NCBI RefSeq assembly: GCF_002009425.1
Contig: NZ_CP019936.1
Coordinates: 2,343,297 to 2,407,296 of the forward strand
Reading direction: 5' to 3'
DNA: 64,000 nucleotides
Source of the DNA: Thiosocius teredinicola
GTDB taxonomy: Bacteria; Pseudomonadota; Gammaproteobacteria; Chromatiales; Chromatiaceae
The notes under the pieces were generated by a model that did not search any database, was not told where the DNA came from, and saw only the letters and a list, made by a program, of their open reading frames with translations. Positions within the stretch are counted from its first letter, which is position 1. The number at the start of each line of letters is the position of its first letter. The position numbers and the translations under genes are program-made. Of this stretch, positions 1-64,000 are shown one piece after another.

Positions 1-528
1 CTCGATAAACAACACCTCTGATTTGTAGACATTGCCGATACCGCTGGCGATGCGTTGATCCAGCAGCACATCTGCGATCGGCCGCGAGGGCGCCGACATC
101 TCGCGTGCGCGGGTAACGATGTCGTCGATATCAACCTCGTCTGCCAACAGGTCCGGCCCCATGACGATGCCGAACTGCCGTGCGCGAACCCCGTGTTTGC
201 GCATCAACTCGACCTGTTGCGCATTGAAACAGACGTAAACGCGTTGACCGAGCTCAAGCACGATTGAAGCCTGGCGCGCGGGTTTCTGCCAAGTTTCATC
301 GATGGCGTAGTGGTGCCATGAACCCCACATGCCGAGATGACTGCGCAACATGTGCTCGTCGTCGAATGCGATGAAGAGGTGCTTGCCGTGTGCGAACACA
401 TCGGTGATTTCGCGTCCGGCAAGGTCGACTGCTGGCTGATCGCGCAGTGTACCGACCTGGATACGCTGGTCCGTCAACACCGGCTTCAGGTACGCCGCAA
501 GCTTGAAGATCGTATCGCCTTCCGGCAT
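1..528 (-). CDS. nei: Nei/Fpg-family DNA glycosylase (endonuclease VIII-like), 3' end outside window
   Basis: Base-excision repair glycosylase/AP lyase acting on oxidised bases. The first 176 codons are present and the C-terminal part (H2TH completion and zinc finger) lies beyond the left edge. The protein begins MPEGDT, giving the Pro-Glu N-terminus whose proline is the catalytic amine of the family; a lysine in HGKHLF fits the conserved Fpg/Nei lysine, and the H2TH signature SGIGNVYKSE is at about residues 155-165. The start ATG shares its A with the stop TGA of the lhr helicase (TGATG), so the pair is translationally coupled. Family known, exact substrate (Nei versus Nei2) inferred. Confidence 0.9.
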   Translation of the reverse strand, partial: MPEGDTIFKLAAYLKPVLTDQRIQVGTLRDQPAVDLAGREITDVFAHGKHLFIAFDDEHMLRSHLGMWGSWHHYAIDETWQKPARQASIVLELGQRVYVCFNAQQVELMRKHGVRARQFGIVMGPDLLADEVDIDDIVTRAREMSAPSRPIADVLLDQRIASGIGNVYKSEVLFIE

Positions 529-3500
529 CAGGCAAAGGCCTCCGCGGCGACACCGCGGTAGTCACTGATGAACCCGGCCTTGAGCAAGGTGTCACGGTAG
601 GGCGATTGACCGACAGGCTGGCCGTCGACCTTCTCGATGATCAGCGTGCCGCGACGTGTGCTGCCTGGCATGGCGCGCAACGCCTCGAAACAGGCGGAAC
701 GAACGCCGGGTCGCTCAAGGTGCGCAGGGAAGGTGATCAGCTGGCGGCCGTTGGGACCCAGGTAGAGCAGGGGATTGCCTTGGTGCAACAACAGCCAGGC
801 GCCGGCTACGCGCTTTGGCCTGAGTTTTTCCGCACCGCCGCTTTGCGGCCACGCAAGCAGGCTGCCCCAGGGGTTTGCCGGATCGACGACAGGCAGCAAG
901 TCGATGCGGTAACTGTCGGCATCGACGTCAGCCTGCATTTCCGGTTGTACACCGCGAAGCAGGTCGATCGTACCGGGGCGCGCAAACTGCGCACCCGACA
1001 GGCCTTCGACAAAATAACCGCGGCGCACACGACCGGCCTCTTCCATGCTCGACATGACCTTGTAGATCGGGCCGAAGCCGCCGCTGAGTTCCTCCGCGGC
1101 GACCACTTCGCGGCTGACCACGCCGTAACGATCGAGCAACATGTTGCTGCGTGCAATGGTGCGCTCGGTATCGGTCAGGCCGGTATCGAACAGGCTCTCG
1201 ACGAGCGACCAGCGACCACCTGCCATTGTCGACGCCACACGGCCGCGTCTGCCGCTGTGGCGTACCGATCGCGCACCAAGTGTTCGCAGGGGCGCGAAGG
1301 TATCGTTGGTGATCTGACCAGCCCACACCAGGTCCCACAGCGTCGCCTGGATCTCCCTGCCGTTCATCCCCGCGCATCGTTTCTGTACGACCGATTCGAG
1401 CTCGAAGGTAAACGAAGCGCCTCGTTCACGCAGGTGATCCAGGACGGCGTGATGCGCCTCTTCAAGCCCGTCCGGCGTCGGCACCTTGTCCAATAGTTCG
1501 CGTGCGTGCTCGCGCAGGTAAAGTACGATGCGCCCGTCACGGCTACCCAGCGGTGAGCGTCCGAGCCATACCACTTGGCCGCCGGCGGCCAGCATGTCGA
1601 GCATGTCGAGTGTGAAGCCGGCAACGCGCGCCGGCAGAACGTGCCCGTGCAGGGCCGACCAGGGCAACTCCAGGCCCTGAAGCTGTTGTATGACTTCGAG
1701 CAGGCGGGCGGTGCCGCTGCGTTCTCCACCGAGCTGGTGCCATTGGGGCAGAAACAACGCCAGCGACGCGGCATCGACCGGTGCAACGGCATCGCGCAGC
1801 TTGGCCAGCGTACGCCGCTTCAGGCGCCGCAGTACATCGGCCTCACACCAGTCGAGTTCGACACCGCCGGGGCGAATCTCACCCTGGACCAACGAACCGC
1901 TGTGCAGCAAGCCGCGCAACACCGGTTCGACCTGTGCCGGTCGCAGACCGAGGTGTGTGGCGAGTTCGCGCGTCACGAACGGGCCATGCGTTCGCGCGTA
2001 GCGGTAGGCGATGAACGCCAGGGGATTGTCTTGTGCCTCGACGAAGACCTCCGGCAGGCCGTGCGGAGGTACGGCGCCGAGGGCATCTCGATAGATGGCG
2101 GCATTCTCCGCGGCGATCCAGCGTTGTTGCGTCGCAATGCTGACCGGGATGGCACGGCGTTCATTCTGCAATTGCGATAGCGCGGAGGTTACATCGCATA
2201 CGGAACGTTCGGCGATGGCCTGTTCGCTCAGGTCACCGAGCTGGCGCAGCAGGTCGTGAATCTCGTCGGCGTCGCGGGCACGCCGGTCGTCAGTCAACCG
2301 TTGCAGTTCCCTTTCGAGTTGCAGCAACACGTCGGCGTCGATCAGGCTGCGTAATTCATCCTGGCCCAGCAGCTCGTTGAGCAGGTTGCGATCGAGGGTC
2401 AATGCCTGGGCGCGTCGTTCGGCCAGCGGCGCGTCCTGTTCGTAGATATAGGCCGCCACGTAGGCGAACACCAGCGAGCGGGCAAACGGCGATGCCGATC
2501 GGGTTTCGACCTCGTCGATACGCACCTTGCGCGCATGGATATCACGCAACACGCTGCGCAGCGCCTGCAGGTCGAAGACGTCGCTCAGCGCCTGGCGGTA
2601 GGTCTCCAGTACGATCGGGAAATTGGGGTACTTGCGCACTGCCGCCAGCAGGTTTTGCGCCTTGAGTCGCTGTGCCCATAGTGGGGTCCGTTGGTCGACC
2701 CGGCGTCGCGGGATCAACAATGAGCGTGCGGCATTCTCGCGGAACAGGCCGGCAAACATTGCGGTATGCGCAAGCTGGTCGGTCACCAGCTCTTCCGCCT
2801 CGTCGGGGTCGGGCAGCAACACGTCGAGATCCGGCGGCTCATCGGTATCGGCAAAGCGCAGCACGATGCCGTCATCGGTGTACATCACCTGTACTTCAAA
2901 GGCATTGTCGATCGACAGGCGTTGCTGCAACGCCATCGACCAGGGCGCATGCACGCGCGCACCGAACGGCGACAGGATGCACACGCGCCAGTCACCCAGT
3001 TCATCGCGGAAACGTTCGATGGTGATCGTGCGGTCTGTCGGCAGACAGCCGGTGTGCTCTTTCTGTTCAGAGAGGTAGTCGGCGAGGTTATGCGCGGCGT
3101 TGCGGTCCAGATGTGCATGCTGCTGCAGCCACTCAACCGCCTTGGCAGGGGGCATGGCACCGACTTTGCGGACAAAGGCACCGAGCGCGCGCCCCAGTTC
3201 CAACGGCCGCCCCGGACCGTCACCGCGCCAGAAGGGCAGCCGTCCGGGTTCGCCCGGCGCCGGCGACACGATAACGCGATCGCGAGTGATCTCTTCGACG
3301 CGCCAGGTGGTCGCCCCGAGCAGGATGTTTTCGCCCGGGCGGGTTTCGTACACCATCTCCTCATCGAGTTCGCCGAGGCGTGCGCCATCCGGCCCGAGGG
3401 TGACCGTGTAGTTGCCGCGGTCCGGGATTGTGCCGGCGTTCATGCGCGAAACCATCGGCGTGCCGCGGCGCGGGCGCAACTCGTCCTTGTTTCTGTCCCA

Positions 3501-4973
3501 CGCCAGCAGTGGTCGCAGGTCGGCGAAGTCTTGCGATGGGTAGTGACCGCTCAGCATCTCGAGTACGGCCTGCAACGCGTCGCCCGACAGCTGGTGAAAC
3601 GGGTAGGCGCGGGTTACCACTTGCTCGATGTCGCTGCTGCTCGTCGGCGCGTCGCAACAGATCGCGACAATCTGCTGGGCAAGCACATCGAGCGTGTTGC
3701 GCGGCACGCTGATCGACTCGATCTCGCCTTCGATCATGCGTTGTGCGATCACGGTGCTTTCGAGCAGGTCGCCGCGAAACTTTGGAAACAGCCGACCGAC
3801 GCTGAGCTCGCCGACCTGGTGACCGGCTCGACCGACGCGTTGCAGGCCGCGCGCGACCGATCCCGGTGACTCGACCAGCACCACACGGTCGACCGCGCCC
3901 ATGTCGATGCCGAGTTCGAGTGAACTGGTGGCGACGATGCCCTTGATCCGCCCCTGCTTGAGACCCTCTTCGATCTCGGCGCGTTTTTCGTGCGATACGC
4001 TGCCGTGGTGTGAGCGCACAACTTCTTCGCCGGCCAGTTCGTTGAGCCGCTGCGTCAGGCGTTCGCACAAACCCCGGCTGTTGACGAAAATGATGGTCGA
4101 TCGGTTTTCTTCGATCTGTTTGAGCAGTTGCGGATAGATGGCCGGCCAGATACCGCGTTCCTCCGGCTGGGTCGTGCCCACCTCGCGCGTGTACAACTCG
4201 CCAAGGATTGATCCCCCGGGTTTTTCGGCGGACGGCGTCACCGGATTATCCATGTCCGCCACCGGCACCTGCACAGCAAGGTCGATTCTCGGCTTCGCCG
4301 ACAGGTCGACGGTGGCAACCGTACGTCGCCCGCCAAGAAAACGCGCGACCTCGTCGAGCGGCCGGACCGTAGCCGACAGGCCAACACGCTGCGGATCCTT
4401 GGCACACAACGCCGACAGCCGTTCCAGGCTCAGCGCCAGGTGCGTGCCGCGTTTGGTCGGGGCCAGTGCGTGGATCTCGTCGACAATAACGGTGTGCACG
4501 CTGCGCAGGTTGTCGCGGGCCTTTGAACCGAGCAACAGAAACAGTGATTCCGGCGTGGTTACCAGGATATCTGCCGGGTGCTTGGCTTGGCGTTGGCGTT
4601 CCTTCTGTGGCGTGTCGCCGGTGCGGATGTCGACCTGCACGTCGCGCACAACCTTTCCAAGCGCGCCAGCCTTGTGGCTGATGCCGACCAGTGGCGCGCG
4701 CAGGTTGCGCTCCACATCGTAGACCAGGGCCTTGAGCGGGGAGACATACAGTATGCGCACGCCTGGCGGTGCGTCGGCGGGCAGCGACAGACAATAATCG
4801 ATGCCGGCAAGAAAGGCGGCCAGGGTCTTGCCGCTGCCGGTCGGTGCAACAAGCAGAGTGTGTGCGCCATCGACGATCGATGCCCAGCCGTGCCGCTGTA
4901 CCGGCGTAGCATCGGCAAACGCCTCGTTGAACCAGCGTGCAGTCGGTTCGTTGAACGGCAATTTTTCTGTCAC
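528..4973 (-). CDS. lhr: Lhr-type ATP-dependent DNA helicase, full length with C-terminal extension
   Basis: Large SF2 helicase, 1481 aa from the chosen GTG, comparable to E. coli Lhr (about 1,540 aa), so the helicase core plus the long Lhr C-terminal region are both present. Visible motifs: Walker A APTGSGKT (about 43-50), DEIH box (about 165), SAT motif (about 200) and motif VI QRVGRAGHQVG. The GTG at 4973 gives MTEKLPFNEP, which matches the usual family start just before the Q-motif-like segment; a TTG at 5006 would add 11 residues but has no ribosome site. The stop overlaps the nei start by one base, consistent with a repair operon. Lhr acts as a 3'-5' DNA helicase in DNA damage tolerance; coupling to a glycosylase supports repair. 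Confidence 0.93.
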   Translation of the reverse strand: MTEKLPFNEPTARWFNEAFADATPVQRHGWASIVDGAHTLLVAPTGSGKTLAAFLAGIDYCLSLPADAPPGVRILYVSPLKALVYDVERNLRAPLVGISHKAGALGKVVRDVQVDIRTGDTPQKERQRQAKHPADILVTTPESLFLLLGSKARDNLRSVHTVIVDEIHALAPTKRGTHLALSLERLSALCAKDPQRVGLSATVRPLDEVARFLGGRRTVATVDLSAKPRIDLAVQVPVADMDNPVTPSAEKPGGSILGELYTREVGTTQPEERGIWPAIYPQLLKQIEENRSTIIFVNSRGLCERLTQRLNELAGEEVVRSHHGSVSHEKRAEIEEGLKQGRIKGIVATSSLELGIDMGAVDRVVLVESPGSVARGLQRVGRAGHQVGELSVGRLFPKFRGDLLESTVIAQRMIEGEIESISVPRNTLDVLAQQIVAICCDAPTSSSDIEQVVTRAYPFHQLSGDALQAVLEMLSGHYPSQDFADLRPLLAWDRNKDELRPRRGTPMVSRMNAGTIPDRGNYTVTLGPDGARLGELDEEMVYETRPGENILLGATTWRVEEITRDRVIVSPAPGEPGRLPFWRGDGPGRPLELGRALGAFVRKVGAMPPAKAVEWLQQHAHLDRNAAHNLADYLSEQKEHTGCLPTDRTITIERFRDELGDWRVCILSPFGARVHAPWSMALQQRLSIDNAFEVQVMYTDDGIVLRFADTDEPPDLDVLLPDPDEAEELVTDQLAHTAMFAGLFRENAARSLLIPRRRVDQRTPLWAQRLKAQNLLAAVRKYPNFPIVLETYRQALSDVFDLQALRSVLRDIHARKVRIDEVETRSASPFARSLVFAYVAAYIYEQDAPLAERRAQALTLDRNLLNELLGQDELRSLIDADVLLQLERELQRLTDDRRARDADEIHDLLRQLGDLSEQAIAERSVCDVTSALSQLQNERRAIPVSIATQQRWIAAENAAIYRDALGAVPPHGLPEVFVEAQDNPLAFIAYRYARTHGPFVTRELATHLGLRPAQVEPVLRGLLHSGSLVQGEIRPGGVELDWCEADVLRRLKRRTLAKLRDAVAPVDAASLALFLPQWHQLGGERSGTARLLEVIQQLQGLELPWSALHGHVLPARVAGFTLDMLDMLAAGGQVVWLGRSPLGSRDGRIVLYLREHARELLDKVPTPDGLEEAHHAVLDHLRERGASFTFELESVVQKRCAGMNGREIQATLWDLVWAGQITNDTFAPLRTLGARSVRHSGRRGRVASTMAGGRWSLVESLFDTGLTDTERTIARSNMLLDRYGVVSREVVAAEELSGGFGPIYKVMSSMEEAGRVRRGYFVEGLSGAQFARPGTIDLLRGVQPEMQADVDADSYRIDLLPVVDPANPWGSLLAWPQSGGAEKLRPKRVAGAWLLLHQGNPLLYLGPNGRQLITFPAHLERPGVRSACFEALRAMPGSTRRGTLIIEKVDGQPVGQSPYRDTLLKAGFISDYRGVAAEAFA

Positions 4974-5402
4974 TGTTGTTTTCCGATCAAACCGCTTTGG
5001 CGACAAGATTCACGTCACACATTCTGTCATCTTCTTGGTTGGCGAAATGGGGTTTCGGATGCCCGAATTACACCAGGATAAATGTGGGGTAGCGCAGAGC
5101 ATACCCACAGCGTTCATTTCTGCGTGGCGCTCGCGCATCAGCCGTCGAAGCCCTGCGCCGTCGGCAGGCAGAGAACGACGTTGACGCGTCGTATCTACGT
5201 CGTCGGGCACGGCGAATCCGGCGTGGACATAGTGCGCATTTCGGATTGCCGCGTCCAAAAACAGGTTTATCCCGCAAAAGTAATTGTGGCAGTCTGTAAC
5301 CAAGGTGTAGCAATCGTCATTCCCTTTTCAGCGGCCATCGGGCTGGTCCATCGGAACGGAACCGCAGACCTTTCCCACGGCCTGGAGGCGGCAGCAGGTC
5401 CC
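4974..5402. other. Intergenic region between divergent lhr and PAS sensor gene
   Basis: About 400 bp with no convincing gene. A plus-strand open frame extends upstream from 5403 to 5082, but it has no ribosome site and its translation shows no family resemblance, so I treat it as leader or promoter sequence. No clear sigma-70 boxes, LexA box or terminator could be picked out by eye; it must contain the promoters of both flanking genes. Confidence 0.5.
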
Positions 5403-6959
5403 ATGAAAGACTCCGCAGCAACAGACATCGCGCAGAACGTCCGGTTTCCGATGTACGAGTTCATCGTTCTGTTCGTGCCGGTCGTCGTCATTGCCTTGGT
5501 GGTTGGTGCGTCGTTCGCGTCCATGCGTACCGAATCCGAGATTCAGGCGGTACTTGACGATGACAATACCCGGCTGCAGTTCATCGGCGGCTTTATCGGG
5601 GCCCAGGTATCGAACTCGCTCAATCACCTGGTGTCGATATCGGGCGAGGCCGCGGTGACCAAGGTGGCCAATTCGCCAGACAAGGCGGCACTGCAGACGC
5701 TTGAATCCACGTTCATGACGTTTGCCCGGCGCCATCCTTACTACGACCAGGTGCGCTGGATCGATCGCAACGGACGCGAAAGAGTGCGCGTGTCGCGCAG
5801 CAGCAATGGACCGACGGTCACGCCGCCGGATCAGCTGCAGGACAAACACGATCGATACTATTTCCAGGCAACGCAAAATCTGTTGCCTGGCGAGATCTAT
5901 ATATCGCCCATCGATTTCAACAACGAGCAGGGCGTTGTCGAAGCGCCGCTAAAACCCGTATTGCGCATCGCCAAGCGACTCGTCGGCGACGATCGTGAAT
6001 CGCGCGGCATCATCATTTTCAACATCGACATGCGGCCATTCTTCGATGCCGTGGAAGGCGTCAGCCAGAGCAACAGCAATGTGCTTTACCACGTAGTGAA
6101 TCGCGCAGGCGAGTTGTTGCATCGGCCGGCTGCAGGTGAACTGGCGATCACTGACTCGGTTGTGAATTTCGCCGACATGTATCCGGCTTTGTGGCAATCG
6201 ATTCGCGCCAAGCAGGTTGGCGATACCGAAGCACAAGGTGGTCTGTGGACGTGGAAACGCCTGCAGCCGGCCGACATTTTCCACCGGATGAAAAACATGT
6301 TTCCTGCGCAGCTCGGAGGCATCGATCAACTGGTCACCGACGAATTTGAGCTGACCTTGGTGGCCAGCCGGCCGATCGGTTTTCTGCTGGATATCCGTCG
6401 CGATAACCGCATGCTGGTTTCGTTGGCGACGCTGGTCGGACTGTCGGTGTACGGCCTGTCGATGTTCCTGTATCTGAGCGGGCATGTGCGTGAACGGCGT
6501 GCACAGCTTCGTGCCGGCTACGCCGTGGCACGCGCCGAGAATCTGGAGAAGATGAAAAAGCTCGAAGAGCGCTTTCATCGGCTGTTCGAAGCCAGCAGTG
6601 TCGGCCAGTTGGTAGTCAATGCCGAAGGCAACATCGAAATCGGCAATGCCGCCGCAGAGATGTTACTGGGCTATGAGCCGGGCGAACTCAATGGAGAATC
6701 GGTCGATTTTCTGTTGCCCGCCGATCAACGCGCGCAGCACCGCAAATATCGTGACACCTACATGGAAGACCCGGAACCGCGCCTGATGGGCGGCGGACGT
6801 CGACTTGAAGCCGTCACCAAATCAGGTGAGCCGATAAGCGTCGAAATCGGGCTCAACCCCTATATGGATGCCGGCAGGCAGATGGTGCTGGTCAGCATTA
6901 TCGATCTTTCCAAACACCAGTCGGCCGAACACGAGCGGCGCGCCTCGGCTACCGGCTGA
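5403..6959 (+). CDS. Membrane-bound Cache-PAS sensory protein without output domain
   Basis: 518 aa. A short cytoplasmic N-terminus leads to a transmembrane helix (about 19-39), a roughly 290-residue periplasmic region with dCache-like features (RYYFQATQN, EIYISPIDFN, PVLRIAKRL), a second helix (about 335-358), a charged linker and one PAS domain (about 390-505). It ends there: no histidine kinase, GGDEF, EAL or chemotaxis module follows, and the next gene converges and overlaps by 11 bp. Start chosen at the ATG giving MKDSAATD, directly before the first membrane segment; the open upstream extension looks non-coding. Probable ligand sensor working through a partner. Ligand unknown. Confidence 0.8.
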   Translation: MKDSAATDIAQNVRFPMYEFIVLFVPVVVIALVVGASFASMRTESEIQAVLDDDNTRLQFIGGFIGAQVSNSLNHLVSISGEAAVTKVANSPDKAALQTLESTFMTFARRHPYYDQVRWIDRNGRERVRVSRSSNGPTVTPPDQLQDKHDRYYFQATQNLLPGEIYISPIDFNNEQGVVEAPLKPVLRIAKRLVGDDRESRGIIIFNIDMRPFFDAVEGVSQSNSNVLYHVVNRAGELLHRPAAGELAITDSVVNFADMYPALWQSIRAKQVGDTEAQGGLWTWKRLQPADIFHRMKNMFPAQLGGIDQLVTDEFELTLVASRPIGFLLDIRRDNRMLVSLATLVGLSVYGLSMFLYLSGHVRERRAQLRAGYAVARAENLEKMKKLEERFHRLFEASSVGQLVVNAEGNIEIGNAAAEMLLGYEPGELNGESVDFLLPADQRAQHRKYRDTYMEDPEPRLMGGGRRLEAVTKSGEPISVEIGLNPYMDAGRQMVLVSIIDLSKHQSAEHERRASATG

Positions 6960-8496
6960 CGCCGGCAAAACCTTGCTCGAAGATTGCGCGTACGGTGTCG
7001 ATCGTATCGGCGTCGGCGGCCGTCTTGTCCTGGCGATAGCGCTTCACGCGGGCGAAGCGTAGCGCCATGCCGCCCGGATACTGTTGGCTGGCCTGAAGCT
7101 CGTTGAAGGCAACTTCGACGACCAGCTCGGGGCGTACGTGCACAATGTGACCTTCGCGGCCAATTTCGCGTTGCAACAGTGCATCGGTCTGCCATTCGAG
7201 CATCTTGTCCGTCAGCCCCTTGAAGGTCTTACCTAACATCACGAAGGTGTTGTCGCGCGGGTCGCGTGCTCCCAGGTGCAGGTTGCTGAGTTTGCCCCGC
7301 CGGCGGCCGCTGCCCCATTCTGCGGCCAGAACAACCAGGTCGAGCGTATGCACGGGTTTGATCTTCAGCCAGTTCGCACCGCGATTGCCCGCTTCGTACA
7401 GCGAGTCGGGCGCCTTGGCCATAATGCCCTCGTGACCGGCCTGTAATGCCTGGCGGAGGAAATCGCGAGTTGCTTCTTGGTCTGCAGCCACAACGCGCGG
7501 CACGCGCAGCGCCGGGATAACGATGTCATCGAGCTGACCGAGGCGCGTCGTCAATGACTGATCGATAAGGTCATCGCCGTCGACAAACAGGCAATCGAAG
7601 AAACGCGCCGACAGCGGCAGCTTGTCGCGCATCTCGTCAACCTTGAGTCGTCTGCCGAACCGTTTCATCGTTATCTGGAAGGGCAAGGGACGGCCTTGTT
7701 TGTCGAATGCTATGGCCTCGCCATCGAGCACCAGTTGCTCGGCCGGCAGCAGGCGCACCTGCTCGACCAGCTCAGGTACGCTGTGGGTGACTTCGTTGAG
7801 CTGACGGGTGAACACGCGCACGTCGTCGCCGAGCTTGTGCACCTGAACGCGGGCGCCGTCCAGCTTGTACTCGAACACGCCCTCACCGAGTTGCGCAAGG
7901 GCATCGGCCGGGTCTTCTGCCGGTTGGGCGAGCATCGGCTGCAGTGGGCGGAACATCTCGAAGCGAAACTGCGACAGGCCGGCCGCACCCTCGCGCATGG
8001 CCCGGTCGGCAACCAGCGGCAGATCACCGGACAACATCGCCGCTTTGCGCACCGCCTTTAGCGGCTGTTCGCTCGCCTTGGCGATCGCCTCGATCATCAG
8101 GCCCTCAAGCGCACCTTGACGCAGTTCGCCGAGTATCAGGTGCTGCAGAAACGTCTGTTCTTGTTCGGTGGCACACGCCAGCAACTCGCCGAGTAGATGC
8201 GATCGTTTCGCCTGCGAGCCGGTACCGCTGATGCCTGCGATATCGGTCAACCGTCGATCGGTTTCGGCCAGCGACAACGTGGCTTCGCCGGCCGGTGCCG
8301 ACATCGACTTTTGCAACAGGGAGTAACCCAGTCCGATCTTGCCCTGTGGCAGATGGCCGCTGAGGTAAGACACACCGATACGGATCTCTTCGGGGCCGAG
8401 GCCGCGCAGGCACTCCACCAACAGAGCGGCTTTTTTGATCCGGCTGCGCGTGGCTGCCAAGGCAAGCGAAGTTTGGGCGACGGAGTTGAGCAGCAC
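6949..8496 (-). CDS. ATP-dependent DNA ligase (LigB-type)
   Basis: Nick-sealing ligase using ATP, 515 aa from the GTG at 8496. The N-terminal DNA-binding domain begins with the family-like run SLALAATRSR; the nucleotidyltransferase motif I KLDGARV carries the adenylated lysine (about residue 211); VLDGEAI, SLYEAG and a C-terminal OB-fold segment follow. The open frame continues to a GTG at 8601 but those 35 extra residues lack family similarity and a ribosome site. Standalone ligase without polymerase or nuclease domains, so not LigD. It sits next to the lhr-nei repair pair on the same strand, separated only by the PAS gene, suggesting an accessory repair role beside the essential NAD-dependent ligase. 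Confidence 0.9.
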   Translation of the reverse strand: MLLNSVAQTSLALAATRSRIKKAALLVECLRGLGPEEIRIGVSYLSGHLPQGKIGLGYSLLQKSMSAPAGEATLSLAETDRRLTDIAGISGTGSQAKRSHLLGELLACATEQEQTFLQHLILGELRQGALEGLMIEAIAKASEQPLKAVRKAAMLSGDLPLVADRAMREGAAGLSQFRFEMFRPLQPMLAQPAEDPADALAQLGEGVFEYKLDGARVQVHKLGDDVRVFTRQLNEVTHSVPELVEQVRLLPAEQLVLDGEAIAFDKQGRPLPFQITMKRFGRRLKVDEMRDKLPLSARFFDCLFVDGDDLIDQSLTTRLGQLDDIVIPALRVPRVVAADQEATRDFLRQALQAGHEGIMAKAPDSLYEAGNRGANWLKIKPVHTLDLVVLAAEWGSGRRRGKLSNLHLGARDPRDNTFVMLGKTFKGLTDKMLEWQTDALLQREIGREGHIVHVRPELVVEVAFNELQASQQYPGGMALRFARVKRYRQDKTAADADTIDTVRAIFEQGFAGVSR

Positions 8497-8782
8497 GTTT
8501 CCAGGTTCGGTAAGGTCGGGTTGTGCGGAGATGAGGGCGAGAAACGCTGGTTCAACCGCGACAGGCTTGTTGTAGGCCGGTTCGAGTAGTAAAGAATGCA
8601 CATGAAATACACATGCTAAATAAATGAAAAATCACGTATATCTATTCATCTCTATCTGCATGGCACAGTGGTAATCCTCGATGTCGGCCGAAACGTCCAA
8701 GACAATTCCAACGACACGTCGGGTCCGAACACACCCGATGCCGTACAGCCCATGATCAGAAATTGCTGTAACAGGAACCGTC
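8497..8782. promoter_or_regulatory. AT-rich divergent promoter region between ligase and LysE-type exporter
   Basis: The stretch around 8590-8650 is clearly more AT-rich than its surroundings and carries no open frame of note, which fits divergent promoters for the ligase (minus) and the exporter (plus). I could not assign individual -35/-10 boxes with confidence. Confidence 0.4.
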
Positions 8783-9397
8783 ATGACCGCCGTTGAGTTC
8801 GTATCGTTGTTTTCCATCATCGCGGTGTTGGCTGCGATGCCCAGTGCGAGCGTGCTGCTGGTCGTCACCAGAACCGCGATGCTTGGGGTTGTCGATGGGG
8901 TGGCGGTTGCTGCCGGAATCGTGGTCGGCGATTTGGTGCTGGTCTGCATTTCCCTGGCAGGCTTGGCGGCGGTAGCCCACTTGGTTGGCGATCTTTTCGG
9001 TCTGATAAGAATCCTCTGCGGGATCTACCTCGTGTGGTACGGCTACAAATTGCTGAAGGCGGGTAGTGCACACCATGTTGCGCCCGCTGACGGCTCAAGC
9101 TCCGCGTGGGGTGGTTTCATCGCCGGCCTGACGCTCACGCTGGGCGACGTGAAGGCCATCGTTTTCTACGCAAGCCTGTTTCCGGCGTTTGTCGACGTCC
9201 AGAACCTCGCGCGAGTTGATGTCGGCGTGATTGGTATTGCGACCCTGGCGACGGTAGGCTTGGTGAAACTCGGTTACGTGTATCTGGCACATCGGATCAG
9301 GCGCCGGCTGCATTCCGGCCACCACCTGCGCAAGGCCGAATGGCTGGCCGGCGGCCTGCTGGTCGGCACCGGGGTCTATATCGTCGCCAAGCCGTAA
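8783..9397 (+). CDS. LysE/RhtB-family amino acid exporter
   Basis: 204-aa inner-membrane protein with about six hydrophobic helices and the family layout: an N-terminal helix followed by MPSASVLLV in place of the usual PGP region, then VWYGYKLLK at the end of helix 3 and a hydrophilic loop before the C-terminal half. Members export amino acids or related metabolites using proton exchange. AGGAACC lies 5-6 bp before the ATG. The following gene starts about 40 bp downstream, so the two may be co-transcribed. The substrate cannot be told from sequence. Confidence 0.88.
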   Translation: MTAVEFVSLFSIIAVLAAMPSASVLLVVTRTAMLGVVDGVAVAAGIVVGDLVLVCISLAGLAAVAHLVGDLFGLIRILCGIYLVWYGYKLLKAGSAHHVAPADGSSSAWGGFIAGLTLTLGDVKAIVFYASLFPAFVDVQNLARVDVGVIGIATLATVGLVKLGYVYLAHRIRRRLHSGHHLRKAEWLAGGLLVGTGVYIVAKP

Positions 9398-9438
9398 CCG
9401 GTCCACGCGCTTGGGCATATGCCAAGGAAGGAACACAA

Positions 9439-9990
9439 GTGAACAACCCCGTCGTCGAATGGTTCGCAGACAGCTTCGCCGAGCTGCACCCAATGCTGCA
9501 GCAGCTCCACCGACAAGGCGGTACTTTGAACGGCAGCGTCGAACTGACTTTCGGGAACGGCATCGCAGGCCTGATCGGGCGACGCCTGGCCGGCAAGATG
9601 GGGATGCCGATCGACTCGGGTGACTATCCGTTCACGGTGCGTATTGCGCACAGCGACGGTTCACTGCTGTGGGCGCGTCGATTCGGTGAGAAGCACGAGA
9701 TGGTTTCCGTCTTCACACCGTATGGCCACCATCCCACGGGGTATTGGATAGAAAGCAGCGGCAAGCTGCAGTTGGAACTGGGTGTAAGGATCATCGACGG
9801 CGGCTGGCATTGGGTGCAGCGTGGCGCCAAGCTCAACGGGTTGACGCTACCTGCTGGGTTATTGCCGAGAACGGAGGCCTACAAACGGATCGTCGACGGC
9901 GAGTACGAGTTCCGTGTCGCGTTTTCTTATCCCTTGCTTGGTGACCTGCTGCGTTACACCGGCTGTCTTAAACCAGAGGTTTCCTTGTGA
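9439..9990 (+). CDS. DUF4166 domain protein
   Basis: 183 aa, soluble, no signal peptide. It resembles the DUF4166 family over its full length (GNGIAGLIGRRLAG, LLWARRFG, FTPYGHHPTGYWIES, GWHWVQRGAKLNGL). Members often stand alone or fused to an NAD(P)-dependent saccharopine-dehydrogenase-like domain; their function is unknown. The GTG start is preceded by AAGGAAGGAA at good spacing; the upstream open frame overlaps the LysE gene and is rejected. Likely second gene of a two-gene unit with the exporter. Confidence 0.75.
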   Translation: MNNPVVEWFADSFAELHPMLQQLHRQGGTLNGSVELTFGNGIAGLIGRRLAGKMGMPIDSGDYPFTVRIAHSDGSLLWARRFGEKHEMVSVFTPYGHHPTGYWIESSGKLQLELGVRIIDGGWHWVQRGAKLNGLTLPAGLLPRTEAYKRIVDGEYEFRVAFSYPLLGDLLRYTGCLKPEVSL

Positions 9991-10304
9991 TCCTGATAGT
10001 TTCGACCGCTGGGCTCTATCTTTCTCTTTCCAAGAGTGCGTTGAGTAAACAGATACTCAAAAATTCGGCAGGTTGAGTCGCATTCGACATTTACCGTGTA
10101 AGTACAGATTGCGAAACAACATGTTCATCTTGATTCGTATCTTCGTCATATCTCCATCACGTTTCTAACATCGTTTCTTCATGTCTTCTTCACGGTGACT
10201 AAACCGCAGCGAAATAGATTCCTGTGAGGCTTTCGTGGTCGCGCTGCCGCAGCGTCGCTGTGTGTGTCGCGCATCAACGATTTTTGCCCCCAAGGAGGAG
10301 CACA
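9991..10304 (+). promoter_or_regulatory. Phosphoesterase promoter region with 11-bp-periodic TCAY repeats (PhoB-box-like)
   Basis: Gene-free 314 bp. TCAT, TCAC, ACAT, TCAT and TCAC occur at 10146, 10157, 10168, 10179 and 10190, each exactly 11 bp apart, preceded by TCGT at 10135. This is the helical-turn spacing of direct repeats in Pho boxes (core GTCA, 11-bp period). TAGATT at 10215 is a plausible -10, placed as expected just beyond the last repeat. AAGGAGGAG at 10292-10300 is a strong ribosome site for the GTG at 10305. PhoB control is an inference from spacing and from the phosphoesterase downstream. Confidence 0.5.
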
Positions 10305-12449
10305 GTGAAGAAGACTCTCATCTCGACGGGTGTAGCTTTGGCGCTTGGTGCCATTGCTCTGCCGGCCCAGACGTTTGCCACGGGCGGATATTGGGATAAA
10401 TCGGATCGCAGCCAAGGCCTGAAACACCATTGGCGTTCAAAAAAAGGTGGCCACAACGGTCATTGGGGAAACGACAGCAAATATATCGCGACCATCGATG
10501 TGGACGGCATCGGCGATGGCGGCAAATCCGCCACCGGTTACGTATTCAACGACCGCGACCGCGACGGTAACTTCGACCATGGTGAGCGCGGGATACCGGG
10601 CGTCATGGTGTCCAACGGGATTGAGGTCGTCTTGACCGATCGCAGCGGACGTTATCGTTTTGACGAAAGCACCTACCGCGAAGACATGAACATCTTCGTC
10701 TCAAAGCCGGCGTGCTTTGAATTGCCGGTGGATGCCAACAACGTGCCGCAGTTCGCCTATGTACACAAGGAGTACGGTTCGGCGAAGGAGATGGTCTTCG
10801 GCGGCCTGCAACCGACGGGTGATCTGCCCAAGTCGATCAACTTCCCGATGGTTCGCGGTGAGTGCAAGTACAAGTTCTCGGTCGCAATCTCGGGCGACCC
10901 CCAGCCATACAGCAATATCGAAGTCGGCTATGTACGTGACACCCTCGCCAAGGAACTGGCCGAGCGTGACGATATCGAGGCGCTGGTTGTCGAAGGCGAT
11001 GTCATGGGTGACGACCTGGGCCTGATGCCGCGGTTCATCAACAACATGAGCATCATCAATGCACCGCAGTATTTCGTGGTCGGCAACCACGATCTCGACT
11101 TCGATGCGGATACCGACTCGGATTCATCCGACAGCTTCCGTCGCATCTGGGGCCCGAACTACTACTCGTTCACGATCGGCAAAGTGCATTTCGTGACGCT
11201 CGACAACGTCCAGTATCCCTGTGACTCGACGGCACCCGATGGCAGCATCGATCCCGAAGGGCGTTGGGATTTCTGTGCCAATGGCAAGACCTACAACGGT
11301 CGCATCACCGAAGAACAGTTGAAGTGGCTGGAAAACGATCTGGCATATGTGCCCGAAGATCATTTGATCATCCTGAACTACCACATTCCCACCGTGTCAT
11401 TCATCGATCAGTATGCCGCCAAGCACTCTGAGGATACGATCGAGCGCCTGTACAACATCCTGGGTTATTACTGGGAGAACGGTGAGTGGACCGAAGGCCG
11501 GCCGGCGCTGGCGTTGAGCGGGCACACGCACACCAACGAACAGTTCCGTCCGGGTGAAGAGTTCGAAGGTTGGAGTCAGGCATCGCACAAGTTCCCGATG
11601 CCGTTCCCGCAGATCGTTGCCGGTGCTGCCGCGGGTTCCTGGTGGTCGGGTGATTTCACCGACGAACAGATTCCCGAATCGTATCAGCGCCTCGGTGCGC
11701 CCAAGGGCTACTATCTCTTGAGCTTCAAAGGCAACAAGTACAAGGACGAGTTCAAGGCCTCGGGTAAGGCGGCAGACAAGCAGATGAGCCTGTCGTTCAA
11801 CTCCCCGGATTTCCGTGACTGGTTCGGCAAGATCAAGGCATGGTACGAAGCGGGCGCTGAAGGCGTTCCGCCGGTAAACACCAACAACCTGGGTGACAAC
11901 AAGATGTTGCCGCCTACGGACCTTGCAGATACCAACCTGGTAATCAACGTGTGGAACGGATCGCGGGATTCGAAGGTCTGGGTCAAGTTCGACGATCGCA
12001 AAGCCGTGGAGGCCGAGCGCACCCAGCGCGGCGAAGGCGAGGGCGTTGAAGAGTCGCTCGACCCGTTCGCCCTGCGTCGGCAGCTGAACGTGCTGCGCTA
12101 CGCCCTCAAGAGCACCGAGTCGGACGAGAACCAGCTGTGGAACGGCGATTTGGGCGACCGCTCTGATGGCTTCGAGCTGTTCAGCGCGTCAATGTTCAAA
12201 GCCGACAGTCAGCGTCCGTCGGAATCCTGGATGTGGACCGTGCAATCGAACCACGTGTGGAACGTACCGGTACCGGCAGATCTCGAGGAGGGTATTCATC
12301 GCGTAGAGGTGCATACCACCGACGTGCACGGCAACTCGTACAAGGAATCGATGCTGTTCGAGGTCCGCACGCCGAACGAGTTGCCTGACCCGGCCGACAA
12401 CGATCCGACCGACGAGAAGTACGACCGTCGCGTTCCGAGCGAGTTGTAA
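10305..12449 (+). CDS. Secreted calcineurin-like metallophosphoesterase with SdrD/B-like N-terminal domain
   Basis: 714 aa with a Sec signal peptide (about 1-24, cleavage near TFA). A beta-sandwich repeat of the SdrD B-like type (GYVFNDRDRDGNFD, about 75-150) precedes a metallophosphoesterase domain with the di-metal motif series: GDPQ (the first motif has Gln in place of the usual His), EGDVMGDD, GNHDLD, NYHIPT and SGHTHTNE. A C-terminal region with another beta-rich domain follows (about 530-690). Family members hydrolyse phosphomonoesters or diesters outside the cell. The strong AAGGAGGAG ribosome site decides the GTG start. The upstream periodic repeats suggest phosphate-starvation control. 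Confidence 0.88.
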   Translation: MKKTLISTGVALALGAIALPAQTFATGGYWDKSDRSQGLKHHWRSKKGGHNGHWGNDSKYIATIDVDGIGDGGKSATGYVFNDRDRDGNFDHGERGIPGVMVSNGIEVVLTDRSGRYRFDESTYREDMNIFVSKPACFELPVDANNVPQFAYVHKEYGSAKEMVFGGLQPTGDLPKSINFPMVRGECKYKFSVAISGDPQPYSNIEVGYVRDTLAKELAERDDIEALVVEGDVMGDDLGLMPRFINNMSIINAPQYFVVGNHDLDFDADTDSDSSDSFRRIWGPNYYSFTIGKVHFVTLDNVQYPCDSTAPDGSIDPEGRWDFCANGKTYNGRITEEQLKWLENDLAYVPEDHLIILNYHIPTVSFIDQYAAKHSEDTIERLYNILGYYWENGEWTEGRPALALSGHTHTNEQFRPGEEFEGWSQASHKFPMPFPQIVAGAAAGSWWSGDFTDEQIPESYQRLGAPKGYYLLSFKGNKYKDEFKASGKAADKQMSLSFNSPDFRDWFGKIKAWYEAGAEGVPPVNTNNLGDNKMLPPTDLADTNLVINVWNGSRDSKVWVKFDDRKAVEAERTQRGEGEGVEESLDPFALRRQLNVLRYALKSTESDENQLWNGDLGDRSDGFELFSASMFKADSQRPSESWMWTVQSNHVWNVPVPADLEEGIHRVEVHTTDVHGNSYKESMLFEVRTPNELPDPADNDPTDEKYDRRVPSEL

Positions 12450-12514
12450 TCGTCGCGCGGCTCATGTGACAGGCGCCTTGGCCTGACGTGACAGGCCAAG
12501 ATGACAAGAGAAAA

Positions 12515-12543
12515 GCAACAGGGGGGGCAGGTCCCCCTGTTGC
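12515..12543 (+). terminator. Hairpin downstream of phosphoesterase gene
   Basis: Perfect inverted repeat with arms GCAACAGGGG and CCCCTGTTGC around a short G-rich loop, 65 bp after the phosphoesterase stop. No T-run follows, so it is a weak intrinsic terminator or an mRNA 3'-end stabiliser. Confidence 0.55.
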
Positions 12544-12651
12544 CGTCAGTCGATCTGCCAACGGCAGCCATCACCATGAGCTTCACAAAACCGCAAAATC
12601 GCTAAAGTACTTTGGCGTACCGTACCGCGGAACCTGGGTGCAGCCCGACCT

Positions 12652-13860
12652 ATGCCACGTTCGTATCCTTTGTTATTGGTTGTGCTGAGCAGTCTCTTGG
12701 TTGGTCCATGCTTCGCGCACTTTGCGCTGGCGCCAAAGATCGCGATAGAACCACTGCCGTTGCCGGAGCCTGACCAGATCCTGTTCGACACGGGGTCGGT
12801 CAAGGCGACGCGCGGAGAGTTTTCGGACTACCTGCAACGCCTGACGGCGTTTCAAACGAAATATCAACGATTACAGCCGACCTTCTCCGCCCATTTCGAG
12901 CTGCTGCAGAGTGTCGCTTTTTATCATCCGGAGAATGTCCATCAGTACATAGACTCGCTTGCGCCGGTACGCGAGCGGCCGGACATGTACCGGTTCGCGG
13001 TGTCCCAATGGATTCGCGGACAGCTTGGAGTCTATGCGCGCTTGAAGCAACTCGGCGCGGAAGCAGACTCGCTGCGGCAGGATAAGGACGACAGCACGGC
13101 GGTCATCGATTTCTACGCCGCCGGTAGCAAGACGGCGCTGCTCGAAGAGTTGATCGTCGCCGGCGACATGCCACCCTCGATTGAGGGCTTGGCGAAGTTC
13201 GTGGCGCGCGACGATGATCAAAGCCGGTATCTGATTGCCAACGGGCCACCTGTCGATACGGTGCTCACCCCGCCCGAAGAGCAGCGCCGCCTGAAAGATC
13301 GCTGGCGCGCATTTCGCCGTGACGTATTGAATAAAACACCTGCGGTAAACCGTTGCGATACGGTCAATTCACCGTCTGACCCGGCGGACACGGTTGTTGT
13401 CGAAGTGGCGGGCAAAGAAATCACTCTGGCCGACTACCTGGCAATCTTCGGCATGCCCGAGACGCAGGGGCAATGGGCATCGCTAAAGCGTGCCAATTGT
13501 TCACGGCTCGTGCTCTTCTACAGCATGGCTGAGGTGGCACAGGAAATGAAGCTGGAGCCCGCCAGAATCAAGCGAGACATCGCCGCGTCGCGCCAGATCT
13601 TGCGGATGGCACAGCAGTTGGCGGCCCGCGCGTTGACGGATCCTTCGAAAGCTATCCAGGACCTACAGATCTCACCGGAACGCCCGCGTTATCTGCTGCA
13701 GAAGCAACGGCTGACGCAGGTTAAAGACTGGCTACTGGCCCGTTCGGCCAACGAAACGGCCGCACAAAGTGGCAAACGCTACTTGGATAACGTGTTTATC
13801 ACTGACACCCAATGGCGCCTGGAACGCGTTCTCGCGCCCAAGCACTCGATTCACATGTGA
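12652..13860 (+). CDS. Exported protein of unknown function heading metal-uptake operon
   Basis: 402 aa with a signal peptide (about 1-22, ending CFA). I recognise no named family. Two segments resemble the N-terminal motif of SurA/PpiC-type chaperones (VKATRGEFSDYLQRL near 50 and VEVAGKEITLADYLAIFG near 255), but no parvulin domain is visible. It is the first gene of a run of seven same-strand genes with a TroA/ZnuABC-type transporter, so it probably acts in the periplasm on metal acquisition or on folding of a partner. Role not established. Confidence 0.6.
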   Translation: MPRSYPLLLVVLSSLLVGPCFAHFALAPKIAIEPLPLPEPDQILFDTGSVKATRGEFSDYLQRLTAFQTKYQRLQPTFSAHFELLQSVAFYHPENVHQYIDSLAPVRERPDMYRFAVSQWIRGQLGVYARLKQLGAEADSLRQDKDDSTAVIDFYAAGSKTALLEELIVAGDMPPSIEGLAKFVARDDDQSRYLIANGPPVDTVLTPPEEQRRLKDRWRAFRRDVLNKTPAVNRCDTVNSPSDPADTVVVEVAGKEITLADYLAIFGMPETQGQWASLKRANCSRLVLFYSMAEVAQEMKLEPARIKRDIAASRQILRMAQQLAARALTDPSKAIQDLQISPERPRYLLQKQRLTQVKDWLLARSANETAAQSGKRYLDNVFITDTQWRLERVLAPKHSIHM

Positions 13861-13882
13861 TACGGACGATCACGGCGACCCT

Positions 13883-14566
13883 ATGCTTACGGCGGCAACA
13901 CAGTCCTGCTCACGTCACGCGGTGACTGTCAGACCGCATTCAGCGGTCGGTGAGACGGTGGCAGTCGTGTCCATCGTAGCCCTGGTGCTGAGCGCAATGG
14001 CGTGGCGGGTACTTAACCTGAATACGGTGGAGACGACTATTCGCCTGCAACCCTATCAGCGCCTGGATTCGACCCTGGCATCCGAACAGCAGCTCGTATA
14101 TCGCACATTGATTGCAGCGGTACCCGATATCGTCGAACTGCGGGCGGAGGAAGGCCAGTGGCCCGAGGCGGGACTGCTTGACGATGCGCTGGTGGCACCG
14201 TTTGCCACCACCCTGATGCCGGCGCCCGCACGGGATCTGCAGTGGGTGTCGTACGATGGCGGTAGCTGGGTCGATTATCTGGGTGGCATGCAGAGTAGCA
14301 CTGAGCAACTGACCTACCTTTTGCGCCTGATCGACGTGCACGCGGGTTACCACCCTCATCCGCATCCGGGCGTCGACTACGATCCCAATCAGGCGATTGC
14401 CGTCCAGGTATGGGTATTCGACCAAGCGGGGCGCGCCTATCCGGGCGAAAGGCTGCCCGAAGCAGGCTGGTTCTGGCTGTTGAACCGAAGCGACCCTCTA
14501 CTGGCGCGCCAGGCTCGGCCCGGCTTTTCGATCGACGCCGGCAGCGCCGACGGAGCGACTCCATGA
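13883..14566 (+). CDS. Membrane-anchored protein of metal-ABC operon (DUF6162-like)
   Basis: 227 aa with one N-terminal transmembrane segment (about 25-45) and a periplasmic domain containing a histidine cluster HAGYHPHPHPG (about 160-170) that could bind metal. I believe it matches the DUF6162-type proteins encoded beside metal ABC transporters, but this assignment is from memory and tentative. The ATG at 13883 is chosen because the longer frame overlaps the previous gene. Its stop overlaps the next start by ATGA, indicating translational coupling to the substrate-binding protein. Confidence 0.65.
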   Translation: MLTAATQSCSRHAVTVRPHSAVGETVAVVSIVALVLSAMAWRVLNLNTVETTIRLQPYQRLDSTLASEQQLVYRTLIAAVPDIVELRAEEGQWPEAGLLDDALVAPFATTLMPAPARDLQWVSYDGGSWVDYLGGMQSSTEQLTYLLRLIDVHAGYHPHPHPGVDYDPNQAIAVQVWVFDQAGRAYPGERLPEAGWFWLLNRSDPLLARQARPGFSIDAGSADGATP

Positions 14567-15462
14567 TTTTGCCGGCTGCTAACAGCCGAATCGCCACGGT
14601 CTGTCTGGCGATCGCGTTGCTTTTGTCTGTTGGCCCTGCGTATAGCGCGCTGAAGATTGGTGTGTCGCTGCATCCGTATTACTCGTGGCTGAGCAATATC
14701 GTTGGCGACAGGGCCGAAGTCGTACCGTTGATTCCGGCGACCAGCGACCCCCATGCCTATCAACCGCGCCCGCAAGATATCCAAAAGCTGTCGTCGCTCG
14801 ATATCGTCGTCGCCAACGGTGCAGGGCATGACCTGTTCGTCGATGCGATGCTGCAGGCGGCAGGCGAGGGCGCACCCGAGGTGATTCACCCGGCGCGCGA
14901 TATGCCGCTACTGGCAGCAAACGCAGCGGGAGGCGGCGGGTCAAACAGCCACACGTTCCTGTCCATCACCGGCGCGATTCATCAGATCAATCATCTATCT
15001 GCGACGCTGCAGCGCCTCGACCCGGACAACGCGGCGTACTATCAACGCAATACCCGCCAATACAAGCGACGTCTGCGGCAACTGCTGGCCGACACGCTGC
15101 ATGAACTGAGCGATGTCGATACGCGCCAAGTACGCATCGGCACCGTGCACGATGGCTACGCCTACCTGTTTCAAGAGCTGGGTCTTGCGATCAGCGCGGT
15201 CGTGCAGCCGCGACATGGTGTCCGGCCGTCACCGAAACAGCTAGCAGACTCGGTCACTAGGATTCAGGATGCCGGTATCACACTGCTGTTCGCCGAGATG
15301 GCCTACGAACCGCGGTTCGTGCAAGTCATTGCGGATGAGACGGAGACGCGAGTCTATCAGTTGAGCCACATCGCCAGCGGGCCGTACTCAGCGGGCCAGT
15401 ACGAGCAAGAGATGGCCGGCAACCTGCGCACGATCGTGGCTGCAGTTCGTGCCCAAAGGTGA
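14563..15462 (+). CDS. Periplasmic metal-binding protein of ABC transporter (TroA/ZnuA family)
   Basis: 299 aa with a signal peptide (about 1-27). Cluster A-I substrate-binding fold; candidate metal ligands follow the family order: His in SDPHAYQPRP, His in the SHTFLSI segment, His in GTVHDGYAYLF, and an acidic residue in LLFAEMAYEP. The long His-rich loop typical of many ZnuA proteins is absent; only a short GGGGSNSH segment is present. It delivers Zn, Mn or Fe to the permease. Transcribed with its ATPase and permease directly downstream. Metal specificity cannot be decided from sequence. Confidence 0.88.
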   Translation: MILPAANSRIATVCLAIALLLSVGPAYSALKIGVSLHPYYSWLSNIVGDRAEVVPLIPATSDPHAYQPRPQDIQKLSSLDIVVANGAGHDLFVDAMLQAAGEGAPEVIHPARDMPLLAANAAGGGGSNSHTFLSITGAIHQINHLSATLQRLDPDNAAYYQRNTRQYKRRLRQLLADTLHELSDVDTRQVRIGTVHDGYAYLFQELGLAISAVVQPRHGVRPSPKQLADSVTRIQDAGITLLFAEMAYEPRFVQVIADETETRVYQLSHIASGPYSAGQYEQEMAGNLRTIVAAVRAQR

Positions 15463-15468
15463 ACACCA

Positions 15469-16218
15469 GTGCCCATCGCCCCAACCATCGAAACACACCA
15501 CCTGTCGGTGCAACTCGGTGGACACCTGGTGCTCGACGAAGTCTCGTTGACGATCTCCGCCGGGGAGCTGCATGCCGTGATCGGTCCGAACGGCGCAGGC
15601 AAGACGACGCTGATCCGCGCTTTGTTGGGCGGCATGTCGCATACAGGGCGAATCCATCTGACGTTTCGTGACAAGCGGCAGATCGGCTATGTGCCGCAGC
15701 GCATGGCGTTCGACCGTACGACACCCATGACCGTGCACGATCTGCTGTCGCTGATGTTTCAGCGACGCAGCTTGTTTCTCGGTGGCGGCCGGCGGGTGCG
15801 GCGATTGATCGGCGAACTGCTGAGCAAAACGCAAACTGCGCATCTGGCTGACGCCCAGGTTTCGTCGCTCTCCGGTGGTGAGCTGCAGCGCGTGTTGCTG
15901 GCACAGGCTTTGTTCCCACAACCGGAATTGCTGCTTCTCGACGAGCCGGTGAGCCAGGTCGATGAGGTAGGTCGGGAGTTGGTCGAGCGTCTTCTCCGGG
16001 AGCTCTGCGACGAGGCGGGTGTGACGGTTGTCATGGTGGGCCACCAGCTTTCATCGATCTTCCGGCTGGTTGACAGGGTTACGGTGCTGAACAGAAAGGT
16101 GCTGATCTCGGATGAAGTAGCGCAAGTCGCGTCTTCGCAGATCGTAAAAGAGCTGTTCGGTTGGCAAGTGTCAGAAGGCGGCCACGCCAGGCTGCGACCT
16201 GCGATCGGGCAGGGGTAG
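15469..16218 (+). CDS. Metal ABC transporter ATP-binding protein (ZnuC-like)
   Basis: 249-aa cytoplasmic ATPase that powers the transporter. Walker A GPNGAGKTT (about 43-51), Q-loop VPQRMAF, ABC signature LSGGELQRV (about 137-145), Walker B LLLLDEP and the switch histidine in VGHQLSS are all present. GTG start six bases after the substrate-binding protein stop. Sequence is closer to zinc/manganese-type (ZnuC/SitB) subunits than to other ABC classes, judged by the neighbouring genes. Confidence 0.9.
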   Translation: MPIAPTIETHHLSVQLGGHLVLDEVSLTISAGELHAVIGPNGAGKTTLIRALLGGMSHTGRIHLTFRDKRQIGYVPQRMAFDRTTPMTVHDLLSLMFQRRSLFLGGGRRVRRLIGELLSKTQTAHLADAQVSSLSGGELQRVLLAQALFPQPELLLLDEPVSQVDEVGRELVERLLRELCDEAGVTVVMVGHQLSSIFRLVDRVTVLNRKVLISDEVAQVASSQIVKELFGWQVSEGGHARLRPAIGQG

Positions 16219-16224
16219 CGGCCG

Positions 16225-17118
16225 GTGGAAGGTGTCTACGAGCTGTTCTGTTCCCTGGCACACCGAGGCCTGCTTCCGGAGGCGTTTGAACATGCCTTCA
16301 TGGTGCGGGCTTTGCTCGCTGGCTTGATCGTGAGTCCGCTGCTCGGCGGCATGGGCACGATGATCGTCGCGCGCCGGCTCGCGTTCTTCACCCAGACCAT
16401 CGGCCATGCGTCGCTTACGGGTGTGGCCCTGGGACTGTTGCTCGGTGAACCGCTCAATCAAGCCTATGCCGGGCTGTACGGCTTTTCCATCCTCGTCGCT
16501 GTCCTGATTCTCTACCTGCGAAACCGTGTGCCCACCGTGTCGGATACGGTAATAGGCGTCGTGCTCGCTCAGGTTCTGGGACTCGGGATCATCATGTTGG
16601 TCCTGGTCACACAGCGCTTCGACGTTCACCAGGTCGAGGCCATGCTGTTCGGTAGCCTGTTGACCCTGTCCGAAACCGATCTTCTTGTTGTCAGTGTGAT
16701 CGGAGTTTTTGCGATGCTGATCATCGGCTTCGTTTTCAATACCTTCATGCTGACCTGCTTCAGCCAAACATTGGCAGACGTGCGCGGTGCTCGGCCGATC
16801 TTCGTCGAATACCTGTTCGTGCTGACGGCGACACTTGTCATTGTGGCGAGCCTGAAGCTGATCGGTGCACTGTTGGTACTCGCGCTGATCGTGGTGCCGG
16901 CTGCGGCTGCCGGAAACGTTGCACGTAGCCTGCGTGGTTACTTCTGGCTGAGCGTGCTTATCGCCGTGCTGAGCACGCAGGTCGGTTTGATGATCGCCGC
17001 AGTCACGTCGATTCCGGCTGGTGCCGCGATTGTGCTTGGTGCCTCGGCGATATTCTACGTGACTTGGTTTGCAAAGCTGCTGAGAGGTTCGGTTGCACCC
17101 GTGCAGAGAAAGAGTTGA
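16225..17118 (+). CDS. Metal ABC transporter permease (ZnuB family)
   Basis: 297 aa, about eight transmembrane helices, with family features such as LLGGMGTMIVARRLAFF near the N-terminus and the FGSLL and LIGALLVLALIVVPAAAA segments of ABC-3 permeases. Forms the inner-membrane channel with the preceding ATPase. GTG start 6 bp downstream of the ATPase stop. Its stop overlaps the next ATG (TGATG), coupling it to the DUF4198 gene, which is not a usual member of zinc operons. Confidence 0.9.
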   Translation: MEGVYELFCSLAHRGLLPEAFEHAFMVRALLAGLIVSPLLGGMGTMIVARRLAFFTQTIGHASLTGVALGLLLGEPLNQAYAGLYGFSILVAVLILYLRNRVPTVSDTVIGVVLAQVLGLGIIMLVLVTQRFDVHQVEAMLFGSLLTLSETDLLVVSVIGVFAMLIIGFVFNTFMLTCFSQTLADVRGARPIFVEYLFVLTATLVIVASLKLIGALLVLALIVVPAAAAGNVARSLRGYFWLSVLIAVLSTQVGLMIAAVTSIPAGAAIVLGASAIFYVTWFAKLLRGSVAPVQRKS

Positions 17119-17897
17119 TGATGCGTATTTTCAATAGACTGTCGGCGTACGTGTTCGTGGTATTTGCGATGGCGCCGGCTGTTGCATTGGCCCACTTCAT
17201 GACATTGATCCCATCCGCTGCGACCGTGCCCCCAGGGCAGTCGCCGGCGCTTGAGCTCGAATTGAGTTTTATGCATCCGTTTGACGGAACACGTATGGAC
17301 ATGGCGCCACCGAAGAGAATCGGCGTCATGACCGGTGGAGAAAGCCAGGACCTTGCCGAACACCTTCACCCGTTGGCGGATGGACAGAATCGCTACTTTC
17401 GCTTGAGTCACAATCCCACACGTCCTGGTGACTACAGCTACTTTATCGATCCCGAACCCTACTGGGAGCCTGCCGAACAGAAGTTTATCGTGCATCAGAC
17501 CAAAGTCGTCGTAAACGCGTTCGGGCTGGAAGAGGGCTGGGATGAACCAGTCGGCCTGGAGGCTGAGATAATCCCTTTGAGCCGCCCTTATGGTCTATGG
17601 ACGGGGAACCTGTTCAGTGGACAGGTAAGGCATCGCGGAAAGCCGGTGCCGAATGCGACGATCGAGGTCAGTCCCTACCTGGGAAAGGCCTTGCTTGGAG
17701 AGCGGGCGGAGACGTGGCGCATTCAGATCGTCAGGGCCGACGACAATGGCGTATTTCACTATGCCATGCCTTTCGCCGGCTGGTGGGGGTTTGCCGCGCT
17801 GCTTGAGGGACAGGAGACGCTCCGCGGTGCCGACGGCAAGCATTATCCGGTCGAGCTGGGCGCCGTGATCTGGGTGGAAAGTCGTGATCCACGCTGA
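17118..17897 (+). CDS. DUF4198-type periplasmic metal-uptake accessory protein (NikK-like)
   Basis: 259 aa with a signal peptide ending ALA, after which the mature protein starts HFMTLIPS: an N-terminal histidine that could ligate metal. The whole protein matches the DUF4198/COG5266 group (LELELSFMHPFDGTRMDM, PGDYSYFIDPEPYWEP, HQTKVVVNAFG), several members of which accompany nickel or cobalt transporters. The first ATG overlaps the permease stop by one base. Presence beside a TroA-type transporter rather than an ECF-type transporter is unusual and suggests a periplasmic or outer-membrane metal hand-off step. Confidence 0.8.
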   Translation: MMRIFNRLSAYVFVVFAMAPAVALAHFMTLIPSAATVPPGQSPALELELSFMHPFDGTRMDMAPPKRIGVMTGGESQDLAEHLHPLADGQNRYFRLSHNPTRPGDYSYFIDPEPYWEPAEQKFIVHQTKVVVNAFGLEEGWDEPVGLEAEIIPLSRPYGLWTGNLFSGQVRHRGKPVPNATIEVSPYLGKALLGERAETWRIQIVRADDNGVFHYAMPFAGWWGFAALLEGQETLRGADGKHYPVELGAVIWVESRDPR

Positions 17898-18219
17898 GGA
17901 CAGGCAGCACCGTCGCTGGCTGGCGAGCTCGATATTGTGGGTGTTGTGCACGATGGCTCATGCACATTCCGTGGTCGTATGGGCTGAAAGGGTTGGTGAT
18001 TCGGTGCAGGTCGAAACCTTCCTGAGCGATGGAGGAACCCCCAAGAGTGGCACCGTGGAGGTGATTGATGCGTCGGGAGACCGCGTAGCGGGTGGTGATC
18101 TCGATCGAGACGGCCGGTTCTACTTTTCGGCACCCGACAAATGGCCCGTGACCATCAACGTGACGCCGAGCGCCGGACATACGGGTTCGTTTACCCTCGA
18201 CGCGGACTCAGCGCAATGA
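17884..18219 (+). CDS. Small exported protein, NikL-like
   Basis: 111 aa. A hydrophobic signal peptide ends at AHA and the mature protein begins HSVVVWAERVGDSVQVE, again a histidine at the new N-terminus. The layout (HS-x-x-x-W, then FLSDGGTPKSGTVEV and a beta-rich domain) resembles the NikL-type small carboxypeptidase-like proteins of nickel/cobalt uptake systems. The GTG start overlaps the DUF4198 gene by 14 bp. Last gene of the metal operon; no terminator is obvious before the convergent gene 20 bp away. Confidence 0.65.
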   Translation: MIHAEDRQHRRWLASSILWVLCTMAHAHSVVVWAERVGDSVQVETFLSDGGTPKSGTVEVIDASGDRVAGGDLDRDGRFYFSAPDKWPVTINVTPSAGHTGSFTLDADSAQ

Positions 18220-18238
18220 GGGCGAGCCGCAGCCGACA

Positions 18239-18628
18239 CTAGTCATACTTGATGTATTTGAAACGCGGATCGTCGGGAGTACCTTCCAATGCGCTGCCCT
18301 CGACCAGGCCCGGCTGCCACATCACAACCTCTTCGATCTTGCGGGCAAGTTCGAAATCTTTGGCTGTGACGCCTTTGGAGGAGTGGGTCATTAGCTTTAC
18401 GATCACGAATGCATACGAGGCGCTGAGGTCGGGGTGGTGAAACGCGGCCTCGGCCAGATGCCCCACCGTGTTGACCACCATCAGCGTCGACTTCCACCCG
18501 CTGGTTTTGTACTTGCGCCGGATCCAGCCGTTTTCGAGATACCAGTTGGGCAGTTCTTCTTCCAACCGCTGTTTGATCTCGTCTTCGCTGTAGGCTTCGT
18601 CGATCTGTTTGTTGCGCCATTGGCTCAT
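18239..18628 (-). CDS. phhB: 4a-hydroxytetrahydrobiopterin dehydratase (pterin-4a-carbinolamine dehydratase)
   Basis: 129 aa. Recycles the 4a-carbinolamine formed by aromatic amino acid hydroxylases. The catalytic block AEAAFHHPDLSASY carries the family histidine pair with the HPDL segment, followed by VIVKLMTH. Slightly longer than the usual about 110 aa owing to a C-terminal tail. No phenylalanine hydroxylase is adjacent; these proteins can also act elsewhere, for example in molybdopterin-related roles. Single gene, convergent with the metal operon. Confidence 0.85.
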   Translation of the reverse strand: MSQWRNKQIDEAYSEDEIKQRLEEELPNWYLENGWIRRKYKTSGWKSTLMVVNTVGHLAEAAFHHPDLSASYAFVIVKLMTHSSKGVTAKDFELARKIEEVVMWQPGLVEGSALEGTPDDPRFKYIKYD

Positions 18629-18734
18629 ATCAGGACTCCCGCACGCTGGGTTGCGCGTTTGCCAAGCTTAGACCTTTTACCGTGCGGGAGACCCTGCGCT
18701 TAGCCGAGTCTTTACGCCGGTTCGCGCCTTCGCT

Positions 18735-19439
18735 CTATCCAAGCCCGAGTGCTTGCAAGGTGACGGGGCCGACTTCGCCATCGGCAACCAGTCCGCGATC
18801 ATTCTGAAAGAGCGTGACGGCATGCGCGGTCTGCGGACCATAGATGCCGTCGATTCTGCCCGTTGCATATCCCAGATCCGACAGCGCCTTCTGGATCTTC
18901 TTGACGCGGGGACCGCGCATCAACACCCGCGTGACGCGGATGATATCGATCGGCGGCTCATAGGCTACCGGCGAATCGGCCATGTTGTAGTCGAGGCCGG
19001 GGACCAGAACGCCATAGTCCCAACGCCGGTCGGCGGCGGTCGTTGCGATGACGCCGCGCTTGCTGCTATGTGCTTCGATGGTGCCTCCTTTGCCGTCGCT
19101 GATGGCGATATGTCCTGTGCGATCGGTCTGCGGCACGCGCAACAGCAATGCGCCGGCGATGCGCAGTGCCTCGTCGATACTGATCTTCGCGTCGTCGCGC
19201 GTGGCGTGTTTCGCCCAGAATCCGGTGTAGGCGTCGGCCAGCATGGGATCGGTGTCGGGTTCGGCCCCGTAGATGATGCCGCTCGATTGGTAGAGGCACC
19301 AGGAGGCGAACTCGGCGCAATCCCACGGTCCTTTCCAGCGACTGTTGGATAGAGGAGCACGGGCCCCTAAAACGTACGCTTCTCCAATGTGGGCTTCGGC
19401 AATTGTCAGAATCTTGGTTGCGGTCTTTGAACGTGGCAT
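18735..19439 (-). CDS. NlpC/P60-like cell-wall hydrolase with C-terminal peptidoglycan-binding domain
   Basis: 234 aa. The N-terminal half shows a Cys-His hydrolase pattern: catalytic Cys in WDCAEFASW (about residue 40) and His in GHIAISDGKGG (about 109). The last about 65 residues form a PG_binding_1 domain (MRGPRVKKIQKALSDLG, GIYGPQTAHAV, LVADGEVGPVT). No signal peptide is visible, so export must use another route, or the enzyme acts on muropeptides in the cytoplasm or in lysis. Could be amidase or endopeptidase; not resolvable by eye. Confidence 0.75.
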   Translation of the reverse strand: MPRSKTATKILTIAEAHIGEAYVLGARAPLSNSRWKGPWDCAEFASWCLYQSSGIIYGAEPDTDPMLADAYTGFWAKHATRDDAKISIDEALRIAGALLLRVPQTDRTGHIAISDGKGGTIEAHSSKRGVIATTAADRRWDYGVLVPGLDYNMADSPVAYEPPIDIIRVTRVLMRGPRVKKIQKALSDLGYATGRIDGIYGPQTAHAVTLFQNDRGLVADGEVGPVTLQALGLG

Positions 19440-19665
19440 GGCTATCTCCGCTGATTGCTCTTGATTGTTGTGGGAGCCGTTGCAGTTGGCACTCTACATG
19501 ACCGTCGGTGGCCTTGCAGTGCCGTGGTTCAAAGTGAAAGTGCGAGACGATTGTCGTTATCGGTGTTTCGTTGCGTGTCACGGTCGGGACGAAGGGGCGA
19601 GACCGTGTGTTCAATCGGCGGACGCGATAAAGATGCTGTTGATCCGTCGGCGATGAAATCAGGTT

Positions 19666-20349
19666 CTAATTGTCGGATGACGACAGCGATTTACCAAAAC
19701 GGCCGAAGCGTGGAGACCAATCGTGCTGGTACGCCACCGAGACCAGCAGGCGTTCGGCGCGACCGATCAGTTTCTCGCGCGGTACGAGACCAAAGAACCG
19801 CGAATCGGCGCTGCGATCGCGGTTGTCGCCCAGCATCAGAAACTGCCCGCGAGGTACTCGAAGGGGGCCAAAGTCGGGCGCAGTGGCGGTGTCGGTATAC
19901 CACTGGATGTCGTAGGCTGCGCCACTCAATTGCTCGCGCCACCGCATGGCGGGCGATAAACCGGCGTTGCCGTCGGGTTCCATCAGTGCCGCCTTTGGTT
20001 GGTAGTCGGCCATGCTGCCGTTGATGAACAGGCGCTTGCTCCGCATCTCTACCAGGTCACCCGGTAGCGCCACTACACGCTTGATCAATCGGGTGCCATC
20101 GCCTGGTCGGGAAAAGGTGACGATATCGCCGCGTTCGGGCTCGCCAAGGTGGGAAACGATGATATCCGTCAGCGGCACCTTCAGGTCATAAGCCAGCCGG
20201 TTGACGAAAACGACGTCGCCTTCGAGCAGCGTCGGCCGCATCGAACCCGAAGGGATAGGGTTCCAATCCGCGATGCCGGTTCGAAACAGGCCGAACAGCA
20301 GGAGAAATATGATCAATCCGCGATTGTTTCTGAGCCAGTTGCGCATCAT
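19666..20349 (-). CDS. lepB: Signal peptidase I (S26 family)
   Basis: 227 aa. Cleaves signal peptides at the periplasmic face of the membrane. One N-terminal transmembrane helix, then box B IPSGSMRPTL with the catalytic serine (about 35), box D RLIKRVVALPGD with the catalytic lysine (about 90), and box E GDNRDRSADSRFFG. Shorter than E. coli LepB (324 aa; two membrane helices). It is not next to lepA or rnc, so it is probably a second copy rather than the housekeeping one. Two adjacent ATG codons at the start; either is possible. Confidence 0.9.
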   Translation of the reverse strand: MMRNWLRNNRGLIIFLLLFGLFRTGIADWNPIPSGSMRPTLLEGDVVFVNRLAYDLKVPLTDIIVSHLGEPERGDIVTFSRPGDGTRLIKRVVALPGDLVEMRSKRLFINGSMADYQPKAALMEPDGNAGLSPAMRWREQLSGAAYDIQWYTDTATAPDFGPLRVPRGQFLMLGDNRDRSADSRFFGLVPREKLIGRAERLLVSVAYQHDWSPRFGRFGKSLSSSDN

Positions 20350-20539
20350 CGATTCCTTGAGTGAAGCCGGTCTCTGCCAAGACAGTTTTCATCGACATAA
20401 GTTTCGGCTGGGAAAACGTCGATTGGCCCTGCAGTTCGTATTATTCAACTGGGAGACGCCGTCGTCCACAGACAAGAAATTGAAACATTCTAGGTGTATT
20501 CAGTCGGCATTTTGTTCACGGGATGTAACCAGGAATGAT

Positions 20540-20830
20540 GTGGCGCGAAACCGACAATGGATCGATGTGGATACTGCCAACTACGATTGCAGTATTCCGG
20601 CCTTGATCAAAAAATGGCTGCTCATCGTTGTCGGCGGGACGCTTATCCTGGCCGGACTGATCACCTTCTGGCTTCCGCTGCCCATCGGCCTGCCCATGGT
20701 GCTGCTCGGTTTGCCGTTGGTGCTCCGGCACTCGCCGCATGCGCGTTCATGGTGGGACAAGCTGCGCAACCGCTGCCCCCTCTTGACCGGGAAACAGCCG
20801 ATGGGGCCAGGCGAAGACAAGGAGCGATGA
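20540..20830 (+). CDS. Small membrane protein, PGPGW-like
   Basis: 96 aa. After about 22 polar residues there is a hairpin of two hydrophobic segments (WLLIVVGGTLILAGLITFW and a PIGLPMVLLGLPLVL stretch) followed by a positively charged tail. The layout is like the short PGPGW-type putative transmembrane proteins. GTG start chosen because AGGA lies 5 bp upstream; a TTG nearer the first helix is an alternative. Function unknown. Confidence 0.55.
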   Translation: MARNRQWIDVDTANYDCSIPALIKKWLLIVVGGTLILAGLITFWLPLPIGLPMVLLGLPLVLRHSPHARSWWDKLRNRCPLLTGKQPMGPGEDKER

Positions 20831-20856
20831 ACTCAGCGATGGCGCGAAATCGACCG

Positions 20857-21705
20857 TTACCGGTGAACGCTCGTATCCTGCTGGGTTCCGTCTTGTCTCG
20901 ACGAGTGACGAAACGGTATCAGCAGCAACCCTGGTAACCAGCTTGCTTCACGTGGTTCGCGGTATGTCGTCAATCCAATAGTCATGCGTTCGTGACCGTC
21001 GCGTGGTTGCGCACGGTAGGTGCCGAATAGCCGGTCCCAGACCGACAGATTGAATCCGAAGTTCGAATTCATCTCATCGATATGGGTGGAGTGGTGCACC
21101 CGGTGCATGTCGGGAGTGACGACCAGTTTGCGCAATGCTCCATCCAGGGCGGCAGGCAGCCGCACGTTGCCGTGGTTGAACATCGCCATGCCGTTGAGTA
21201 CCACCTCGAACAGCATGACCGCGAGTACCGGGGGACCGAGCAGCGCAATCACCGCGAACTTAATCAACATTGACAGCAAGATTTCGAGCGGGTGAAAACG
21301 CAATCCTGTGGTTACATCGAAATCGAGGTCGGCGTGGTGGACACGATGCAGGCGCCAAAGTAGCGGAACGGCATGCACGGCGATGTGCTGTAGCCAGATC
21401 GCGAAATCAAGCACGATCATTGCGGTCACGATACCAAGCCACGCCGGCACATCGACGTTGTTGAGTAGGCCCCAACCCTGCTGGCTGGCGAGTATCGCCA
21501 TCCCGACCGCCGCGGCGGGGAAGAGCGCGCGCAACAGCAGCGTGTTGATCACGACCAACCCCAGGTTGTTTGACCAACGGACAGCTTTCGAGGTGTACAG
21601 TGCTTTTCGTGGAGCCAGCAACTCCCACAGCGCCATCGCACCGAAGATGCCGGCAAAGAACCCCAGCCTTATGGCGGCTTCATGCGCTTGTACGAAGGTT
21701 TCCAA
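20857..21705 (-). CDS. Sterol desaturase/fatty acid hydroxylase family protein
   Basis: 282-aa integral membrane di-iron enzyme with about four helices. All three histidine clusters are present: HIAVH (about 107-111), HRVHHAD (about 120) and HRVHHSTHIDEMNSNFG (about 205), plus FNHGNV between. Members hydroxylate or desaturate sterols, carotenoids or acyl chains. The start is a TTG supported by GAGAGG about 6 bp upstream. Lies alone, divergent from no obvious partner; substrate unknown. Confidence 0.88.
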   Translation of the reverse strand: METFVQAHEAAIRLGFFAGIFGAMALWELLAPRKALYTSKAVRWSNNLGLVVINTLLLRALFPAAAVGMAILASQQGWGLLNNVDVPAWLGIVTAMIVLDFAIWLQHIAVHAVPLLWRLHRVHHADLDFDVTTGLRFHPLEILLSMLIKFAVIALLGPPVLAVMLFEVVLNGMAMFNHGNVRLPAALDGALRKLVVTPDMHRVHHSTHIDEMNSNFGFNLSVWDRLFGTYRAQPRDGHERMTIGLTTYREPREASWLPGLLLIPFRHSSRQDGTQQDTSVHR

Positions 21706-21779
21706 AAACGACCTCTCGTAGTTCGTCTGAGTTACTGCATCCTTGCTTTAATTTCCTTCAGCCTGGGTTCGCTTGTCAT

Positions 21780-22382
21780 CTAACCCGCAAAAGCCGGCCG
21801 TAGACCCTGCAACACCGAATCGGCCAGGCGCCGTTTTTCTTCGCGGCTCTTGTCATGGGCTACCGGTCCGTCGACAAACAGGCTGGCGAGTCCGTGCACC
21901 GCCGACCACGCGAGCAGCTCCTGAGGACTGAAATCGTGCGGATCTTCGTCTTCGATCGTGCTGACGAAACCCTCTTTAAGGTAAGCCGCAAGCCGGTCGG
22001 CTGCCTTCAGGTATTCAGCGTCCTGCGAATAGATCGTCTCCTCACGCCACATGGCGCGAAAGAACGCGGGTTTGTCGACCGCAAAGGTGACATAGGCCAA
22101 GCCGACGGCATGAAAGGGGTCGGCCCCGGTATCCAGAGCCTGTTGCTTCGCCGCTTCCATAGCGTCGGCGAGTTGGTGCAGAGCGCGGGTGGCGAACGCC
22201 GTGAGGAGTGCGCGCTTATCGACATAGTGCCGAAATGCCGATGACGGCGACACGCCGACACGCTTGGCGCAGGCCCGCAGGGTGACTGCCTCGATGCCGA
22301 ATTGCGAAGCGATCTCGTCGACCGCATCGAGTAGGGATTCGGCCAGGTGACCGTGGTGATAACGACTGCCTTCTTTCTTCAT
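21780..22382 (-). CDS. TetR-family transcriptional regulator
   Basis: 200 aa from the ATG at 22382. The N-terminal helix-turn-helix runs through GIEAVTLRACAKRVGVSPSSAFRHYVDKRALLTAFATRAL (described by its ends; about residues 30-60 hold the HTH) and the C-terminal ligand domain (about 85-195) resembles the WHG-type TetR C-terminal domains. Divergently placed from the DUF2852 gene. Its own putative promoter (TTAACA, 17 bp, TAAAAC on the minus strand) would start transcription at about 22383, almost at the ATG, implying a leaderless mRNA. Likely autorepressor via the sites at 22405 and 22459. Confidence 0.88.
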   Translation of the reverse strand: MKKEGSRYHHGHLAESLLDAVDEIASQFGIEAVTLRACAKRVGVSPSSAFRHYVDKRALLTAFATRALHQLADAMEAAKQQALDTGADPFHAVGLAYVTFAVDKPAFFRAMWREETIYSQDAEYLKAADRLAAYLKEGFVSTIEDEDPHDFSPQELLAWSAVHGLASLFVDGPVAHDKSREEKRRLADSVLQGLRPAFAG

Positions 22383-22404
22383 AGGATAAGGTTTTAGCAC
22401 CAAA

Positions 22405-22420
22405 TGTGAACATTGTTAAC
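22405..22420. promoter_or_regulatory. Candidate TetR operator 1
   Basis: TGTGAACATTGTTAAC, an imperfect palindrome (GTGAAC...GTTAAC). It recurs with two mismatches at 22459. It overlaps the -35/spacer of the putative minus-strand tetR promoter (TTAACA at 22419-22414, TAAAAC at 22396-22391). Confidence 0.6.
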
Positions 22421-22426
22421 TTTTTC

Positions 22427-22455
22427 TTGAAATTTCCCCTGAACTCCCTTACATT
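22427..22455 (+). promoter_or_regulatory. Putative sigma-70 promoter of DUF2852 gene
   Basis: TTGAAA at 22427 and TACATT at 22450 separated by 17 bp. The expected transcription start, near 22462, falls inside operator 2, so a bound TetR dimer would block it. Confidence 0.5.
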
Positions 22456-22458
22456 GCA

Positions 22459-22474
22459 TGTGAACAGCGTTAAC
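22459..22474. promoter_or_regulatory. Candidate TetR operator 2
   Basis: TGTGAACAGCGTTAAC, the second copy of the palindrome, 54 bp from the first (close to five helical turns). Covers the expected transcription start of the DUF2852 gene. Confidence 0.6.
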
Positions 22475-22533
22475 ATTTGTCCGCTGACAAAGCTAAGCTG
22501 TTCTTTTTGTTCAGGTATTGGAGATCAACGACC

Positions 22534-22980
22534 ATGTCATCGACTAACTATTCAAGCCCGGGCCATTCACATGGCAATTGCTCCCACGCGGGCAAGCACG
22601 GCTGCGGCGGTCACTGGAGCGGGGCCAATATCGCAGCGATGGTGCTGGGTTTCATCGTGTTTCCGCCGATCGGATTGGTGGTGCTGGTGTGGACGCTGAT
22701 GGGGCGTCCGATTCAGGACCTACCGGGTTGGGTACGTGACAAATGGTCACAATACTTCGGCAATGCCGGCGTGACGCATTCGCACGGCAACAGCGACAAC
22801 GTGGTGTTCGACGAATACCAACAGACGCAGCACGATCGAATCCGCGAGATCAAAGACGAAATCAAGCGACGTGCCGAGGCGTTCCGTACCTTCCGCTTTG
22901 ATGCCAAGCGTCGCCAGGACAAGGCGGAGTTTGACGAGTTTATGGCGAGTAACCCGGGGAAGGGCGGCGACGAGCGCTGA
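22534..22980 (+). CDS. DUF2852 membrane protein with His/Cys-rich N-terminus
   Basis: 148 aa. One transmembrane segment (IAAMVLGFIVFPPIGLVVL, about 34-52) in the DUF2852 arrangement, then a helical charged C-terminal half (about 95-140). The N-terminal 30 residues are unusually rich in potential ligands (GHSHGNCSHAGKHGCGGHW), with more His in THSHGN. GGAG lies 10 bp before the chosen ATG; an ATG 57 bp upstream is less likely. Divergent from and probably repressed by the TetR gene. Function unknown. Confidence 0.75.
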   Translation: MSSTNYSSPGHSHGNCSHAGKHGCGGHWSGANIAAMVLGFIVFPPIGLVVLVWTLMGRPIQDLPGWVRDKWSQYFGNAGVTHSHGNSDNVVFDEYQQTQHDRIREIKDEIKRRAEAFRTFRFDAKRRQDKAEFDEFMASNPGKGGDER

Positions 22981-23016
22981 AGACTCCGCAATCCATTGGT
23001 CTCCCCCAGTGGCTTG

Positions 23017-23048
23017 GGCCGTTGCGGTAACCGCAACGGCCTTTTTTT
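23017..23048 (+). terminator. Intrinsic terminator of DUF2852 gene
   Basis: Perfect 11-bp stem GGCCGTTGCGG/CCGCAACGGCC with a 3-nt TAA loop followed by seven T. Confidence 0.93.
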
Positions 23049-23156
23049 GTATGAATGCGCCGGTAGAGCGCACCCGTTTGGCTACAGTCGATCGATCCGC
23101 GTCGCCGCTGTGCCGAGTTCATGATCGACCAGCGATGTCCCTCGACGGCTATGACG

Positions 23157-23711
23157 CTATTCGAACAGCAAGCGGTTGATCTCGATGGCTACTCCACCAA
23201 ACCCGAGCCCGCTGCGATAGCCGTCGATCAGTGGGTTGTTGATGGGGTCTACACCGACATGCAGGGCGACCAGTTTCCAATCATCGCCTTCTTTGATCAT
23301 GCTCGCGGTCCACTTGGAATCGAAGGCGAACGTGCGGCCGTCGGCAAGTTCGTAGGTGTCGGTCGATGTCCCGTGGCAGATGCCGAATTTGCCTTCGTAG
23401 ATATTGGTCTTGATCGTCGCTTGAGGCTCAACGTGCATGCTTTTCAGGACGGCATCCGGTTTCTTGAACCAATCGTAAAACAGCTGTTCGACAGTGCGCC
23501 CGTCGGTCAACACCTCCTGGTTCATTACGGTGATGACGTAATCTTTGTGGAGATGGGATTGAAGTAGCGACGGCTGGTCGTTGTTGACCGCTGTTTGCGC
23601 CATCGTCAGGAGTTCGCGCAGTTGGCGATGGTCTTCCTCGGTACCGGTGTCGGTGGCTGCCGTTGCACCGAACGAGAGCAGAATCAGCAATACCATCAGA
23701 TAGTTGTTCAT
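23157..23711 (-). CDS. Exported NTF2/SnoaL-like protein, last gene of biosynthetic operon
   Basis: 184 aa with a signal peptide (about 1-18, ending ATA). The rest is an NTF2-like cone fold (DHRQLRELLTMAQTAVNND, DYVITVMNQEVLTDGR, KWTASMIKEGDDWKLVALHVG). Such folds serve as small enzymes or ligand binders. ATG overlaps the PAP2 stop by ATGA and GAAGGAG lies upstream, so it is translated with the cluster. As the only soluble exported product of the operon it may act on or carry the final product in the periplasm; this is inference. Confidence 0.75.
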   Translation of the reverse strand: MNNYLMVLLILLSFGATAATDTGTEEDHRQLRELLTMAQTAVNNDQPSLLQSHLHKDYVITVMNQEVLTDGRTVEQLFYDWFKKPDAVLKSMHVEPQATIKTNIYEGKFGICHGTSTDTYELADGRTFAFDSKWTASMIKEGDDWKLVALHVGVDPINNPLIDGYRSGLGFGGVAIEINRLLFE

Positions 23712-24376
23712 CCTTTTTGCTCCTTCACAAGATGTGGGACGGGCTGTAGATACGATTGAGGCGAGCGACCGAGTGCGATACCGCGGCAACCCAAGGCAAT
23801 CAACAATCCGGTCGCTACATCGAGCACATGATGTTGATGGGTCAGCAGGGTTGAAGCCGCGATACAGGCGAGCCATGCCCACAGTGCCGTTTTGATCGCG
23901 CGCGGTGCACCTTCGCCGCAAGCCGAAACGGCAATCGTTGCAAAAACGATATGCAGGGAGGGGACCAGGTTGTGCGGGGCATCAAGGGTAAACATCACGC
24001 CATACAGTGTTTCGTAGCCGGCAGGCAGCATGCGCTCAAACCCCAGTTGCGCAGGAAACAGCAACCACAACACCGCAGCGACAAGCAGGCCCAGTATGGC
24101 GGCCAACGCTTCACTTCGTGCACGTTCTCGCGGGATAGTAAACAAGGGCAGACAGAACAGCAGGAACAACGACAGGTACACCCAGACCGCCGCAGGTACC
24201 AAAGGGATATCAAGCTCGATCGGCAGATACAGAGCCAACAGATCGTTACGTTGGCTGGTCAGCCAGTTAACGCCGCCGTAGATCGGAAAAAACAACAGGT
24301 CGATCACCAGACACCATAGCAACACGGTGCGCAGCGTGGGCCAGTCCGGGATGCGAAACCATTGCTCGTTGTTCAT
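23708..24376 (-). CDS. PAP2-family membrane phosphatase/phosphotransferase
   Basis: 222 aa, about six membrane helices. Phosphatase motifs: PSLHIVFA (C2, catalytic His) and THQHHVLDVATG (C3, with the second His and Asp); the first KxxxxxxRP-type motif is not clear, so activity on a specific lipid phosphate is uncertain. The architecture resembles the inositolphosphotransferase/Aur1-like PAP2 branch. The ATG overlaps the desaturase stop by ATGA. In this cluster it could dephosphorylate a lipid intermediate or transfer a head group. Confidence 0.8.
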   Translation of the reverse strand: MNNEQWFRIPDWPTLRTVLLWCLVIDLLFFPIYGGVNWLTSQRNDLLALYLPIELDIPLVPAAVWVYLSLFLLFCLPLFTIPRERARSEALAAILGLLVAAVLWLLFPAQLGFERMLPAGYETLYGVMFTLDAPHNLVPSLHIVFATIAVSACGEGAPRAIKTALWAWLACIAASTLLTHQHHVLDVATGLLIALGCRGIALGRSPQSYLQPVPHLVKEQKG

Positions 24377-25329
24377 AGCGCCTGTTCCAGATCCCGTTCG
24401 AGCTCGGGCGACGGCTTGCCCGGGTCTGGCTCGTCGGTATGCCGTGGGCCCAACCACAGGCTCCAATAAATACGTGCCCAGCCGGGACGTCTCAAGGAGT
24501 GGTCGATCAGCTTGGGCAGGGCATTCCAAGGTGCAGCCGGGTACTGATGATGCGCGAGGTGATAGTGATAGTTGAGGAACACCGCGCGGGTGAAAGCGCT
24601 GATGCGCAGGTTCCAGGCGCCGTTGCGGATGTCTCTCGGCGTCCATGCATGCGTCGCGTACTGCACTGCACACCACACCATGGCGAATGACCAATAACAG
24701 GCCAGCCAGCCAAGCAGACTCAGATCCAACAAAATGAACAGAGCCACTTGTATGCCGGCGCTGAGCAGGATGTCACGAACGACGGTTGCGGACGGTGCTT
24801 TGCAGACATCCTCAACCATCGGCCGCATGCCGTAGAATTCAGCGATCTTCTCCCGGAACAGCCTGGTCTTCACGACACCTGCGATATACAGCAGGTTGGC
24901 CAGCGGCACCGATAACCAGTAGAACCCACCCAGCAGACAGAAAAGACGAAACGTCGCCAGCCACATTGGGGTGCCCGGCGGGCAATAATCGTACAGTTCG
25001 ACGTCGGTTCGGTTGCGCCGATGGTGGCCCAGATGACAAACCCGTTGGATGATGAATCCTGTGGGGAAGAACGCGGCAGACACGCGACCGAGTGCGTCGT
25101 TTACCCGGCGGTTGGGATGGAGCACGCCGTGCACCGCCTCATGCAGCAACGAGAAGATCGTGTTGTTGATCAATGCGAAGCCGACACAGGCGACTGCCCA
25201 GTGCCACCAGAACTGCGCATGCGATGCCAACCACAAGAACCCCGCCGCAGCCGACCAGGAAAGTACCGCGATGACGATATTGAGCCTAACCGGGATTGGC
25301 CACGTTGAACGCAAGGCGGTGCTGTTCAT
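24373..25329 (-). CDS. Membrane fatty acid desaturase
   Basis: 318 aa, integral membrane di-iron protein. Histidine boxes: HEAVH (about 64-68), HLGHHRRN (about 100-104) and HYHLAHHQ (about 256-263), giving the eight-His set of acyl desaturases/hydroxylases. Introduces double bonds or hydroxyls into acyl chains, using an electron donor not encoded nearby. Start ATG overlaps the previous stop (ATGA). Its place within the radical SAM cluster points to an acyl moiety in the product. Confidence 0.88.
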   Translation of the reverse strand: MNSTALRSTWPIPVRLNIVIAVLSWSAAAGFLWLASHAQFWWHWAVACVGFALINNTIFSLLHEAVHGVLHPNRRVNDALGRVSAAFFPTGFIIQRVCHLGHHRRNRTDVELYDYCPPGTPMWLATFRLFCLLGGFYWLSVPLANLLYIAGVVKTRLFREKIAEFYGMRPMVEDVCKAPSATVVRDILLSAGIQVALFILLDLSLLGWLACYWSFAMVWCAVQYATHAWTPRDIRNGAWNLRISAFTRAVFLNYHYHLAHHQYPAAPWNALPKLIDHSLRRPGWARIYWSLWLGPRHTDEPDPGKPSPELERDLEQAL

Positions 25330-25988
25330 TGTCGTTTGCCGTTGATGAAATGAGTGTAGGGAGGAAGGGGCGATAATGCGGTGAGTGTTTCACCGGGTGC
25401 GATCACGCACCCGGGCCCGATACTGGATCGGGCGCCCACCACGGCGTAGCTGCCGACCGATACGGCGGCGATATCGACCAGAAACCGACCATCCTCGATC
25501 CGCGACAGGTGGCCGCTGATCAATGCCTCGGTTCCAATGACACTTCCATAGGCGACCTCAAGATAGGGCCGGTCCAGACTGCGGGCACCCGGCGCCCAGA
25601 ATGAGGCCGGGTTGACCTTGGCACCCCACAGGTTCAACCAAAACGGGTACAGCCCCGGCACCAGCCGTAGCAGTTCTTCCAGCCAGGGAATGCGATTGAA
25701 CGGCATTTGCAGCTGCAATAGCACCCACCATACTTTGAAGGCGGTGCTGTCTTGCCGGAGATCGCGGCCCTGAGGCTTACCGAACAGCGCCATCACGATG
25801 CGCGCTGTCACTGGCGGTAGAACGTAGAGTAGGGCAACGAACGTCGCCGTCCAGCCGACCGCGCCCGTAGTGAGCACCGTCGCCACGGATACGATGACGG
25901 CGATTGCCAATAACGGTATGGCATTGGCCAAAAGGGCAAAGCGGCTGATCGGCTCGACCTGCAGATCCGGTTGGGTGGCTTTATGCAT
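25326..25988 (-). CDS. Membrane-associated left-handed beta-helix (hexapeptide) acyltransferase-like protein
   Basis: 220 aa. Two hydrophobic helices at the N-terminus (about 20-65), then a short hexapeptide-repeat region (about 125-205) with runs such as GTEALISG, IAAVSVGSYAVVGARSSI and GPGCVIAPG. Members of this fold transfer acyl groups to sugars or lipids. It is short of a full acetyltransferase and lacks an obvious catalytic His loop, so the reaction is uncertain. ATG overlaps the AurF-like gene stop by 8 bp. Confidence 0.7.
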   Translation of the reverse strand: MHKATQPDLQVEPISRFALLANAIPLLAIAVIVSVATVLTTGAVGWTATFVALLYVLPPVTARIVMALFGKPQGRDLRQDSTAFKVWWVLLQLQMPFNRIPWLEELLRLVPGLYPFWLNLWGAKVNPASFWAPGARSLDRPYLEVAYGSVIGTEALISGHLSRIEDGRFLVDIAAVSVGSYAVVGARSSIGPGCVIAPGETLTALSPLPPYTHFINGKRQ

Positions 25989-26949
25989 AGTCAGGCAACC
26001 AACCCGCGAGGGCGTCGAGCTCGGGGCAGCGATGAAACAGTTTCCACGCGCGCGGTGCCAGGCGGCTTGATAAAAGGCTGGCGAGGAACTCAGGATTGTG
26101 TCGCAGCGCGACGATCTCTTTGGCGAAACGTGGACGCATTGGCATCAGTTCGGGATAGTCCAGGATTAATTGGTCGACAACCCGCATCCCGGCGCCTGTC
26201 GCACGTGGGTACATCATGGCCTTGAGAATCAGCACGAATAATCTCGCGTCCAATGTCCGGGCGTGCCGGCCGCGTGAGGCAAAGCACGTATCGTAGACCA
26301 AACGGTCGACCAGCGTGTGGCGCCGCTCGTCATGGGTGTGTTCCTGGTGCACGGCAAGCCAGTTGGGTTCGGCCGCGCCAAGTGGTTCGTCGGCATCTGC
26401 TTTGCCGAGATCACGCGCCATCGCCAGCGACGATTCTTCGATGAAGAACAACAACCACAATGGATGCGCCAACCAACGGGCGGCCAACCCCATCGACTTG
26501 ATGAAACCGCGAATTTCCACCGATGGGGGAAAGAAGCAGAAATCCTTGTCGGCGTAGAGATCCGGCCTGCTTGCCTTGTTCAGTGCAACAAATGCCGCAT
26601 CGTGTTCTTCTTCTTCGCGCAACATCTCCGATACCAACTCGCTCAATACCGGATAGCCCGACTTAACAAGGCGTTTCACGATGGGTGGCAGGATGGCGTG
26701 AACCAGGTAACGCTCGAAGAGAACGACCACCTCATTGGTGCGCAAGGCATAGAGCTGTGAGTACCGCAGCTGGTGACGTGGTTCGAGATCTCGCCATATC
26801 GGGCTGTAGAAGAGTTGACTGTACTCAGCCGGAAGGAACAGCTTGTTGTGGTCTATCTGACCGAGCTGCACCTGCTTGGTCCGCCCATGCCCTGAGCGGA
26901 TTGCGTTGAGCATCTCGCATGCCAACGTCTCAGGATCTTTGCCAGCCAT
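25981..26949 (-). CDS. AurF-type di-iron N-oxygenase
   Basis: 322 aa. Matches the p-aminobenzoate N-oxygenase (AurF/CmlI) family: seven ligand positions are all visible in the known order, Glu in LFERYLV (about 79), ExxH in EEEEHDAAF (about 113-116), Glu in FIEESSLA (about 171), and HxxxExxH in HTHDERRH (about 204-211). AurF-like enzymes oxidise amines to hydroxylamines, nitroso, nitro or azoxy groups, although some members act on carbon. The start could be the ATG at 26949 or a GTG one codon earlier; both overlap the radical SAM gene. It suggests an N-oxidised product. Confidence 0.88.
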   Translation of the reverse strand: MAGKDPETLACEMLNAIRSGHGRTKQVQLGQIDHNKLFLPAEYSQLFYSPIWRDLEPRHQLRYSQLYALRTNEVVVLFERYLVHAILPPIVKRLVKSGYPVLSELVSEMLREEEEHDAAFVALNKASRPDLYADKDFCFFPPSVEIRGFIKSMGLAARWLAHPLWLLFFIEESSLAMARDLGKADADEPLGAAEPNWLAVHQEHTHDERRHTLVDRLVYDTCFASRGRHARTLDARLFVLILKAMMYPRATGAGMRVVDQLILDYPELMPMRPRFAKEIVALRHNPEFLASLLSSRLAPRAWKLFHRCPELDALAGWLPDYA

Positions 26950-28288
26950 CACTCAACTCAGACCATTGTCCGAAGTACATACCCTGTTTCTTGAACACCT
27001 CTTTGCGAAATACCGGATTGAACCGCAAGTAGGTGAACAGCCGGACGGGGTCTCGCAGATTGGTTTTGAAATCCAACATTCGGTGCACCAGCGACGGCAG
27101 CGAACTGAACGTTGAACGTGCCTCGAAGCAGGCCTCAGTGAGTTCGTCCGGCGTCATGCGAGCCGGTACGAACGGTGCGTAGTTGAAACGGTATGCGGGG
27201 TGCAGCCACCATTTGCCGTCATACAACAGACGGTTCTGATCGCGTAGCGAATCGTACAGTGGCGTGCCCGGATAGGGCGTCAGCATATTGAAGGCGGCAA
27301 AGGTGAACCGGCTTTCCAAGGCAAAATCCAGCGTGCGGCGTATCGAATCCCGGGTTTCGTGATCGTAGCCGAGGACGAACGCGGCCCAGGTCTGCAAGCC
27401 GTAGTCCCGCAGTATCTTGACCTGACTGCGGTAGCCATCGAAAGCCCGCAAATTATGTCCTTTGTGCATATCGCTCAGGTTGTCGGGCGTGATCGACTCG
27501 AAGCCGATGACATGCCCCAGGCAACCGCTCTGGATCATCAGGTCCATGAGTTCGGCGTCTCGCAACATATCGAGGCTGGATTGGCTCACCCAGCGGATCT
27601 TCAGCGGTATCAGGGCCTTGAACAGTTCCTTGGCGGCTTTGCGGTTGGCGCACAGATTGTCGTCGACAAAAAACACCAGGCGACGATTTTGGTCTGCAAT
27701 CTCCCGAACCACCTCGTCGACATGGCGTACGTAGTGGCGGCTATTGAAATACTGCGCAATCGTGCAGAAATTGCAGTGGAAATGACAGCCGCGTGAAAAC
27801 TGCATCAGGGTCATCGGCAGATAGCCTTTGCCGGCGAACAGGTCGCGCCGCGGAAGCACACCGGGATGGGCAACCCCGGGCGAGGCGCGATACACGCGTT
27901 TTAGCTGATGTTGTTCGGCATCCTCGAGCATGGATTGCCAGATCGTCTCGGCGTCGCCAAGCAAAATGGCGTCGGCATGTTCGAGGCATTCATCCGGGAC
28001 CAGGGTCGGATGAACGCCGCCCATGATGACGGGGACTCCACGTCGGCGATACTCGGACGCGATTTCGTAGGCACGCTTTGCCGTGTAGGTTTCGACGGTG
28101 ATGGCGACCAGGTCGGTTGGCTCGTCGAACGCAATGCTTTCCATTCGATCGTCAAAGAAGCAAACGGAATGATGCGGCGGCGTCAGGGCAGCCAGCACAC
28201 CGATCTGTAGCGGCTCCATTCGCCCTTCGTCGATATAAGGGCCGTGTAGCATGCGGCCTATGTTAGGTTTGATCAGCGTAAGCTTCAT
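26930..28288 (-). CDS. B12-binding-domain radical SAM enzyme (copy A)
   Basis: 452 aa from the ATG giving MKLTLIKPNIGR. The N-terminal Rossmann-like B12-type domain (about 1-140; VIMGGVHPTL, HADAILLGDAE) lacks the classic DxHxxG cobalamin-base motif, as in many BchE/HpnJ relatives. The radical SAM core has CHFHCNFC (cysteines about 168, 172, 175), FVDDN, GFES, and YPGTPLYDSL near the C-terminal domain. Such enzymes methylate, cyclise or couple unreactive carbons. Start overlaps the upstream radical SAM stop by about 26 bp. Paralogous to the three other copies here. Confidence 0.88.
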   Translation of the reverse strand: MKLTLIKPNIGRMLHGPYIDEGRMEPLQIGVLAALTPPHHSVCFFDDRMESIAFDEPTDLVAITVETYTAKRAYEIASEYRRRGVPVIMGGVHPTLVPDECLEHADAILLGDAETIWQSMLEDAEQHQLKRVYRASPGVAHPGVLPRRDLFAGKGYLPMTLMQFSRGCHFHCNFCTIAQYFNSRHYVRHVDEVVREIADQNRRLVFFVDDNLCANRKAAKELFKALIPLKIRWVSQSSLDMLRDAELMDLMIQSGCLGHVIGFESITPDNLSDMHKGHNLRAFDGYRSQVKILRDYGLQTWAAFVLGYDHETRDSIRRTLDFALESRFTFAAFNMLTPYPGTPLYDSLRDQNRLLYDGKWWLHPAYRFNYAPFVPARMTPDELTEACFEARSTFSSLPSLVHRMLDFKTNLRDPVRLFTYLRFNPVFRKEVFKKQGMYFGQWSELSDGWQRS

Positions 28289-29645
28289 CGGTTTGCGCCA
28301 CACTTCCCAGGTGGCGACCTTGTTTATTGCGGATTTCCGATCGAGAGATCCAGTTGGCCAACACGGCGATATCCAGGTTCTTCCACGACGTCTGTCCTAC
28401 AGGCCAAGGCATCAGTCGCGACGCAATTGAACCCGGGGCATAAAACCGAAGGCGCGCGTCGTAGCAGCCTTGCTCGAGTTGCTCCGGTGTCATGCCTTCG
28501 GGTCGGAAGATTGCTTGTCCATAGTGATAATCGGGTTCGAGCCACCAGCGGCGATGTAGCAAGCGGCCCTCCGTCCGCAGTCGGTCGTAGACGGGGCTTC
28601 CCGGCATCGGCGTCAGTGGATTGAAATTGGCAATGCACAGCTTCTGCTCAATGCTGAAATCGACGGTCTCGGCAAAGCTTGAAACGCTGTCGTTTGCATA
28701 CCCGAAAACAAAGGTGCCGTACACGAGAATGTTGCGTTGGCGCAGGCGCTGAAGTGCCTGCTCATAAGTAGGCCGGCCTTTGTTCCAGCCTTTTGCCATC
28801 TCTTTCAGGTTGTCGGCTTGGAGCGATTCGAAACCGATCAGCACCATGAAACAGCCACTCTCAGCCAGCAAATCGAGGACAGCTTCGTCGCGACAAACGT
28901 CGAGACTGATCTGACAGCACCACTGCTTGCGCCGATGGAACGGCACACTGCGGTTGTAACGCACCAGCACTTTCAGCAAGGCAATGAGGGCCGATTTCGA
29001 AGCAAACAGGTTGTCGTCGACGAAAAACACGCGACGATGCCTCGCCTCGTCAAATGCACGCACGGTCTGCTCGATGCTGTAAGCGGCCTGATGCGATCCA
29101 TAGAAAGATCGGATCGAGCAGAAGTCGCAGACGAAGCGACAACCGCGGCCATGTTGAATCAGCGATAGCGGAGCGTACCTTTTGTTGCGGAAGACACTGC
29201 GATCGGGTTGAACATGAAGTTGCGTTTGCGGCGACGTATCTCGGTATACAGCGCGCAGTTCGCCCGACATGAAGTCTTTGAGCAGTAACTGCCAGACGCC
29301 CTCTGCATCGCCCACGACAACCGCATCCGCATACTGCTGGACCTCTTCGGTACACAAGGTGGGGTGATAACCGCCCATGACGACGGGGATTCCACGGTCG
29401 CGGAAGTGCTGCGAGAGTTGATATGCGCGGCGCGCGGTGAATGTTTCGACGGTGATTGCCACCAGGTCTGCGGAGTGCTCCAGATCGATCGGTTCAACAC
29501 GCTCATCCATGAACGTGAAGGCGATATCGGGTGGAGTCAGCGACTTGAGCAAGGCCGGGGCGAGTGGCTCCATCGCATCTTTCGAGCGGAAATCTCCCAT
29601 GTTCGGGCGAATCATCAAGATACGTTCGAGTCGTCGCTTGGTCAT
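28263..29645 (-). CDS. B12-binding-domain radical SAM enzyme (copy B)
   Basis: 460 aa. B12-type domain about 1-140 (ITVETFTARRAYQLS, VVMGGYHPTLC, YADAVVVGDAEG), then the radical SAM core with CRFVCDFC (about 169-176), FFVDDNLF, ISLDVC, IGFES and MPGSPVYDRL. Closest to copies A and C by these shared words. ATG overlaps the GNAT-gene... neighbour on its 5' side by ATGA. A tail rich in polar residues (last about 40) is not shared with the others. Substrate unknown; one of four such enzymes in the operon. Confidence 0.88.
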   Translation of the reverse strand: MTKRRLERILMIRPNMGDFRSKDAMEPLAPALLKSLTPPDIAFTFMDERVEPIDLEHSADLVAITVETFTARRAYQLSQHFRDRGIPVVMGGYHPTLCTEEVQQYADAVVVGDAEGVWQLLLKDFMSGELRAVYRDTSPQTQLHVQPDRSVFRNKRYAPLSLIQHGRGCRFVCDFCSIRSFYGSHQAAYSIEQTVRAFDEARHRRVFFVDDNLFASKSALIALLKVLVRYNRSVPFHRRKQWCCQISLDVCRDEAVLDLLAESGCFMVLIGFESLQADNLKEMAKGWNKGRPTYEQALQRLRQRNILVYGTFVFGYANDSVSSFAETVDFSIEQKLCIANFNPLTPMPGSPVYDRLRTEGRLLHRRWWLEPDYHYGQAIFRPEGMTPEQLEQGCYDARLRFYAPGSIASRLMPWPVGQTSWKNLDIAVLANWISRSEIRNKQGRHLGSVAQTDEAYADQT

Positions 29646-30769
29646 AAGCAGGCGACTTCCGTGTGAAACGCTTGGCGTGCCGCGTCACGGGCAGCTTGGC
29701 GCCCTTCGTCCCAGTGCACCAGGAAAAACCGGCTTCGATAACGCAAAGCTCTCAGTTTGCGCAGCGCCGCCAGGTAGGGATGGGTATCCGCAAAACCCAG
29801 CACCACAGTATCAAGACGCCGGGTTCTTGCCAGGTTAAGCAGGCTGACAGCAAGCCCGGGAAGCGCCTGTTCGTTTCCTGCCATAATTGCAAGGTGCGAC
29901 AAAAAGGCCTGATTCAGCACTTTGCCGGGGCGCGGCAGGACAGGGTACCCGGCCAGTTTCAGCGGGACGTTCAGCAAACTCCGCGTACCGGCGAGAAGCG
30001 GCGCATAGCCTGTTACACGTTGCTGGCGGCATGCTCTCTGATCCCAGAGTGTTCCGCATCCGACCGGTTGTCCGTCTTTAAGCAGCAACAGGGTGTTCTC
30101 CATGTCCCAGCCGACTGTTCCGAGTGCTCGCAGTTCGGCGCTGTCCCAATAGGGATACATGCCGAACTGACGGCCGTAAGTTTGAAGCAGGGTGGCAATG
30201 CTGTCGAGGTCAGACGGTGAGGCCTGACGGATCTTGAATCCCCGTGGCACCTTGAGCGCGGCGAAACCCTGTTTGGTGCTGGCGACGAGCGTGACGAATT
30301 CCGATACTGGAAGATAGGTGGGCATGCCTTTGATACCCGAATTCAATAGGCGCGCTGCCGTGGTATTGTCGCTGAGGATGCTGGTCAGGTAGTAAGGCGT
30401 TTCTTGACGCCCATCGTTCAGCAACTCGCGGCATTGCTCGAATCCACGCAGAATCACCCGCGATCGTGCCCGCCAGTGCGGCAACACCCGCAACTGGCCC
30501 AGGTAACCCAGGCGCCGGTGTTCACCATTGATCCAGGCGCGGCGGACCGAGCGCGAGAAAAAACCGACCGGTTCGCCCTCATTCGTGCTGGCAAGCAGGG
30601 TGCGCGAGTCGCCCTCGATCGGGCAGGCCGCGAAATAACTCGGTTCGCGTTCGAAGCTGATCGTTGCCCAACCTGGTAATGGCGTCGAACTCAAGATGCT
30701 GCGCAGAGCGGCCTCGTCGTCGGCTCCTGCGTCGGTGAAGGCGTAGCGCGCAGTCGCAGTGCTACTCAC
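29642..30769 (-). CDS. GNAT-superfamily acyltransferase-like protein
   Basis: 375 aa, soluble. GNAT-like folds are suggested by SFEREPSYFAACP, GFFSRSVRRAWING, RLGYLGQLRVLPHWRARS (acetyl-CoA-loop region) in the N-terminal half and a second, more degenerate half (GFKIRQASPSDLDSIATLL onward). Probably transfers an acyl or aminoacyl group in the pathway. The GTG start overlaps the preceding radical SAM stop (GTGA) and is preceded by GGAGG, so coupling is strong. Catalytic residues cannot be assigned by eye. Confidence 0.65.
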   Translation of the reverse strand: MSSTATARYAFTDAGADDEAALRSILSSTPLPGWATISFEREPSYFAACPIEGDSRTLLASTNEGEPVGFFSRSVRRAWINGEHRRLGYLGQLRVLPHWRARSRVILRGFEQCRELLNDGRQETPYYLTSILSDNTTAARLLNSGIKGMPTYLPVSEFVTLVASTKQGFAALKVPRGFKIRQASPSDLDSIATLLQTYGRQFGMYPYWDSAELRALGTVGWDMENTLLLLKDGQPVGCGTLWDQRACRQQRVTGYAPLLAGTRSLLNVPLKLAGYPVLPRPGKVLNQAFLSHLAIMAGNEQALPGLAVSLLNLARTRRLDTVVLGFADTHPYLAALRKLRALRYRSRFFLVHWDEGRQAARDAARQAFHTEVACL

Positions 30770-32127
30770 TGGACCTCCAACAGGCTCCCTTTCCAGCCTT
30801 CGTCTCCCAGCGGGAAGTTGTTGCGCTGATCCACTTCGCGCCGGTGCATGAGATTGATCATCAGGTAATTGCGTGCCATGAAGGCATCACGGCCTGCGAG
30901 CTCACGCAACCAGCGGCTGCCTATGCTGCGCCAGCTGTAGAAACTTTTCCTCGCGCGCAGGCAGCCTTCGCGTATCGCGTGGTGGCTCAGCGATGCAGGG
31001 TGGAAAGGCACATCGTTGTATCGATAGCTGTCGTCCAGCCACCAAGCCGGGTAGCGCAGCCTGCCTTGCTGTTCCAATTGGCTGTACAGCGGTGTTCCGG
31101 GAAACGGTGTGAGATGGTTGAATGCCGCCAGATAGAAACCGTTGCTGATTGCAAAATCAGCTGCGGCGTCAAAGCTTTCTTGTTGATCGTTGTCATGCCC
31201 AAACGTGAAAGTGCCATACACCCGGATGCCATGGCGTTTGAGATTGTCCAGGGCTTGCGGATAGCCACCGCGCATCGTGTTGAATGCCTTGCCCATCGCT
31301 TTCAGATTGGTTCGGTCCAGGCTCTCGAAACCGATCAGGGCGCCGCGGCAGCCGCTGCGCCGGGCGAGTTCAAGGAATTCCTCGTCGTGCGCCGCGTCAA
31401 TCGACAGCTGCGTTACCCAGCGCAGCTGCAGGGGGATCAGTGCCTGCATGAACAACTTGGCCTCGGCCGGGTCGTTGGCGAAGTTGTCGTCGACAAAGAA
31501 AAAGAAGCGGTGCCGGGATTTCAGTGCGGCAAGCTCGTTGATCACACTGTCGAGTTCGCGGCGCGTACTCTTACGGTCGAAGAAGCTCTGAATCGCACAG
31601 AAGCGGCATTTGAAACGGCAGCCACGGGCCGTTTCAACCAAGCCTATCGGCAGATAACGCTTCTTGGCGAACAAGCTGCGGTCGTAGTGCGCTGAACCTT
31701 TGCCAAATCCGCTCTCGCCGCCATGGTAGGTCGCTTGAAGCGTTCCATGCCGGGCGTCGTCAAGCAGTTGCGCCCATACGCCTTCGGCCTCTCCAATCAC
31801 TACAGCCTCGGCGTAGCGCGCTGCATCCTCTGGTCGGAGGGTCGCGTGGAAGCCGCCCATCACCACCGGTACACCACGGCGACGGTATTCGGACGCAATC
31901 TGTGCCGCGCGGCGGAAGGTGTAGGTTTCCACGCTCAACGCAACCAGGTCGGTTGGCTCGTCGTAGGGAATGACCTCCATACGGTCGTCGTAGAAACGCA
32001 GTTCGATATCCGACGGTGTAAGTCCGGCAAGCGCGGCTATCGACAGGGGCTCCATCTGCCACGTGCCGATATAGCGCGTGTCACCCTGTTTTCGGCCAAT
32101 CGCCGGGTGAATCAATGTCAGCCGCAT
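30766..32127 (-). CDS. B12-binding-domain radical SAM enzyme (copy C)
   Basis: 453 aa. Opens MRLTLIHPAIGR, very like copy A. B12-type domain about 1-140 (VVMGGFHATL, YAEAVVIGEAEG), radical SAM cysteines CRFKCRFC (about 170-177), FFVDDNFAND, QLSIDAA, IGFESLDR, FPGTPLYSQL. Shared phrases with A (RMEV/RMES, YDEPTDLVA, SVETYT) indicate recent duplication. Overlaps copy D upstream by 10 bp. Substrate unknown. Confidence 0.88.
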   Translation of the reverse strand: MRLTLIHPAIGRKQGDTRYIGTWQMEPLSIAALAGLTPSDIELRFYDDRMEVIPYDEPTDLVALSVETYTFRRAAQIASEYRRRGVPVVMGGFHATLRPEDAARYAEAVVIGEAEGVWAQLLDDARHGTLQATYHGGESGFGKGSAHYDRSLFAKKRYLPIGLVETARGCRFKCRFCAIQSFFDRKSTRRELDSVINELAALKSRHRFFFFVDDNFANDPAEAKLFMQALIPLQLRWVTQLSIDAAHDEEFLELARRSGCRGALIGFESLDRTNLKAMGKAFNTMRGGYPQALDNLKRHGIRVYGTFTFGHDNDQQESFDAAADFAISNGFYLAAFNHLTPFPGTPLYSQLEQQGRLRYPAWWLDDSYRYNDVPFHPASLSHHAIREGCLRARKSFYSWRSIGSRWLRELAGRDAFMARNYLMINLMHRREVDQRNNFPLGDEGWKGSLLEVQ

Positions 32128-33527
32128 ACCGCCCGATTCTTGCTTTTTGAGCTTACGCTGATGTTCTCCGTTGTATCGGACTGAATCATGTGCAGCGGAT
32201 TGGAGAACAGGACATCGGTCTGCCAGTCACAGGTATAGAAACGGTCGAGGTTGTGGGCATAAAAGCGGTAACCGAGGTTCGCACTGATTGCCAAGGGTTT
32301 GACATTTCGTGCCTTTACCAAACGTTTGGCGATGGCTTTCCAGCCGTATACCTGCTGCCATGCTCGCTCATGACCGATACGCAACTCGTCGACCGTCATG
32401 TTCTTTGGTTGAAACACCACGTGTTGGCCGTCGTACAATTCCCAATTGTGGGTGAGGATGCGTCCTTCGGCCTGCAAGCGGCGATGGATCGGGGTGCCCG
32501 GGAAAGGTGTGAGCACGGCAAAGCGCGGCAGATCGATGCCGGCGTCGACGGCAAACTGCACCGTGGCGTCGAATACGTCCGGCGTGTCGTGATCCAGGCC
32601 AAAGACGAAGCACCCTTGTATCGCGATACCGAGTTTGTGCAGGTCGCCGATCAGTTGCTTGTAGCCGACTGAGGCATTGAAGCGCTTCTTGGCGTCGCGC
32701 AGGCTTTCCTCGGAGACGGTCTCCAGACCAAGCAACAGCCCTCGACAACCGCTCTTGGCCATCAGCTCCATCAGTTCATCATCATGCGCGATCAGCACGG
32801 TGGACAGGCCATACCATTGCACCCGCAGAGGCATCAGCGCACGAAACAGCGCTTTTGCATAATCCGTATCCGATACCAGGTTGAGATCGATGAAGATGAT
32901 CTTCTTCTTGCCCACCCGGCGAATGTCTTCGACTACCCAGTCGATCGGTTTCTGATACTGCTTTCTTCCCCAAGCGGCCGGCGCCACGCAAAACTCACAA
33001 TCGTGGGCGCATGAGCGTGTGGCTTCGAATACCGCCTGGGTGAGAAAGAGTCGTTTGTCGAAGAGTTCGCGGCGTGCGAACGGCATGTCGTCGAACGAAA
33101 GGTCGGGGCTCTGATAGTAGGCGGACTGCATGACACCCTGACTGAAGTCACGCAGCAGTTGGGGCCAAGACTGTTCCGCATATCCCACGCAAATGGCGTC
33201 GGCATATTGCCGGGCTTCGTGCGGCATCAGTGTGACGTGCGGCCCGCCGAGAACGACCGGGATTCCGCGTTCGCGGAAATGCTTGCTGAGTTCGTACGCC
33301 CGAGGTGCTGTGCCGGTGATTACGGTCATGCCGATGATATCGGCATCCAGGTCATCGGGGATGTCCTGAATGCCTTCGTCGATCAGCTCGATATGGGCGT
33401 CCAACTCGGCCGGAATCAATGCCGCCAGCGTCGTCAGAGTCAGTGGCTGGTACCGCAGGGACTTGCGAAAGATGCCCCCTTTATGCCGATAAAGCGGTCC
33501 TTTGGGTGAAATCAGTACGACCTTCAT
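32118..33527 (-). CDS. B12-binding-domain radical SAM enzyme (copy D, divergent)
   Basis: 469 aa. Same layout as A-C but more distant: MKVVLISPKGPLYRHKGG start, VVLGGPHVTL in the B12-type domain, cysteine motif CAHDCEFC (about 173-180) preceded by EATRS, FIDLNLVSD instead of FVDDN, LLLGLETVSEES, FPGTPIHRRL. The LxHxG/BchE-type fold is known for oxidative cyclisation, methylation and C-C coupling. First radical SAM gene of the operon, overlapping the GH3 stop by ATGA. Confidence 0.88.
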   Translation of the reverse strand: MKVVLISPKGPLYRHKGGIFRKSLRYQPLTLTTLAALIPAELDAHIELIDEGIQDIPDDLDADIIGMTVITGTAPRAYELSKHFRERGIPVVLGGPHVTLMPHEARQYADAICVGYAEQSWPQLLRDFSQGVMQSAYYQSPDLSFDDMPFARRELFDKRLFLTQAVFEATRSCAHDCEFCVAPAAWGRKQYQKPIDWVVEDIRRVGKKKIIFIDLNLVSDTDYAKALFRALMPLRVQWYGLSTVLIAHDDELMELMAKSGCRGLLLGLETVSEESLRDAKKRFNASVGYKQLIGDLHKLGIAIQGCFVFGLDHDTPDVFDATVQFAVDAGIDLPRFAVLTPFPGTPIHRRLQAEGRILTHNWELYDGQHVVFQPKNMTVDELRIGHERAWQQVYGWKAIAKRLVKARNVKPLAISANLGYRFYAHNLDRFYTCDWQTDVLFSNPLHMIQSDTTENISVSSKSKNRAVCG

Positions 33528-35143
33528 GTCTTCTCCAGCGCTCCGGTGCGCACGAAATACTCAAACCAACCGTCGTCCTTGTCGAGCGTTGGGACTTTGA
33601 TGGTAGCCAAAGGGGTTCCGCGTGTCTCTCTCAATCGCTGGGCGATGGCGGCAGACAGTCGTTTCACCCTGACGGCGCACACCGGCTTCAGTTGCCCGAT
33701 CGCGCGTGCGTGGCGATAGTGCAATACCTCACCCAATGCTTCCTCGACTCGCTGTGCCAAGCCTTTTGCCGACTCACGGTCGCTCGCACCGGCTTCGAGA
33801 AACAGGTAGTAGCCTCGGTTGTCCGGCGTCGGTGCGACAAAAGCGTCGATGCCGGTGGGCAAGCGTTGTTGAAGCAACGATTCATCAAGCTTCTCTCCGC
33901 ACAGGTCGACGCACAGATCGCCACGGCCGACAAAGGCCAATGTCGGCGTCTGCCGGTAGTACCCGGTTACGACAACACGGTCACCCGTGTCATACCGCCA
34001 AAGCCCCGAACGCGTAGTGACTACCACACGACCCTGATCGCCTTCCCGCCATTCCCACAGCGGCATGCAGGTGCCGTCGTCTCTGTGCAGTTCGAGAAAG
34101 CTGCTGTTGACGGCCGCCACCGGGTTTGGCGGTGCGGTCAAAGGTACGCTGACGGCAGCCTCGGTGGATATCAGTCCCTTGGGTTGAATTGATACATTTG
34201 GAAAGCGCCGCCGTAAACCGGCGATATGCCTTGCCGCCGAGCCTTCGGTCCAGCAACTGATCAGGTTCAGCATCGGCCAGAGTACACGTGTATCGAGAAC
34301 GTTTCCGCGGGTTGCATCGCGCAGCCGTTGCGCGGTTTGAACGCCGTTCGAGCACACGGCTGCGAGTGCCGGCTGCAGCGCTGGTGGAGGCCCGTGAGGT
34401 AACGGGTTGACCAACGCATCGGCGATCTTGTCTGTTTGCTCGATCAACACATCCAGCAGGGGATGCAGGAATGTCGGGCTCCAGATGGAGATGAAGTTCA
34501 GGTCATCTGCGGCAGCAAGAAACAGTGCTGACCAGAAGAGCCATTCGTCGGAATCCGACAGGGTCGATAGGGCGAGAGGTACCGCTGAAATATGGACGAG
34601 TAGCGACGCGGCGTCGCCGAAATAGATCGCATCGTCGCCGGATGCCCGATCGGCAAATGCCCCAGTGCCTGCCGGACTCAACGCCCAGTAGGCACGCCCT
34701 TGCGCAAAGCCCGGCACGGTACGGCACAGATCGCACAGCCACGGGTAGAGCGCGTGGCGAAAGCCATCGAGTCCGGCGTTGCTGTAGGGGATGAGCTTCG
34801 CAGCCAGCGTGGAACCGGAAGTCCATTCCTGGTGCACGACCGGCTCAGCACATAAGGTGCTTTGGCCTTTGCTCCATTTGGCCAGATCATGGGCTACGTC
34901 GTGATAGTCGACGATCGGCATCCGCTCGGCGTACTGGCCGTAGTTATTGATCGCCGAGAAATGAAACTTCTGGCCCAACTCGGCCCCGCTGTTGACGTCC
35001 AAGGCGTGCTGCAGGAAGTTCTCTTGGGCTGCGCGCGGTTGCCCACAGTCCCGCACAAACCGGGCGTGATAGCGTTGCGCTACGTCAAGCAGTTGATTCC
35101 AGGCGTTCGTCGCTGTCGTCACAGGGGGCTTCTGCCAGTCCAC
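33524..35143 (-). CDS. GH3-family acyl-adenylate-forming amido synthetase
   Basis: 539 aa, a member of the family best known from plant JAR1/GH3 auxin-amino acid synthetases. ATP-binding motif WTSGST (about 107-112) with AKLIPYS; a second nucleotide-loop motif YDTGDRV and a C-terminal lid domain with GRGDLCVDLCGEKL. These enzymes activate a carboxylate with ATP and transfer it to an amine. The GTG start overlaps the upstream GNAT-like gene by 59 bp, which is long; a GTG seven codons later (35122) is an alternative. It implies an amide (or similar) bond in the product. Confidence 0.85.
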   Translation of the reverse strand: MDWQKPPVTTATNAWNQLLDVAQRYHARFVRDCGQPRAAQENFLQHALDVNSGAELGQKFHFSAINNYGQYAERMPIVDYHDVAHDLAKWSKGQSTLCAEPVVHQEWTSGSTLAAKLIPYSNAGLDGFRHALYPWLCDLCRTVPGFAQGRAYWALSPAGTGAFADRASGDDAIYFGDAASLLVHISAVPLALSTLSDSDEWLFWSALFLAAADDLNFISIWSPTFLHPLLDVLIEQTDKIADALVNPLPHGPPPALQPALAAVCSNGVQTAQRLRDATRGNVLDTRVLWPMLNLISCWTEGSAARHIAGLRRRFPNVSIQPKGLISTEAAVSVPLTAPPNPVAAVNSSFLELHRDDGTCMPLWEWREGDQGRVVVTTRSGLWRYDTGDRVVVTGYYRQTPTLAFVGRGDLCVDLCGEKLDESLLQQRLPTGIDAFVAPTPDNRGYYLFLEAGASDRESAKGLAQRVEEALGEVLHYRHARAIGQLKPVCAVRVKRLSAAIAQRLRETRGTPLATIKVPTLDKDDGWFEYFVRTGALEKT

Positions 35144-35849
35144 GATTGAAAACCCGACGCGCCAGCGGCTTGAGGTTGTCGGAACTCAATTCCGTCAAAC
35201 AGGCCAGTTCGTCGCCTTGCGCGTACCCCGGGTTCGCCTGAAGAAAAAACTCAACCTCGGGTCGTCTGCGTTCAGATACGTCGACAATGGCAAGCTCTTG
35301 GCGCAAATGTCCGCGACTGGTGTCGAACTTGATCACGCCGAGCGCTGGCTGATAGTGGGCCCCGAAACGCTGTGTGGCCACGGCCTCCAGCAAGGCTCGC
35401 GCCTCATCCGGCGTCGCGTCGACAGGGTGCGGCCAATACGTCCGGCTGAAAGCGGCAAGATATCGATAGGTTCGAATGCCTTTGCTGATCAAAAACCAAT
35501 AGAGCGGCGCCTCGGGTTCGCGGGCTTTTTCGCGTCCCGCCTGGTAGAGCCATTCGAAAGCCAGCGCCTGGCTACCCCAATGCGCGCGGTTGATGATGGT
35601 ATCGCCGGAATAGATCACGCGTACCGGTTGACGTGTGGTCGGGTGCAGCGTCGCGTAAACCAGGTAGGTACTGAAACCCTGCAGGGCCTGGGTTTCATCC
35701 TGCAACAGCACGACTCGGTGTTTTTCACTGAGGTCTTCATCGAATCGGGCGCGGTCTATCTCGTCGTAGTGGGAGGCCATCAGCTGATACATCTGCTGAC
35801 GGTCATCCGCATTCAAGTCCGAAATATGGCGCGTCGTTGCCCTGAGCAT
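35085..35849 (-). CDS. GNAT-like protein, first gene of biosynthetic operon
   Basis: 254 aa, soluble. The N-terminal 130 residues look like a GNAT or acyl-homoserine-lactone-synthase-like acyltransferase core (HRVVLLQDETQALQGFSTY, VIYSGDTIINRAHWGSQ, FEWLYQ); the rest is not recognised. ATG chosen because it follows the promoter-like gap; the longer frame reaches into the intergenic region. It heads twelve overlapping genes. Might load an acyl chain or acylate an amino precursor; this is inference from context. Confidence 0.6.
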   Translation of the reverse strand: MLRATTRHISDLNADDRQQMYQLMASHYDEIDRARFDEDLSEKHRVVLLQDETQALQGFSTYLVYATLHPTTRQPVRVIYSGDTIINRAHWGSQALAFEWLYQAGREKAREPEAPLYWFLISKGIRTYRYLAAFSRTYWPHPVDATPDEARALLEAVATQRFGAHYQPALGVIKFDTSRGHLRQELAIVDVSERRRPEVEFFLQANPGYAQGDELACLTELSSDNLKPLARRVFNRGLAEAPCDDSDERLESTA

Positions 35850-35993
35850 GGTCCTGGATCTGGTGACTTCCCGGTCGAATCCTAGATTACAGCAAAACCG
35901 TGCACTTGCCGACCGGGGCGAAGCAGGCGATCCGCAGGTAAGGTATCGGCCCAACACCCAACGGCTACCCGGGCCGACAACGCTGATTTCGAC
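35850..35993 (-). promoter_or_regulatory. Short gap between kinase gene and biosynthetic operon
   Basis: 144 bp with no terminator. On the minus strand TAATCT (35897-35892 region) is a possible -10 but the -35 is poor. An interrupted inverted repeat CCGGTC (35871) / GACCGG (35911) spans it. Read-through from the upstream two-component genes therefore seems possible. Confidence 0.3.
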
Positions 35994-37253
35994 TCAGGCC
36001 ATCTTGATCGAAACGGTCACACCGGGGCCGGGATTGTTGCGAACGTTGATCTGCCATCCGTACATATCACACAACCGCTTGACGATATTCAGGCCGATGC
36101 CTTCACCGGCGCGCTGCGCACCGCGACCCTTGACGTGGCGATCGAAGATATGCGGAATCAGATCGTCGTCAATACCGATGCCCGTATCCTCGACGCTCAG
36201 CGAATCGCCGCGGATGATGATGCGGATGGATCCGGCATCGGTGTGCTTGATGGCGTTACGACACAGATTGCTGACAATGATCTCGAGGACTTTGCGGTTT
36301 ACCGGCACCCACAGCGGTTGCTCGACGTCGACTTCGAGGCCGACGCGCTCCTGGTCCAACAAGGGCGAGAGCTTCGCCATCTCCACCTCAGACACCTCGG
36401 CGGCATCGACCGCATCGGATCGATCGAGCAGGGTGGGTTCGCGACCCAGAATCAAGAACGCGTCGATCAGTTCCGATACATCGCGACAGGCGCGGCGAAT
36501 CATCTCGGCACGCTGTCTGCCTTTGTCCGACAGGCATTGTTCTGCGGCAAGAAACTGAGCCGCACCGTCGATGATCGTGATCGGGGTGCGCAGCTCATGG
36601 CTTACGTCGGAACTGAACTGACGTTCCCGTTCGACCATGGCATCCATGCGGCGGGCATAGTCGTCCAACGCGATCGCCAGCTCCTTGGTCTCGCCTTTGA
36701 GTTCCTGCAACGGAATCTTGGGCCGGCCCTGTTCCGGCGAGCTTTCCTCCAGCCGGCGAGCGATGCGCAGAATCGGCGACACGGCTCGGTCGCTGACGCG
36801 ATACGCGACCCAGCTGGCGCCGTACACAATGACCAGCAGCAGACCGATCGGTACCAGGCCGAACATGCCGACCAGCTTGTCGACGTTGTAGCCGGCAAAT
36901 ACCAGGTACAGGCGACCCTGAGCGTAATCCTCGATGTATACCGGCGTGGGTTTTTCACGTCCGCTCAGTAGCACGGAATCATGTAGCCCCGGCGCGAGGC
37001 CGACCAGCTCGCCCGGTACCGTATCGCCACCGCCGGCCGTGCCGAGATAGCCGATCAGGTTCCGGGTTCTGGGTAAGGGGAAGGTCGGATCCTGCAGTCT
37101 CGCATCAATAAAAGACTGAGCTTCCAGCGCAAGCGCCTGTTTGACCAGGATCTGCTGCAATATCCAGGTCACCCCGGCCACGCTCAGCAATACGGTGAAG
37201 AAGATGAACGCCGCCTGCAGCAGGTAGCGCTGCCAGCGTTCACGCTCTCTCAT
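35994..37253 (-). CDS. Sensor histidine kinase of OmpR-type two-component pair
   Basis: 419 aa inner-membrane kinase. Two transmembrane helices (about 12-36 and 128-152) flank a roughly 90-residue periplasmic domain; a HAMP-like linker, HisKA with phospho-acceptor in VSHELRTP (about 219), and HATPase motifs NLCRNAIKHT (N box), VEDTGIGI (G1) and GEGIGLNIV (G2) follow. ATG overlaps the response regulator stop (ATGA). Downstream of a lipid-modification cluster and upstream of the biosynthetic operon, both on the same strand, so it may sense envelope or lipid state. Confidence 0.92.
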   Translation of the reverse strand: MRERERWQRYLLQAAFIFFTVLLSVAGVTWILQQILVKQALALEAQSFIDARLQDPTFPLPRTRNLIGYLGTAGGGDTVPGELVGLAPGLHDSVLLSGREKPTPVYIEDYAQGRLYLVFAGYNVDKLVGMFGLVPIGLLLVIVYGASWVAYRVSDRAVSPILRIARRLEESSPEQGRPKIPLQELKGETKELAIALDDYARRMDAMVERERQFSSDVSHELRTPITIIDGAAQFLAAEQCLSDKGRQRAEMIRRACRDVSELIDAFLILGREPTLLDRSDAVDAAEVSEVEMAKLSPLLDQERVGLEVDVEQPLWVPVNRKVLEIIVSNLCRNAIKHTDAGSIRIIIRGDSLSVEDTGIGIDDDLIPHIFDRHVKGRGAQRAGEGIGLNIVKRLCDMYGWQINVRNNPGPGVTVSIKMA

Positions 37254-37948
37254 GGGGTGCCGCCGGGAACATACAAGCGATAGCCGATCCCGTGGACGGT
37301 GTGCAGCAGCTTGGTATCGAATGCCTTGTCGATGGCGTTGCGCAAGGTCGACATGTGGGTGCGCAAGGAGTCGCTGTCGGTCGGTTCATCTCCCCAGACG
37401 AAGGACTCGATCTCACGCCGGGTGACGACGCGATGGGTATTTTCCATCAGCAGCCGGAGTATCTTGAACGGTACCGGATTAAGGCGGATGCTCTGCTCGC
37501 CGCGCTGTGCCTCCAGCGTTTCGAGGTTGATCGTCAGGTCGCCAACCTCCAGCGAAGCGCGACCACTGACAAGCGAACGGCGCCACAATGCCTGAACCCT
37601 CGCGTAGACCTCCAACAGCTCGAAGGGCTTTACCAGGTAGTCGTCGGCGCCGGCGTCGAATCCCACCAGTTTTTGGTCGAGCGAATCGCGCGCCGTGAGC
37701 ATCAGAATGGGCACCGTGGAATGCTTTACCGACCGTAGCTTCTTGCACAGGTTGATCCCGTCGAGCCCGGGCAACGCCAGATCCAGGATGATGACATCGA
37801 AATCGCCCGATGCCGCCAGGTTTAAACCGCTCAGCCCATCGAGCGCATGGTCGGCCACATGGCCGCGGTCAGTGAAAAAGTCGACCAACAGCGCGGCGAT
37901 ATCGGCGTTGTCCTCGATGATCAACACGCGACCGTGAAAATCATTCAT
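37250..37948 (-). CDS. OmpR/PhoB-family response regulator
   Basis: 232 aa. Receiver domain 1-120 with phosphorylation Asp in VIILDLALPG (about 53), acidic pocket IIEDN, and Lys in LVKPFELLE; winged-helix DNA-binding domain in the C-terminal half (LNPVPFKILRLLMEN, RREIESFVWG, LRTHMSTLRNAID, GIGYRL). ATG at 37948 chosen since it begins right before the receiver; the frame extends 12 codons further without need. Its gene starts 32 bp after the CFA-like gene, so it is probably co-transcribed with the lipid cluster. Confidence 0.93.
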   Translation of the reverse strand: MNDFHGRVLIIEDNADIAALLVDFFTDRGHVADHALDGLSGLNLAASGDFDVIILDLALPGLDGINLCKKLRSVKHSTVPILMLTARDSLDQKLVGFDAGADDYLVKPFELLEVYARVQALWRRSLVSGRASLEVGDLTINLETLEAQRGEQSIRLNPVPFKILRLLMENTHRVVTRREIESFVWGDEPTDSDSLRTHMSTLRNAIDKAFDTKLLHTVHGIGYRLYVPGGTP

Positions 37949-37980
37949 AGATGTGCACCGCGGCGTTATTGCCAAGTGGT

Positions 37981-39252
37981 TCAATAACGTACATCTGAAG
38001 GTAGGGCATCGGTTTTAGTCAGCAGCATCTGTACGGTACCCAGATAGCGCTCAGCGAATCCACCTTCACTGTAGCAAAGATAGAAGTCCCACATGCGGAT
38101 GAAGCGCTCCGAATACCCCAAGGCGCGCACCTCGTCCAGCCGCCCGAGAAACCGTTTGCGCCAATCGCGCAGTGTCTGCGCATAGTGCAGCCCGATATCC
38201 TCCATATGGGAGAGTTTCATGTCCGTTGCAGCGGTTACAGCGTCGGCCATCGCGGTGACTGAGGGGAGGAAGCCTCCCGGGAAGATGAAGCGCTTGATGA
38301 AATCGACCTCCTTGACCGCCCGGTGATACTGCTGGTCGCTGATGGTGATGGCCTGCAGCAGCATCATGCCGTCGGGTTTCAGCAGGTGGCTGCATTTCGC
38401 GAAGTACTGTTTCATGTACTGATGACCGACCGCTTCGATCATCTCGATCGACACGATCCGGTCGTATTGACCTTTCAGGTTTCGGTAGTCTTCGAGCAGA
38501 ACCTCCACTTTGTCTGCGAGGCCGGCTTCGCGAACCCGCTGTCGTGCGAAACGATATTGCTCCTCGGATATCGTGGTCGTCGTCACCCGGCATCCATAGT
38601 GTTGTGCGGCATGAATAGCCAGACCACCCCAGCCGGTACCGACCTCCAACAAATGGGTGTGCGGAGACAAGCCCAATTTGCGGCACACACGATCGAGTTT
38701 CGCCTGTGCGGCTGCTTCCAGGCTCATGTCCGGCGTTGCATAGAAGGCACTCGAATACATCATGCGCGAATCCAGAAACAGGCCGAACAGGTCGTTACCG
38801 ATGTCGTAGTGCGCGCTGATATTGCGCCGACTGCCGGCGGGCGTGTTGCGCATCGCCCAGTAGAAAGCGCGTCGTACCGCTCGCGTGATGATGCCCAGGC
38901 GACTCTCCATCGCCTCCATAACCGATCGATTCCTGACGAACAGGCGAACCAGCATCGTCAAATCGTTACACGTCCAATCGCCGTTCATGTAGCCTTCGCC
39001 GGCCGACGAAACGCCACCCATCGCGATCTGTGTCCAACTGGAGGGATGGTTTATCGTCACCGTCACGGGCTTGGGTATCCGAGAAGACGCCTGGCCGAAC
39101 GACCAGGACTGCTCACCTTCGACGACCCTCAACTGTCCGTCGCTGATCTTGGCGAGTTGGCGCAACAGCATTGAGCGTGCGAACCGTGTCGCCCAACTGC
39201 CGCGCAGACGCTGGTTTCCGGTTTCAGGATAGGGGACGATAGACATCTTCAT
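37981..39252 (-). CDS. cfa: Cyclopropane-fatty-acyl-phospholipid synthase family methyltransferase
   Basis: 423 aa. Transfers a methylene/methyl from SAM to acyl-chain double bonds of membrane phospholipids. SAM motif LLEVGTGWGGLAI (about 201-213), ISAHYDIGNDLFGLFLD, YSSAFY, SIEMIEAVGHQY and FIFPGGFLPS are family hallmarks. Start ATG overlaps the DUF1365 stop by ATGA. Grouping with DUF1365 and an FAD amine-oxidase-like gene is the arrangement seen in many proteobacteria, where it is often controlled by a singlet-oxygen or stress sigma factor. Confidence 0.92.
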   Translation of the reverse strand: MKMSIVPYPETGNQRLRGSWATRFARSMLLRQLAKISDGQLRVVEGEQSWSFGQASSRIPKPVTVTINHPSSWTQIAMGGVSSAGEGYMNGDWTCNDLTMLVRLFVRNRSVMEAMESRLGIITRAVRRAFYWAMRNTPAGSRRNISAHYDIGNDLFGLFLDSRMMYSSAFYATPDMSLEAAAQAKLDRVCRKLGLSPHTHLLEVGTGWGGLAIHAAQHYGCRVTTTTISEEQYRFARQRVREAGLADKVEVLLEDYRNLKGQYDRIVSIEMIEAVGHQYMKQYFAKCSHLLKPDGMMLLQAITISDQQYHRAVKEVDFIKRFIFPGGFLPSVTAMADAVTAATDMKLSHMEDIGLHYAQTLRDWRKRFLGRLDEVRALGYSERFIRMWDFYLCYSEGGFAERYLGTVQMLLTKTDALPSDVRY

Positions 39253-40022
39253 TGCCGCTTATTCGCCGCTAACGGCGCCTCCTGGGGCTTTGGGTGGGGT
39301 ACATAAGGAATACGTTTCAGCCAGAGCCTTGTTGCCTCGTAATAGATGGCAGCCACTACCTTGGCGGTCATGAACGGGTAGGTCGCGAGGTTTCTGAGCA
39401 GGTTTGCCGCGGTCAGGGTCTGGCTGCGTAGAACCAGCGAAGCATCGAATAGGCGCTGATCGGCTTTTCGATTCTCGATATGGATGTGCAACCGGTCGTC
39501 GGGCTCGCTGATCTGCCACCGGTAGTCCATATCCAGGTCCATGAAAGGGGATACATGGAAGGCTTTCGGTGTCGAATGACGGATCGCCGCGGAATGGCGA
39601 TCGGACGCCGGTATCAGGTAGCAGTGCCTTTCCCCCCACGGCGTATTGTTGACCTCGGCGAGGACGTAGCGCAGTTGTTCGCTGCGATCGAAGCAGTAAT
39701 AGAAACTGACGGGATTGAAGCCTATCCCGAAGTACCTGAGGTTGGTCAACAGACGCACGTTGCTGATGGCAGCGTCGCCGCCCATTTCCCGCACGCGCTG
39801 CAGCACTGCCGATTTGAGGTCCGTTGTCGCGTCGCCCAGGTGTGCTGTGCGATCGAAACGAACCGGGGCAGGGCGTTTCGCTGAGCACAACGGCAATCGC
39901 CGCATCAGCGCCGGGAGCTCGTCGAGATCCAGATAAAACTGAAACACACGATAACGAAACGTGTGGTAGCGCGGCGCGAAACGCGTATGTCTAACCTGCC
40001 CGACGTAGAGCCGACTGTGCAT
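39249..40022 (-). CDS. DUF1365 protein
   Basis: 257 aa. Opens MHSRLYVGQVRHTRFAP and shows the family core YRVFQFYLDLDEL, LTNLRYFGIGFNPVSFYYCFD, LAEVNNTPWGERHCYL and FHVSPFMDLDMDYRW. Function unproven, but invariably found with CFA synthase and FAD oxidase genes, so a role in unusual fatty acid formation is likely. Overlaps the FAD gene by 32 bp. Confidence 0.9.
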   Translation of the reverse strand: MHSRLYVGQVRHTRFAPRYHTFRYRVFQFYLDLDELPALMRRLPLCSAKRPAPVRFDRTAHLGDATTDLKSAVLQRVREMGGDAAISNVRLLTNLRYFGIGFNPVSFYYCFDRSEQLRYVLAEVNNTPWGERHCYLIPASDRHSAAIRHSTPKAFHVSPFMDLDMDYRWQISEPDDRLHIHIENRKADQRLFDASLVLRSQTLTAANLLRNLATYPFMTAKVVAAIYYEATRLWLKRIPYVPHPKPQEAPLAANKRQ

Positions 40023-41262
40023 CCTGTACCTCGTTGAACTCGCTGACGGCCTTTAGGGCACTGACTACGCCGTCTTCATGGAAGCCATTGCCCCAATAGG
40101 CGCCGCAGTAATAGGTGTTGCGCCTGCCGCTGATCTCGCTGCGACGCGTCTGGGCCTCTACTGTCTGTGCGGTGTACACAGGGTGTTGGTAACTCAGACG
40201 CTTGATGATCTTGTCTGCCGCGATCCCGCTATCGTTGTTGAGGGTAACCAGAAAGCGTACGGGCGCCTCAAGCCCCTGCAGGCGATTCATGTCGTAGGTC
40301 AGGGCAACGCAATTCCGGTCTTGTTGCAGGTGGTAGTTCCACGAAGCCCACGCCAGCTTGCGCTGCGGCATGACCGAGTCATCGGTATGCAGCACGGCCT
40401 CGTTGCTTTGGTAATGAATCGATCCGAGTACCGCCGTCTCCTGGGGCGACGGGTCGGCCAGCAGACGAAGTGCCTGGTCGCTGTGCGTTGCGATAACCAC
40501 CGCGTCAAAGCGTTCGACTCCGTACTTGCGAGTGCTGATGTCGACGCCGCTGGGGAGCCGGCGCACCGACTCGACCGGCGTATTCAATCGAATGCCGTCG
40601 GTATAGGGGGCGGACAAGGGTTTCAGATACTGCTTCGATCCGCCTTTGATCACATACCATTGCGGCCGGTCCTTGAGTTCAAGCAGGCCATGATTGACGA
40701 AAAAGCGGATAAACAGGGCAGCCGGAAAATCCTGCATCTTCTGCGGGTCGGTCGACCAGATAGCCGCGCCCATGGGGATGATGTAGCGATGAACGAACTC
40801 GCTGGAATATCGATGTACCAGGAGAAACTCACCCAGTGACATCTCTGCCTTGCCGTCTGTCCACAAGGCCGGTGCCTCGCGGTTGAAGCGCAGGATTTCG
40901 CGCACCATGCGATAGAAGCTGGGACGCAGGAGGTTTCTGCGCTGCGCAAACACCGTGTTCAGCGAATGACCGTTGTATTCGAGACCGGTTGTCGCGCATT
41001 TCACGCTAAAGCTCATCTCGGTCGGCTGATACTCGACGCCGAGTCGGTTCAGCAGGCCAAGAAAATTGGGATAGGTGCGTTCGTTGAACACGATAAAACC
41101 GGTGTCGACGGCGTAATTGACGCCGTTCCATGCCAGATCGTGCGTGTGTGTATGCCCGCCGAGGTGATCATCGGCTTCAAACACCGTGACCTGATGGCGC
41201 TGCGACAGGTGATAGGCCGCGACGTTGCCCGAAATGCCGCTACCGATGACGGCCAGCTTCAT
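39991..41262 (-). CDS. FAD-dependent amine-oxidase-like protein of CFA/DUF1365 cluster
   Basis: 423 aa. N-terminal dinucleotide fold GSGISGNVAAYHLSQ (about 7-21) with FEADDHLGGHTHTHD, and the C-terminal FAD contact YCGAYWGNGFHEDGV. The group is annotated as flavin amine oxidase but acts, where studied, on membrane fatty acyl chains rather than amines; that is family knowledge, not shown here. The start overlaps the lipocalin stop by ATGA. Confidence 0.9.
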   Translation of the reverse strand: MKLAVIGSGISGNVAAYHLSQRHQVTVFEADDHLGGHTHTHDLAWNGVNYAVDTGFIVFNERTYPNFLGLLNRLGVEYQPTEMSFSVKCATTGLEYNGHSLNTVFAQRRNLLRPSFYRMVREILRFNREAPALWTDGKAEMSLGEFLLVHRYSSEFVHRYIIPMGAAIWSTDPQKMQDFPAALFIRFFVNHGLLELKDRPQWYVIKGGSKQYLKPLSAPYTDGIRLNTPVESVRRLPSGVDISTRKYGVERFDAVVIATHSDQALRLLADPSPQETAVLGSIHYQSNEAVLHTDDSVMPQRKLAWASWNYHLQQDRNCVALTYDMNRLQGLEAPVRFLVTLNNDSGIAADKIIKRLSYQHPVYTAQTVEAQTRRSEISGRRNTYYCGAYWGNGFHEDGVVSALKAVSEFNEVQDAQSALRRAG

Positions 41263-41792
41263 GAGTTCGTCTCCCAGCGTTGTGGCACTTTGTTGATCTT
41301 CGAAACGTCGTAACCCAGCGAGCGCACGGTGTCGATCAACTTCGCGTACGTCGCTTCGTCAAGGTGGGGTTCACGCGCCATGATCCATACGTAGTCGCGT
41401 TTCTCTCGACCGATGATGGTCGCGTGATAGTCGGTATCGAGATATACAATCCGGTAGTCGGCCTTGATCGGCCAGATGAACTGCATCCCCCACAGGGCGG
41501 CGTTGTGCTCGTCGATGAACCCGACGGGCTGCATTTCCTTGAGCGGGCCGTCGAAGCCGCCCTTACGAAAGGTGAACGTGGTTTGCACACGTCGTGGGCC
41601 GACGCGCTCGTAGTTCTCCACTGCATTGTAGATGTCCTTCTCGAACGGGGTCGGAATGCTGGCAATGACGTACCAATCACCCATGAACCGGTCGATATCG
41701 ACCGAGCTCACCGTTGGCATCGGTCGATTCGTCGAGCATCCAGAGAGCAGGGCGGCGATCAGTGTGAGGGTAGCGGTTCGATTCACGCTCAT
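41259..41792 (-). CDS. blc: Lipocalin-family outer-membrane lipoprotein (Blc-like)
   Basis: 177 aa with lipobox LLSGC (Cys about 19). Lipocalin signature FMGDWYVIASIPTPFEKD followed by beta strands (NAVENYERVG, VQTTFTFRKGGFDGP, YRIVYLDTDY, YVWIMAREP) and the final helix. Blc binds lysophospholipids or free fatty acids, so it suits a membrane-lipid modification cluster. ATGA overlap with the preceding gene. Confidence 0.9.
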   Translation of the reverse strand: MSVNRTATLTLIAALLSGCSTNRPMPTVSSVDIDRFMGDWYVIASIPTPFEKDIYNAVENYERVGPRRVQTTFTFRKGGFDGPLKEMQPVGFIDEHNAALWGMQFIWPIKADYRIVYLDTDYHATIIGREKRDYVWIMAREPHLDEATYAKLIDTVRSLGYDVSKINKVPQRWETNS

Positions 41793-42424
41793 GATGAGGA
41801 TCCCTTACGCACGTAACGCAACCATTCCCCGTTCTCGACTTTGGTCTGTAGCGCCTGCCATTGGTTGCTTTCGTCGTACCAAAGATCGATGACGAGATCA
41901 TTGGCTGCCAGGCGGTATCGTTGCTTACCGTAAGACTGCTTGTTGAAACGCAGGGGCTCGTCACCGACGAACGACAACACGGTAGTCTCATAGGTCCCGG
42001 TTTGCGGATTCAGCAGGCGGTCGGATTGCAGCAAGGCCCGGTCCCAGTAGGCGAAACTGCGGACGCAACCGGCGAGCGCCGTTCGCTGCGAAGCCGTGCG
42101 AACCATTAACCGGTCTTGCGAGCCGCTCGCCTTGACCGACAGGGATTCGCCATCGTCGAAGGTATCGGCATTCATTTCGGTGAGACAGTTGCCCTGCCAG
42201 GTCTCGGACGCCTTGTGCCGATACTCGTAGGCCGTGAAGAACAGCACATCAACCTGCATCTCTGCATGTATATCCACCTCTCGTCGGTCGCCCTCGGCCT
42301 TGATGACGACTTGGTGGGTGCCAATGCGCCGGTCCCCGAGAAAAACGTCGAACTCCAGCTGGCTCGGCGAGGCATGAACGCAAGCCGACGCTGTCAAAAG
42401 CATGCCCAGTGCAACAATCTTCAT
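41789..42424 (-). CDS. Exported protein, DUF6134-like
   Basis: 211 aa with a signal peptide (about 1-18). Predicted beta-rich, with FDVFLGDRRIGTHQVVI near the mature N-terminus, repeated YEYRHKASETW/ RSFAYWDRALLQSD segments and VLSFVGDEPLRF. I think it belongs to DUF6134; in related clusters the corresponding position is often taken by DUF3833. Function unknown; presumably periplasmic lipid binding. Overlaps both neighbours by ATGA. Confidence 0.65.
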   Translation of the reverse strand: MKIVALGMLLTASACVHASPSQLEFDVFLGDRRIGTHQVVIKAEGDRREVDIHAEMQVDVLFFTAYEYRHKASETWQGNCLTEMNADTFDDGESLSVKASGSQDRLMVRTASQRTALAGCVRSFAYWDRALLQSDRLLNPQTGTYETTVLSFVGDEPLRFNKQSYGKQRYRLAANDLVIDLWYDESNQWQALQTKVENGEWLRYVRKGSSS

Positions 42425-43218
42425 GGTCGACTCCCTTGTGCGCTGTGGTCGGATTGGTGACTCGGCGGCCAGGGAATGAACGCCGACGTGGTTTTGACAT
42501 AGCGGCGGTAATCCGGGCGCCGCTCCGCGATGTCTTTTTCAAGCATGACGACACCCGATACTCGGAGTAGCAGGAAGGTCATCAGGAGCGGGGCAACGAT
42601 CGTCCAAGCGCTGCCGGCGGCAACCGCGAACAGGTAAAAGCTCCACCAGATACAGGCTTCGCCGAAATAATTCGGATGGCGGCTGTAACGCCATACACCC
42701 GTATCCAAGACCTGGTCGCGGTTGTTCGGATCGCGCTTGAACCTCGTCAACTGCCAGTCAGCGACCGTTTCAAATCCGAAGCCGACCACGAACACGGCCA
42801 TGGCGACCGCGTGCAACACACCGAATTCAACCAGGTGGGCAAAGGCGGCAGCCAGTGGCACCGATATCAACCACGCAAGAGCCGCCTGCAGGCCGAACAC
42901 GCTCCACAGGCTATGCAGAGCGAACCTGGGGTTCTTGCGGCGAAATGATTGATAGCGGTGGTCTTCCTCCTTGCCGGAATTGCGCACGGTTAGATGTACG
43001 GCAAGGCGCACCGACCATACGGCGATCAGTATCATCAGCATCTGGGCGGCATCGTTGGCGTGGGTACCCTGGGCCGCGTAAACGGTCGCGGCAGCCAGGA
43101 AGAACAGGGGCCACAGCGTATCGACGATATTCACATTCGAGCGCTTGTATGCGTATAGCCAACCGGCCAGTGCCATCGCGAGCAGCCAGGGTAAGCTTGA
43201 CAACCAGATAGCGATCAT
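42421..43218 (-). CDS. DUF1295 (steroid 5-alpha-reductase-like) membrane protein
   Basis: 265 aa, about seven membrane helices. C-terminal signature GVWRYSRHPNYFGEACIWWSFYLF and MLEKDIAERRPDYRRYV match the DUF1295/isoprenylcysteine-methyltransferase-like fold. Homologues reduce or methylate lipid substrates with NADPH or SAM. Overlaps neighbours by ATGA at both ends. Confidence 0.88.
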   Translation of the reverse strand: MIAIWLSSLPWLLAMALAGWLYAYKRSNVNIVDTLWPLFFLAAATVYAAQGTHANDAAQMLMILIAVWSVRLAVHLTVRNSGKEEDHRYQSFRRKNPRFALHSLWSVFGLQAALAWLISVPLAAAFAHLVEFGVLHAVAMAVFVVGFGFETVADWQLTRFKRDPNNRDQVLDTGVWRYSRHPNYFGEACIWWSFYLFAVAAGSAWTIVAPLLMTFLLLRVSGVVMLEKDIAERRPDYRRYVKTTSAFIPWPPSHQSDHSAQGSRP

Positions 43219-43763
43219 GACGCCTCCCGGGACAGGGCGAGGGGTGGCGACTTGAAGCCGTCATAGGTCTGCGCGAGCTTGACCAGCGCCGGGAACAACA
43301 CGGCCCATCCCGCCGCCAAGATGAGATAGGCAAGCATCGGGTCGGCAATGGTTACGGCCTCCATCCGCTCGCCGGCGAAGAACGCCAATGGTCCGCCTAC
43401 GGCACCGAATGCCATGGCGAGCCACAGCTTGCCGTGCATCCAGCGCAGCGAGACATTGAGTGTGGTGGCCAATAGTGGCCACATGGCTACAATCCACAAA
43501 GGGGCTTGCTGGCCGACGATCTGGCCGAAGGGATAGCTCAGGACACCCGAGAGCGTCAGCAGGTTTTCCCAGGCGAGCCCGAGCAGCAACGACAGACCAA
43601 TCAGGCGTAACTCCGGGTTCATGCCCGGCGCGCTATTGAGGTGGACAGCTACCGCAAGCGCCACGACAACCAGCGCCCAGAAGTGCCACGGGCTCCCGCC
43701 CAACAGCACACAGGCGAACCAGCCGAGTTGGAACAAGACGAAATTGACCAGCTTAGCCTTCAT
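43215..43763 (-). CDS. DUF2878 membrane protein
   Basis: 182 aa, about five helices; begins MKAKLVNFVLFQLGWFACVL, with LAWENLLTLSGVLSYP and PLWIVAMWPLLATTLNVSL as family markers. ATG at 43763 selected: it overlaps the upstream CFA-like gene by 11 bp, while the longer frame reads far into that gene. Found with CFA/DUF1365 clusters; role unknown. Confidence 0.88.
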   Translation of the reverse strand: MKAKLVNFVLFQLGWFACVLLGGSPWHFWALVVVALAVAVHLNSAPGMNPELRLIGLSLLLGLAWENLLTLSGVLSYPFGQIVGQQAPLWIVAMWPLLATTLNVSLRWMHGKLWLAMAFGAVGGPLAFFAGERMEAVTIADPMLAYLILAAGWAVLFPALVKLAQTYDGFKSPPLALSREAS

Positions 43764-44805
43764 TGGCGTCACGCTTGACGAAGAGATAGTGGCCCACCAG
43801 CCATTCCTGCCCCTGGTTGAAGGCAAACAACTCGCTGCAGGCGAGGAAAAAGATGCGCCAACGCTGCCACCAAACATCGGCAAAATCGCGCCCGTAAGTC
43901 GATACGAACAGCGGCTGAAGCTCGCGACGCTTGCCGTCCATGTTGTGCAGCCACGCCTCACAGGTCCGCGAGTAATGTTTTCCCGACCAGAACCAGCGGC
44001 GCTCAAGTCTTAGTCGACCATCACACAGCAACGGCAGGTCGGCGCTCGGCATCATGCCACCGGAGAAGAAATGACGACTCATCCAGTCGCTCGGCCCCTG
44101 ATCGAGGAACAGGTACGGCGTGGTGCGGTGAACGAAGATATGCATGAAGAAATGCCCGTCGGGTGCAAGCCAGCCAGTAACCCGATTCAACAGCCGTTCC
44201 CAGTTGCGCATGTGCTCGAACATCTCGACCGACACGACCCGGTCGAATGCGCCCTCTGGCTGGAACACGTTCATGTCGGCCGTGATCACTTCGAGGTTAT
44301 GGATATCACGTGCCTCAGCTTCGGCGACGATTGCCGCCCGTTGCGAATGGGAGTTCGACACTGCCGTGATACGGCTGTCGGGGAACCGTTGCGCCATGAA
44401 CAGCGACAAAGATCCCCAACCACAGCCCAGTTCGAGGATGCGCTGACCGTTCTGCAGCCCGGCACGATCGCAGGTTATCTGCAGTGCGGCAGCCTCAGCA
44501 TCATCGAGCGTCTGCGTGTCGTCGCCCCAATAGGCGCAGCTGTATTTGCGGTGGGTGCCGAGCACCTGCTGGAAAAAGGCCGGCGGCAGTTCGTAGTGCT
44601 GTTGATTGGCCTTGTCGGTCGACTCGGCGATGTTTCCGGATCGCATGGTCTGCAGAAACACCTGTTCGCGATCGGCAGCTTGCTCGATGTCGTGCGCACC
44701 GATGTCGTCGAGGCGCTGCTGGAGAAGTCGTCTTATCCCGGCCCGCATTACGGCATCGGGTACGAACCCACGTTCGAATATCGAATGCACCTTACGACTG
44801 CCCAT
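43753..44805 (-). CDS. CFA-type SAM-dependent methyltransferase (second copy)
   Basis: 350 aa, shorter than true CFA synthase and lacking its N-terminal about 70 residues. SAM motif ILELGCGWGSLSLFMA (about 122-137), YSCAYWGDDTQTLDDAE, SVEMFEHMRNWERLL, FMHIFVHRTTPY, SGGMMPSADLPLL. Likely methylates an already modified acyl chain or another lipid. First gene of the lipid cluster; start taken at ATG 44805 with a TTG two codons upstream as alternative. Confidence 0.88.
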   Translation of the reverse strand: MGSRKVHSIFERGFVPDAVMRAGIRRLLQQRLDDIGAHDIEQAADREQVFLQTMRSGNIAESTDKANQQHYELPPAFFQQVLGTHRKYSCAYWGDDTQTLDDAEAAALQITCDRAGLQNGQRILELGCGWGSLSLFMAQRFPDSRITAVSNSHSQRAAIVAEAEARDIHNLEVITADMNVFQPEGAFDRVVSVEMFEHMRNWERLLNRVTGWLAPDGHFFMHIFVHRTTPYLFLDQGPSDWMSRHFFSGGMMPSADLPLLCDGRLRLERRWFWSGKHYSRTCEAWLHNMDGKRRELQPLFVSTYGRDFADVWWQRWRIFFLACSELFAFNQGQEWLVGHYLFVKRDANEG

Positions 44806-45127
44806 GCTCAACCCCGCTTTTCGTTCGTTGGGGTGGAGTCTAGGCAGCGTGTGTCAAGCGAAACTCAAGCGAATGTCAAAAACCTGTTAAATCCACGCGG
44901 CGGGGTTTTCCTCGCACGCTGCGCCATGGTGCAACTCAATGAAAAACTTAGAAAAAGCGAATTACCCTGGGCAATAGATTGATTGACCTGGACAAGGGAT
45001 AAGAATGTTCTCTGCGGAGTACGGTGTTGACGATTTCGAAGGTTGAATCATTCCGGGCAGCGGAACGTCGTGATTGCGATACCTGTGAGAGAAACCGGGA
45101 AAAGTCTCACAGGCGAGGCCCGGCAAT
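44806..45127. other. Intergenic region upstream of lipid cluster
   Basis: Gene-free stretch of about 320 bp between the lipid cluster (minus) and the 3' end of the methanethiol oxidase gene. It must hold the lipid-cluster promoter. On the minus strand two TTGACA-like elements occur near 44850-44885, but no -10 at standard spacing was convincing. AT-rich around 44930-45010. Confidence 0.4.
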
Positions 45128-45152
45128 AAAAAGCCCCCGATGGATCGGGGGC
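45128..45152 (-). terminator. Intrinsic terminator of methanethiol oxidase gene
   Basis: On the minus strand: stem GCCCCCGA/TCGGGGGC with a 4-nt loop followed by TTTTTATT. It lies 70 bp after the stop codon. Confidence 0.9.
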
Positions 45153-45221
45153 AACGCACGGAGGTGAGATGGATGCTGTCGTGATCTACCGATAGACAGC
45201 CGTTCTCCCCGGATTGATGGT

Positions 45222-46598
45222 CTACTTGTTTGCCGCCAGGGCGGAATCAGTAGAAGGATCTTTGGGCGATTTCGCATACAAGGCGTAGGCCCCGAAACGC
45301 ATCTGGTGGGCGCGACCGAGTTTCTGTTCGTAGAAGTCGATCTCAAACTGCTTGGTCAGCTTGTCGCCGTCCCAGGTATACGCCTTGAAGTACTGTTCGT
45401 CGTCTTTGCCTTTCTTGTCCCAGTTGGCCAGGAGCGAGCTGGTGTAATACTGGCGCTTGCCGTCCCAGCTGCCCGAAACCATGTTCACCTGGCTGGCGAT
45501 TTTCGTTTCGTAGGTCTGCTTCGGGTTGTGCGGATCGCTGATGTCGAAATAGCGGGTCTTGCCGTCCATGAAGGTGTTGACGAAGAATCCCGAATCGTCG
45601 GAGGCGATCGAAAAATCGACGGGCAGCGGGATCTTCGCAGGATCGCCGATATCGGCAACGGCTTTCGCCTGCCATTCACCGGCATCGTCTTCGTAGATCA
45701 GCCAGACTTTCGACGTTAGAGCCGTCGTGGTCATGCACCAGTTGTTGTTCGGCTGCCAGGCGCAGCGGATCTCAAGCGGCGCTCCCGGAACATCCAGCAC
45801 CTTTTTCGGCTTACGCGTGTGCAGATCCCAGATAACGACCGTGTTGCCGAATCGTTTCATTGCTTCCTTGTCATTGAGCATCTTGCCGAAGTCCATCATG
45901 TAGTTGGACCAGCCGGTGAACGACGATGTGACCATGACATTGCGACGCGGCAGCGCACGCACGTCGTAGCCGTAGCCATCTGCATAGTTGCCGCTCTTCT
46001 CAGCCCCCTGCAGATTGGCATCCGTGGGCATCCAGTGGGTAGCAACATATTCGCCGGCATTGGTGTACTCGACGAGCGCGGTACGACCGCCATGGTCTTT
46101 GTTATTGGAAAGCCCGGTGATCATCATCCGGCCCGGCAGGGCATAGGTCGTATGCGGCCCGACGACGCCGCCACTCTTGGCGACGAAGTCCGTGACGATC
46201 TTGTGCAGCTTAGGATTGGCCGGGTCGGTGTGCACATCGAAAATGAAAATTTTGTTGGTATCCAGGCCACCGGCCCAGAGGTATCGGCGGTCGTCGGTGA
46301 AGCCGGAATGGTGCGCCTCGTTTCTGCCACCCACCGAGAGCGTGTTGATCACCTGGCCGTAGGTTCCGGATTTCGGATTTACGTCGACGGTAACCAGTTT
46401 GTCTTGTCCGTCGCCAATGCCTTCCACGCCCAACGTCCAGACGTAAACAAAATCCTCCTGCCCGACAATCTTGGCCATATAGGGCGACATGCAGGTTTCA
46501 TCGGCGTAGACCTGCGGAGCGGCCATCGAAACGACCGTTGCAAGCGAAGTACCCAGCAGCACCTTACTCAGCTTCTTTAAGACCTGAGTAGTCATCAT
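45222..46598 (-). CDS. mtoX: Periplasmic selenium-binding-protein-56 family methanethiol oxidase
   Basis: 458 aa with a Sec signal peptide (about 1-32). SBP56 fold: DETCMSPYMAKIVGQEDFVYVW, GGRNEAHHSGFTDDRR, HTTYALPGRMMITGLSN, GNYADGYGYDV, VDFSIASDDSGFFVNT. The periplasmic bacterial members (MtoX) oxidise methanethiol to formaldehyde, sulfide and hydrogen peroxide and need copper. The divergent SCO1 gene next door fits, as SCO proteins commonly accompany mtoX. GGAGG lies 6 bp before the ATG pair at 46598/46595. Confidence 0.88.
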   Translation of the reverse strand: MMTTQVLKKLSKVLLGTSLATVVSMAAPQVYADETCMSPYMAKIVGQEDFVYVWTLGVEGIGDGQDKLVTVDVNPKSGTYGQVINTLSVGGRNEAHHSGFTDDRRYLWAGGLDTNKIFIFDVHTDPANPKLHKIVTDFVAKSGGVVGPHTTYALPGRMMITGLSNNKDHGGRTALVEYTNAGEYVATHWMPTDANLQGAEKSGNYADGYGYDVRALPRRNVMVTSSFTGWSNYMMDFGKMLNDKEAMKRFGNTVVIWDLHTRKPKKVLDVPGAPLEIRCAWQPNNNWCMTTTALTSKVWLIYEDDAGEWQAKAVADIGDPAKIPLPVDFSIASDDSGFFVNTFMDGKTRYFDISDPHNPKQTYETKIASQVNMVSGSWDGKRQYYTSSLLANWDKKGKDDEQYFKAYTWDGDKLTKQFEIDFYEQKLGRAHQMRFGAYALYAKSPKDPSTDSALAANK

Positions 46599-46922
46599 AG
46601 TTTTCCTCCAATACATGGTTTGAACCGCAGACCCGACTCGCGCGGGCGGCGGTATTGTCTAGCCGCCCGCTGTTCCGCGCCTGCGTCCGTCCTGTTGCCG
46701 GACGGATCCGCAACTGTTGAGCAAACTTGGTGCCATGGAGGTGTGCCGACCGGCATACGTAGAGCGCGCGTCGAGTCATGGTCAATCGCGGCGTCGCAAA
46801 TGCGTTGAGCCGGACACACGTAATACGCACGGTGTGTCAACGATTTCTCAGTAGAACTACGTGACCCGGACAATGAACAAAGCCTTGTTCGATGGTATGA
46901 AATGTGCGATCAACTCGCTCTA
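46599..46922. promoter_or_regulatory. Divergent mtoX/SCO1 control region
   Basis: 324 bp without genes. An interrupted palindrome GACACAC (46813-46819) / GTGTGTC (46832-46838) is a candidate operator. At 46850-46861 the minus strand reads CGTAGTTCTACT, a two-mismatch relative of the CGTAGT(T/A)TTACG element found elsewhere in this window. Promoter boxes were not resolved. Confidence 0.4.
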
Positions 46923-47540
46923 ATGAACAAATCAACAACGAGTTATCACGTGCCAAGCAAACTGGTTTTCTTTTTACTTTGGGTTCTATGTTCGAGTACG
47001 GCACTCGCCATCGGTGGTGGGTTTACGTTGACGGCCGATGATGAAAGCCGTTACTCGCTTGGCGATTCGCGGGGCAGGGTAGTTGTCATCTCGTTTGGAT
47101 ACACTTTCTGTCCGGATATCTGCCCCACCGCGCTGGCCACGATCGGTCAGGCATTGAAGCAGATGGGTAAGGATGCCGAACAGGTCGACGCGCTGTTCAT
47201 CTCGCTGGATCCAGACAGGGATACTACGGAGCGCCTACGTAGTTATACGGAGTTCTTCCACCCACGATTGATCGGTCTGACCGGTTCGGCCGCCGAACTG
47301 AAACAGGTCGCTGATCAATACAAGGTGTATTACGGGTTCGTCGGCAAGGGGAAAACCGAGCGTTACAGCATGGACCATTCGGCGAATCTTTATATACTCG
47401 ATACCGAAGGCCGCCTGTCGAGTATGTTGCCGCACGGCATGCCGCCGGGTGCATTGGTCGACCGGATCCGGCAGGCTATGCAGAGTACCGTACCGAACAA
47501 CGACAACAACAACTTGAAACGCCCGACCGTGTCGAATTGA
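46923..47540 (+). CDS. SCO1/SenC-family copper chaperone
   Basis: 205 aa with an N-terminal membrane anchor or signal (about 13-30). Thioredoxin-like fold; copper-binding CPDIC in TFCPDICPTA (Cys about 63 and 67) and the distal His in SMDHSANLYI (about 154). SCO proteins load copper into oxidases; here the divergent neighbour is a copper-dependent methanethiol oxidase. ATG at 46923 chosen over an upstream ATG because the signal follows it. Confidence 0.9.
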   Translation: MNKSTTSYHVPSKLVFFLLWVLCSSTALAIGGGFTLTADDESRYSLGDSRGRVVVISFGYTFCPDICPTALATIGQALKQMGKDAEQVDALFISLDPDRDTTERLRSYTEFFHPRLIGLTGSAAELKQVADQYKVYYGFVGKGKTERYSMDHSANLYILDTEGRLSSMLPHGMPPGALVDRIRQAMQSTVPNNDNNNLKRPTVSN

Positions 47541-48089
47541 ATCCCGCTTTGATAAGGGAGCGCCCCGGGCCTTACATCTACCGAAACAAGATGTCACCCG
47601 CCTCGCTGGCCGAACGCCAAGAATTCGAATCAGTCTGTTGCAGGATGCAAAAAAATACCCGCCCCAAAAGGGCGGGTGATAAAGAGAGGCGACACCCCGA
47701 GCACCCGAGGTGTCGTGTCGCGCCAACGTCATGATGCGAGACGTTAGCCGGGACAGGGTCAACCCAATGCGCCGGCTTGCTATTCTATTGATGCACCCAG
47801 CTGCCGGCAGGGGTTTGTTCGAAGAATTGGGACGTTAGATCATCAATCCGTAAAAGAAGATTGTTTCGGCTTTGATTGATTCAGTAATTTACGTACAACC
47901 GGGTGCTTGGAAAATTGGTAGAAGTACCTTGCGGGTGCGTAAGATTACGATCTCCTTGCAGCAACGCAATCCCAGGGACCGGGGGCATGCATCTGGCTGG
48001 TACCGAGTCAGGCGCGGTTGGCAGGTGGGTAGTCGAGATAACGAGAGGTTGTCGAAGAATGCAACGGAACAAGAACATCGGGCCTGGTC
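47541..48089. other. Gene-free stretch with orphan minus-strand terminators
   Basis: About 550 bp between SCO1 and a plus-strand kinase. Several short open frames exist but none resembles a protein family. The notable content is two consecutive hairpins at about 47657-47722 oriented as a minus-strand transcript end (see separate entry). The kinase promoter must lie in the right half; TTTACG/AATTACG-like words near 47885 and 47940 are not convincing boxes. Confidence 0.5.
47649..47677 (-). terminator. Strong minus-strand terminator without upstream gene
   Basis: Stem ACCCGCCC/GGGCGGGT with a 5-nt loop, and a run of seven A on the plus strand just left of it (T-run on the minus strand). On the plus strand the hairpin is followed by GATAAAG, so it also lies downstream of SCO1 but would not terminate efficiently there. 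A second stem (about 47690-47722) precedes it on the minus strand. Confidence 0.8.
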
Positions 48090-49727
48090 ATGGTTGAGTA
48101 CGTCAGTGTTTGGACCTCTGCCGGAGGAATTGCCTGGACGCTGTTCGCCATTGGTATCGGCGTGCTATCCACCTTGCGTCTCAGCCGGGTGTTTTCACCC
48201 GCGAAGGGTGGGCACATTCCCCAAGGTGACGAAAAGCCCGAACAACCGGCATCCGCTCGCGACACGTTTGCGGAAGCGTTGTTTGCGACGGTGCCGATCG
48301 GCGTCATCGTGCACAACGCGGACGGTATCGTAGGACACGTCAATGCAGAGGGCTTGCGGCTGCTCGAAGCCGCGTCGCCATCGGAGATTGTCGGCAAAAA
48401 CGTACAAACGGTGTTGTCGTCCGATTTCGAGGACGCATACACCGAGATGATCAAAGCGGTTCTGGCTGGTGAACCCCGGTCTATGACGCTGGAGCTTATC
48501 GGCTACCGCCAACGCAAGCGCTGGGTGGAAGTGCAGTTGGTTCGCTTTCAGCGTGTCTCGGAAATGCCGTACGAGTTGATGGCAATCGTACGCGATATCG
48601 ATGAAACGCACGCGCTCAGCATGCAGCTCGTCGAGCAGCGCAACCGCCTTCACACCATCATCGAATCGGAACCCGAATGCGTGAAGCTGCAGGATCGCGA
48701 TGGTGTGATCATGGAGATGAATCCGGCCGGATTGGCGATTCTCAAGGCCGACGATCCACACGAGGTGATCGGCAAAACCATCTATCATTTTTTGCAGAAA
48801 GACTATTCGCGCGCCTACCGTGAGTTGACGGACGATGTGTTTGCCGGGCATCGGCGCAGCCTGGAGTTCGAAGTCCTGACCATCAGCGGTGAGCGGCGCT
48901 GGCTCGAAACGCATGCTGCGCCTTTGCGCGACCCCACGGGAAAAGTATGCGCCTTGCTGGCGATCACGCGCGATATCGATCGCCGCAAAAGAGATGAGGA
49001 AAAGTTGCGTCGCCAGCAGGACGAGTTGGCGCACGTCTGCCGTCTCAGCACCCTGGGTGAGTTGGCTTCCGGGCTGGCGCATGAGCTCAACCAGCCGCTG
49101 TGCGCCTTATCCAGCTATGCAGAGACCGCCTCGAATCTGTCTGCGTCGGCGGGCGACCATACCGCCGATCTCGACTCGCTGCTGGGCAAGATCGTCAGGG
49201 AAGCGGAGCGGGCGAGTGGCATCATCGATCGCCTACGTGAATTCGTTCGTAAGCAGGCGCCGCAGCCACAGCCGAACGATATGGGCGTGTTGATCGAGGA
49301 GACGCTGCACCTGATCAACGCCGAGTGCAAACGCGGCTATATCGACGTGTCCGTGCAGTTGCCCCCGGCCTTGCCAAAGGTGAGCATTGACCGGGTGCAG
49401 GCCGAACAGATTCTGTTGAATCTTTTCAACAACGCCATCCAGGCGTCGATGGAGGTCATTCCGGAACGCCGCCGTATCGTGGTTGCGGCCACCGTCGATC
49501 AGGGCCGCGTGGCGGTAACCTTGCGCGACTATGCCGACGGTATTCCTGAACCATTGCGTGCACAGCTTTTCACGCCATTCTTTACGACCAAGAAAAGCGG
49601 CATCGGCATGGGGCTGTCGCTCAGCAGGAGTATTGCCGAATCGTTCGGCGGTCAACTGCTGTACGAACCGGCGCACCAGGGAAGCATTTTCACTTTGATC
49701 CTGCCGACGGTGGACGACGCCGAATGA
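48090..49727 (+). CDS. PAS-PAS sensor histidine kinase
   Basis: 545 aa. One N-terminal membrane helix (about 12-30), PAS domains at about 57-170 and 185-300, HisKA with HELNQPL (His about 331) and a HATPase with LLNLFNNAIQA (N box) and GIGMGLSLS (G2). The G1 box reads RDYADGIP rather than DxGxG, a degenerate form whose effect on ATP binding is uncertain. The HELNQPL group includes FixL/TodS/StyS-like kinases. Its stop overlaps the FixJ-type regulator start by 4 bp. Confidence 0.9.
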   Translation: MVEYVSVWTSAGGIAWTLFAIGIGVLSTLRLSRVFSPAKGGHIPQGDEKPEQPASARDTFAEALFATVPIGVIVHNADGIVGHVNAEGLRLLEAASPSEIVGKNVQTVLSSDFEDAYTEMIKAVLAGEPRSMTLELIGYRQRKRWVEVQLVRFQRVSEMPYELMAIVRDIDETHALSMQLVEQRNRLHTIIESEPECVKLQDRDGVIMEMNPAGLAILKADDPHEVIGKTIYHFLQKDYSRAYRELTDDVFAGHRRSLEFEVLTISGERRWLETHAAPLRDPTGKVCALLAITRDIDRRKRDEEKLRRQQDELAHVCRLSTLGELASGLAHELNQPLCALSSYAETASNLSASAGDHTADLDSLLGKIVREAERASGIIDRLREFVRKQAPQPQPNDMGVLIEETLHLINAECKRGYIDVSVQLPPALPKVSIDRVQAEQILLNLFNNAIQASMEVIPERRRIVVAATVDQGRVAVTLRDYADGIPEPLRAQLFTPFFTTKKSGIGMGLSLSRSIAESFGGQLLYEPAHQGSIFTLILPTVDDAE

Positions 49728-50344
49728 ACGCTTCTTTCGTCTATATCGTCGAGGATGACGCAGCCGTGCGTGATGCCTTGGTCACCTTGGTCAGATCCGT
49801 TGGTTTGAATGCCATCGCATTCGACAGCGCGGACGCATTCCTGGACGCGATGCCGCGGGAACGGGTCGCTTGCATTCTGACCGATATCTGCATGCCGGGC
49901 ACCGATGGGATGACCCTGCAGCGCGTGATGAACGATAAGGGTATCGACATACCGCTGATTGCGATCTCGGCGCATGGCGATATCGCGATGGCGGTAGAGA
50001 TGGTGAAGCGCGGCGCGATTGACTTTATCGAAAAGCCGTTTCGTAACCAGGTGGTGCTCGACCGTATTCGCGAAGCACTGCAGGTGGCGGAAGCGCAGAA
50101 CAAAGACTCGATGCGTCAACGTGGCGTCGTCGCACGACTCGAGAGCCTCACCCCGCGCGAGCACGAGGTTATGTCCGAGTTGATTGAAGGGGTCAGCAAC
50201 AAGGCGATTGCACGTAGGCTGTCTTTGAGTCCGCGTACGGTCGAAACGCATCGCGCCCATATTCTGCGCAAGATGGAAGTGGAATCGGTCACTGCACTCG
50301 TAGTGCTGTTAAAGCGCGTAGGGGTGCTGGATAACGCCCCGTAG
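49724..50344 (+). CDS. FixJ-type (NarL/LuxR HTH) response regulator 1
   Basis: 206 aa. Receiver with VEDDAAVRDAL, phospho-Asp in ILTDICMPGTDGM (Asp54) and Lys in IEKPFRNQ; LuxR-type helix-turn-helix LTPREHEVMSELIEGVSNKAIARRL-region (about 140-165) followed by SPRTVETHRAHILRKM. The last codons overlap a CGTAGTTTTACG palindrome that faces the OsmC promoter, so the protein may control the genes just downstream. Confidence 0.92.
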   Translation: MNASFVYIVEDDAAVRDALVTLVRSVGLNAIAFDSADAFLDAMPRERVACILTDICMPGTDGMTLQRVMNDKGIDIPLIAISAHGDIAMAVEMVKRGAIDFIEKPFRNQVVLDRIREALQVAEAQNKDSMRQRGVVARLESLTPREHEVMSELIEGVSNKAIARRLSLSPRTVETHRAHILRKMEVESVTALVVLLKRVGVLDNAP

Positions 50345-50351
50345 TTTTACG
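50340..50351. promoter_or_regulatory. CGTA-N4-TACG palindrome, copy 1
   Basis: CGTAGTTTTACG, beginning at the regulator's stop codon and 116 bp upstream of the OsmC start. Same 12-mer as copy 3 and one base different from copy 2. Palindromic half-sites fit a NarL/FixJ-type dimer; two such regulators are encoded nearby. Confidence 0.55.
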
Positions 50352-50466
50352 CGCCAAGAAAGTAGTTGCGCTAATTTCTATCCTCTGGGTGGCTGTCTAA
50401 GGTTGTGTTCGAGTGAGGTCGCAAGCCCACCGTTCATAACCAGAATATCCCAGAGGAGGTCTCTCA

Positions 50467-51012
50467 ATGTCTCTCGACAATGTCAAAGACGCGCTGACGA
50501 AAACGATCGCAGGCATCCAGAATGCGCCCAACACATCCAACGTCGTGTTCCGGGCGGATACTGAATGGGTCGAAGATGTGCGATGCGCTGCCAAAGTCAG
50601 ACAGTTCGATCCGATCACCGTTGATGAGCCGCCTGAACTCGGTGGCAAGGATTCTGCGGCAAATCCCGTTGAACTGGTGCTCGTGGCATTAGGGACGTGT
50701 CAGGAGATCATGTATGCCGCTTATGCCTCCGTGATGGACATTCAACTCGATGCAGTAACCGTCCGTGCACGTGGCTATCTCGATCTGAAAGGCTTGTTCG
50801 GCCTCGATCCGAGCGTTCCCCCTGGATACAAGCGGATCACCTTTGAAACCGAGATCGAAAGCCCGGCCGACGATGACAAGCTCAGGAAGCTCATCGAGAC
50901 CGTTGAAGGTCATTGTCCCGTGCTGGATATTCTGTGTCGCGCGCAATCGGTGTCCGGCAAAGCGACGGCTAACGGTCGGGTGCTGCACAACCTCGCCACA
51001 AACGCCGCTTAA
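50467..51012 (+). CDS. OsmC/Ohr-family peroxiredoxin-like protein
   Basis: 181 aa, cytoplasmic. OsmC fold with both redox cysteines: ALGTCQEIMYAA (about 78) and GHCPVLDILCR (about 140). Family members reduce organic and lipid hydroperoxides. The ATG is preceded by AGAGGAGG. The FadL-type porin starts 18 bp downstream, so the two are probably one transcript: protection from lipid or hydrocarbon peroxides beside hydrocarbon uptake. Confidence 0.88.
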   Translation: MSLDNVKDALTKTIAGIQNAPNTSNVVFRADTEWVEDVRCAAKVRQFDPITVDEPPELGGKDSAANPVELVLVALGTCQEIMYAAYASVMDIQLDAVTVRARGYLDLKGLFGLDPSVPPGYKRITFETEIESPADDDKLRKLIETVEGHCPVLDILCRAQSVSGKATANGRVLHNLATNAA

Positions 51013-51030
51013 CTCAGCGAGGTATAAAAA

Positions 51031-52242
51031 ATGAAAGGCTGCTATACCATAATGGCAGTTGTATTGCCGATCTTGTGTTTCCAGTTTTCGTCACCCGCCA
51101 ACGCCTCGAACTACGGGACGGACCTCAACCTGACCATGATGCCGGCCGCCGGCGGTATGGGCGGAGTCGGCATTGCGCAACCGCAAGATGTCGGGGCCGC
51201 GGTATTCGGCAATCCGGCGACATTGACCCAGTACCAGGGTACGCAGTTCATGTTCGGCGCGACGTTCTATGACGTCAACGTGTCGGCAGAACACGACGGA
51301 ACGACTTCGGGAACCCCCTGGTCGGCCGACTCGGATGCCGGACCTTACCTTGTACCGAATGTCGCACTTACCCAGTCACTGGGGAGCGACACGGTGCTGG
51401 GCGCCGGTCTGACGGTTGTTGCCGGCGTCGGCTCGGATTTCCGAAACGTCACCGGCAGCCTCGACCCCTTGGCGGAGATCCTGGTTTTCGGGGCGAACGC
51501 CGGTGTCGCCCACAAGTTGAACGAGAACTTCTCGGTCGGCGGTATGCTGACGATAGGTATGGGCCTGGGCCAAGCAGGTCTGAACAGCAATACGGCATCG
51601 ACCAGCAATTTCGGTGTTCGCGGCACGCTTGGGGCGACCTATGAAGCGGGCGATACCACCATCGGGGCCTACTATCGCAGCCCACTGGCGATTAAGTACA
51701 AGAACATGGTGCAATACTCGGCGACGCAGTATCACAGTCCGACGTTCGAACAACCGCAGGAAGTCGGCATCGGCATTGCCAACAAAAGCCTGATGCGCGG
51801 TGACCTGTTGCTGGCCGCCGATGTGATCTGGAAGGACTGGTCGAGTGCCGAGAGTTATCAGGATCTCTACGACGATCAACATGTTTTCGCGATAGGCGCA
51901 CAGTATTCGACGGGCCCCTATCGCATACGCGCAGGCTTTTCGCACGCGGACAGCCCGATAAAGAACAACGTCGGTTCTTCGGTCGGTGATATCACGTCAC
52001 TGTCCGTCGGTGGAACGACGGTAGCGATGAATCCCGCCTTGACGCAGTATGTGCAGGCGACCAATGCCGAGGTGATCTGGGAAAACCAGGCGACGCTTGG
52101 TTTTGGCATGGATATAACGTCCAATATCGTTGTTGACGCGCATGTCGGCTACAGCTTCAAGCGGGATGAGCAGATCGGTGCGACCGATGTCGACGCGGGA
52201 GCATGGCAAGCCGGCATTGCGTTTACCTGGCAGTTCCAGTGA
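51031..52242 (+). CDS. FadL/TodX-family outer-membrane transporter
   Basis: 403 aa with a signal peptide (about 1-25, ending ANA). The mature protein has the hatch-like start SNYGTDLNLTMMPAAGGMGGVG and the NPA motif in VFGNPATLTQYQG, then alternating beta strands to a terminal aromatic-ended strand (FTWQFQ). FadL-type barrels import long-chain fatty acids, alkanes and aromatics; its position between two PAS-kinase systems and an AlkB/XylM hydroxylase argues for hydrocarbon uptake. Confidence 0.88.
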   Translation: MKGCYTIMAVVLPILCFQFSSPANASNYGTDLNLTMMPAAGGMGGVGIAQPQDVGAAVFGNPATLTQYQGTQFMFGATFYDVNVSAEHDGTTSGTPWSADSDAGPYLVPNVALTQSLGSDTVLGAGLTVVAGVGSDFRNVTGSLDPLAEILVFGANAGVAHKLNENFSVGGMLTIGMGLGQAGLNSNTASTSNFGVRGTLGATYEAGDTTIGAYYRSPLAIKYKNMVQYSATQYHSPTFEQPQEVGIGIANKSLMRGDLLLAADVIWKDWSSAESYQDLYDDQHVFAIGAQYSTGPYRIRAGFSHADSPIKNNVGSSVGDITSLSVGGTTVAMNPALTQYVQATNAEVIWENQATLGFGMDITSNIVVDAHVGYSFKRDEQIGATDVDAGAWQAGIAFTWQFQ

Positions 52243-52427
52243 CGGCTCGCTCGAACGCTTGGGCCGCCTGCGGCGTCCGAATTGCAGATCGGGCGACTCA
52301 GCGGAGAAGGGCGTCGAGGCCCAGGCACCATCCAGCTCTAGGTGCCTGAGAAGCAAACGCGGGGCGTTGCGGGCAAGCAGATAGTATTTTTCACCCACAG
52401 TCCATTATTGAATCGGAGATGCATGTT

Positions 52428-52916
52428 ATGAAGAGATCGGTGTTGTTTTTCGTGTCGTTGTTGATGATCGCGCCGCCGGCAATGGTGCTGGCGAAACCCG
52501 ACGACAGCCATGCGCTGCAAGGCGTTGAACAGGGAAAGGTGGTATTCGACATCAACATGGCTGAACCGAAAAAAATGACACTGTATCTCGATGTTATCCG
52601 CGAGACGGTGGACGACCTGGTGCGTCAAGGCGTCGAACCGAAGGTGATTCTGGCCTACCGGGGACTGTCGGTCAGGCTGGTTTCCAAAAACCGCGACAAC
52701 ATGGAATTGACCGATTTCGAACACCTCGACAAGATCGCGCAACAGATCGCCGACCTGCAGTCGAAAGGCGTAAGAGTCGAGGCGTGCTCGGTCGCGACCC
52801 GCATCTTCAATGTCGACAACGATTCCCTGTTGGACGGCGTTGTGCCGGTAGGTAATACCTTTGTTTCGCTGACTGGCTACCACGCCCAGGGGTATGCGAG
52901 CATCCCGATCTACTGA
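52428..52916 (+). CDS. Exported DsrE-like protein
   Basis: 162 aa with a signal peptide (about 1-22, ending VLA). The rest fits the DsrE/intracellular sulfur oxidation fold: KVVFDINMAEPKKMTLYLDVIRET is its first strand-helix (cited by ends, about 38-60), with AYRGLSVRLVSK and a conserved Cys in RVEACSVATR (about 118). Periplasmic members are often of unknown role near sulfur or hydrocarbon genes. GGAG 9 bp before the ATG at 52428. Confidence 0.75.
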   Translation: MKRSVLFFVSLLMIAPPAMVLAKPDDSHALQGVEQGKVVFDINMAEPKKMTLYLDVIRETVDDLVRQGVEPKVILAYRGLSVRLVSKNRDNMELTDFEHLDKIAQQIADLQSKGVRVEACSVATRIFNVDNDSLLDGVVPVGNTFVSLTGYHAQGYASIPIY

Positions 52917-52928
52917 GCGCCAACCTCC

Positions 52929-52958
52929 GCGAGCCTGCGGTTGCGCAGGCTCGCATTT
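52929..52958 (+). terminator. Hairpin terminator after DsrE-like gene
   Basis: Perfect 11-bp stem GCGAGCCTGCG/CGCAGGCTCGC with a 4-nt loop, followed by ATTTCGAATT. Modest T-content but well placed 13 bp after the stop. Confidence 0.75.
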
Positions 52959-53008
52959 CGAATTATCCCGTCCGCAACATCTCCTGCCTGCCACCACCCG
53001 CGCCATCA

Positions 53009-53022
53009 CCGTAGTATTACGG
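53009..53022. promoter_or_regulatory. CGTA-N4-TACG palindrome, copy 2
   Basis: CCGTAGTATTACGG, a 14-bp palindrome with one central mismatch pair, 154 bp upstream of the Nif11-like gene. It is followed directly by another small palindrome CGGATAATCCG (53020-53030). Confidence 0.55.
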
Positions 53023-53175
53023 ATAATCCGACGTACAGACTCCGGTTATTCTAGCCACACCAACGGATTAGCCTGATCTGGACCGGCGTGCCGACGCTCA
53101 CCTTGCCGTTTTGAACGCAGTGCTGCGCGACATCCCGGCCGATCAATTCAAACTTGGTATCCGGAGGATAAGGCA

Positions 53176-53454
53176 ATGCTTGATTCAGCATTGGAAAGAG
53201 ACACTAGGGCCCGCCCATTCGAAAAGGTCATTCGACAGTTCGGCGAAATATTAAAAGACGACCGCAGCTTGATCGCGCAACTCGATCAAACGCCCGACAA
53301 AGACAGCTTCGTTGACCTCTACATTGCGCTCGGTGCACAGCACGGCTGTGTGTTTGGCCGTGAGGACCTGCTGATTGCCGTGCAGGAACAAAAACAAGGC
53401 CAGAACTGGGTGATTCCCAAGCCGGTACTGCGCCTGATCGCTGAACGTTTCTGA
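53176..53454 (+). CDS. Nif11-like domain small protein
   Basis: 92 aa, soluble. The central part resembles the Nif11/nitrile-hydratase-leader domain: a helix with EKVIRQFGEILKDDRSLIAQL, then PDKDSFVDLYIALGAQHGCVF and REDLLIAV, echoing the family pattern of helix-DPELxxxL-x-AxD-x-x-x-F-V-x-LAxELGYxFTxEEL. It has no Gly-Gly cleavage site or Cys-rich core, so it is probably a standalone Nif11 protein rather than a lanthipeptide precursor. GGAGGA precedes the ATG. First gene of the unit leading to the acyl-CoA-dehydrogenase-like gene. Confidence 0.6.
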   Translation: MLDSALERDTRARPFEKVIRQFGEILKDDRSLIAQLDQTPDKDSFVDLYIALGAQHGCVFGREDLLIAVQEQKQGQNWVIPKPVLRLIAERF

Positions 53455-53469
53455 GCCGGGGAGAGCGCA

Positions 53470-53772
53470 ATGAGCAACGACATCAACACCGACGCCGGGC
53501 GAAAGGTCGGCGAATGGAACGGCGAAAGCGCCCAGGCCCTGCAGGCCGAGCTTGAGCGCATCCGGGATCAATTGAAGACGGAGAGTTCGTCCGAGCGCCT
53601 CGTGGCGAGACGAATGCCGCACCGCGAACAGCTGCCGGAGGATCTACATGCCTTCAAGGCGTATCACATATGGGGCTGCGACCGCGAAGGCAACTGCCTG
53701 GTCGGAACGCATGCGAACCGGATCGAAACACTCGACAAGGTGCGCTCGTTCTCGTTGATCGAGCACCACTAG
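53470..53772 (+). CDS. Conserved-looking small protein of unknown function
   Basis: 100 aa, soluble, no recognised family. Helical and charged in its first half; the second half has YHIWGCDREGNCLVGTHA with two cysteines six residues apart and two histidines. GGGGAGAG lies just before the ATG and it starts 15 bp after the Nif11-like gene, so the pair is probably co-expressed. Confidence 0.6.
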   Translation: MSNDINTDAGRKVGEWNGESAQALQAELERIRDQLKTESSSERLVARRMPHREQLPEDLHAFKAYHIWGCDREGNCLVGTHANRIETLDKVRSFSLIEHH

Positions 53773-53832
53773 AAAACCTTGACCACGATCCACCGCAACC
53801 TGGCCCACGATCGTCAGGCTACGTCATTGCCT

Positions 53833-53878
53833 TCTCCGGATCATCTATGCTTTGCAAAAAAGCATAATGATCCGGAGA
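53833..53878 (+). promoter_or_regulatory. Long RNA hairpin overlapping the ribosome site of the acyl-CoA-dehydrogenase-like gene
   Basis: Outer stem of 12 bp (53833-53844 with 53867-53878), one bulged C at 53845, inner stem of 8 bp (53846-53853 with 53859-53866) and a 5-nt loop. The right arm ends CCGGAGA and contains the GGAG of the Shine-Dalgarno, 6 bp before the ATG at 53884. Folded, it would hide the ribosome site. No T-run follows on either strand, which argues against a simple terminator. Confidence 0.7.
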
Positions 53879-53883
53879 GAGGC

Positions 53884-55047
53884 ATGTTCGGCGACGATCT
53901 GAGCACCATTCTGCCGCGGGTTCAGGAGATAGCCTCGGAAGTGGTCGCACCGCAGAGTGCAAGCATTGATGAACACGCCCGCTGGCCCGAGGCGAGCCTG
54001 CGCGCCATGCAGGACGCCGGGTTCGGCGGGCTGGTCGTGCCGAAACAGTTCGGCGGCAACGGTTGCGGCCTGTTCGCCCTGACACGGGTTTGCGAAACCC
54101 TCGGCCGGGAATGCGCATCGACCGCAATCTGTTACGGTATGCATTCGGTGGGATCGTCGGTTATCGCCGCCAACGCAACGCCATACCAGCAGGAACGGTA
54201 CTTAGAGCCTATCTGCGCCGGTAAGCACATCACCACGCTGTCACTCAGCGAGGCCGGCACCGGGGCACATTTTTATCTTCCGCAGACCTCCCTTGAGGCG
54301 GTCGACGAACAGCATTTCCGGCTTACCGGCACCAAAACATTCGTCACCAACGGCAGCCAGGCGGATTCGTATGTCGTGTCGGCGGTCGCTACCGATCCGG
54401 ATGCGCCGATCGGCCAGTTTTCCTGTGTGATCGTCGATGGAGATTCACCCGACATCGCGTGGGGCGCGCCCTGGGATGGGCTGGGTATGCGCGGCAACTC
54501 TTCGCGCTCTATGGAGCTACCCGGTCTGAAGGTGCCGCGTAGCAACCTGCTCGGCAACGAAGGAGATCAGATCTGGTACACGTTCAACGTCATCATGCCG
54601 CATTTCCTCGTCGCCATGGGCGGCACCTTTCTCGGCGTGGCCAGCTCCGCGCTGGAAGAGGCGCGCCGTCATATGGCACGCCGCTACCACGCGCATACCG
54701 GTACCAACCTGGCGCAATCGTCGGTGCTGCAGCATCGCCTGGCGACGCTGTGGTCGAGCGTCGAGCGTACCCGTCAACTCATCTACCATGCGGCGCGCAG
54801 CTTCGATAACGGTGAACCGGACGCGCTGGTTGCAGTCATGGCGGCCAAAGCCGAGGTCGCCGACTGCGTGGTCAACCTGGTCAATGAATCGATGACCTTG
54901 AACGGCGGGATAGGTTACCGCAAGGGTTCCAAGCTTCATCGGATGTTGCGCGATGCGCGGGCATGCCACCTGATGTCGCCGACCACCGACATCTTGCGTG
55001 TCTGGATTGGGCGGGCGTTGTTGGGTCAACCGTTGTTGGCCGACTGA
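53884..55047 (+). CDS. Acyl-CoA-dehydrogenase-like flavoprotein, probable catalytic Glu missing
   Basis: 387 aa. Full-length ACAD fold: N-terminal helical domain (RVQEIASEVVAPQ), flavin-binding TLSLSEAGTGAHF and FVTNGSQAD, C-terminal domain ending SPTTDILRVWIGRALLG. By eye the segment equivalent to the MCAD catalytic-Glu region reads GYRKGSKLHRM, with Gly where Glu is expected, and the alternative IVD-type position also lacks Glu. It may thus be an oxygenase-like or non-dehydrogenating relative. Start at 53884 is set by GGAGAG; the frame is open upstream to 53779 through the hairpin. Confidence 0.82.
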   Translation: MFGDDLSTILPRVQEIASEVVAPQSASIDEHARWPEASLRAMQDAGFGGLVVPKQFGGNGCGLFALTRVCETLGRECASTAICYGMHSVGSSVIAANATPYQQERYLEPICAGKHITTLSLSEAGTGAHFYLPQTSLEAVDEQHFRLTGTKTFVTNGSQADSYVVSAVATDPDAPIGQFSCVIVDGDSPDIAWGAPWDGLGMRGNSSRSMELPGLKVPRSNLLGNEGDQIWYTFNVIMPHFLVAMGGTFLGVASSALEEARRHMARRYHAHTGTNLAQSSVLQHRLATLWSSVERTRQLIYHAARSFDNGEPDALVAVMAAKAEVADCVVNLVNESMTLNGGIGYRKGSKLHRMLRDARACHLMSPTTDILRVWIGRALLGQPLLAD

Positions 55048-55060
55048 AGGGCAGGCCGCC

Positions 55061-57541
55061 GTGTCGACAATCCTGAACGTCGCCAGCGAACCGATCGGGC
55101 ACATCGGCCTGGTCGGCGTAACGAGCACACTGGCCGGCCAACTCGATTTTCACCTGGGGCACGACTTCGCGATCGCTGCCTGCGACGATGCCGACGCCTT
55201 GCTGGACCACCTGGAATCGGGCGGCGCTCTGCTCGACTCCGTGGTGGTTGACCTGGCGGCGGAAGAGGCGGTGCGTCTTGCGCAACGCATCCACACTTAT
55301 GACAAGCTGATCCCGGTGTTCATCCTGAGCGCGCCTCACGGCAACGAAGAGCTGCGGCGGACCTTGATGTTCAGTCCGTTTCTCGGCAACGAAGTGATCG
55401 CCTGGTCGACCGACGACAACGATATCCTGCCCGAGACACTGCGCGATGCGGTCAACCGCCACCGCCAGCGGGTCCGTCACCGCAATACTCTGTCGAAGGC
55501 AACCATCAAGCTCGAAAAGCTGCCGCTGCAACGGCCCGAGGCCGCCCACTATCTCGACCGGCTGCTCGATTACGCGCCGGTGGGCGTGATGACGGTGGAC
55601 ACCGCCGGCACGGTGGTTACCCTGAATCGCCAGGCGCAATCGATTCTCGCGATCAGCGAGAGCCGTGTGCTCGGTCAGCCGCTGGCGCGATTCTTTCCGC
55701 CACCCGAATGGGCACGATTGATGGCGCTGCAGACGGCGTGCAATGTCGATGGCACGACACGTTGCAGCGACATCTTCGAACTCGATGCGGAGGCGAGGGG
55801 CGTTCGGCACATCGAGATATCGATCGCGCCGCTGGCGTATCGCACCGGGCAGCGCGGCTTCATGTTGATCCTGCAAGATGTTTCATCGCGCGTGGAGGCC
55901 GAGAAAGAACGCCAACGCGCCGAGGACGACCTGCGACAACATGCGGCGGTGCTGCGCCGTTTCCACGAAGTGACGTCGTCCAAGGTACTGGGGCTTGAGG
56001 AAAAGATCGACGAAGTGTTGCGATTGGGCTGTACGCAGTTTGGGCTGCCGGTCGGCGTCCTCACCCGTGTAGACGGCAATGAACTGTCCGTTATCCGTGC
56101 AGTCGGCAATGACAAGCTCTACGGGGCGGGCAGCAGCCATGATTTGCAGCACACCTATTGCAGCGTCGCCTTGCTGTCGAGCGAACCGCTGGCATTTTCC
56201 GATTCCGAACGCGGAGAGTGGGCTGACCATGCGGCATTTCAGGCGACCGGCCAGCGATCCTATATCGGCACCTGCGTGCAGGTGGATGACGACGCCGCGG
56301 GCACCCTATGCTTTTTCGACACGGTGCCGCGCGACAGGCCCTTCAATACCGCCGACAGCGAGTTGATCAAGCTGATGTCTCGCTGGGTCGCCAGCGAACT
56401 GCAACGCGAGCGTGCCAACGCGCTGATGCGCAAGCTGTCCGGTGCGCTTGAACGTACCGCCGATGCCATCATGATCACCGATCGTGACCGCTATATCGAA
56501 TACGTGAACCCGTCATTCGAGCGGCTGACCGGCTATTCAAAGGAAGAGGCAATCGGCAAGAAGACCTACTTCCTGCGTTCCGGCCTGCACGATAAGAAGT
56601 TCTATGACGAGTTGTGGGGCGTGATCGGCAAGGGCAACGTCTATCGCGGCACGCTGGTCAATCGCAAGAAAGACGGCACGCTGTATCACGAGCAGAAAAC
56701 GATCAGCCCACTACGCGACGCCAAGGGCGTGATCACCCATTTCATCTCGGCCGGTCACGATATCTCCGATCTGATCGAGGCCGAAGAGCTCAATCGGGCA
56801 CATCAGGCCGAACTGGCCCATGTCGCGCGCCTGAGTACCCTGGGTGAGATGACCTCGGGGTTGGCACATGAGTTGAACCAGCCTCTGTGCGCGATTACCA
56901 CCTACGCCCAGACTTGTCTGCATATCCTGCAGGGCGAAGACTGCAGCCCTGATCGCGTGCGCTACGGTGTTGAGCAGATCGTCAGCCAGGCCGAATTGGC
57001 GAGCGAGATATTTCGTCGTCTGCGCGATTTCGCCCGCAAAGGCGAGATCAGGCGCCAGCCGGTCTCGATCGCCAAGCTGATCAAAGAGGTGGTGTCCTTC
57101 GTTGCGGCCGAAGCGCAGCAGAAACTGGTGCGCATACAGCAGAACATCCCGCCGCGTATCGAAGAGGTCATGGCCGACTCGATCCAGATTGAGCAGGTCA
57201 TGTTGAACCTGGTGCGCAATGCGATGGACGCCATCGCCGAGCTCGATGTGACACGTCGCCAGATATCGATCGCGGTCAGTGCGGACACCGAAGGTTGGCT
57301 GACCCTGGAGATACGCGACTGCGGGCCGGGCTGCCCCGACGAGATGGCCGATCGTCTGTTCGAGCCCTTCGTCACCTCCAAGAGCAAAGGGCTCGGCATC
57401 GGCTTGAGCATCAGCCAGGGGATCATCGAGGCGCATGGCGGCAAGTTGTGGCTGGCCGAAAACTCGCCGCAGGGCGCAGCCTTTTGCTTCACGCTACCGA
57501 CCAAGGCGGCGGTCGATAGCGAGGCGGTGACCCATGTATAG
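55061..57541 (+). CDS. Large multi-sensor histidine kinase (REC-like/PAS/GAF/PAS)
   Basis: 826 aa, cytoplasmic. Order: receiver-like N-terminus (about 1-125, VVVDLAAEEAV where a phospho-Asp would sit), PAS (about 165-285), GAF (about 310-455; VGVLTRVDGNEL, HTYCSVAL), PAS with YFLRSGLHD (about 470-590; like LOV/redox PAS lineages but no flavin Cys), HisKA HELNQPL and HATPase with NLVRNAMDAI, IRDCGPGCP and GIGLSIS. Shares the ALSxLGExxSGLAHELNQPLCA block with the first kinase. The GTG start follows the dehydrogenase-like gene by 13 bp; the stop overlaps the regulator start by 8 bp. Confidence 0.9.
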   Translation: MSTILNVASEPIGHIGLVGVTSTLAGQLDFHLGHDFAIAACDDADALLDHLESGGALLDSVVVDLAAEEAVRLAQRIHTYDKLIPVFILSAPHGNEELRRTLMFSPFLGNEVIAWSTDDNDILPETLRDAVNRHRQRVRHRNTLSKATIKLEKLPLQRPEAAHYLDRLLDYAPVGVMTVDTAGTVVTLNRQAQSILAISESRVLGQPLARFFPPPEWARLMALQTACNVDGTTRCSDIFELDAEARGVRHIEISIAPLAYRTGQRGFMLILQDVSSRVEAEKERQRAEDDLRQHAAVLRRFHEVTSSKVLGLEEKIDEVLRLGCTQFGLPVGVLTRVDGNELSVIRAVGNDKLYGAGSSHDLQHTYCSVALLSSEPLAFSDSERGEWADHAAFQATGQRSYIGTCVQVDDDAAGTLCFFDTVPRDRPFNTADSELIKLMSRWVASELQRERANALMRKLSGALERTADAIMITDRDRYIEYVNPSFERLTGYSKEEAIGKKTYFLRSGLHDKKFYDELWGVIGKGNVYRGTLVNRKKDGTLYHEQKTISPLRDAKGVITHFISAGHDISDLIEAEELNRAHQAELAHVARLSTLGEMTSGLAHELNQPLCAITTYAQTCLHILQGEDCSPDRVRYGVEQIVSQAELASEIFRRLRDFARKGEIRRQPVSIAKLIKEVVSFVAAEAQQKLVRIQQNIPPRIEEVMADSIQIEQVMLNLVRNAMDAIAELDVTRRQISIAVSADTEGWLTLEIRDCGPGCPDEMADRLFEPFVTSKSKGLGIGLSISQGIIEAHGGKLWLAENSPQGAAFCFTLPTKAAVDSEAVTHV

Positions 57542-58169
57542 GGTCAAACCGCACAACAACTGGTCGATCGTTCATGTCGTCGACGACAACCCGGCCGTGC
57601 GCGATGCCATCTGCTGGCTCGTCGAACAGGTCGGGCTCGAAGGCAAACCCTATGCCTCGGCGCAGGAGTTTCTCTCGGTATACGACGCAGAGCTGCGCGG
57701 CTGTCTGGTACTGGATATCCGCATGCCGGGCATGAGCGGGCTTGAACTGCAGGACAGGCTGCGCTCGACCTTTGCCCAGCTACCGGTGATTATCGTGACC
57801 GGCCACGGCGACGTGCCGATCACGGTACGCGCCATGAAAGCCGGTGCCTATGAGTTTCTGCAGAAACCATTCAACGACCAGGACCTGATCGACGCCATTC
57901 AAAGTGCGTTGTTGGAATACAGTGAGATCTGGCGTCGAGAAGACGAGCAGGCGAGGCTCACGCAGAACCTGTCGAGTCTGACGCCGCGCGAGCGCGAGGT
58001 GCTGCAGCATCTCGGCCTTGGCAAGCCCAACAAGGTCATCGCTTACGACATGGGCCTGTCGGTACGCACGGTGGAAGGCTACCGCGCCAATATCATGAGC
58101 AAGCTGCATGTCAGGACGATCGGAGAATTGATGCAGATCGTGCTCGACGCGGGGCTCAGCGCCCGCTGA
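57534..58169 (+). CDS. FixJ-type (NarL/LuxR HTH) response regulator 2
   Basis: 211 aa. Receiver VHVVDDNPAVRDAI, phospho-Asp in LVLDIRMPGMSG (Asp61), Lys in LQKPFNDQ; LuxR-type HTH LTPREREVLQHLGLG then NKVIAYDMGLSVRTVEGYRANIM. Cognate of the large kinase by overlap. The AlkB/XylM-type gene lies 198 bp downstream behind a palindromic element, so this regulator is a prime candidate to activate it, as StyR/TodT-type regulators do in aromatic pathways. Confidence 0.92.
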   Translation: MYRVKPHNNWSIVHVVDDNPAVRDAICWLVEQVGLEGKPYASAQEFLSVYDAELRGCLVLDIRMPGMSGLELQDRLRSTFAQLPVIIVTGHGDVPITVRAMKAGAYEFLQKPFNDQDLIDAIQSALLEYSEIWRREDEQARLTQNLSSLTPREREVLQHLGLGKPNKVIAYDMGLSVRTVEGYRANIMSKLHVRTIGELMQIVLDAGLSAR

Positions 58170-58247
58170 ACCTTGTTTTCTCCAGCGCCACCGTAGCGCT
58201 ATGCACACATCGCTTCCCTCCCTTATGTAGAACACGCCCGGCGCTCA

Positions 58248-58259
58248 CGTAGTTTTACG
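58248..58259. promoter_or_regulatory. CGTA-N4-TACG palindrome, copy 3
   Basis: CGTAGTTTTACG, identical to copy 1, 109 bp upstream of the AlkB/XylM-type start. No sigma-54 GG-N10-GC element was found between it and the gene. A good ribosome site (GGAGGAGG) at 58350 precedes the ATG. Confidence 0.55.
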
Positions 58260-58367
58260 GCTGTCGCCGCCGGGCGCCGATTTCATATAACTACTACGAC
58301 GTCATAACCAATACTTCGCAGCGATTCTATCCGTCTGCGAGAACTTATCGGAGGAGGAACATCTGAC

Positions 58368-59669
58368 ATGAGCAGACTGATTTTTGGCCACCTGGTCTAT
58401 CTATACACGCCGCTGGGAATCATCGCCTGCATACTCGGCATACTCAAAGGCGGCGACTGGGTTTGGGTTGGTACCGGTATCTTCGCGATGAACATCGTGC
58501 TCGATACGGTGACCTCTTCATTTCACACGAAAGGCGCCCAAACAAAGCGCGATGGCAAACCGGCAGGCGTCGGTCCGATACTGAACCTGATGATGTACGC
58601 GCAGCTCGTCAGTTTCGTCGCGCTGCAGATGGCGCTTGCATGGCGCGTATTTCAGTACGCGAGCGGGGCGCCGGTTGAAACAATGGTCTATTCATTGCCG
58701 GCATGGACCGGCCTCGAAGCCAGCTTTGCCTACACCAGCGGTATCACCGGCATCCAGCTCATCGGGGCGACGTTGAGCGCCGGCATGCACCAGGGTCTGG
58801 GCATCATGTTCGGCCATGAGCTGTCGCATACCAAGGGTATCGGCTTCTTGATCTCACGCTGGATGATGGCCTTGTCCGGCGCCGCGCACTTCTGCTTCGC
58901 ACATGTCTACAACCATCATCTGGAACTCGGTCGCGCCTGGATGGGTCCGGAAGGCAACAAGATGGGTGAGGATACCGATCCGGCAACTGCGCCTCGCGGA
59001 CGCAGCATCTATACCCACTTCGTGATCTCGCATATCGGTCAGTCGTACTTCGGCATCATGACGGAGAAAAAACGCCTGTCGCGTCAGGGCAAGAGCTTCT
59101 TCTCGCTATCCAACCGCTGGATTCGTGGCTACCTGATGAGCGTGCCGACGGTCGCCTTGTTTCTCGGGGCCGGTTACCTGGGCGGCGGGATGAGCGGCCT
59201 GTTGATCGGCTTGGCCGTGATGCTGGCGGTGTGGGTGATATCCAACTTCGAACTCGAAGCACTCAACTACATGGAGCACTACGGGCTGATCCGCGTGAAG
59301 GACGAGCCGATCGAATACCGTCACTCGTGGGACAACGACAACGCCTTCACCAGTTGGGCGTTCATCGAGATCGGTCGCCAGGCCGACCATCATGACCGCG
59401 GTGAGACGCACTTCTGGGAGCTGTCCAGCGTGGGAACGGCACCTGACGGCGCCCCGAATGCACGTATCGGCTACTACGCCGAGTTCTGCCTGGCACTGGT
59501 CCCGCCGCTTTGGCACCACGTCTACAAGCGCAAGCTCGCTATATGGGACCGCGACTTCGCCAGCCCAGAAGAACAGAAGATCGCCCGTGAGATCAACAGA
59601 AAGGTTGGCTACGAGATCGATCCGGACGAGGTCAAAGGGCAGTCGCTGGCAGTGCCTTACGCGATGTGA
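58368..59669 (+). CDS. AlkB/XylM-family membrane hydroxylase
   Basis: 433 aa integral membrane di-iron monooxygenase with about six helices. Histidine motifs GHELSHTKG (about 149-157), HVYNHHLELG (about 179-188), NYMEHYGLIR (about 304) and RQADHHDRG (about 338) match alkane hydroxylase AlkB and xylene monooxygenase XylM; NYxEHYGL is the AlkB-type signature. Electron supply appears to be the [2Fe-2S] reductase two genes downstream, as for XylM/XylA, rather than a rubredoxin. Substrate (alkane, alkyl side chain or other) is not decidable. Confidence 0.9.
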   Translation: MSRLIFGHLVYLYTPLGIIACILGILKGGDWVWVGTGIFAMNIVLDTVTSSFHTKGAQTKRDGKPAGVGPILNLMMYAQLVSFVALQMALAWRVFQYASGAPVETMVYSLPAWTGLEASFAYTSGITGIQLIGATLSAGMHQGLGIMFGHELSHTKGIGFLISRWMMALSGAAHFCFAHVYNHHLELGRAWMGPEGNKMGEDTDPATAPRGRSIYTHFVISHIGQSYFGIMTEKKRLSRQGKSFFSLSNRWIRGYLMSVPTVALFLGAGYLGGGMSGLLIGLAVMLAVWVISNFELEALNYMEHYGLIRVKDEPIEYRHSWDNDNAFTSWAFIEIGRQADHHDRGETHFWELSSVGTAPDGAPNARIGYYAEFCLALVPPLWHHVYKRKLAIWDRDFASPEEQKIAREINRKVGYEIDPDEVKGQSLAVPYAM

Positions 59670-59685
59670 CCGAGCAACGCAGGTA

Positions 59686-59715
59686 CGGCGATCGGTCGTG
59701 ATGCCGATCGCCGTC
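59686..59715 (+). other. Hairpin between hydroxylase and haemoglobin genes
   Basis: Perfect 11-bp stem ACGGCGATCGG/CCGATCGCCGT with an 8-nt loop, 17 bp after the hydroxylase stop and no T-run. Likely an mRNA processing or stability element that sets different expression of hydroxylase and downstream genes. Confidence 0.6.
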
Positions 59716-59747
59716 CAATGACAGCATACGAAACCTGGAGAGAGACA

Positions 59748-60146
59748 ATGACGACATCAGAACAAGCCGTGATGCACGAACAAGATGCACAAACCAGCCT
59801 GTACGACAGGCTCGGAGGCCGCCCCGGGATCGAGGCGATCGTCGAAGATATTTGGAATAACCACGTCAGCAATCCCTTGATCAACAAGCGCTACGCCGAC
59901 AGTGATCCGAAAGAGGTCAAACGCCTGGTTGCAGAGATGTGCTGCGCCGGGTTCGGTGGGCCGGAGACCTATACCGGCAAGGACATGATCGCAGCGCACA
60001 AGGGCATGAACATCAACGATACCGAGTTCGTCGCCGTGTGCGATGACGTACTCAAGGCGCTCGATCAAAACAACGTCGGCCAACGCGAGAAAGACGAGAT
60101 CCTGTGCATCCTGTACTCGCTGAAGAACGACGTGGTCTATCAATAG
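59748..60146 (+). CDS. Truncated haemoglobin (group 1, GlbN-like)
   Basis: 132 aa. Trunc-globin pattern: LYDRLGGRPGIEAIVEDIW, PLINKRYADSD, MCCAGFGGPETYTGKDMIAAHKGM with the proximal His (about 82), then DDVLKALDQNNV. Binds O2 or NO. Placement directly after an oxygen-dependent hydroxylase suggests oxygen delivery or NO protection of the di-iron centre. The ATG at 59748 follows GAGAGAGA; the longer frame begins inside the hairpin region. Confidence 0.88.
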   Translation: MTTSEQAVMHEQDAQTSLYDRLGGRPGIEAIVEDIWNNHVSNPLINKRYADSDPKEVKRLVAEMCCAGFGGPETYTGKDMIAAHKGMNINDTEFVAVCDDVLKALDQNNVGQREKDEILCILYSLKNDVVYQ

Positions 60147-60188
60147 CCCTTCTCATCCTGCTGCCACCGCACAACAAGGCCTTTCGAT

Positions 60189-61259
60189 ATGTTCCGATTC
60201 TTTGCCCGCAAGCAATCCTATGTAGCCACGTTGCCCAATGGTCAACGCGTGACGGTCAAGCCTGGCGAGAATCTGCTCAAAGCTGCGTTGGAAGCCGGCA
60301 TCGCCTGGCCACACAACTGCCGGGTCGGCAGTTGTGGCGAATGCCGGTCACGTTTGGTATCGGGAAAGATCAAAGCGCTCAACGATTTCAGTTACGTACT
60401 TTCGGGCGCAGAGTTGGATGACGGCATGATCCTCGCGTGCCAAACCTGTCTGCGAAGCGACATCGAGGTGGATGTGCAAATCGACGGTAGCGTGGCTCTC
60501 AACAAGCCCGAGTCGTCGCCCGGCTGGATCGTCGGCCATCGCATGCTGACCCACGATATCGTCGAACTGTGTATCCGATTGAACGAGCCGATGCCCGCCT
60601 ACCTGCCCGGGCAGTACGCGGAGCTGAGCATACCCGGCGTCGTCGACGAACCGCGCGCCTATTCCTACGCAACGTCGCCGACAGGGCAAGACATCGATAC
60701 CGTCACCTTCTTTGTCCGCCGGGTGCCAGGCGGGCGGATGACCGGTTGGTTGCACGAAACCGACAGAAGCGGGACCAAGGTGGTCGTCAACGGTCCGTTC
60801 GGCAACTTCTGGCTGCGCAAGTCGCATAAACCGGCGGTGTTCGTCTGTGGGGGAAGTGGACTTGCACCGATCAAGGCGCTGCTGGAACAGCTATCGGCCG
60901 AAGGCTTCGGGCGCGACGTCCGCTTGGTCTTCGGTGCGCGTTCACAGCGGGATCTGTACTGCGTGGAAGATATCGAGGCGATCTCCAGGACGGCCGGTGG
61001 CCGCTTCAGTTTTTTGCCCGTGTTGTCGGAAGAGCCTGCGGATAGCGGTTGGAAGGGCCTAAGAGGACTGTGTACCGAATATATCGTTGATCCGAACACG
61101 GACATCAGCGAGAGCGATGCCTACCTGTGCGGCCCGCCCGGAATGGTGGATGCCGCGATCGAGGTATTGCAGACCAATAACGTCGGGGACGATTGCATCT
61201 ATTTCGACAAATTCCTGGATGCCTCACATGCACCAAAGGCGCGGGTGGCCAATGTGTGA
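60189..61259 (+). CDS. [2Fe-2S] ferredoxin-NAD(P)H reductase (XylA-like)
   Basis: 356 aa. Plant-type [2Fe-2S] domain 1-95 with CRVGSCGEC and CQTC (Cys 44, 49, 52, 84), then an FAD domain (about 105-205; RAYSYATSP) and an NAD domain (about 210-345; FVCGGSGLAPIKALLE, CGPPGMVDAAIEVL). The arrangement is that of XylA-type reductases that pass electrons to XylM. No rubredoxin gene is nearby, so it most likely serves the hydroxylase. Confidence 0.9.
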   Translation: MFRFFARKQSYVATLPNGQRVTVKPGENLLKAALEAGIAWPHNCRVGSCGECRSRLVSGKIKALNDFSYVLSGAELDDGMILACQTCLRSDIEVDVQIDGSVALNKPESSPGWIVGHRMLTHDIVELCIRLNEPMPAYLPGQYAELSIPGVVDEPRAYSYATSPTGQDIDTVTFFVRRVPGGRMTGWLHETDRSGTKVVVNGPFGNFWLRKSHKPAVFVCGGSGLAPIKALLEQLSAEGFGRDVRLVFGARSQRDLYCVEDIEAISRTAGGRFSFLPVLSEEPADSGWKGLRGLCTEYIVDPNTDISESDAYLCGPPGMVDAAIEVLQTNNVGDDCIYFDKFLDASHAPKARVANV

Positions 61260-61321
61260 TGTAGGCGACCAGCGAGTGGTTATCAACGTTCGCTCACTGC
61301 CGATTGCCTGGAGGAAGGGCT

Positions 61322-61504
61322 ATGAAAGTTGAATGGGACGAGAAGGCGTGTTGCCACAGCGCAAACTGTGTCAAATCGTTGCCGGAGGTGTTTGCCGTCG
61401 AGAACGGTAGTTTCGTGTCGCGGCCGGAGAATGCCGATGAGGATCGTGTGCGCGAGGTGGTCGCCGCCTGTCCGGGGAATGCCTTGAAGATCGTCGACGA
61501 CTAG
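61322..61504 (+). CDS. Small ferredoxin (Fer4_19-type)
   Basis: 60 aa. Cys pattern EKACCHSANCVKSLPEVF and AACPGNALKIV fits the short divergent mono-cluster ferredoxins ([3Fe-4S] or [4Fe-4S]). GGAGGAAGG lies 5 bp upstream of the ATG. Last gene of the hydroxylase unit. Could be an alternative electron donor to the hydroxylase or, as in related clusters, to a partner P450 not seen here. Confidence 0.8.
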   Translation: MKVEWDEKACCHSANCVKSLPEVFAVENGSFVSRPENADEDRVREVVAACPGNALKIVDD

Positions 61505-61529
61505 CGGTGTACCGCCGTCGATCTGCGCG

Positions 61530-62003
61530 CTACCCGCCCGGGGCCCCATCAACGGGCTCCGGTGTGGTCAGCGCAAAGTCGAGGACGCGACGCTTGTTCC
61601 ACCAGACCTTGCCCAGATAAACACCGGGTTCGACCTCGCGGATCTCGTCCCTTACGTTTCTGGCGAAGAATGACGTAGTGGAATAGTCGATGATGATAGT
61701 TTGCGCACCATCGAGCCAGCTTTCGCCACGAAACACCTTGGCCGTGATCAAGGTAATCCCCAACGGCAGGATGCGGTTGGTTAGCAATCCTGCATCGGCC
61801 AGCGGATCGGTGACGTCGAAAACTTTGCCCTGCCAAGCCAAAAGGCGCGCACCGGTGGCGACCGTGTCCGAGAGTTCGGAACCTGCCAGGATTGCCGTGC
61901 CGTGCATCTCACCGACCGGTAGTCGACCGGGCTCGGCGCGTTTGTAGACATCGTCGAGTTGTTCGCGGCTCATCCCGAGCCAGTTTTTGACCGTCGCGTG
62001 CAT
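61530..62003 (-). CDS. Unknown soluble protein of haem-enzyme operon
   Basis: 157 aa, no signal peptide, no family I recognise. Predicted beta-rich: MHGTAILAGSEL, ARLLAWQGKVFDV, LGITLITAKVFRG, QTIIIDYSTTS and EVEPGVYLGKVWW suggest a small barrel. It is encoded 51 bp after the catalase-like lipoprotein on the same strand. The ATG at 62003 has GGAGG 8 bp upstream. May bind a lipid or the product of the neighbouring enzymes; this is inference. Confidence 0.6.
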   Translation of the reverse strand: MHATVKNWLGMSREQLDDVYKRAEPGRLPVGEMHGTAILAGSELSDTVATGARLLAWQGKVFDVTDPLADAGLLTNRILPLGITLITAKVFRGESWLDGAQTIIIDYSTTSFFARNVRDEIREVEPGVYLGKVWWNKRRVLDFALTTPEPVDGAPGG

Positions 62004-62054
62004 TGCTCGCACCTCCTTGTCTTCGCGTATGGTCCGATCAACGCCGCGATGGAG

Positions 62055-63086
62055 TCATTCCTCGGTGGCGTTCCTGACGTCGGCTGCAGCGTCGTATACC
62101 CGCCGACGTACGGCATTCATCCTCCCCAAGGGCGCATGCGCAGGAAGGCTTTGCCAGGGATTGAAGCGGCTGCGCTCACACCGTGCCAGCACGTCAACGT
62201 CATCGACCGCCTGATCGGGTATCGTGATCGTGGCGACCGGGATAAATGGCGATTGGTCTTCGTCCCATACGACCGATGCGTCTTCGATCGGCATGGCCTC
62301 AGGATCCGTCTGGAGCTGGACACCGAAGTGCAGGCACGCCGGTGCTTGTCGCAGATGCTCGACGACCGCCGAGCGCAGTTGATCTTTGCCTGGCTTGACG
62401 GCAACTTCGGTCTGATACGTCGAGCAAGGTGTCACCGAATATTTGACCGCCTGTGCCGTGTGTTCGCCGAGACGAAAGGGCACGGTGCTCCAATAGTGGA
62501 TATCGAGCGGACTGAGATGCCTTGCGCGTGCTCGAAAGACGGTCCATAGCGCTTTGAGGTGTGGGTCGAAAGGGTTGAGAAAAAATCCCAACTCGTCGCC
62601 TTGCTCGCGTGCACGAATGAACGCAAGGAACTCCTCAGGCGTAGCGACGAACAGGGCAGGGTAGCTGTTCAGCAGGAAATCCTGTTTTCCGGGTTCACCC
62701 CAGAGCACTTCTGCGTCGACATCCGAGAGGCGGATCGACAAACCGCGGATGTCTCTTGCGGCGTCGTCTGCCTGGGTGGCATTGGCAAAGCGCAGGTATG
62801 CCGGATAGCTTCTGGCGTCTGCGAACACGCCATGGCGAAGTTCTTTGGGAATCTCCGCATGCACTTTGAACTCGGCCGTGACGCAGGCGACCGTCTTCGC
62901 CTGATTGAAGCGGGGAACACGATCGCTTTGCCTGTCGCGCAGCGTTATCGTCTCGATGCGCCGGCTCATCTCGGTGGCGAGTTCGTCAACCGGCATCGGT
63001 GGTGTTTCGCCCGTCGTGCTGCAACCGGCCAACACACACAACATGGCAGCTGCTGCACCGGCCCGGTTTGGTCTCGATCGATCCAT
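62055..63086 (-). CDS. Catalase-like haem lipoprotein
   Basis: 343 aa with lipobox LAGC (Cys about 21), so membrane-anchored outside the cytoplasm. Small-catalase fold: VHAEIPKELRHGVF carries the distal His region, SYPAYLRFANA and IRGLSIRLSDVDAE follow, KQDFLLNSYPALF mirrors the catalase PVFF region, and RRRVYDAA supplies the R-x3-Y proximal-tyrosine pattern. Much smaller than true catalases; related enzymes include allene oxide synthase-like and peroxygenase-like catalases. Operon partner of an animal-type haem peroxidase. Confidence 0.82.
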   Translation of the reverse strand: MDRSRPNRAGAAAAMLCVLAGCSTTGETPPMPVDELATEMSRRIETITLRDRQSDRVPRFNQAKTVACVTAEFKVHAEIPKELRHGVFADARSYPAYLRFANATQADDAARDIRGLSIRLSDVDAEVLWGEPGKQDFLLNSYPALFVATPEEFLAFIRAREQGDELGFFLNPFDPHLKALWTVFRARARHLSPLDIHYWSTVPFRLGEHTAQAVKYSVTPCSTYQTEVAVKPGKDQLRSAVVEHLRQAPACLHFGVQLQTDPEAMPIEDASVVWDEDQSPFIPVATITIPDQAVDDVDVLARCERSRFNPWQSLPAHAPLGRMNAVRRRVYDAAADVRNATEE

Positions 63087-63106
63087 GATCGGGCGTTCCG
63101 TTTAAG

Positions 63107-64000
63107 CTAGTTTGCGAACGCCGGATCGGATGCCGCGTCCGGGCGCGGTCGCCAGTCGAGGCTGTAGTACTCGCCACGGTCTCGCGCCCAGGGGTCGAAC
63201 ACATTCTTCACAGGCAACAATTCCTGCGTCAGGTCCGGTAGGTTGCGCAACAACACGCGCTTCAGCGGAGACACCTCAGCCACGTGGCCGTTGTCTTGCT
63301 CCGGTTCGAGGCAGGCATTTGTGCCGTCAATACGTTCGCTCAAGGGGTAGGGGCATTCTGCCAGCGGTCCGTTGTGTTGCAGCCAATCGTAGCCCAAGGT
63401 CGAATAAAACTCGGGGCGGTAGCTCGAGGTGAAGAAACGATCACTGAAAAGACGGCGCGAGGCGTTGAGTATAAAGATATGAAACTGCGTTTCAGAGATC
63501 GCAAAGCCATGCGGCCGGGTGTACTCGGCCAGCCAGCCGACCATGTTGTCGATATCTTCGACGTTGTCGACAAGCGTGCCATCAGGATGACCCAGGCAGT
63601 CATCGATAAAACTGCCGTCTGCGTTGCGCTGCACGACCGAGATGATCTTGCGCTTGTCACAGGTATGCGTTCCATAGACTTCACGCAGCATCTGCACAGT
63701 CTCTTCCTGGTGCTTGCGCCACGGATCGTTCTCGTCGAGACGTACATCGACGAAGTCGTCGAAGCTGGTGAGCAACTTCAGGCCGATCTGACGGCGAAAC
63801 TCATTGAAGCGGGGTACGCCGCGCTCACGGTCGCGGATGATATCCAGTGCAACGATATCCAGTTTCTTGCTCGGTGAATCCAGATGCGGCATCGGCAGGT
63901 TCTGCAGAAACACCGGCAGGTTGCGCAGGTGCAGAACACCAAGGCGCTGACGCCCCATACTGAGTGCCCAATTGTCGATGCCGCGACCTTGCATAAACTC
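63107..64000 (-). CDS. Animal-type haem peroxidase/fatty acid dioxygenase, 5' end outside window
   Basis: The C-terminal 297 residues of a larger protein; the ATG at 63994 is internal since the frame continues (EF before it) to the window edge. The peroxidase/cyclooxygenase family signature LDIIRDRERGVPRFNEFRRQIGL-region (about the first 80 residues seen) and TQFHIFILNASRRLFSDRFFTSSY-region are clear (cited by position; each spans about 23 residues). No haem-ligand His can be seen because it lies upstream. Resembles the alpha-dioxygenase/cyclooxygenase-like bacterial branch; oxylipin formation is inferred. Confidence 0.8.
   Translation of the reverse strand, partial: EFMQGRGIDNWALSMGRQRLGVLHLRNLPVFLQNLPMPHLDSPSKKLDIVALDIIRDRERGVPRFNEFRRQIGLKLLTSFDDFVDVRLDENDPWRKHQEETVQMLREVYGTHTCDKRKIISVVQRNADGSFIDDCLGHPDGTLVDNVEDIDNMVGWLAEYTRPHGFAISETQFHIFILNASRRLFSDRFFTSSYRPEFYSTLGYDWLQHNGPLAECPYPLSERIDGTNACLEPEQDNGHVAEVSPLKRVLLRNLPDLTQELLPVKNVFDPWARDRGEYYSLDWRPRPDAASDPAFAN

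Follow-up and report, generated by a model that had tools for sequence, protein, structure and literature searches.

The locus examined here raises the question of whether twelve densely packed genes of Thiosocius teredinicola form one biosynthetic pathway and, if they do, what kind of product that pathway might make. The original prediction, drawn from the DNA letters and their open reading frames, saw in them a single biosynthetic operon with a GH3 amido synthetase, four radical SAM enzymes, an AurF-type oxygenase, and lipid enzymes, a set known from no characterised pathway.

Operon organization

The window, i.e. the whole 64-kb stretch of contig NZ_CP019936.1 that was analysed, contains a minus-strand run of 12 ORFs at positions 23157-35849 (all genes described below lie on this strand). 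Every one of the 11 gene junctions overlaps, by 4 nt in six cases and by 8, 10, 20, 26, and 59 nt in the others, the last value hinging on the GTG start taken for the GH3 gene. The predicted layout of twelve same-strand, nearly all overlapping genes was thus borne out, and their reading as a single biosynthetic operon is supported. A consensus scan returned a single promoter-like site (36145-36172, within a histidine kinase gene) and no terminator-like sites in 35700-36200, and scans of the window against Rfam (gathering threshold) and for tRNAs gave no match. Among the predicted protein families, GH3, the four radical SAMs, and the desaturase stand by Pfam, AurF is borderline, and the GNAT, PAP2, hexapeptide, and NTF2 assignments are weak matches.

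Recurrence and probable mobility of the cluster

Scanning species genomes with the first radical SAM protein (rSAM1) yielded 76 loci in about ten phyla; rSAM1 is present in all 76 because it was the query, and some phylum labels may be wrong because most loci are metagenome bins. A core of five genes (GNAT_A, GH3, rSAM1, rSAM2, GNAT_B) is found in 62 of the 76 loci, so that homologues are clustered and do not occur only singly. Numbered in this sequence, the core genes are arranged as 1-2-3-4-5 in 34 loci and as 3-4-5-1-2 in 24, and the gene order is therefore co-conserved in one of two fixed forms in 58 of the 62 core loci. The cluster is modular around this core: rSAM3/4, AurF, Rieske, P450, desaturase, and PAP2 genes are optional among loci (counts per family come from a tblastn map of twelve families over the 76 loci, and the Rieske and P450 labels from one scanned representative each). 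Moreover, rSAM3/4 and Rieske genes nearly exclude each other (n = 62; both in 1 locus, rSAM3/4 only in 31, Rieske only in 15, neither in 15; Fisher p 2e-5, a statistic that ignores shared descent). Malikia spinosa, for example, has the form with four radical SAMs, and Sulfitobacter algicola the one with two radical SAMs and Rieske. The pathway core is GNAT_A-GH3-GNAT_B plus rSAM1/rSAM2, with rSAM3/rSAM4 as an optional extension. The GNAT_A-GH3-GNAT_B trio also occurs by itself, with rSAM1 in none of nine such genomes or records tested (E 1e-40).

The genes are co-inherited even where they are physically separated. A GNAT_A search in the class found nine of 369 genomes, that of T. teredinicola counted, and GH3 lies on the same contig as GNAT_A in seven of them (G000, G058, G092, G210, G253, G266, G312). 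In G356 the GH3 gene is on a different contig and the gene set is divided over the two, while in G223 GNAT_A is at a contig end and GH3 is not visible. Two long rSAM1 loci without the trio are similar: the genome of L053 has GNAT_B, GNAT_A, and GH3 all on another contig, and in that of L049 part of the trio (GNAT_A, GH3) lies together with rSAM3 at the end of another contig. Distances of the seven main proteins (complete ORFs, 0.75-1.3 times the length of the window's protein) correlate with r 0.69-0.90, as computed without a housekeeping-gene control.

Distribution is patchy, with rSAM1 in only four of the 369 genomes of the class, T. teredinicola included. GH3 is found in none of the eight congeners of T. 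teredinicola and one congener retains the flanking block without the cluster, which makes the window's cluster look acquired. A mobilizable Citrobacter plasmid carries the core together with rSAM3/4, PAP2, NTF2-like, and desaturase genes; megablast of the Citrobacter cluster against E. coli genomes gave no match. A further 97 plasmid records outside Citrobacter match rSAM1, and of four examined, the three annotated ones have a lone radical SAM gene and the unannotated one, from Vibrio, showed no further cluster family.

Putative acyl amide enzymes of the core

The GH3-family acyl amide synthetase (g2, 33524..35143, 539 aa; 66/76 loci) exceeds the Pfam cut-off of 23.6 bits with its N-terminal GH3 domain (104.3 bits) and its central GH3_M domain (50 bits), while the C-terminal GH3 domain stays below it (20.3 vs 23.6 bits). 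The T-E, R..D, and GEK residues are invariant in 67/67 aligned sequences, and the (T/S)xG(S/T) loop is present in nearly all of them according to column counts; together, we take these to be the catalytic (adenylation) motifs of the family. Among solved structures, it comes closest to the plant GH3 acyl acid amido synthetases, with which it shares the sequence family and the family residues; the similarity is remote, however (best 45 bits), and context and probable substrates differ. The predicted GH3 amido synthetase thus holds as a family assignment, and, judged by its intact residues, the enzyme would probably form the amide bond of the product.

GH3 is accompanied by two GNAT-like acyltransferase candidates, both core genes: GNAT_A (g1, 35085..35849, 254 aa; 65/76 loci) and GNAT_B (g5, 29642..30769, 375 aa; 66/76 loci), the latter perhaps with two GNAT domains. 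In the GNAT_A alignment, SGDT, W91, W118, and NP/GxEL residues are invariant. Neither protein of the window matches Pfam at E 0.001, and at E up to 0.1 weak GNAT profile matches appear for 4/26 aligned GNAT_A and 12/26 GNAT_B members. Against the PDB, the GNAT_A profile found nothing credible and the GNAT_B profile gave weak matches, mostly to N-myristoyltransferases and aminoglycoside acetyltransferases (E 0.009-0.8). Compared with each other, the two profiles reach 11% probability over 77 columns. A GNAT fold is therefore weakly suggested for both proteins, by profile matches of this kind.

Radical SAM enzymes

Four radical SAM proteins are encoded, the core genes rSAM1 (g3, 32118..33527) and rSAM2 (g4, 30766..32127; 69/76 loci), both of the B12-binding type, and the optional pair rSAM3 (g6, 28263..29645; 34/76 loci) and rSAM4 (g7, 26930..28288; 34/76 loci above 45% identity, 37 if three weak matches are counted). 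All score 47-56 bits on Pfam Radical_SAM (cut-off 29.5), and the B12-binding domain passes its Pfam cut-off in rSAM1, rSAM2, and rSAM4 and falls below it in rSAM3 (30.9 vs 32.1 bits). The CxxxCxxC motif is present in all four and in every complete relative (rSAM1 69/69, rSAM2 66/66, rSAM3 33/33, rSAM4 29/29). Pairwise identities among the four are 33-43%, while rSAM1 reaches up to 78% with its relatives. In a tree of complete ORFs of 380-520 aa, from which every second rSAM1 and rSAM2 member was left out, each protein falls into its own clade; by this phylogeny rSAM1-4 are four old, separate clades. The BtuB model had 11 matches in the T. teredinicola genome, none over the cut-off.

The best-scoring NCBIfam families, HpnJ/HpnR (hopanoid), BchE, and PhpK, share the B12-binding plus radical SAM architecture, and rSAM2 additionally resembles the tryptophan-C2-methyltransferase 6wte. 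However, the window's best scores of 71-103 bits are far below the cut-offs of 481-600, so that family matches cannot pick methylation over ring formation.

Accessory genes

The AurF-like di-iron protein (g8, 25981..26949) passes the Pfam AurF cut-off by 0.3 bits (29.9 vs 29.6), and the solved AurF structure matches the family profile at E 0.035. Its ExxH and HxxDExxH residues (E79, E113, H116, E171, E172, H204, E208, H211) are invariant in 11/11 aligned sequences and presumably correspond to the AurF di-iron ligands. Nitrogen oxidation by AurF had been predicted; as a central step it is not supported, given the presence of AurF in 10/76 loci and its narrow Pfam margin, and any such N-oxidation would be putative and peripheral to the pathway. 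The hexapeptide-like protein with two hydrophobic segments (g9, 25326..25988; assigned by alignment and hydropathy; Pfam Hexapep 22.3 vs 27 bits) is found in nine of the 76 loci, seven of them with AurF.

The remaining accessory genes include the lipid-type enzymes that had been predicted. The membrane fatty-acid-desaturase-family enzyme (g10, 24373..25329; 38/76 loci) is well supported by Pfam FA_desaturase (82.7 vs 29.7 bits) and has the His boxes HEAVH, HLGHH, and HLAHH; H..HH is present in 36/36 relatives and occurs twice in 28/36. It also has a distant carotenoid-hydroxylase-like NCBIfam match (30.5 vs 475 bits). The PAP2-like integral membrane protein (g11, 23708..24376; 27/76 loci) is below the cut-offs of Pfam PAP2 (23.2 vs 27.2 bits) and PAP2_C, and among its relatives PS[LG]H is kept in 24/25 and the second motif in 21/25. 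The last gene (g12, 23157..23711; 31/76 loci) encodes an NTF2-like/DUF4440 protein (24.8 vs 25.2 bits, under the Pfam cut-off), probably exported given its N-terminal hydrophobic segment.

Relation to described systems

We know of no product of the core gene set, and none of the open-access literature matches listed describes a pathway with these genes, in agreement with the original prediction. Among the nearest likenesses is the OlsH/OlsI ornithine-lipid pathway of Singulisphaera acidiphila, where the bacterial GH3 enzyme OlsH makes N-acyl ornithine and is likewise encoded in a lipid-product operon, according to the available part of the paper (PMC12493201). However, the window's GH3 scores 22.1 vs 620 bits on the equivalog model NF052613, and no OlsI-type alpha/beta-hydrolase was recognised among the 12 genes; the window also lacks family F3, whose likeness to hydrolases was judged only by eye. 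As far as the available text goes, the three-gene OlsH/OlsI operon has no counterpart to the two GNATs and four radical SAMs, and the term 'radical SAM' does not occur in the paper's text (PMC12493201). The ladderane/polyunsaturated hydrocarbon clusters of Kuenenia and Desulfotalea similarly have several radical SAMs, one with a B12 domain, amid lipid genes, but in the part of the source available FASII genes form their basis (FabF paralogues and phytoene-desaturase-like genes), of which the operon's 12 genes include none, and GH3 is absent from that text (PMC2649909). On the ladderane-type radical SAM model TIGR04072, the four proteins score 55-63 vs a cut-off of 360 bits.

Proposed pathway and alternative readings

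In our judgement, the cluster is probably a horizontally mobile operon dedicated to the biosynthesis of an acyl amide, either a lipid or a secreted amphiphile. We infer all of its reactions and substrate classes from the encoded families. GH3 would activate a carboxylic acid by adenylation, most likely a fatty acid or another hydrophobic one, and join it to an amine or amino acid; further acyl or aminoacyl groups might be added by GNAT_A and GNAT_B, and the trio would thus constitute the scaffold-making unit. Unactivated carbons may then be attacked by rSAM1/rSAM2, and in the larger form also by rSAM3/rSAM4, with SAM and probably cobalamin, leading to C-methylation or to the formation of C-C bonds or rings. 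Swappable oxygen-using enzymes (AurF-like and desaturase-family here, Rieske or P450 elsewhere) could finish the product, and the hexapeptide-like, PAP2, and NTF2-like membrane or exported proteins may help to finish and place it. A bolder version, put forward only tentatively, is that the trio makes the scaffold in a new class of pathways spread over about ten phyla and a plasmid. In the larger form, one hydrophobic acyl amide would be processed in turn by four specialised cobalamin radical SAM paralogues of old origin, giving a multiply methylated or polycyclic carbon skeleton new to bacteria.

Where such an acyl amide would reside divides two sub-cases. It might be a membrane aminolipid, for which we see a chance slightly short of even: GH3 would, like OlsH, take a fatty acid plus an amino acid as substrates, the second chain would come from a GNAT, the radical SAMs would methylate or cyclise the chains, and PAP2 and the NTF2-like protein would act at the membrane, with the product staying in the envelope. 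The OlsH precedent, as far as its source is available (PMC12493201), speaks for this, as do the desaturase-family, PAP2, and two-helix proteins, the weak similarity of GNAT_B to N-myristoyltransferases, the weak match between the ladderane-type model and the radical SAMs, and the lack of a recognised exporter in the window's operon. The far subthreshold OlsH score, the missing OlsI-type hydrolase, and the occurrence of rSAM1 in so few genomes of the class, sparse for a membrane lipid, count against it, and so do the efflux genes that adjoin three of the rSAM-less trios (L125, L141, L142). The latter are of three different types (EmrAB/TolC-type, HlyD+MFS, HlyD+RND) and argue for export in those forms. 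They favour the other sub-case, in which the trio would build, and the radical SAMs and oxygenases would decorate, a compound that is secreted and diffusible, whether a signal, a metal binder, or an antibiotic. This sub-case also accords with the patchy distribution, the plasmid-borne copy, and oxygenases that are interchangeable as in secondary metabolism. We regard this as possible but somewhat doubtful: the trios of L147, L011, L145, and L146 showed no efflux genes next to them (ORFs partly annotated), no exporter, self-resistance, or carrier-protein gene was recognised in the operon or the twelve families over 76 loci, and PAP2 and the desaturase suggest substrates in the membrane.

Outside the acyl-amide reading, the enzymes might modify a cell component such as lipid A, a quinone, a carotenoid, or another cofactor without building a new compound, as PAP2, the exported NTF2-like protein, and the carotenoid-hydroxylase-like matches of the desaturase would allow. 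This seems improbable, given that the trio exists without rSAM1, three times with efflux genes, and that ten flanking proteins scanned (flanks partly annotated) included no marker of such a pathway. That unrelated genes assembled by chance in a genomic island, as the island-like absence from congeners might suggest, is hardly credible when the same genes recur in the same orders over about ten phyla and the set is retained even in genomes where it is split.

Implications

If the acyl-amide reading is true, the pathway is shared by many bacterial phyla and exchanged among their members, yet has no name in Pfam or NCBIfam: all its radical SAMs stay below the NCBIfam cut-offs, and no Pfam model matches the GNAT_A of the window. 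It would add a new acyl amide class, as many as four cobalamin radical SAM activities not described before, and, for bacterial GH3 enzymes, another role besides ornithine lipids. The pathway can be tested directly, since the titles of six of the 76 records name strains and not metagenome bins, namely Citrobacter youngae ATCC 29220, Leminorella grimontii ATCC 33999, Malikia spinosa 83, Sulfitobacter algicola 1151, Aliiroseovarius subalbicans N1Y82, and Halomonas campaniensis 5AG.

Operon layout and family assignments

The source genome of Thiosocius teredinicola is one contig of 4.79 Mb, in which twelve consecutive minus-strand ORFs run from 35849 to 23157 with overlaps at all 11 junctions. They encode, in order, GNAT_A, a GH3 protein, the radical SAM proteins rSAM1 and rSAM2, GNAT_B, rSAM3, rSAM4, and AurF-like, hexapeptide-like, desaturase, PAP2-like and NTF2-like (DUF4440) proteins. 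Pfam matches were obtained for GH3, the four radical SAM proteins (three with a B12-binding domain above its cut-off) and the fatty-acid-desaturase-family protein. AurF passed its cut-off just barely, PAP2, hexapeptide and DUF4440 scored below theirs, and the two GNAT-like proteins had no Pfam match at E 0.001. NCBIfam named none of the twelve proteins: the radical SAMs all fell far below the cut-offs (at best 103 bits for rSAM4 against BchE, cut-off 481), and GH3 reached 22 bits against the OlsH model (cut-off 620).

This is a biosynthetic gene cluster that draws on known enzyme superfamilies. No description of it was found among the matches listed in the open-access literature, subscription papers and preprints being outside that scope. 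By the tests made, it is neither the OlsH pathway (PMC12493201) nor a ladderane-type FASII cluster (PMC2649909).

Distribution and conserved core

A GH3 relative occurs in 7 of the 93 genomes searched, the source genome included (6 of 92 others), and in none of the eight other genus members, two of which are less than 90% complete. In counts that include the source genome, rSAM1 (E 1e-120) and GNAT_A were detected in 4 and 9, respectively, of 369 genomes of the class, and GNAT_B in 5 of 398 genomes of the phylum. Among the better GH3 relatives, the loci L012 and L013 carry GNAT_A-GH3-rSAM1 in the same order, with rSAM1 68-69% identical. An alignment of rSAM1 from these and the window, used in a single scan of one genome per species (84,980 species), yielded 76 loci. 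Their record titles name Pseudomonadota, Planctomycetota, Acidobacteriota, Chloroflexota, Campylobacterota, Verrucomicrobiota/Kiritimatiellae, Myxococcota, Bacillota, Calditrichia, Elusimicrobia and UBP9, any single label being uncertain since the loci are mainly metagenome bins; six records bear strain titles.

By tblastn, the 76 loci contain rSAM1 in 76 (by construction, as it was the query), rSAM2 in 69, GH3 and GNAT_B in 66 each and GNAT_A in 65, and 62 hold the full five-gene core. Accessory genes are rarer: desaturase 38, rSAM4 37 (34 at >45% identity), rSAM3 34, NTF2-like 31, PAP2 27, AurF 10 and hexapeptide-like 9. Numbering GNAT_A, GH3, rSAM1, rSAM2 and GNAT_B from 1 to 5, the order is 1-2-3-4-5 in 34 loci, 3-4-5-1-2 in 24 and different in 18. 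Of these 18, L037 and L041 keep 1-2-3-4-5 with one additional radical SAM, L065 and L075 have a rearranged order, and the remaining 14, mostly short or end-of-contig loci, miss at least one core gene. Two longer loci without the GNAT_A-GH3-GNAT_B trio have its members on a different contig of the same genome: all three for L053; for L049, GNAT_A, GH3 and rSAM3 at the end of that contig. Genome G356 likewise divides the set between two contigs, GH3-rSAM1-rSAM2-GNAT_B and GNAT_A-rSAM3-rSAM4-AurF-hexapeptide-desaturase.

A 159 kb IncF plasmid of Citrobacter portucalensis, typed as mobilizable, holds GNAT_A, GH3, rSAM1-4, GNAT_B, PAP2, NTF2-like, desaturase and extra radical SAM genes; AurF and the hexapeptide-like gene are absent from its cluster. 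The Citrobacter and Leminorella clusters include a fifth radical SAM that shares 43-45% identity with rSAM1 (L037 17606-18886, L041 19533-20834, L093 21606-22886).

Optional modules and radical SAM paralogues

Beyond the trio, the modules are rSAM1-rSAM2, rSAM3-rSAM4, AurF-hexapeptide-desaturase, a Rieske oxygenase, a P450, and PAP2 with NTF2-like. Among the ten AurF loci, seven have the hexapeptide-like gene and nine the desaturase. The Rieske and P450 families, each labelled from one scanned representative, occur in 19 and 7 loci. Rieske and rSAM3/4 are nearly exclusive: of the 62 core-complete loci, 31 have rSAM3/4 without Rieske, 15 have Rieske without rSAM3/4, 15 have neither and a single one has the two together. 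F1, a 222-aa membrane protein family not found in the window, is present in 20 of the 32 core-complete loci with rSAM3/4 and in 0 of the 30 without. A genome-wide rSAM4 search (E 1e-60) covering 15 of those 30 gave best matches of 43-49% in all 15 genomes and next matches of 34-38% in 14, with a further one (33%) in one genome; position and identity suggest that the best match is each genome's own rSAM2 and the next its own rSAM1.

When 140 radical SAM sequences were placed in a quick maximum-likelihood tree, rSAM1-4 each formed one clade (SH-aLRT 98, 94, 99 and 100), and the paralogues are therefore older than their spread across phyla. The radical SAMs share 56-65% identity in mean pairwise comparisons; GNAT_A, GH3 and GNAT_B share 31-37%. 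The radical steps look to be under tighter constraint than the coupling steps, a contrast that would suit a shared carbon core with variable partners. Pairwise distances of all seven proteins correlate (r 0.69-0.90, a range without housekeeping control).

Proposed chemistry and fate of the product

Family motifs are widely conserved: TE, R..D and GEK are invariant in 67 of 67 aligned GH3 proteins, CxxxCxxC occurs in every complete radical SAM examined, di-iron-type residues in 11 of 11 AurF-like proteins, PS[LG]H in 24 of 25 PAP2 proteins, and H..HH in all 36 desaturase-family proteins, 28 of which have it twice. The course proposed as likeliest follows the known chemistry of these families. 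GH3 would join a carboxylic acid and an amine into an amide, OlsH being a bacterial precedent (PMC12493201). The GNATs would then add acyl or aminoacyl groups, the radical SAMs would methylate or cyclise, the oxygenases would perform finishing steps, and PAP2 with the exported protein would act at or beyond the membrane.

The trio also occurs without rSAM1, in L011, L145, L146, L147, L141, L142, L125 (Acinetobacter baumannii) and, with a weak GNAT_B (23%), L124 of Burkholderia arboris. Searched across the whole genome or record (a single replicon for Burkholderia) with the query that matched 4 of 369 class genomes, all nine such carriers, G223 included, lack rSAM1 at E 1e-40. Another type of radical SAM, 28-32% similar to rSAM2, sits close to the trio in L145 and to GNAT_A in L144.

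These minimal forms bear on where the product of our best explanation, a mobile operon for an acyl amide, ends up. In the Acinetobacter locus (L125 5536-12900) the row reads EmrA-like, EmrB-like, GNAT_A, GH3, TolC-like, GNAT_B, and the trio neighbours HlyD and MFS genes in L141 and HlyD and RND genes in L142. For the minimal form, such efflux genes favour a diffusible metabolite that leaves the cell, a reading we hold only tentatively; none was seen by the trio in L147, L011, L145 or L146 among the part of their ORFs that was annotated. The lipid enzymes of the large form point to an aminolipid retained in the membrane, which is a serious possibility, if short of an even chance. Both fates are sub-cases of the acyl-amide operon.

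As a separate observation, a fusion of about 910 aa (RnfD/NQR2-like membrane domain, FG-GAP and UnbV/ASPIC repeats) adjoins the rSAM1-less trio at L011 11768-14503 and L145 5315-8074, and L146 has an unscanned 903-aa ORF in the equivalent place.

Flanks and apparent insertion point

Upstream of the cluster lie a two-component system (35994-37984) and, with it, a cyclopropane-synthase-type block of CMAS methyltransferase, DUF1365 and amine-oxidase-type genes (35994-41262 in all). The kinase-CMAS-DUF1365-oxidase block is syntenic in the cluster-less congener G006 (80% complete), where different ORFs follow the kinase; the cluster thus appears to be an insertion at the kinase end of the block. 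Downstream is a convergent ORF (22477-22980) without an NCBIfam match, and a strong plus-strand stem-loop of 12 pairs with a T run (23016-23042), between it and the cluster, is likely the terminator of that ORF. A fatty-acid-hydroxylase-family gene (20857-21705), remotely OlsE-like (89.7 vs 475 bits) and adjoining a TetR-type regulator, lies 1.5 kb past the cluster end. The window also encodes the methanethiol oxidase MtoX at 45222-46616 (787 bits vs cut-off 650).
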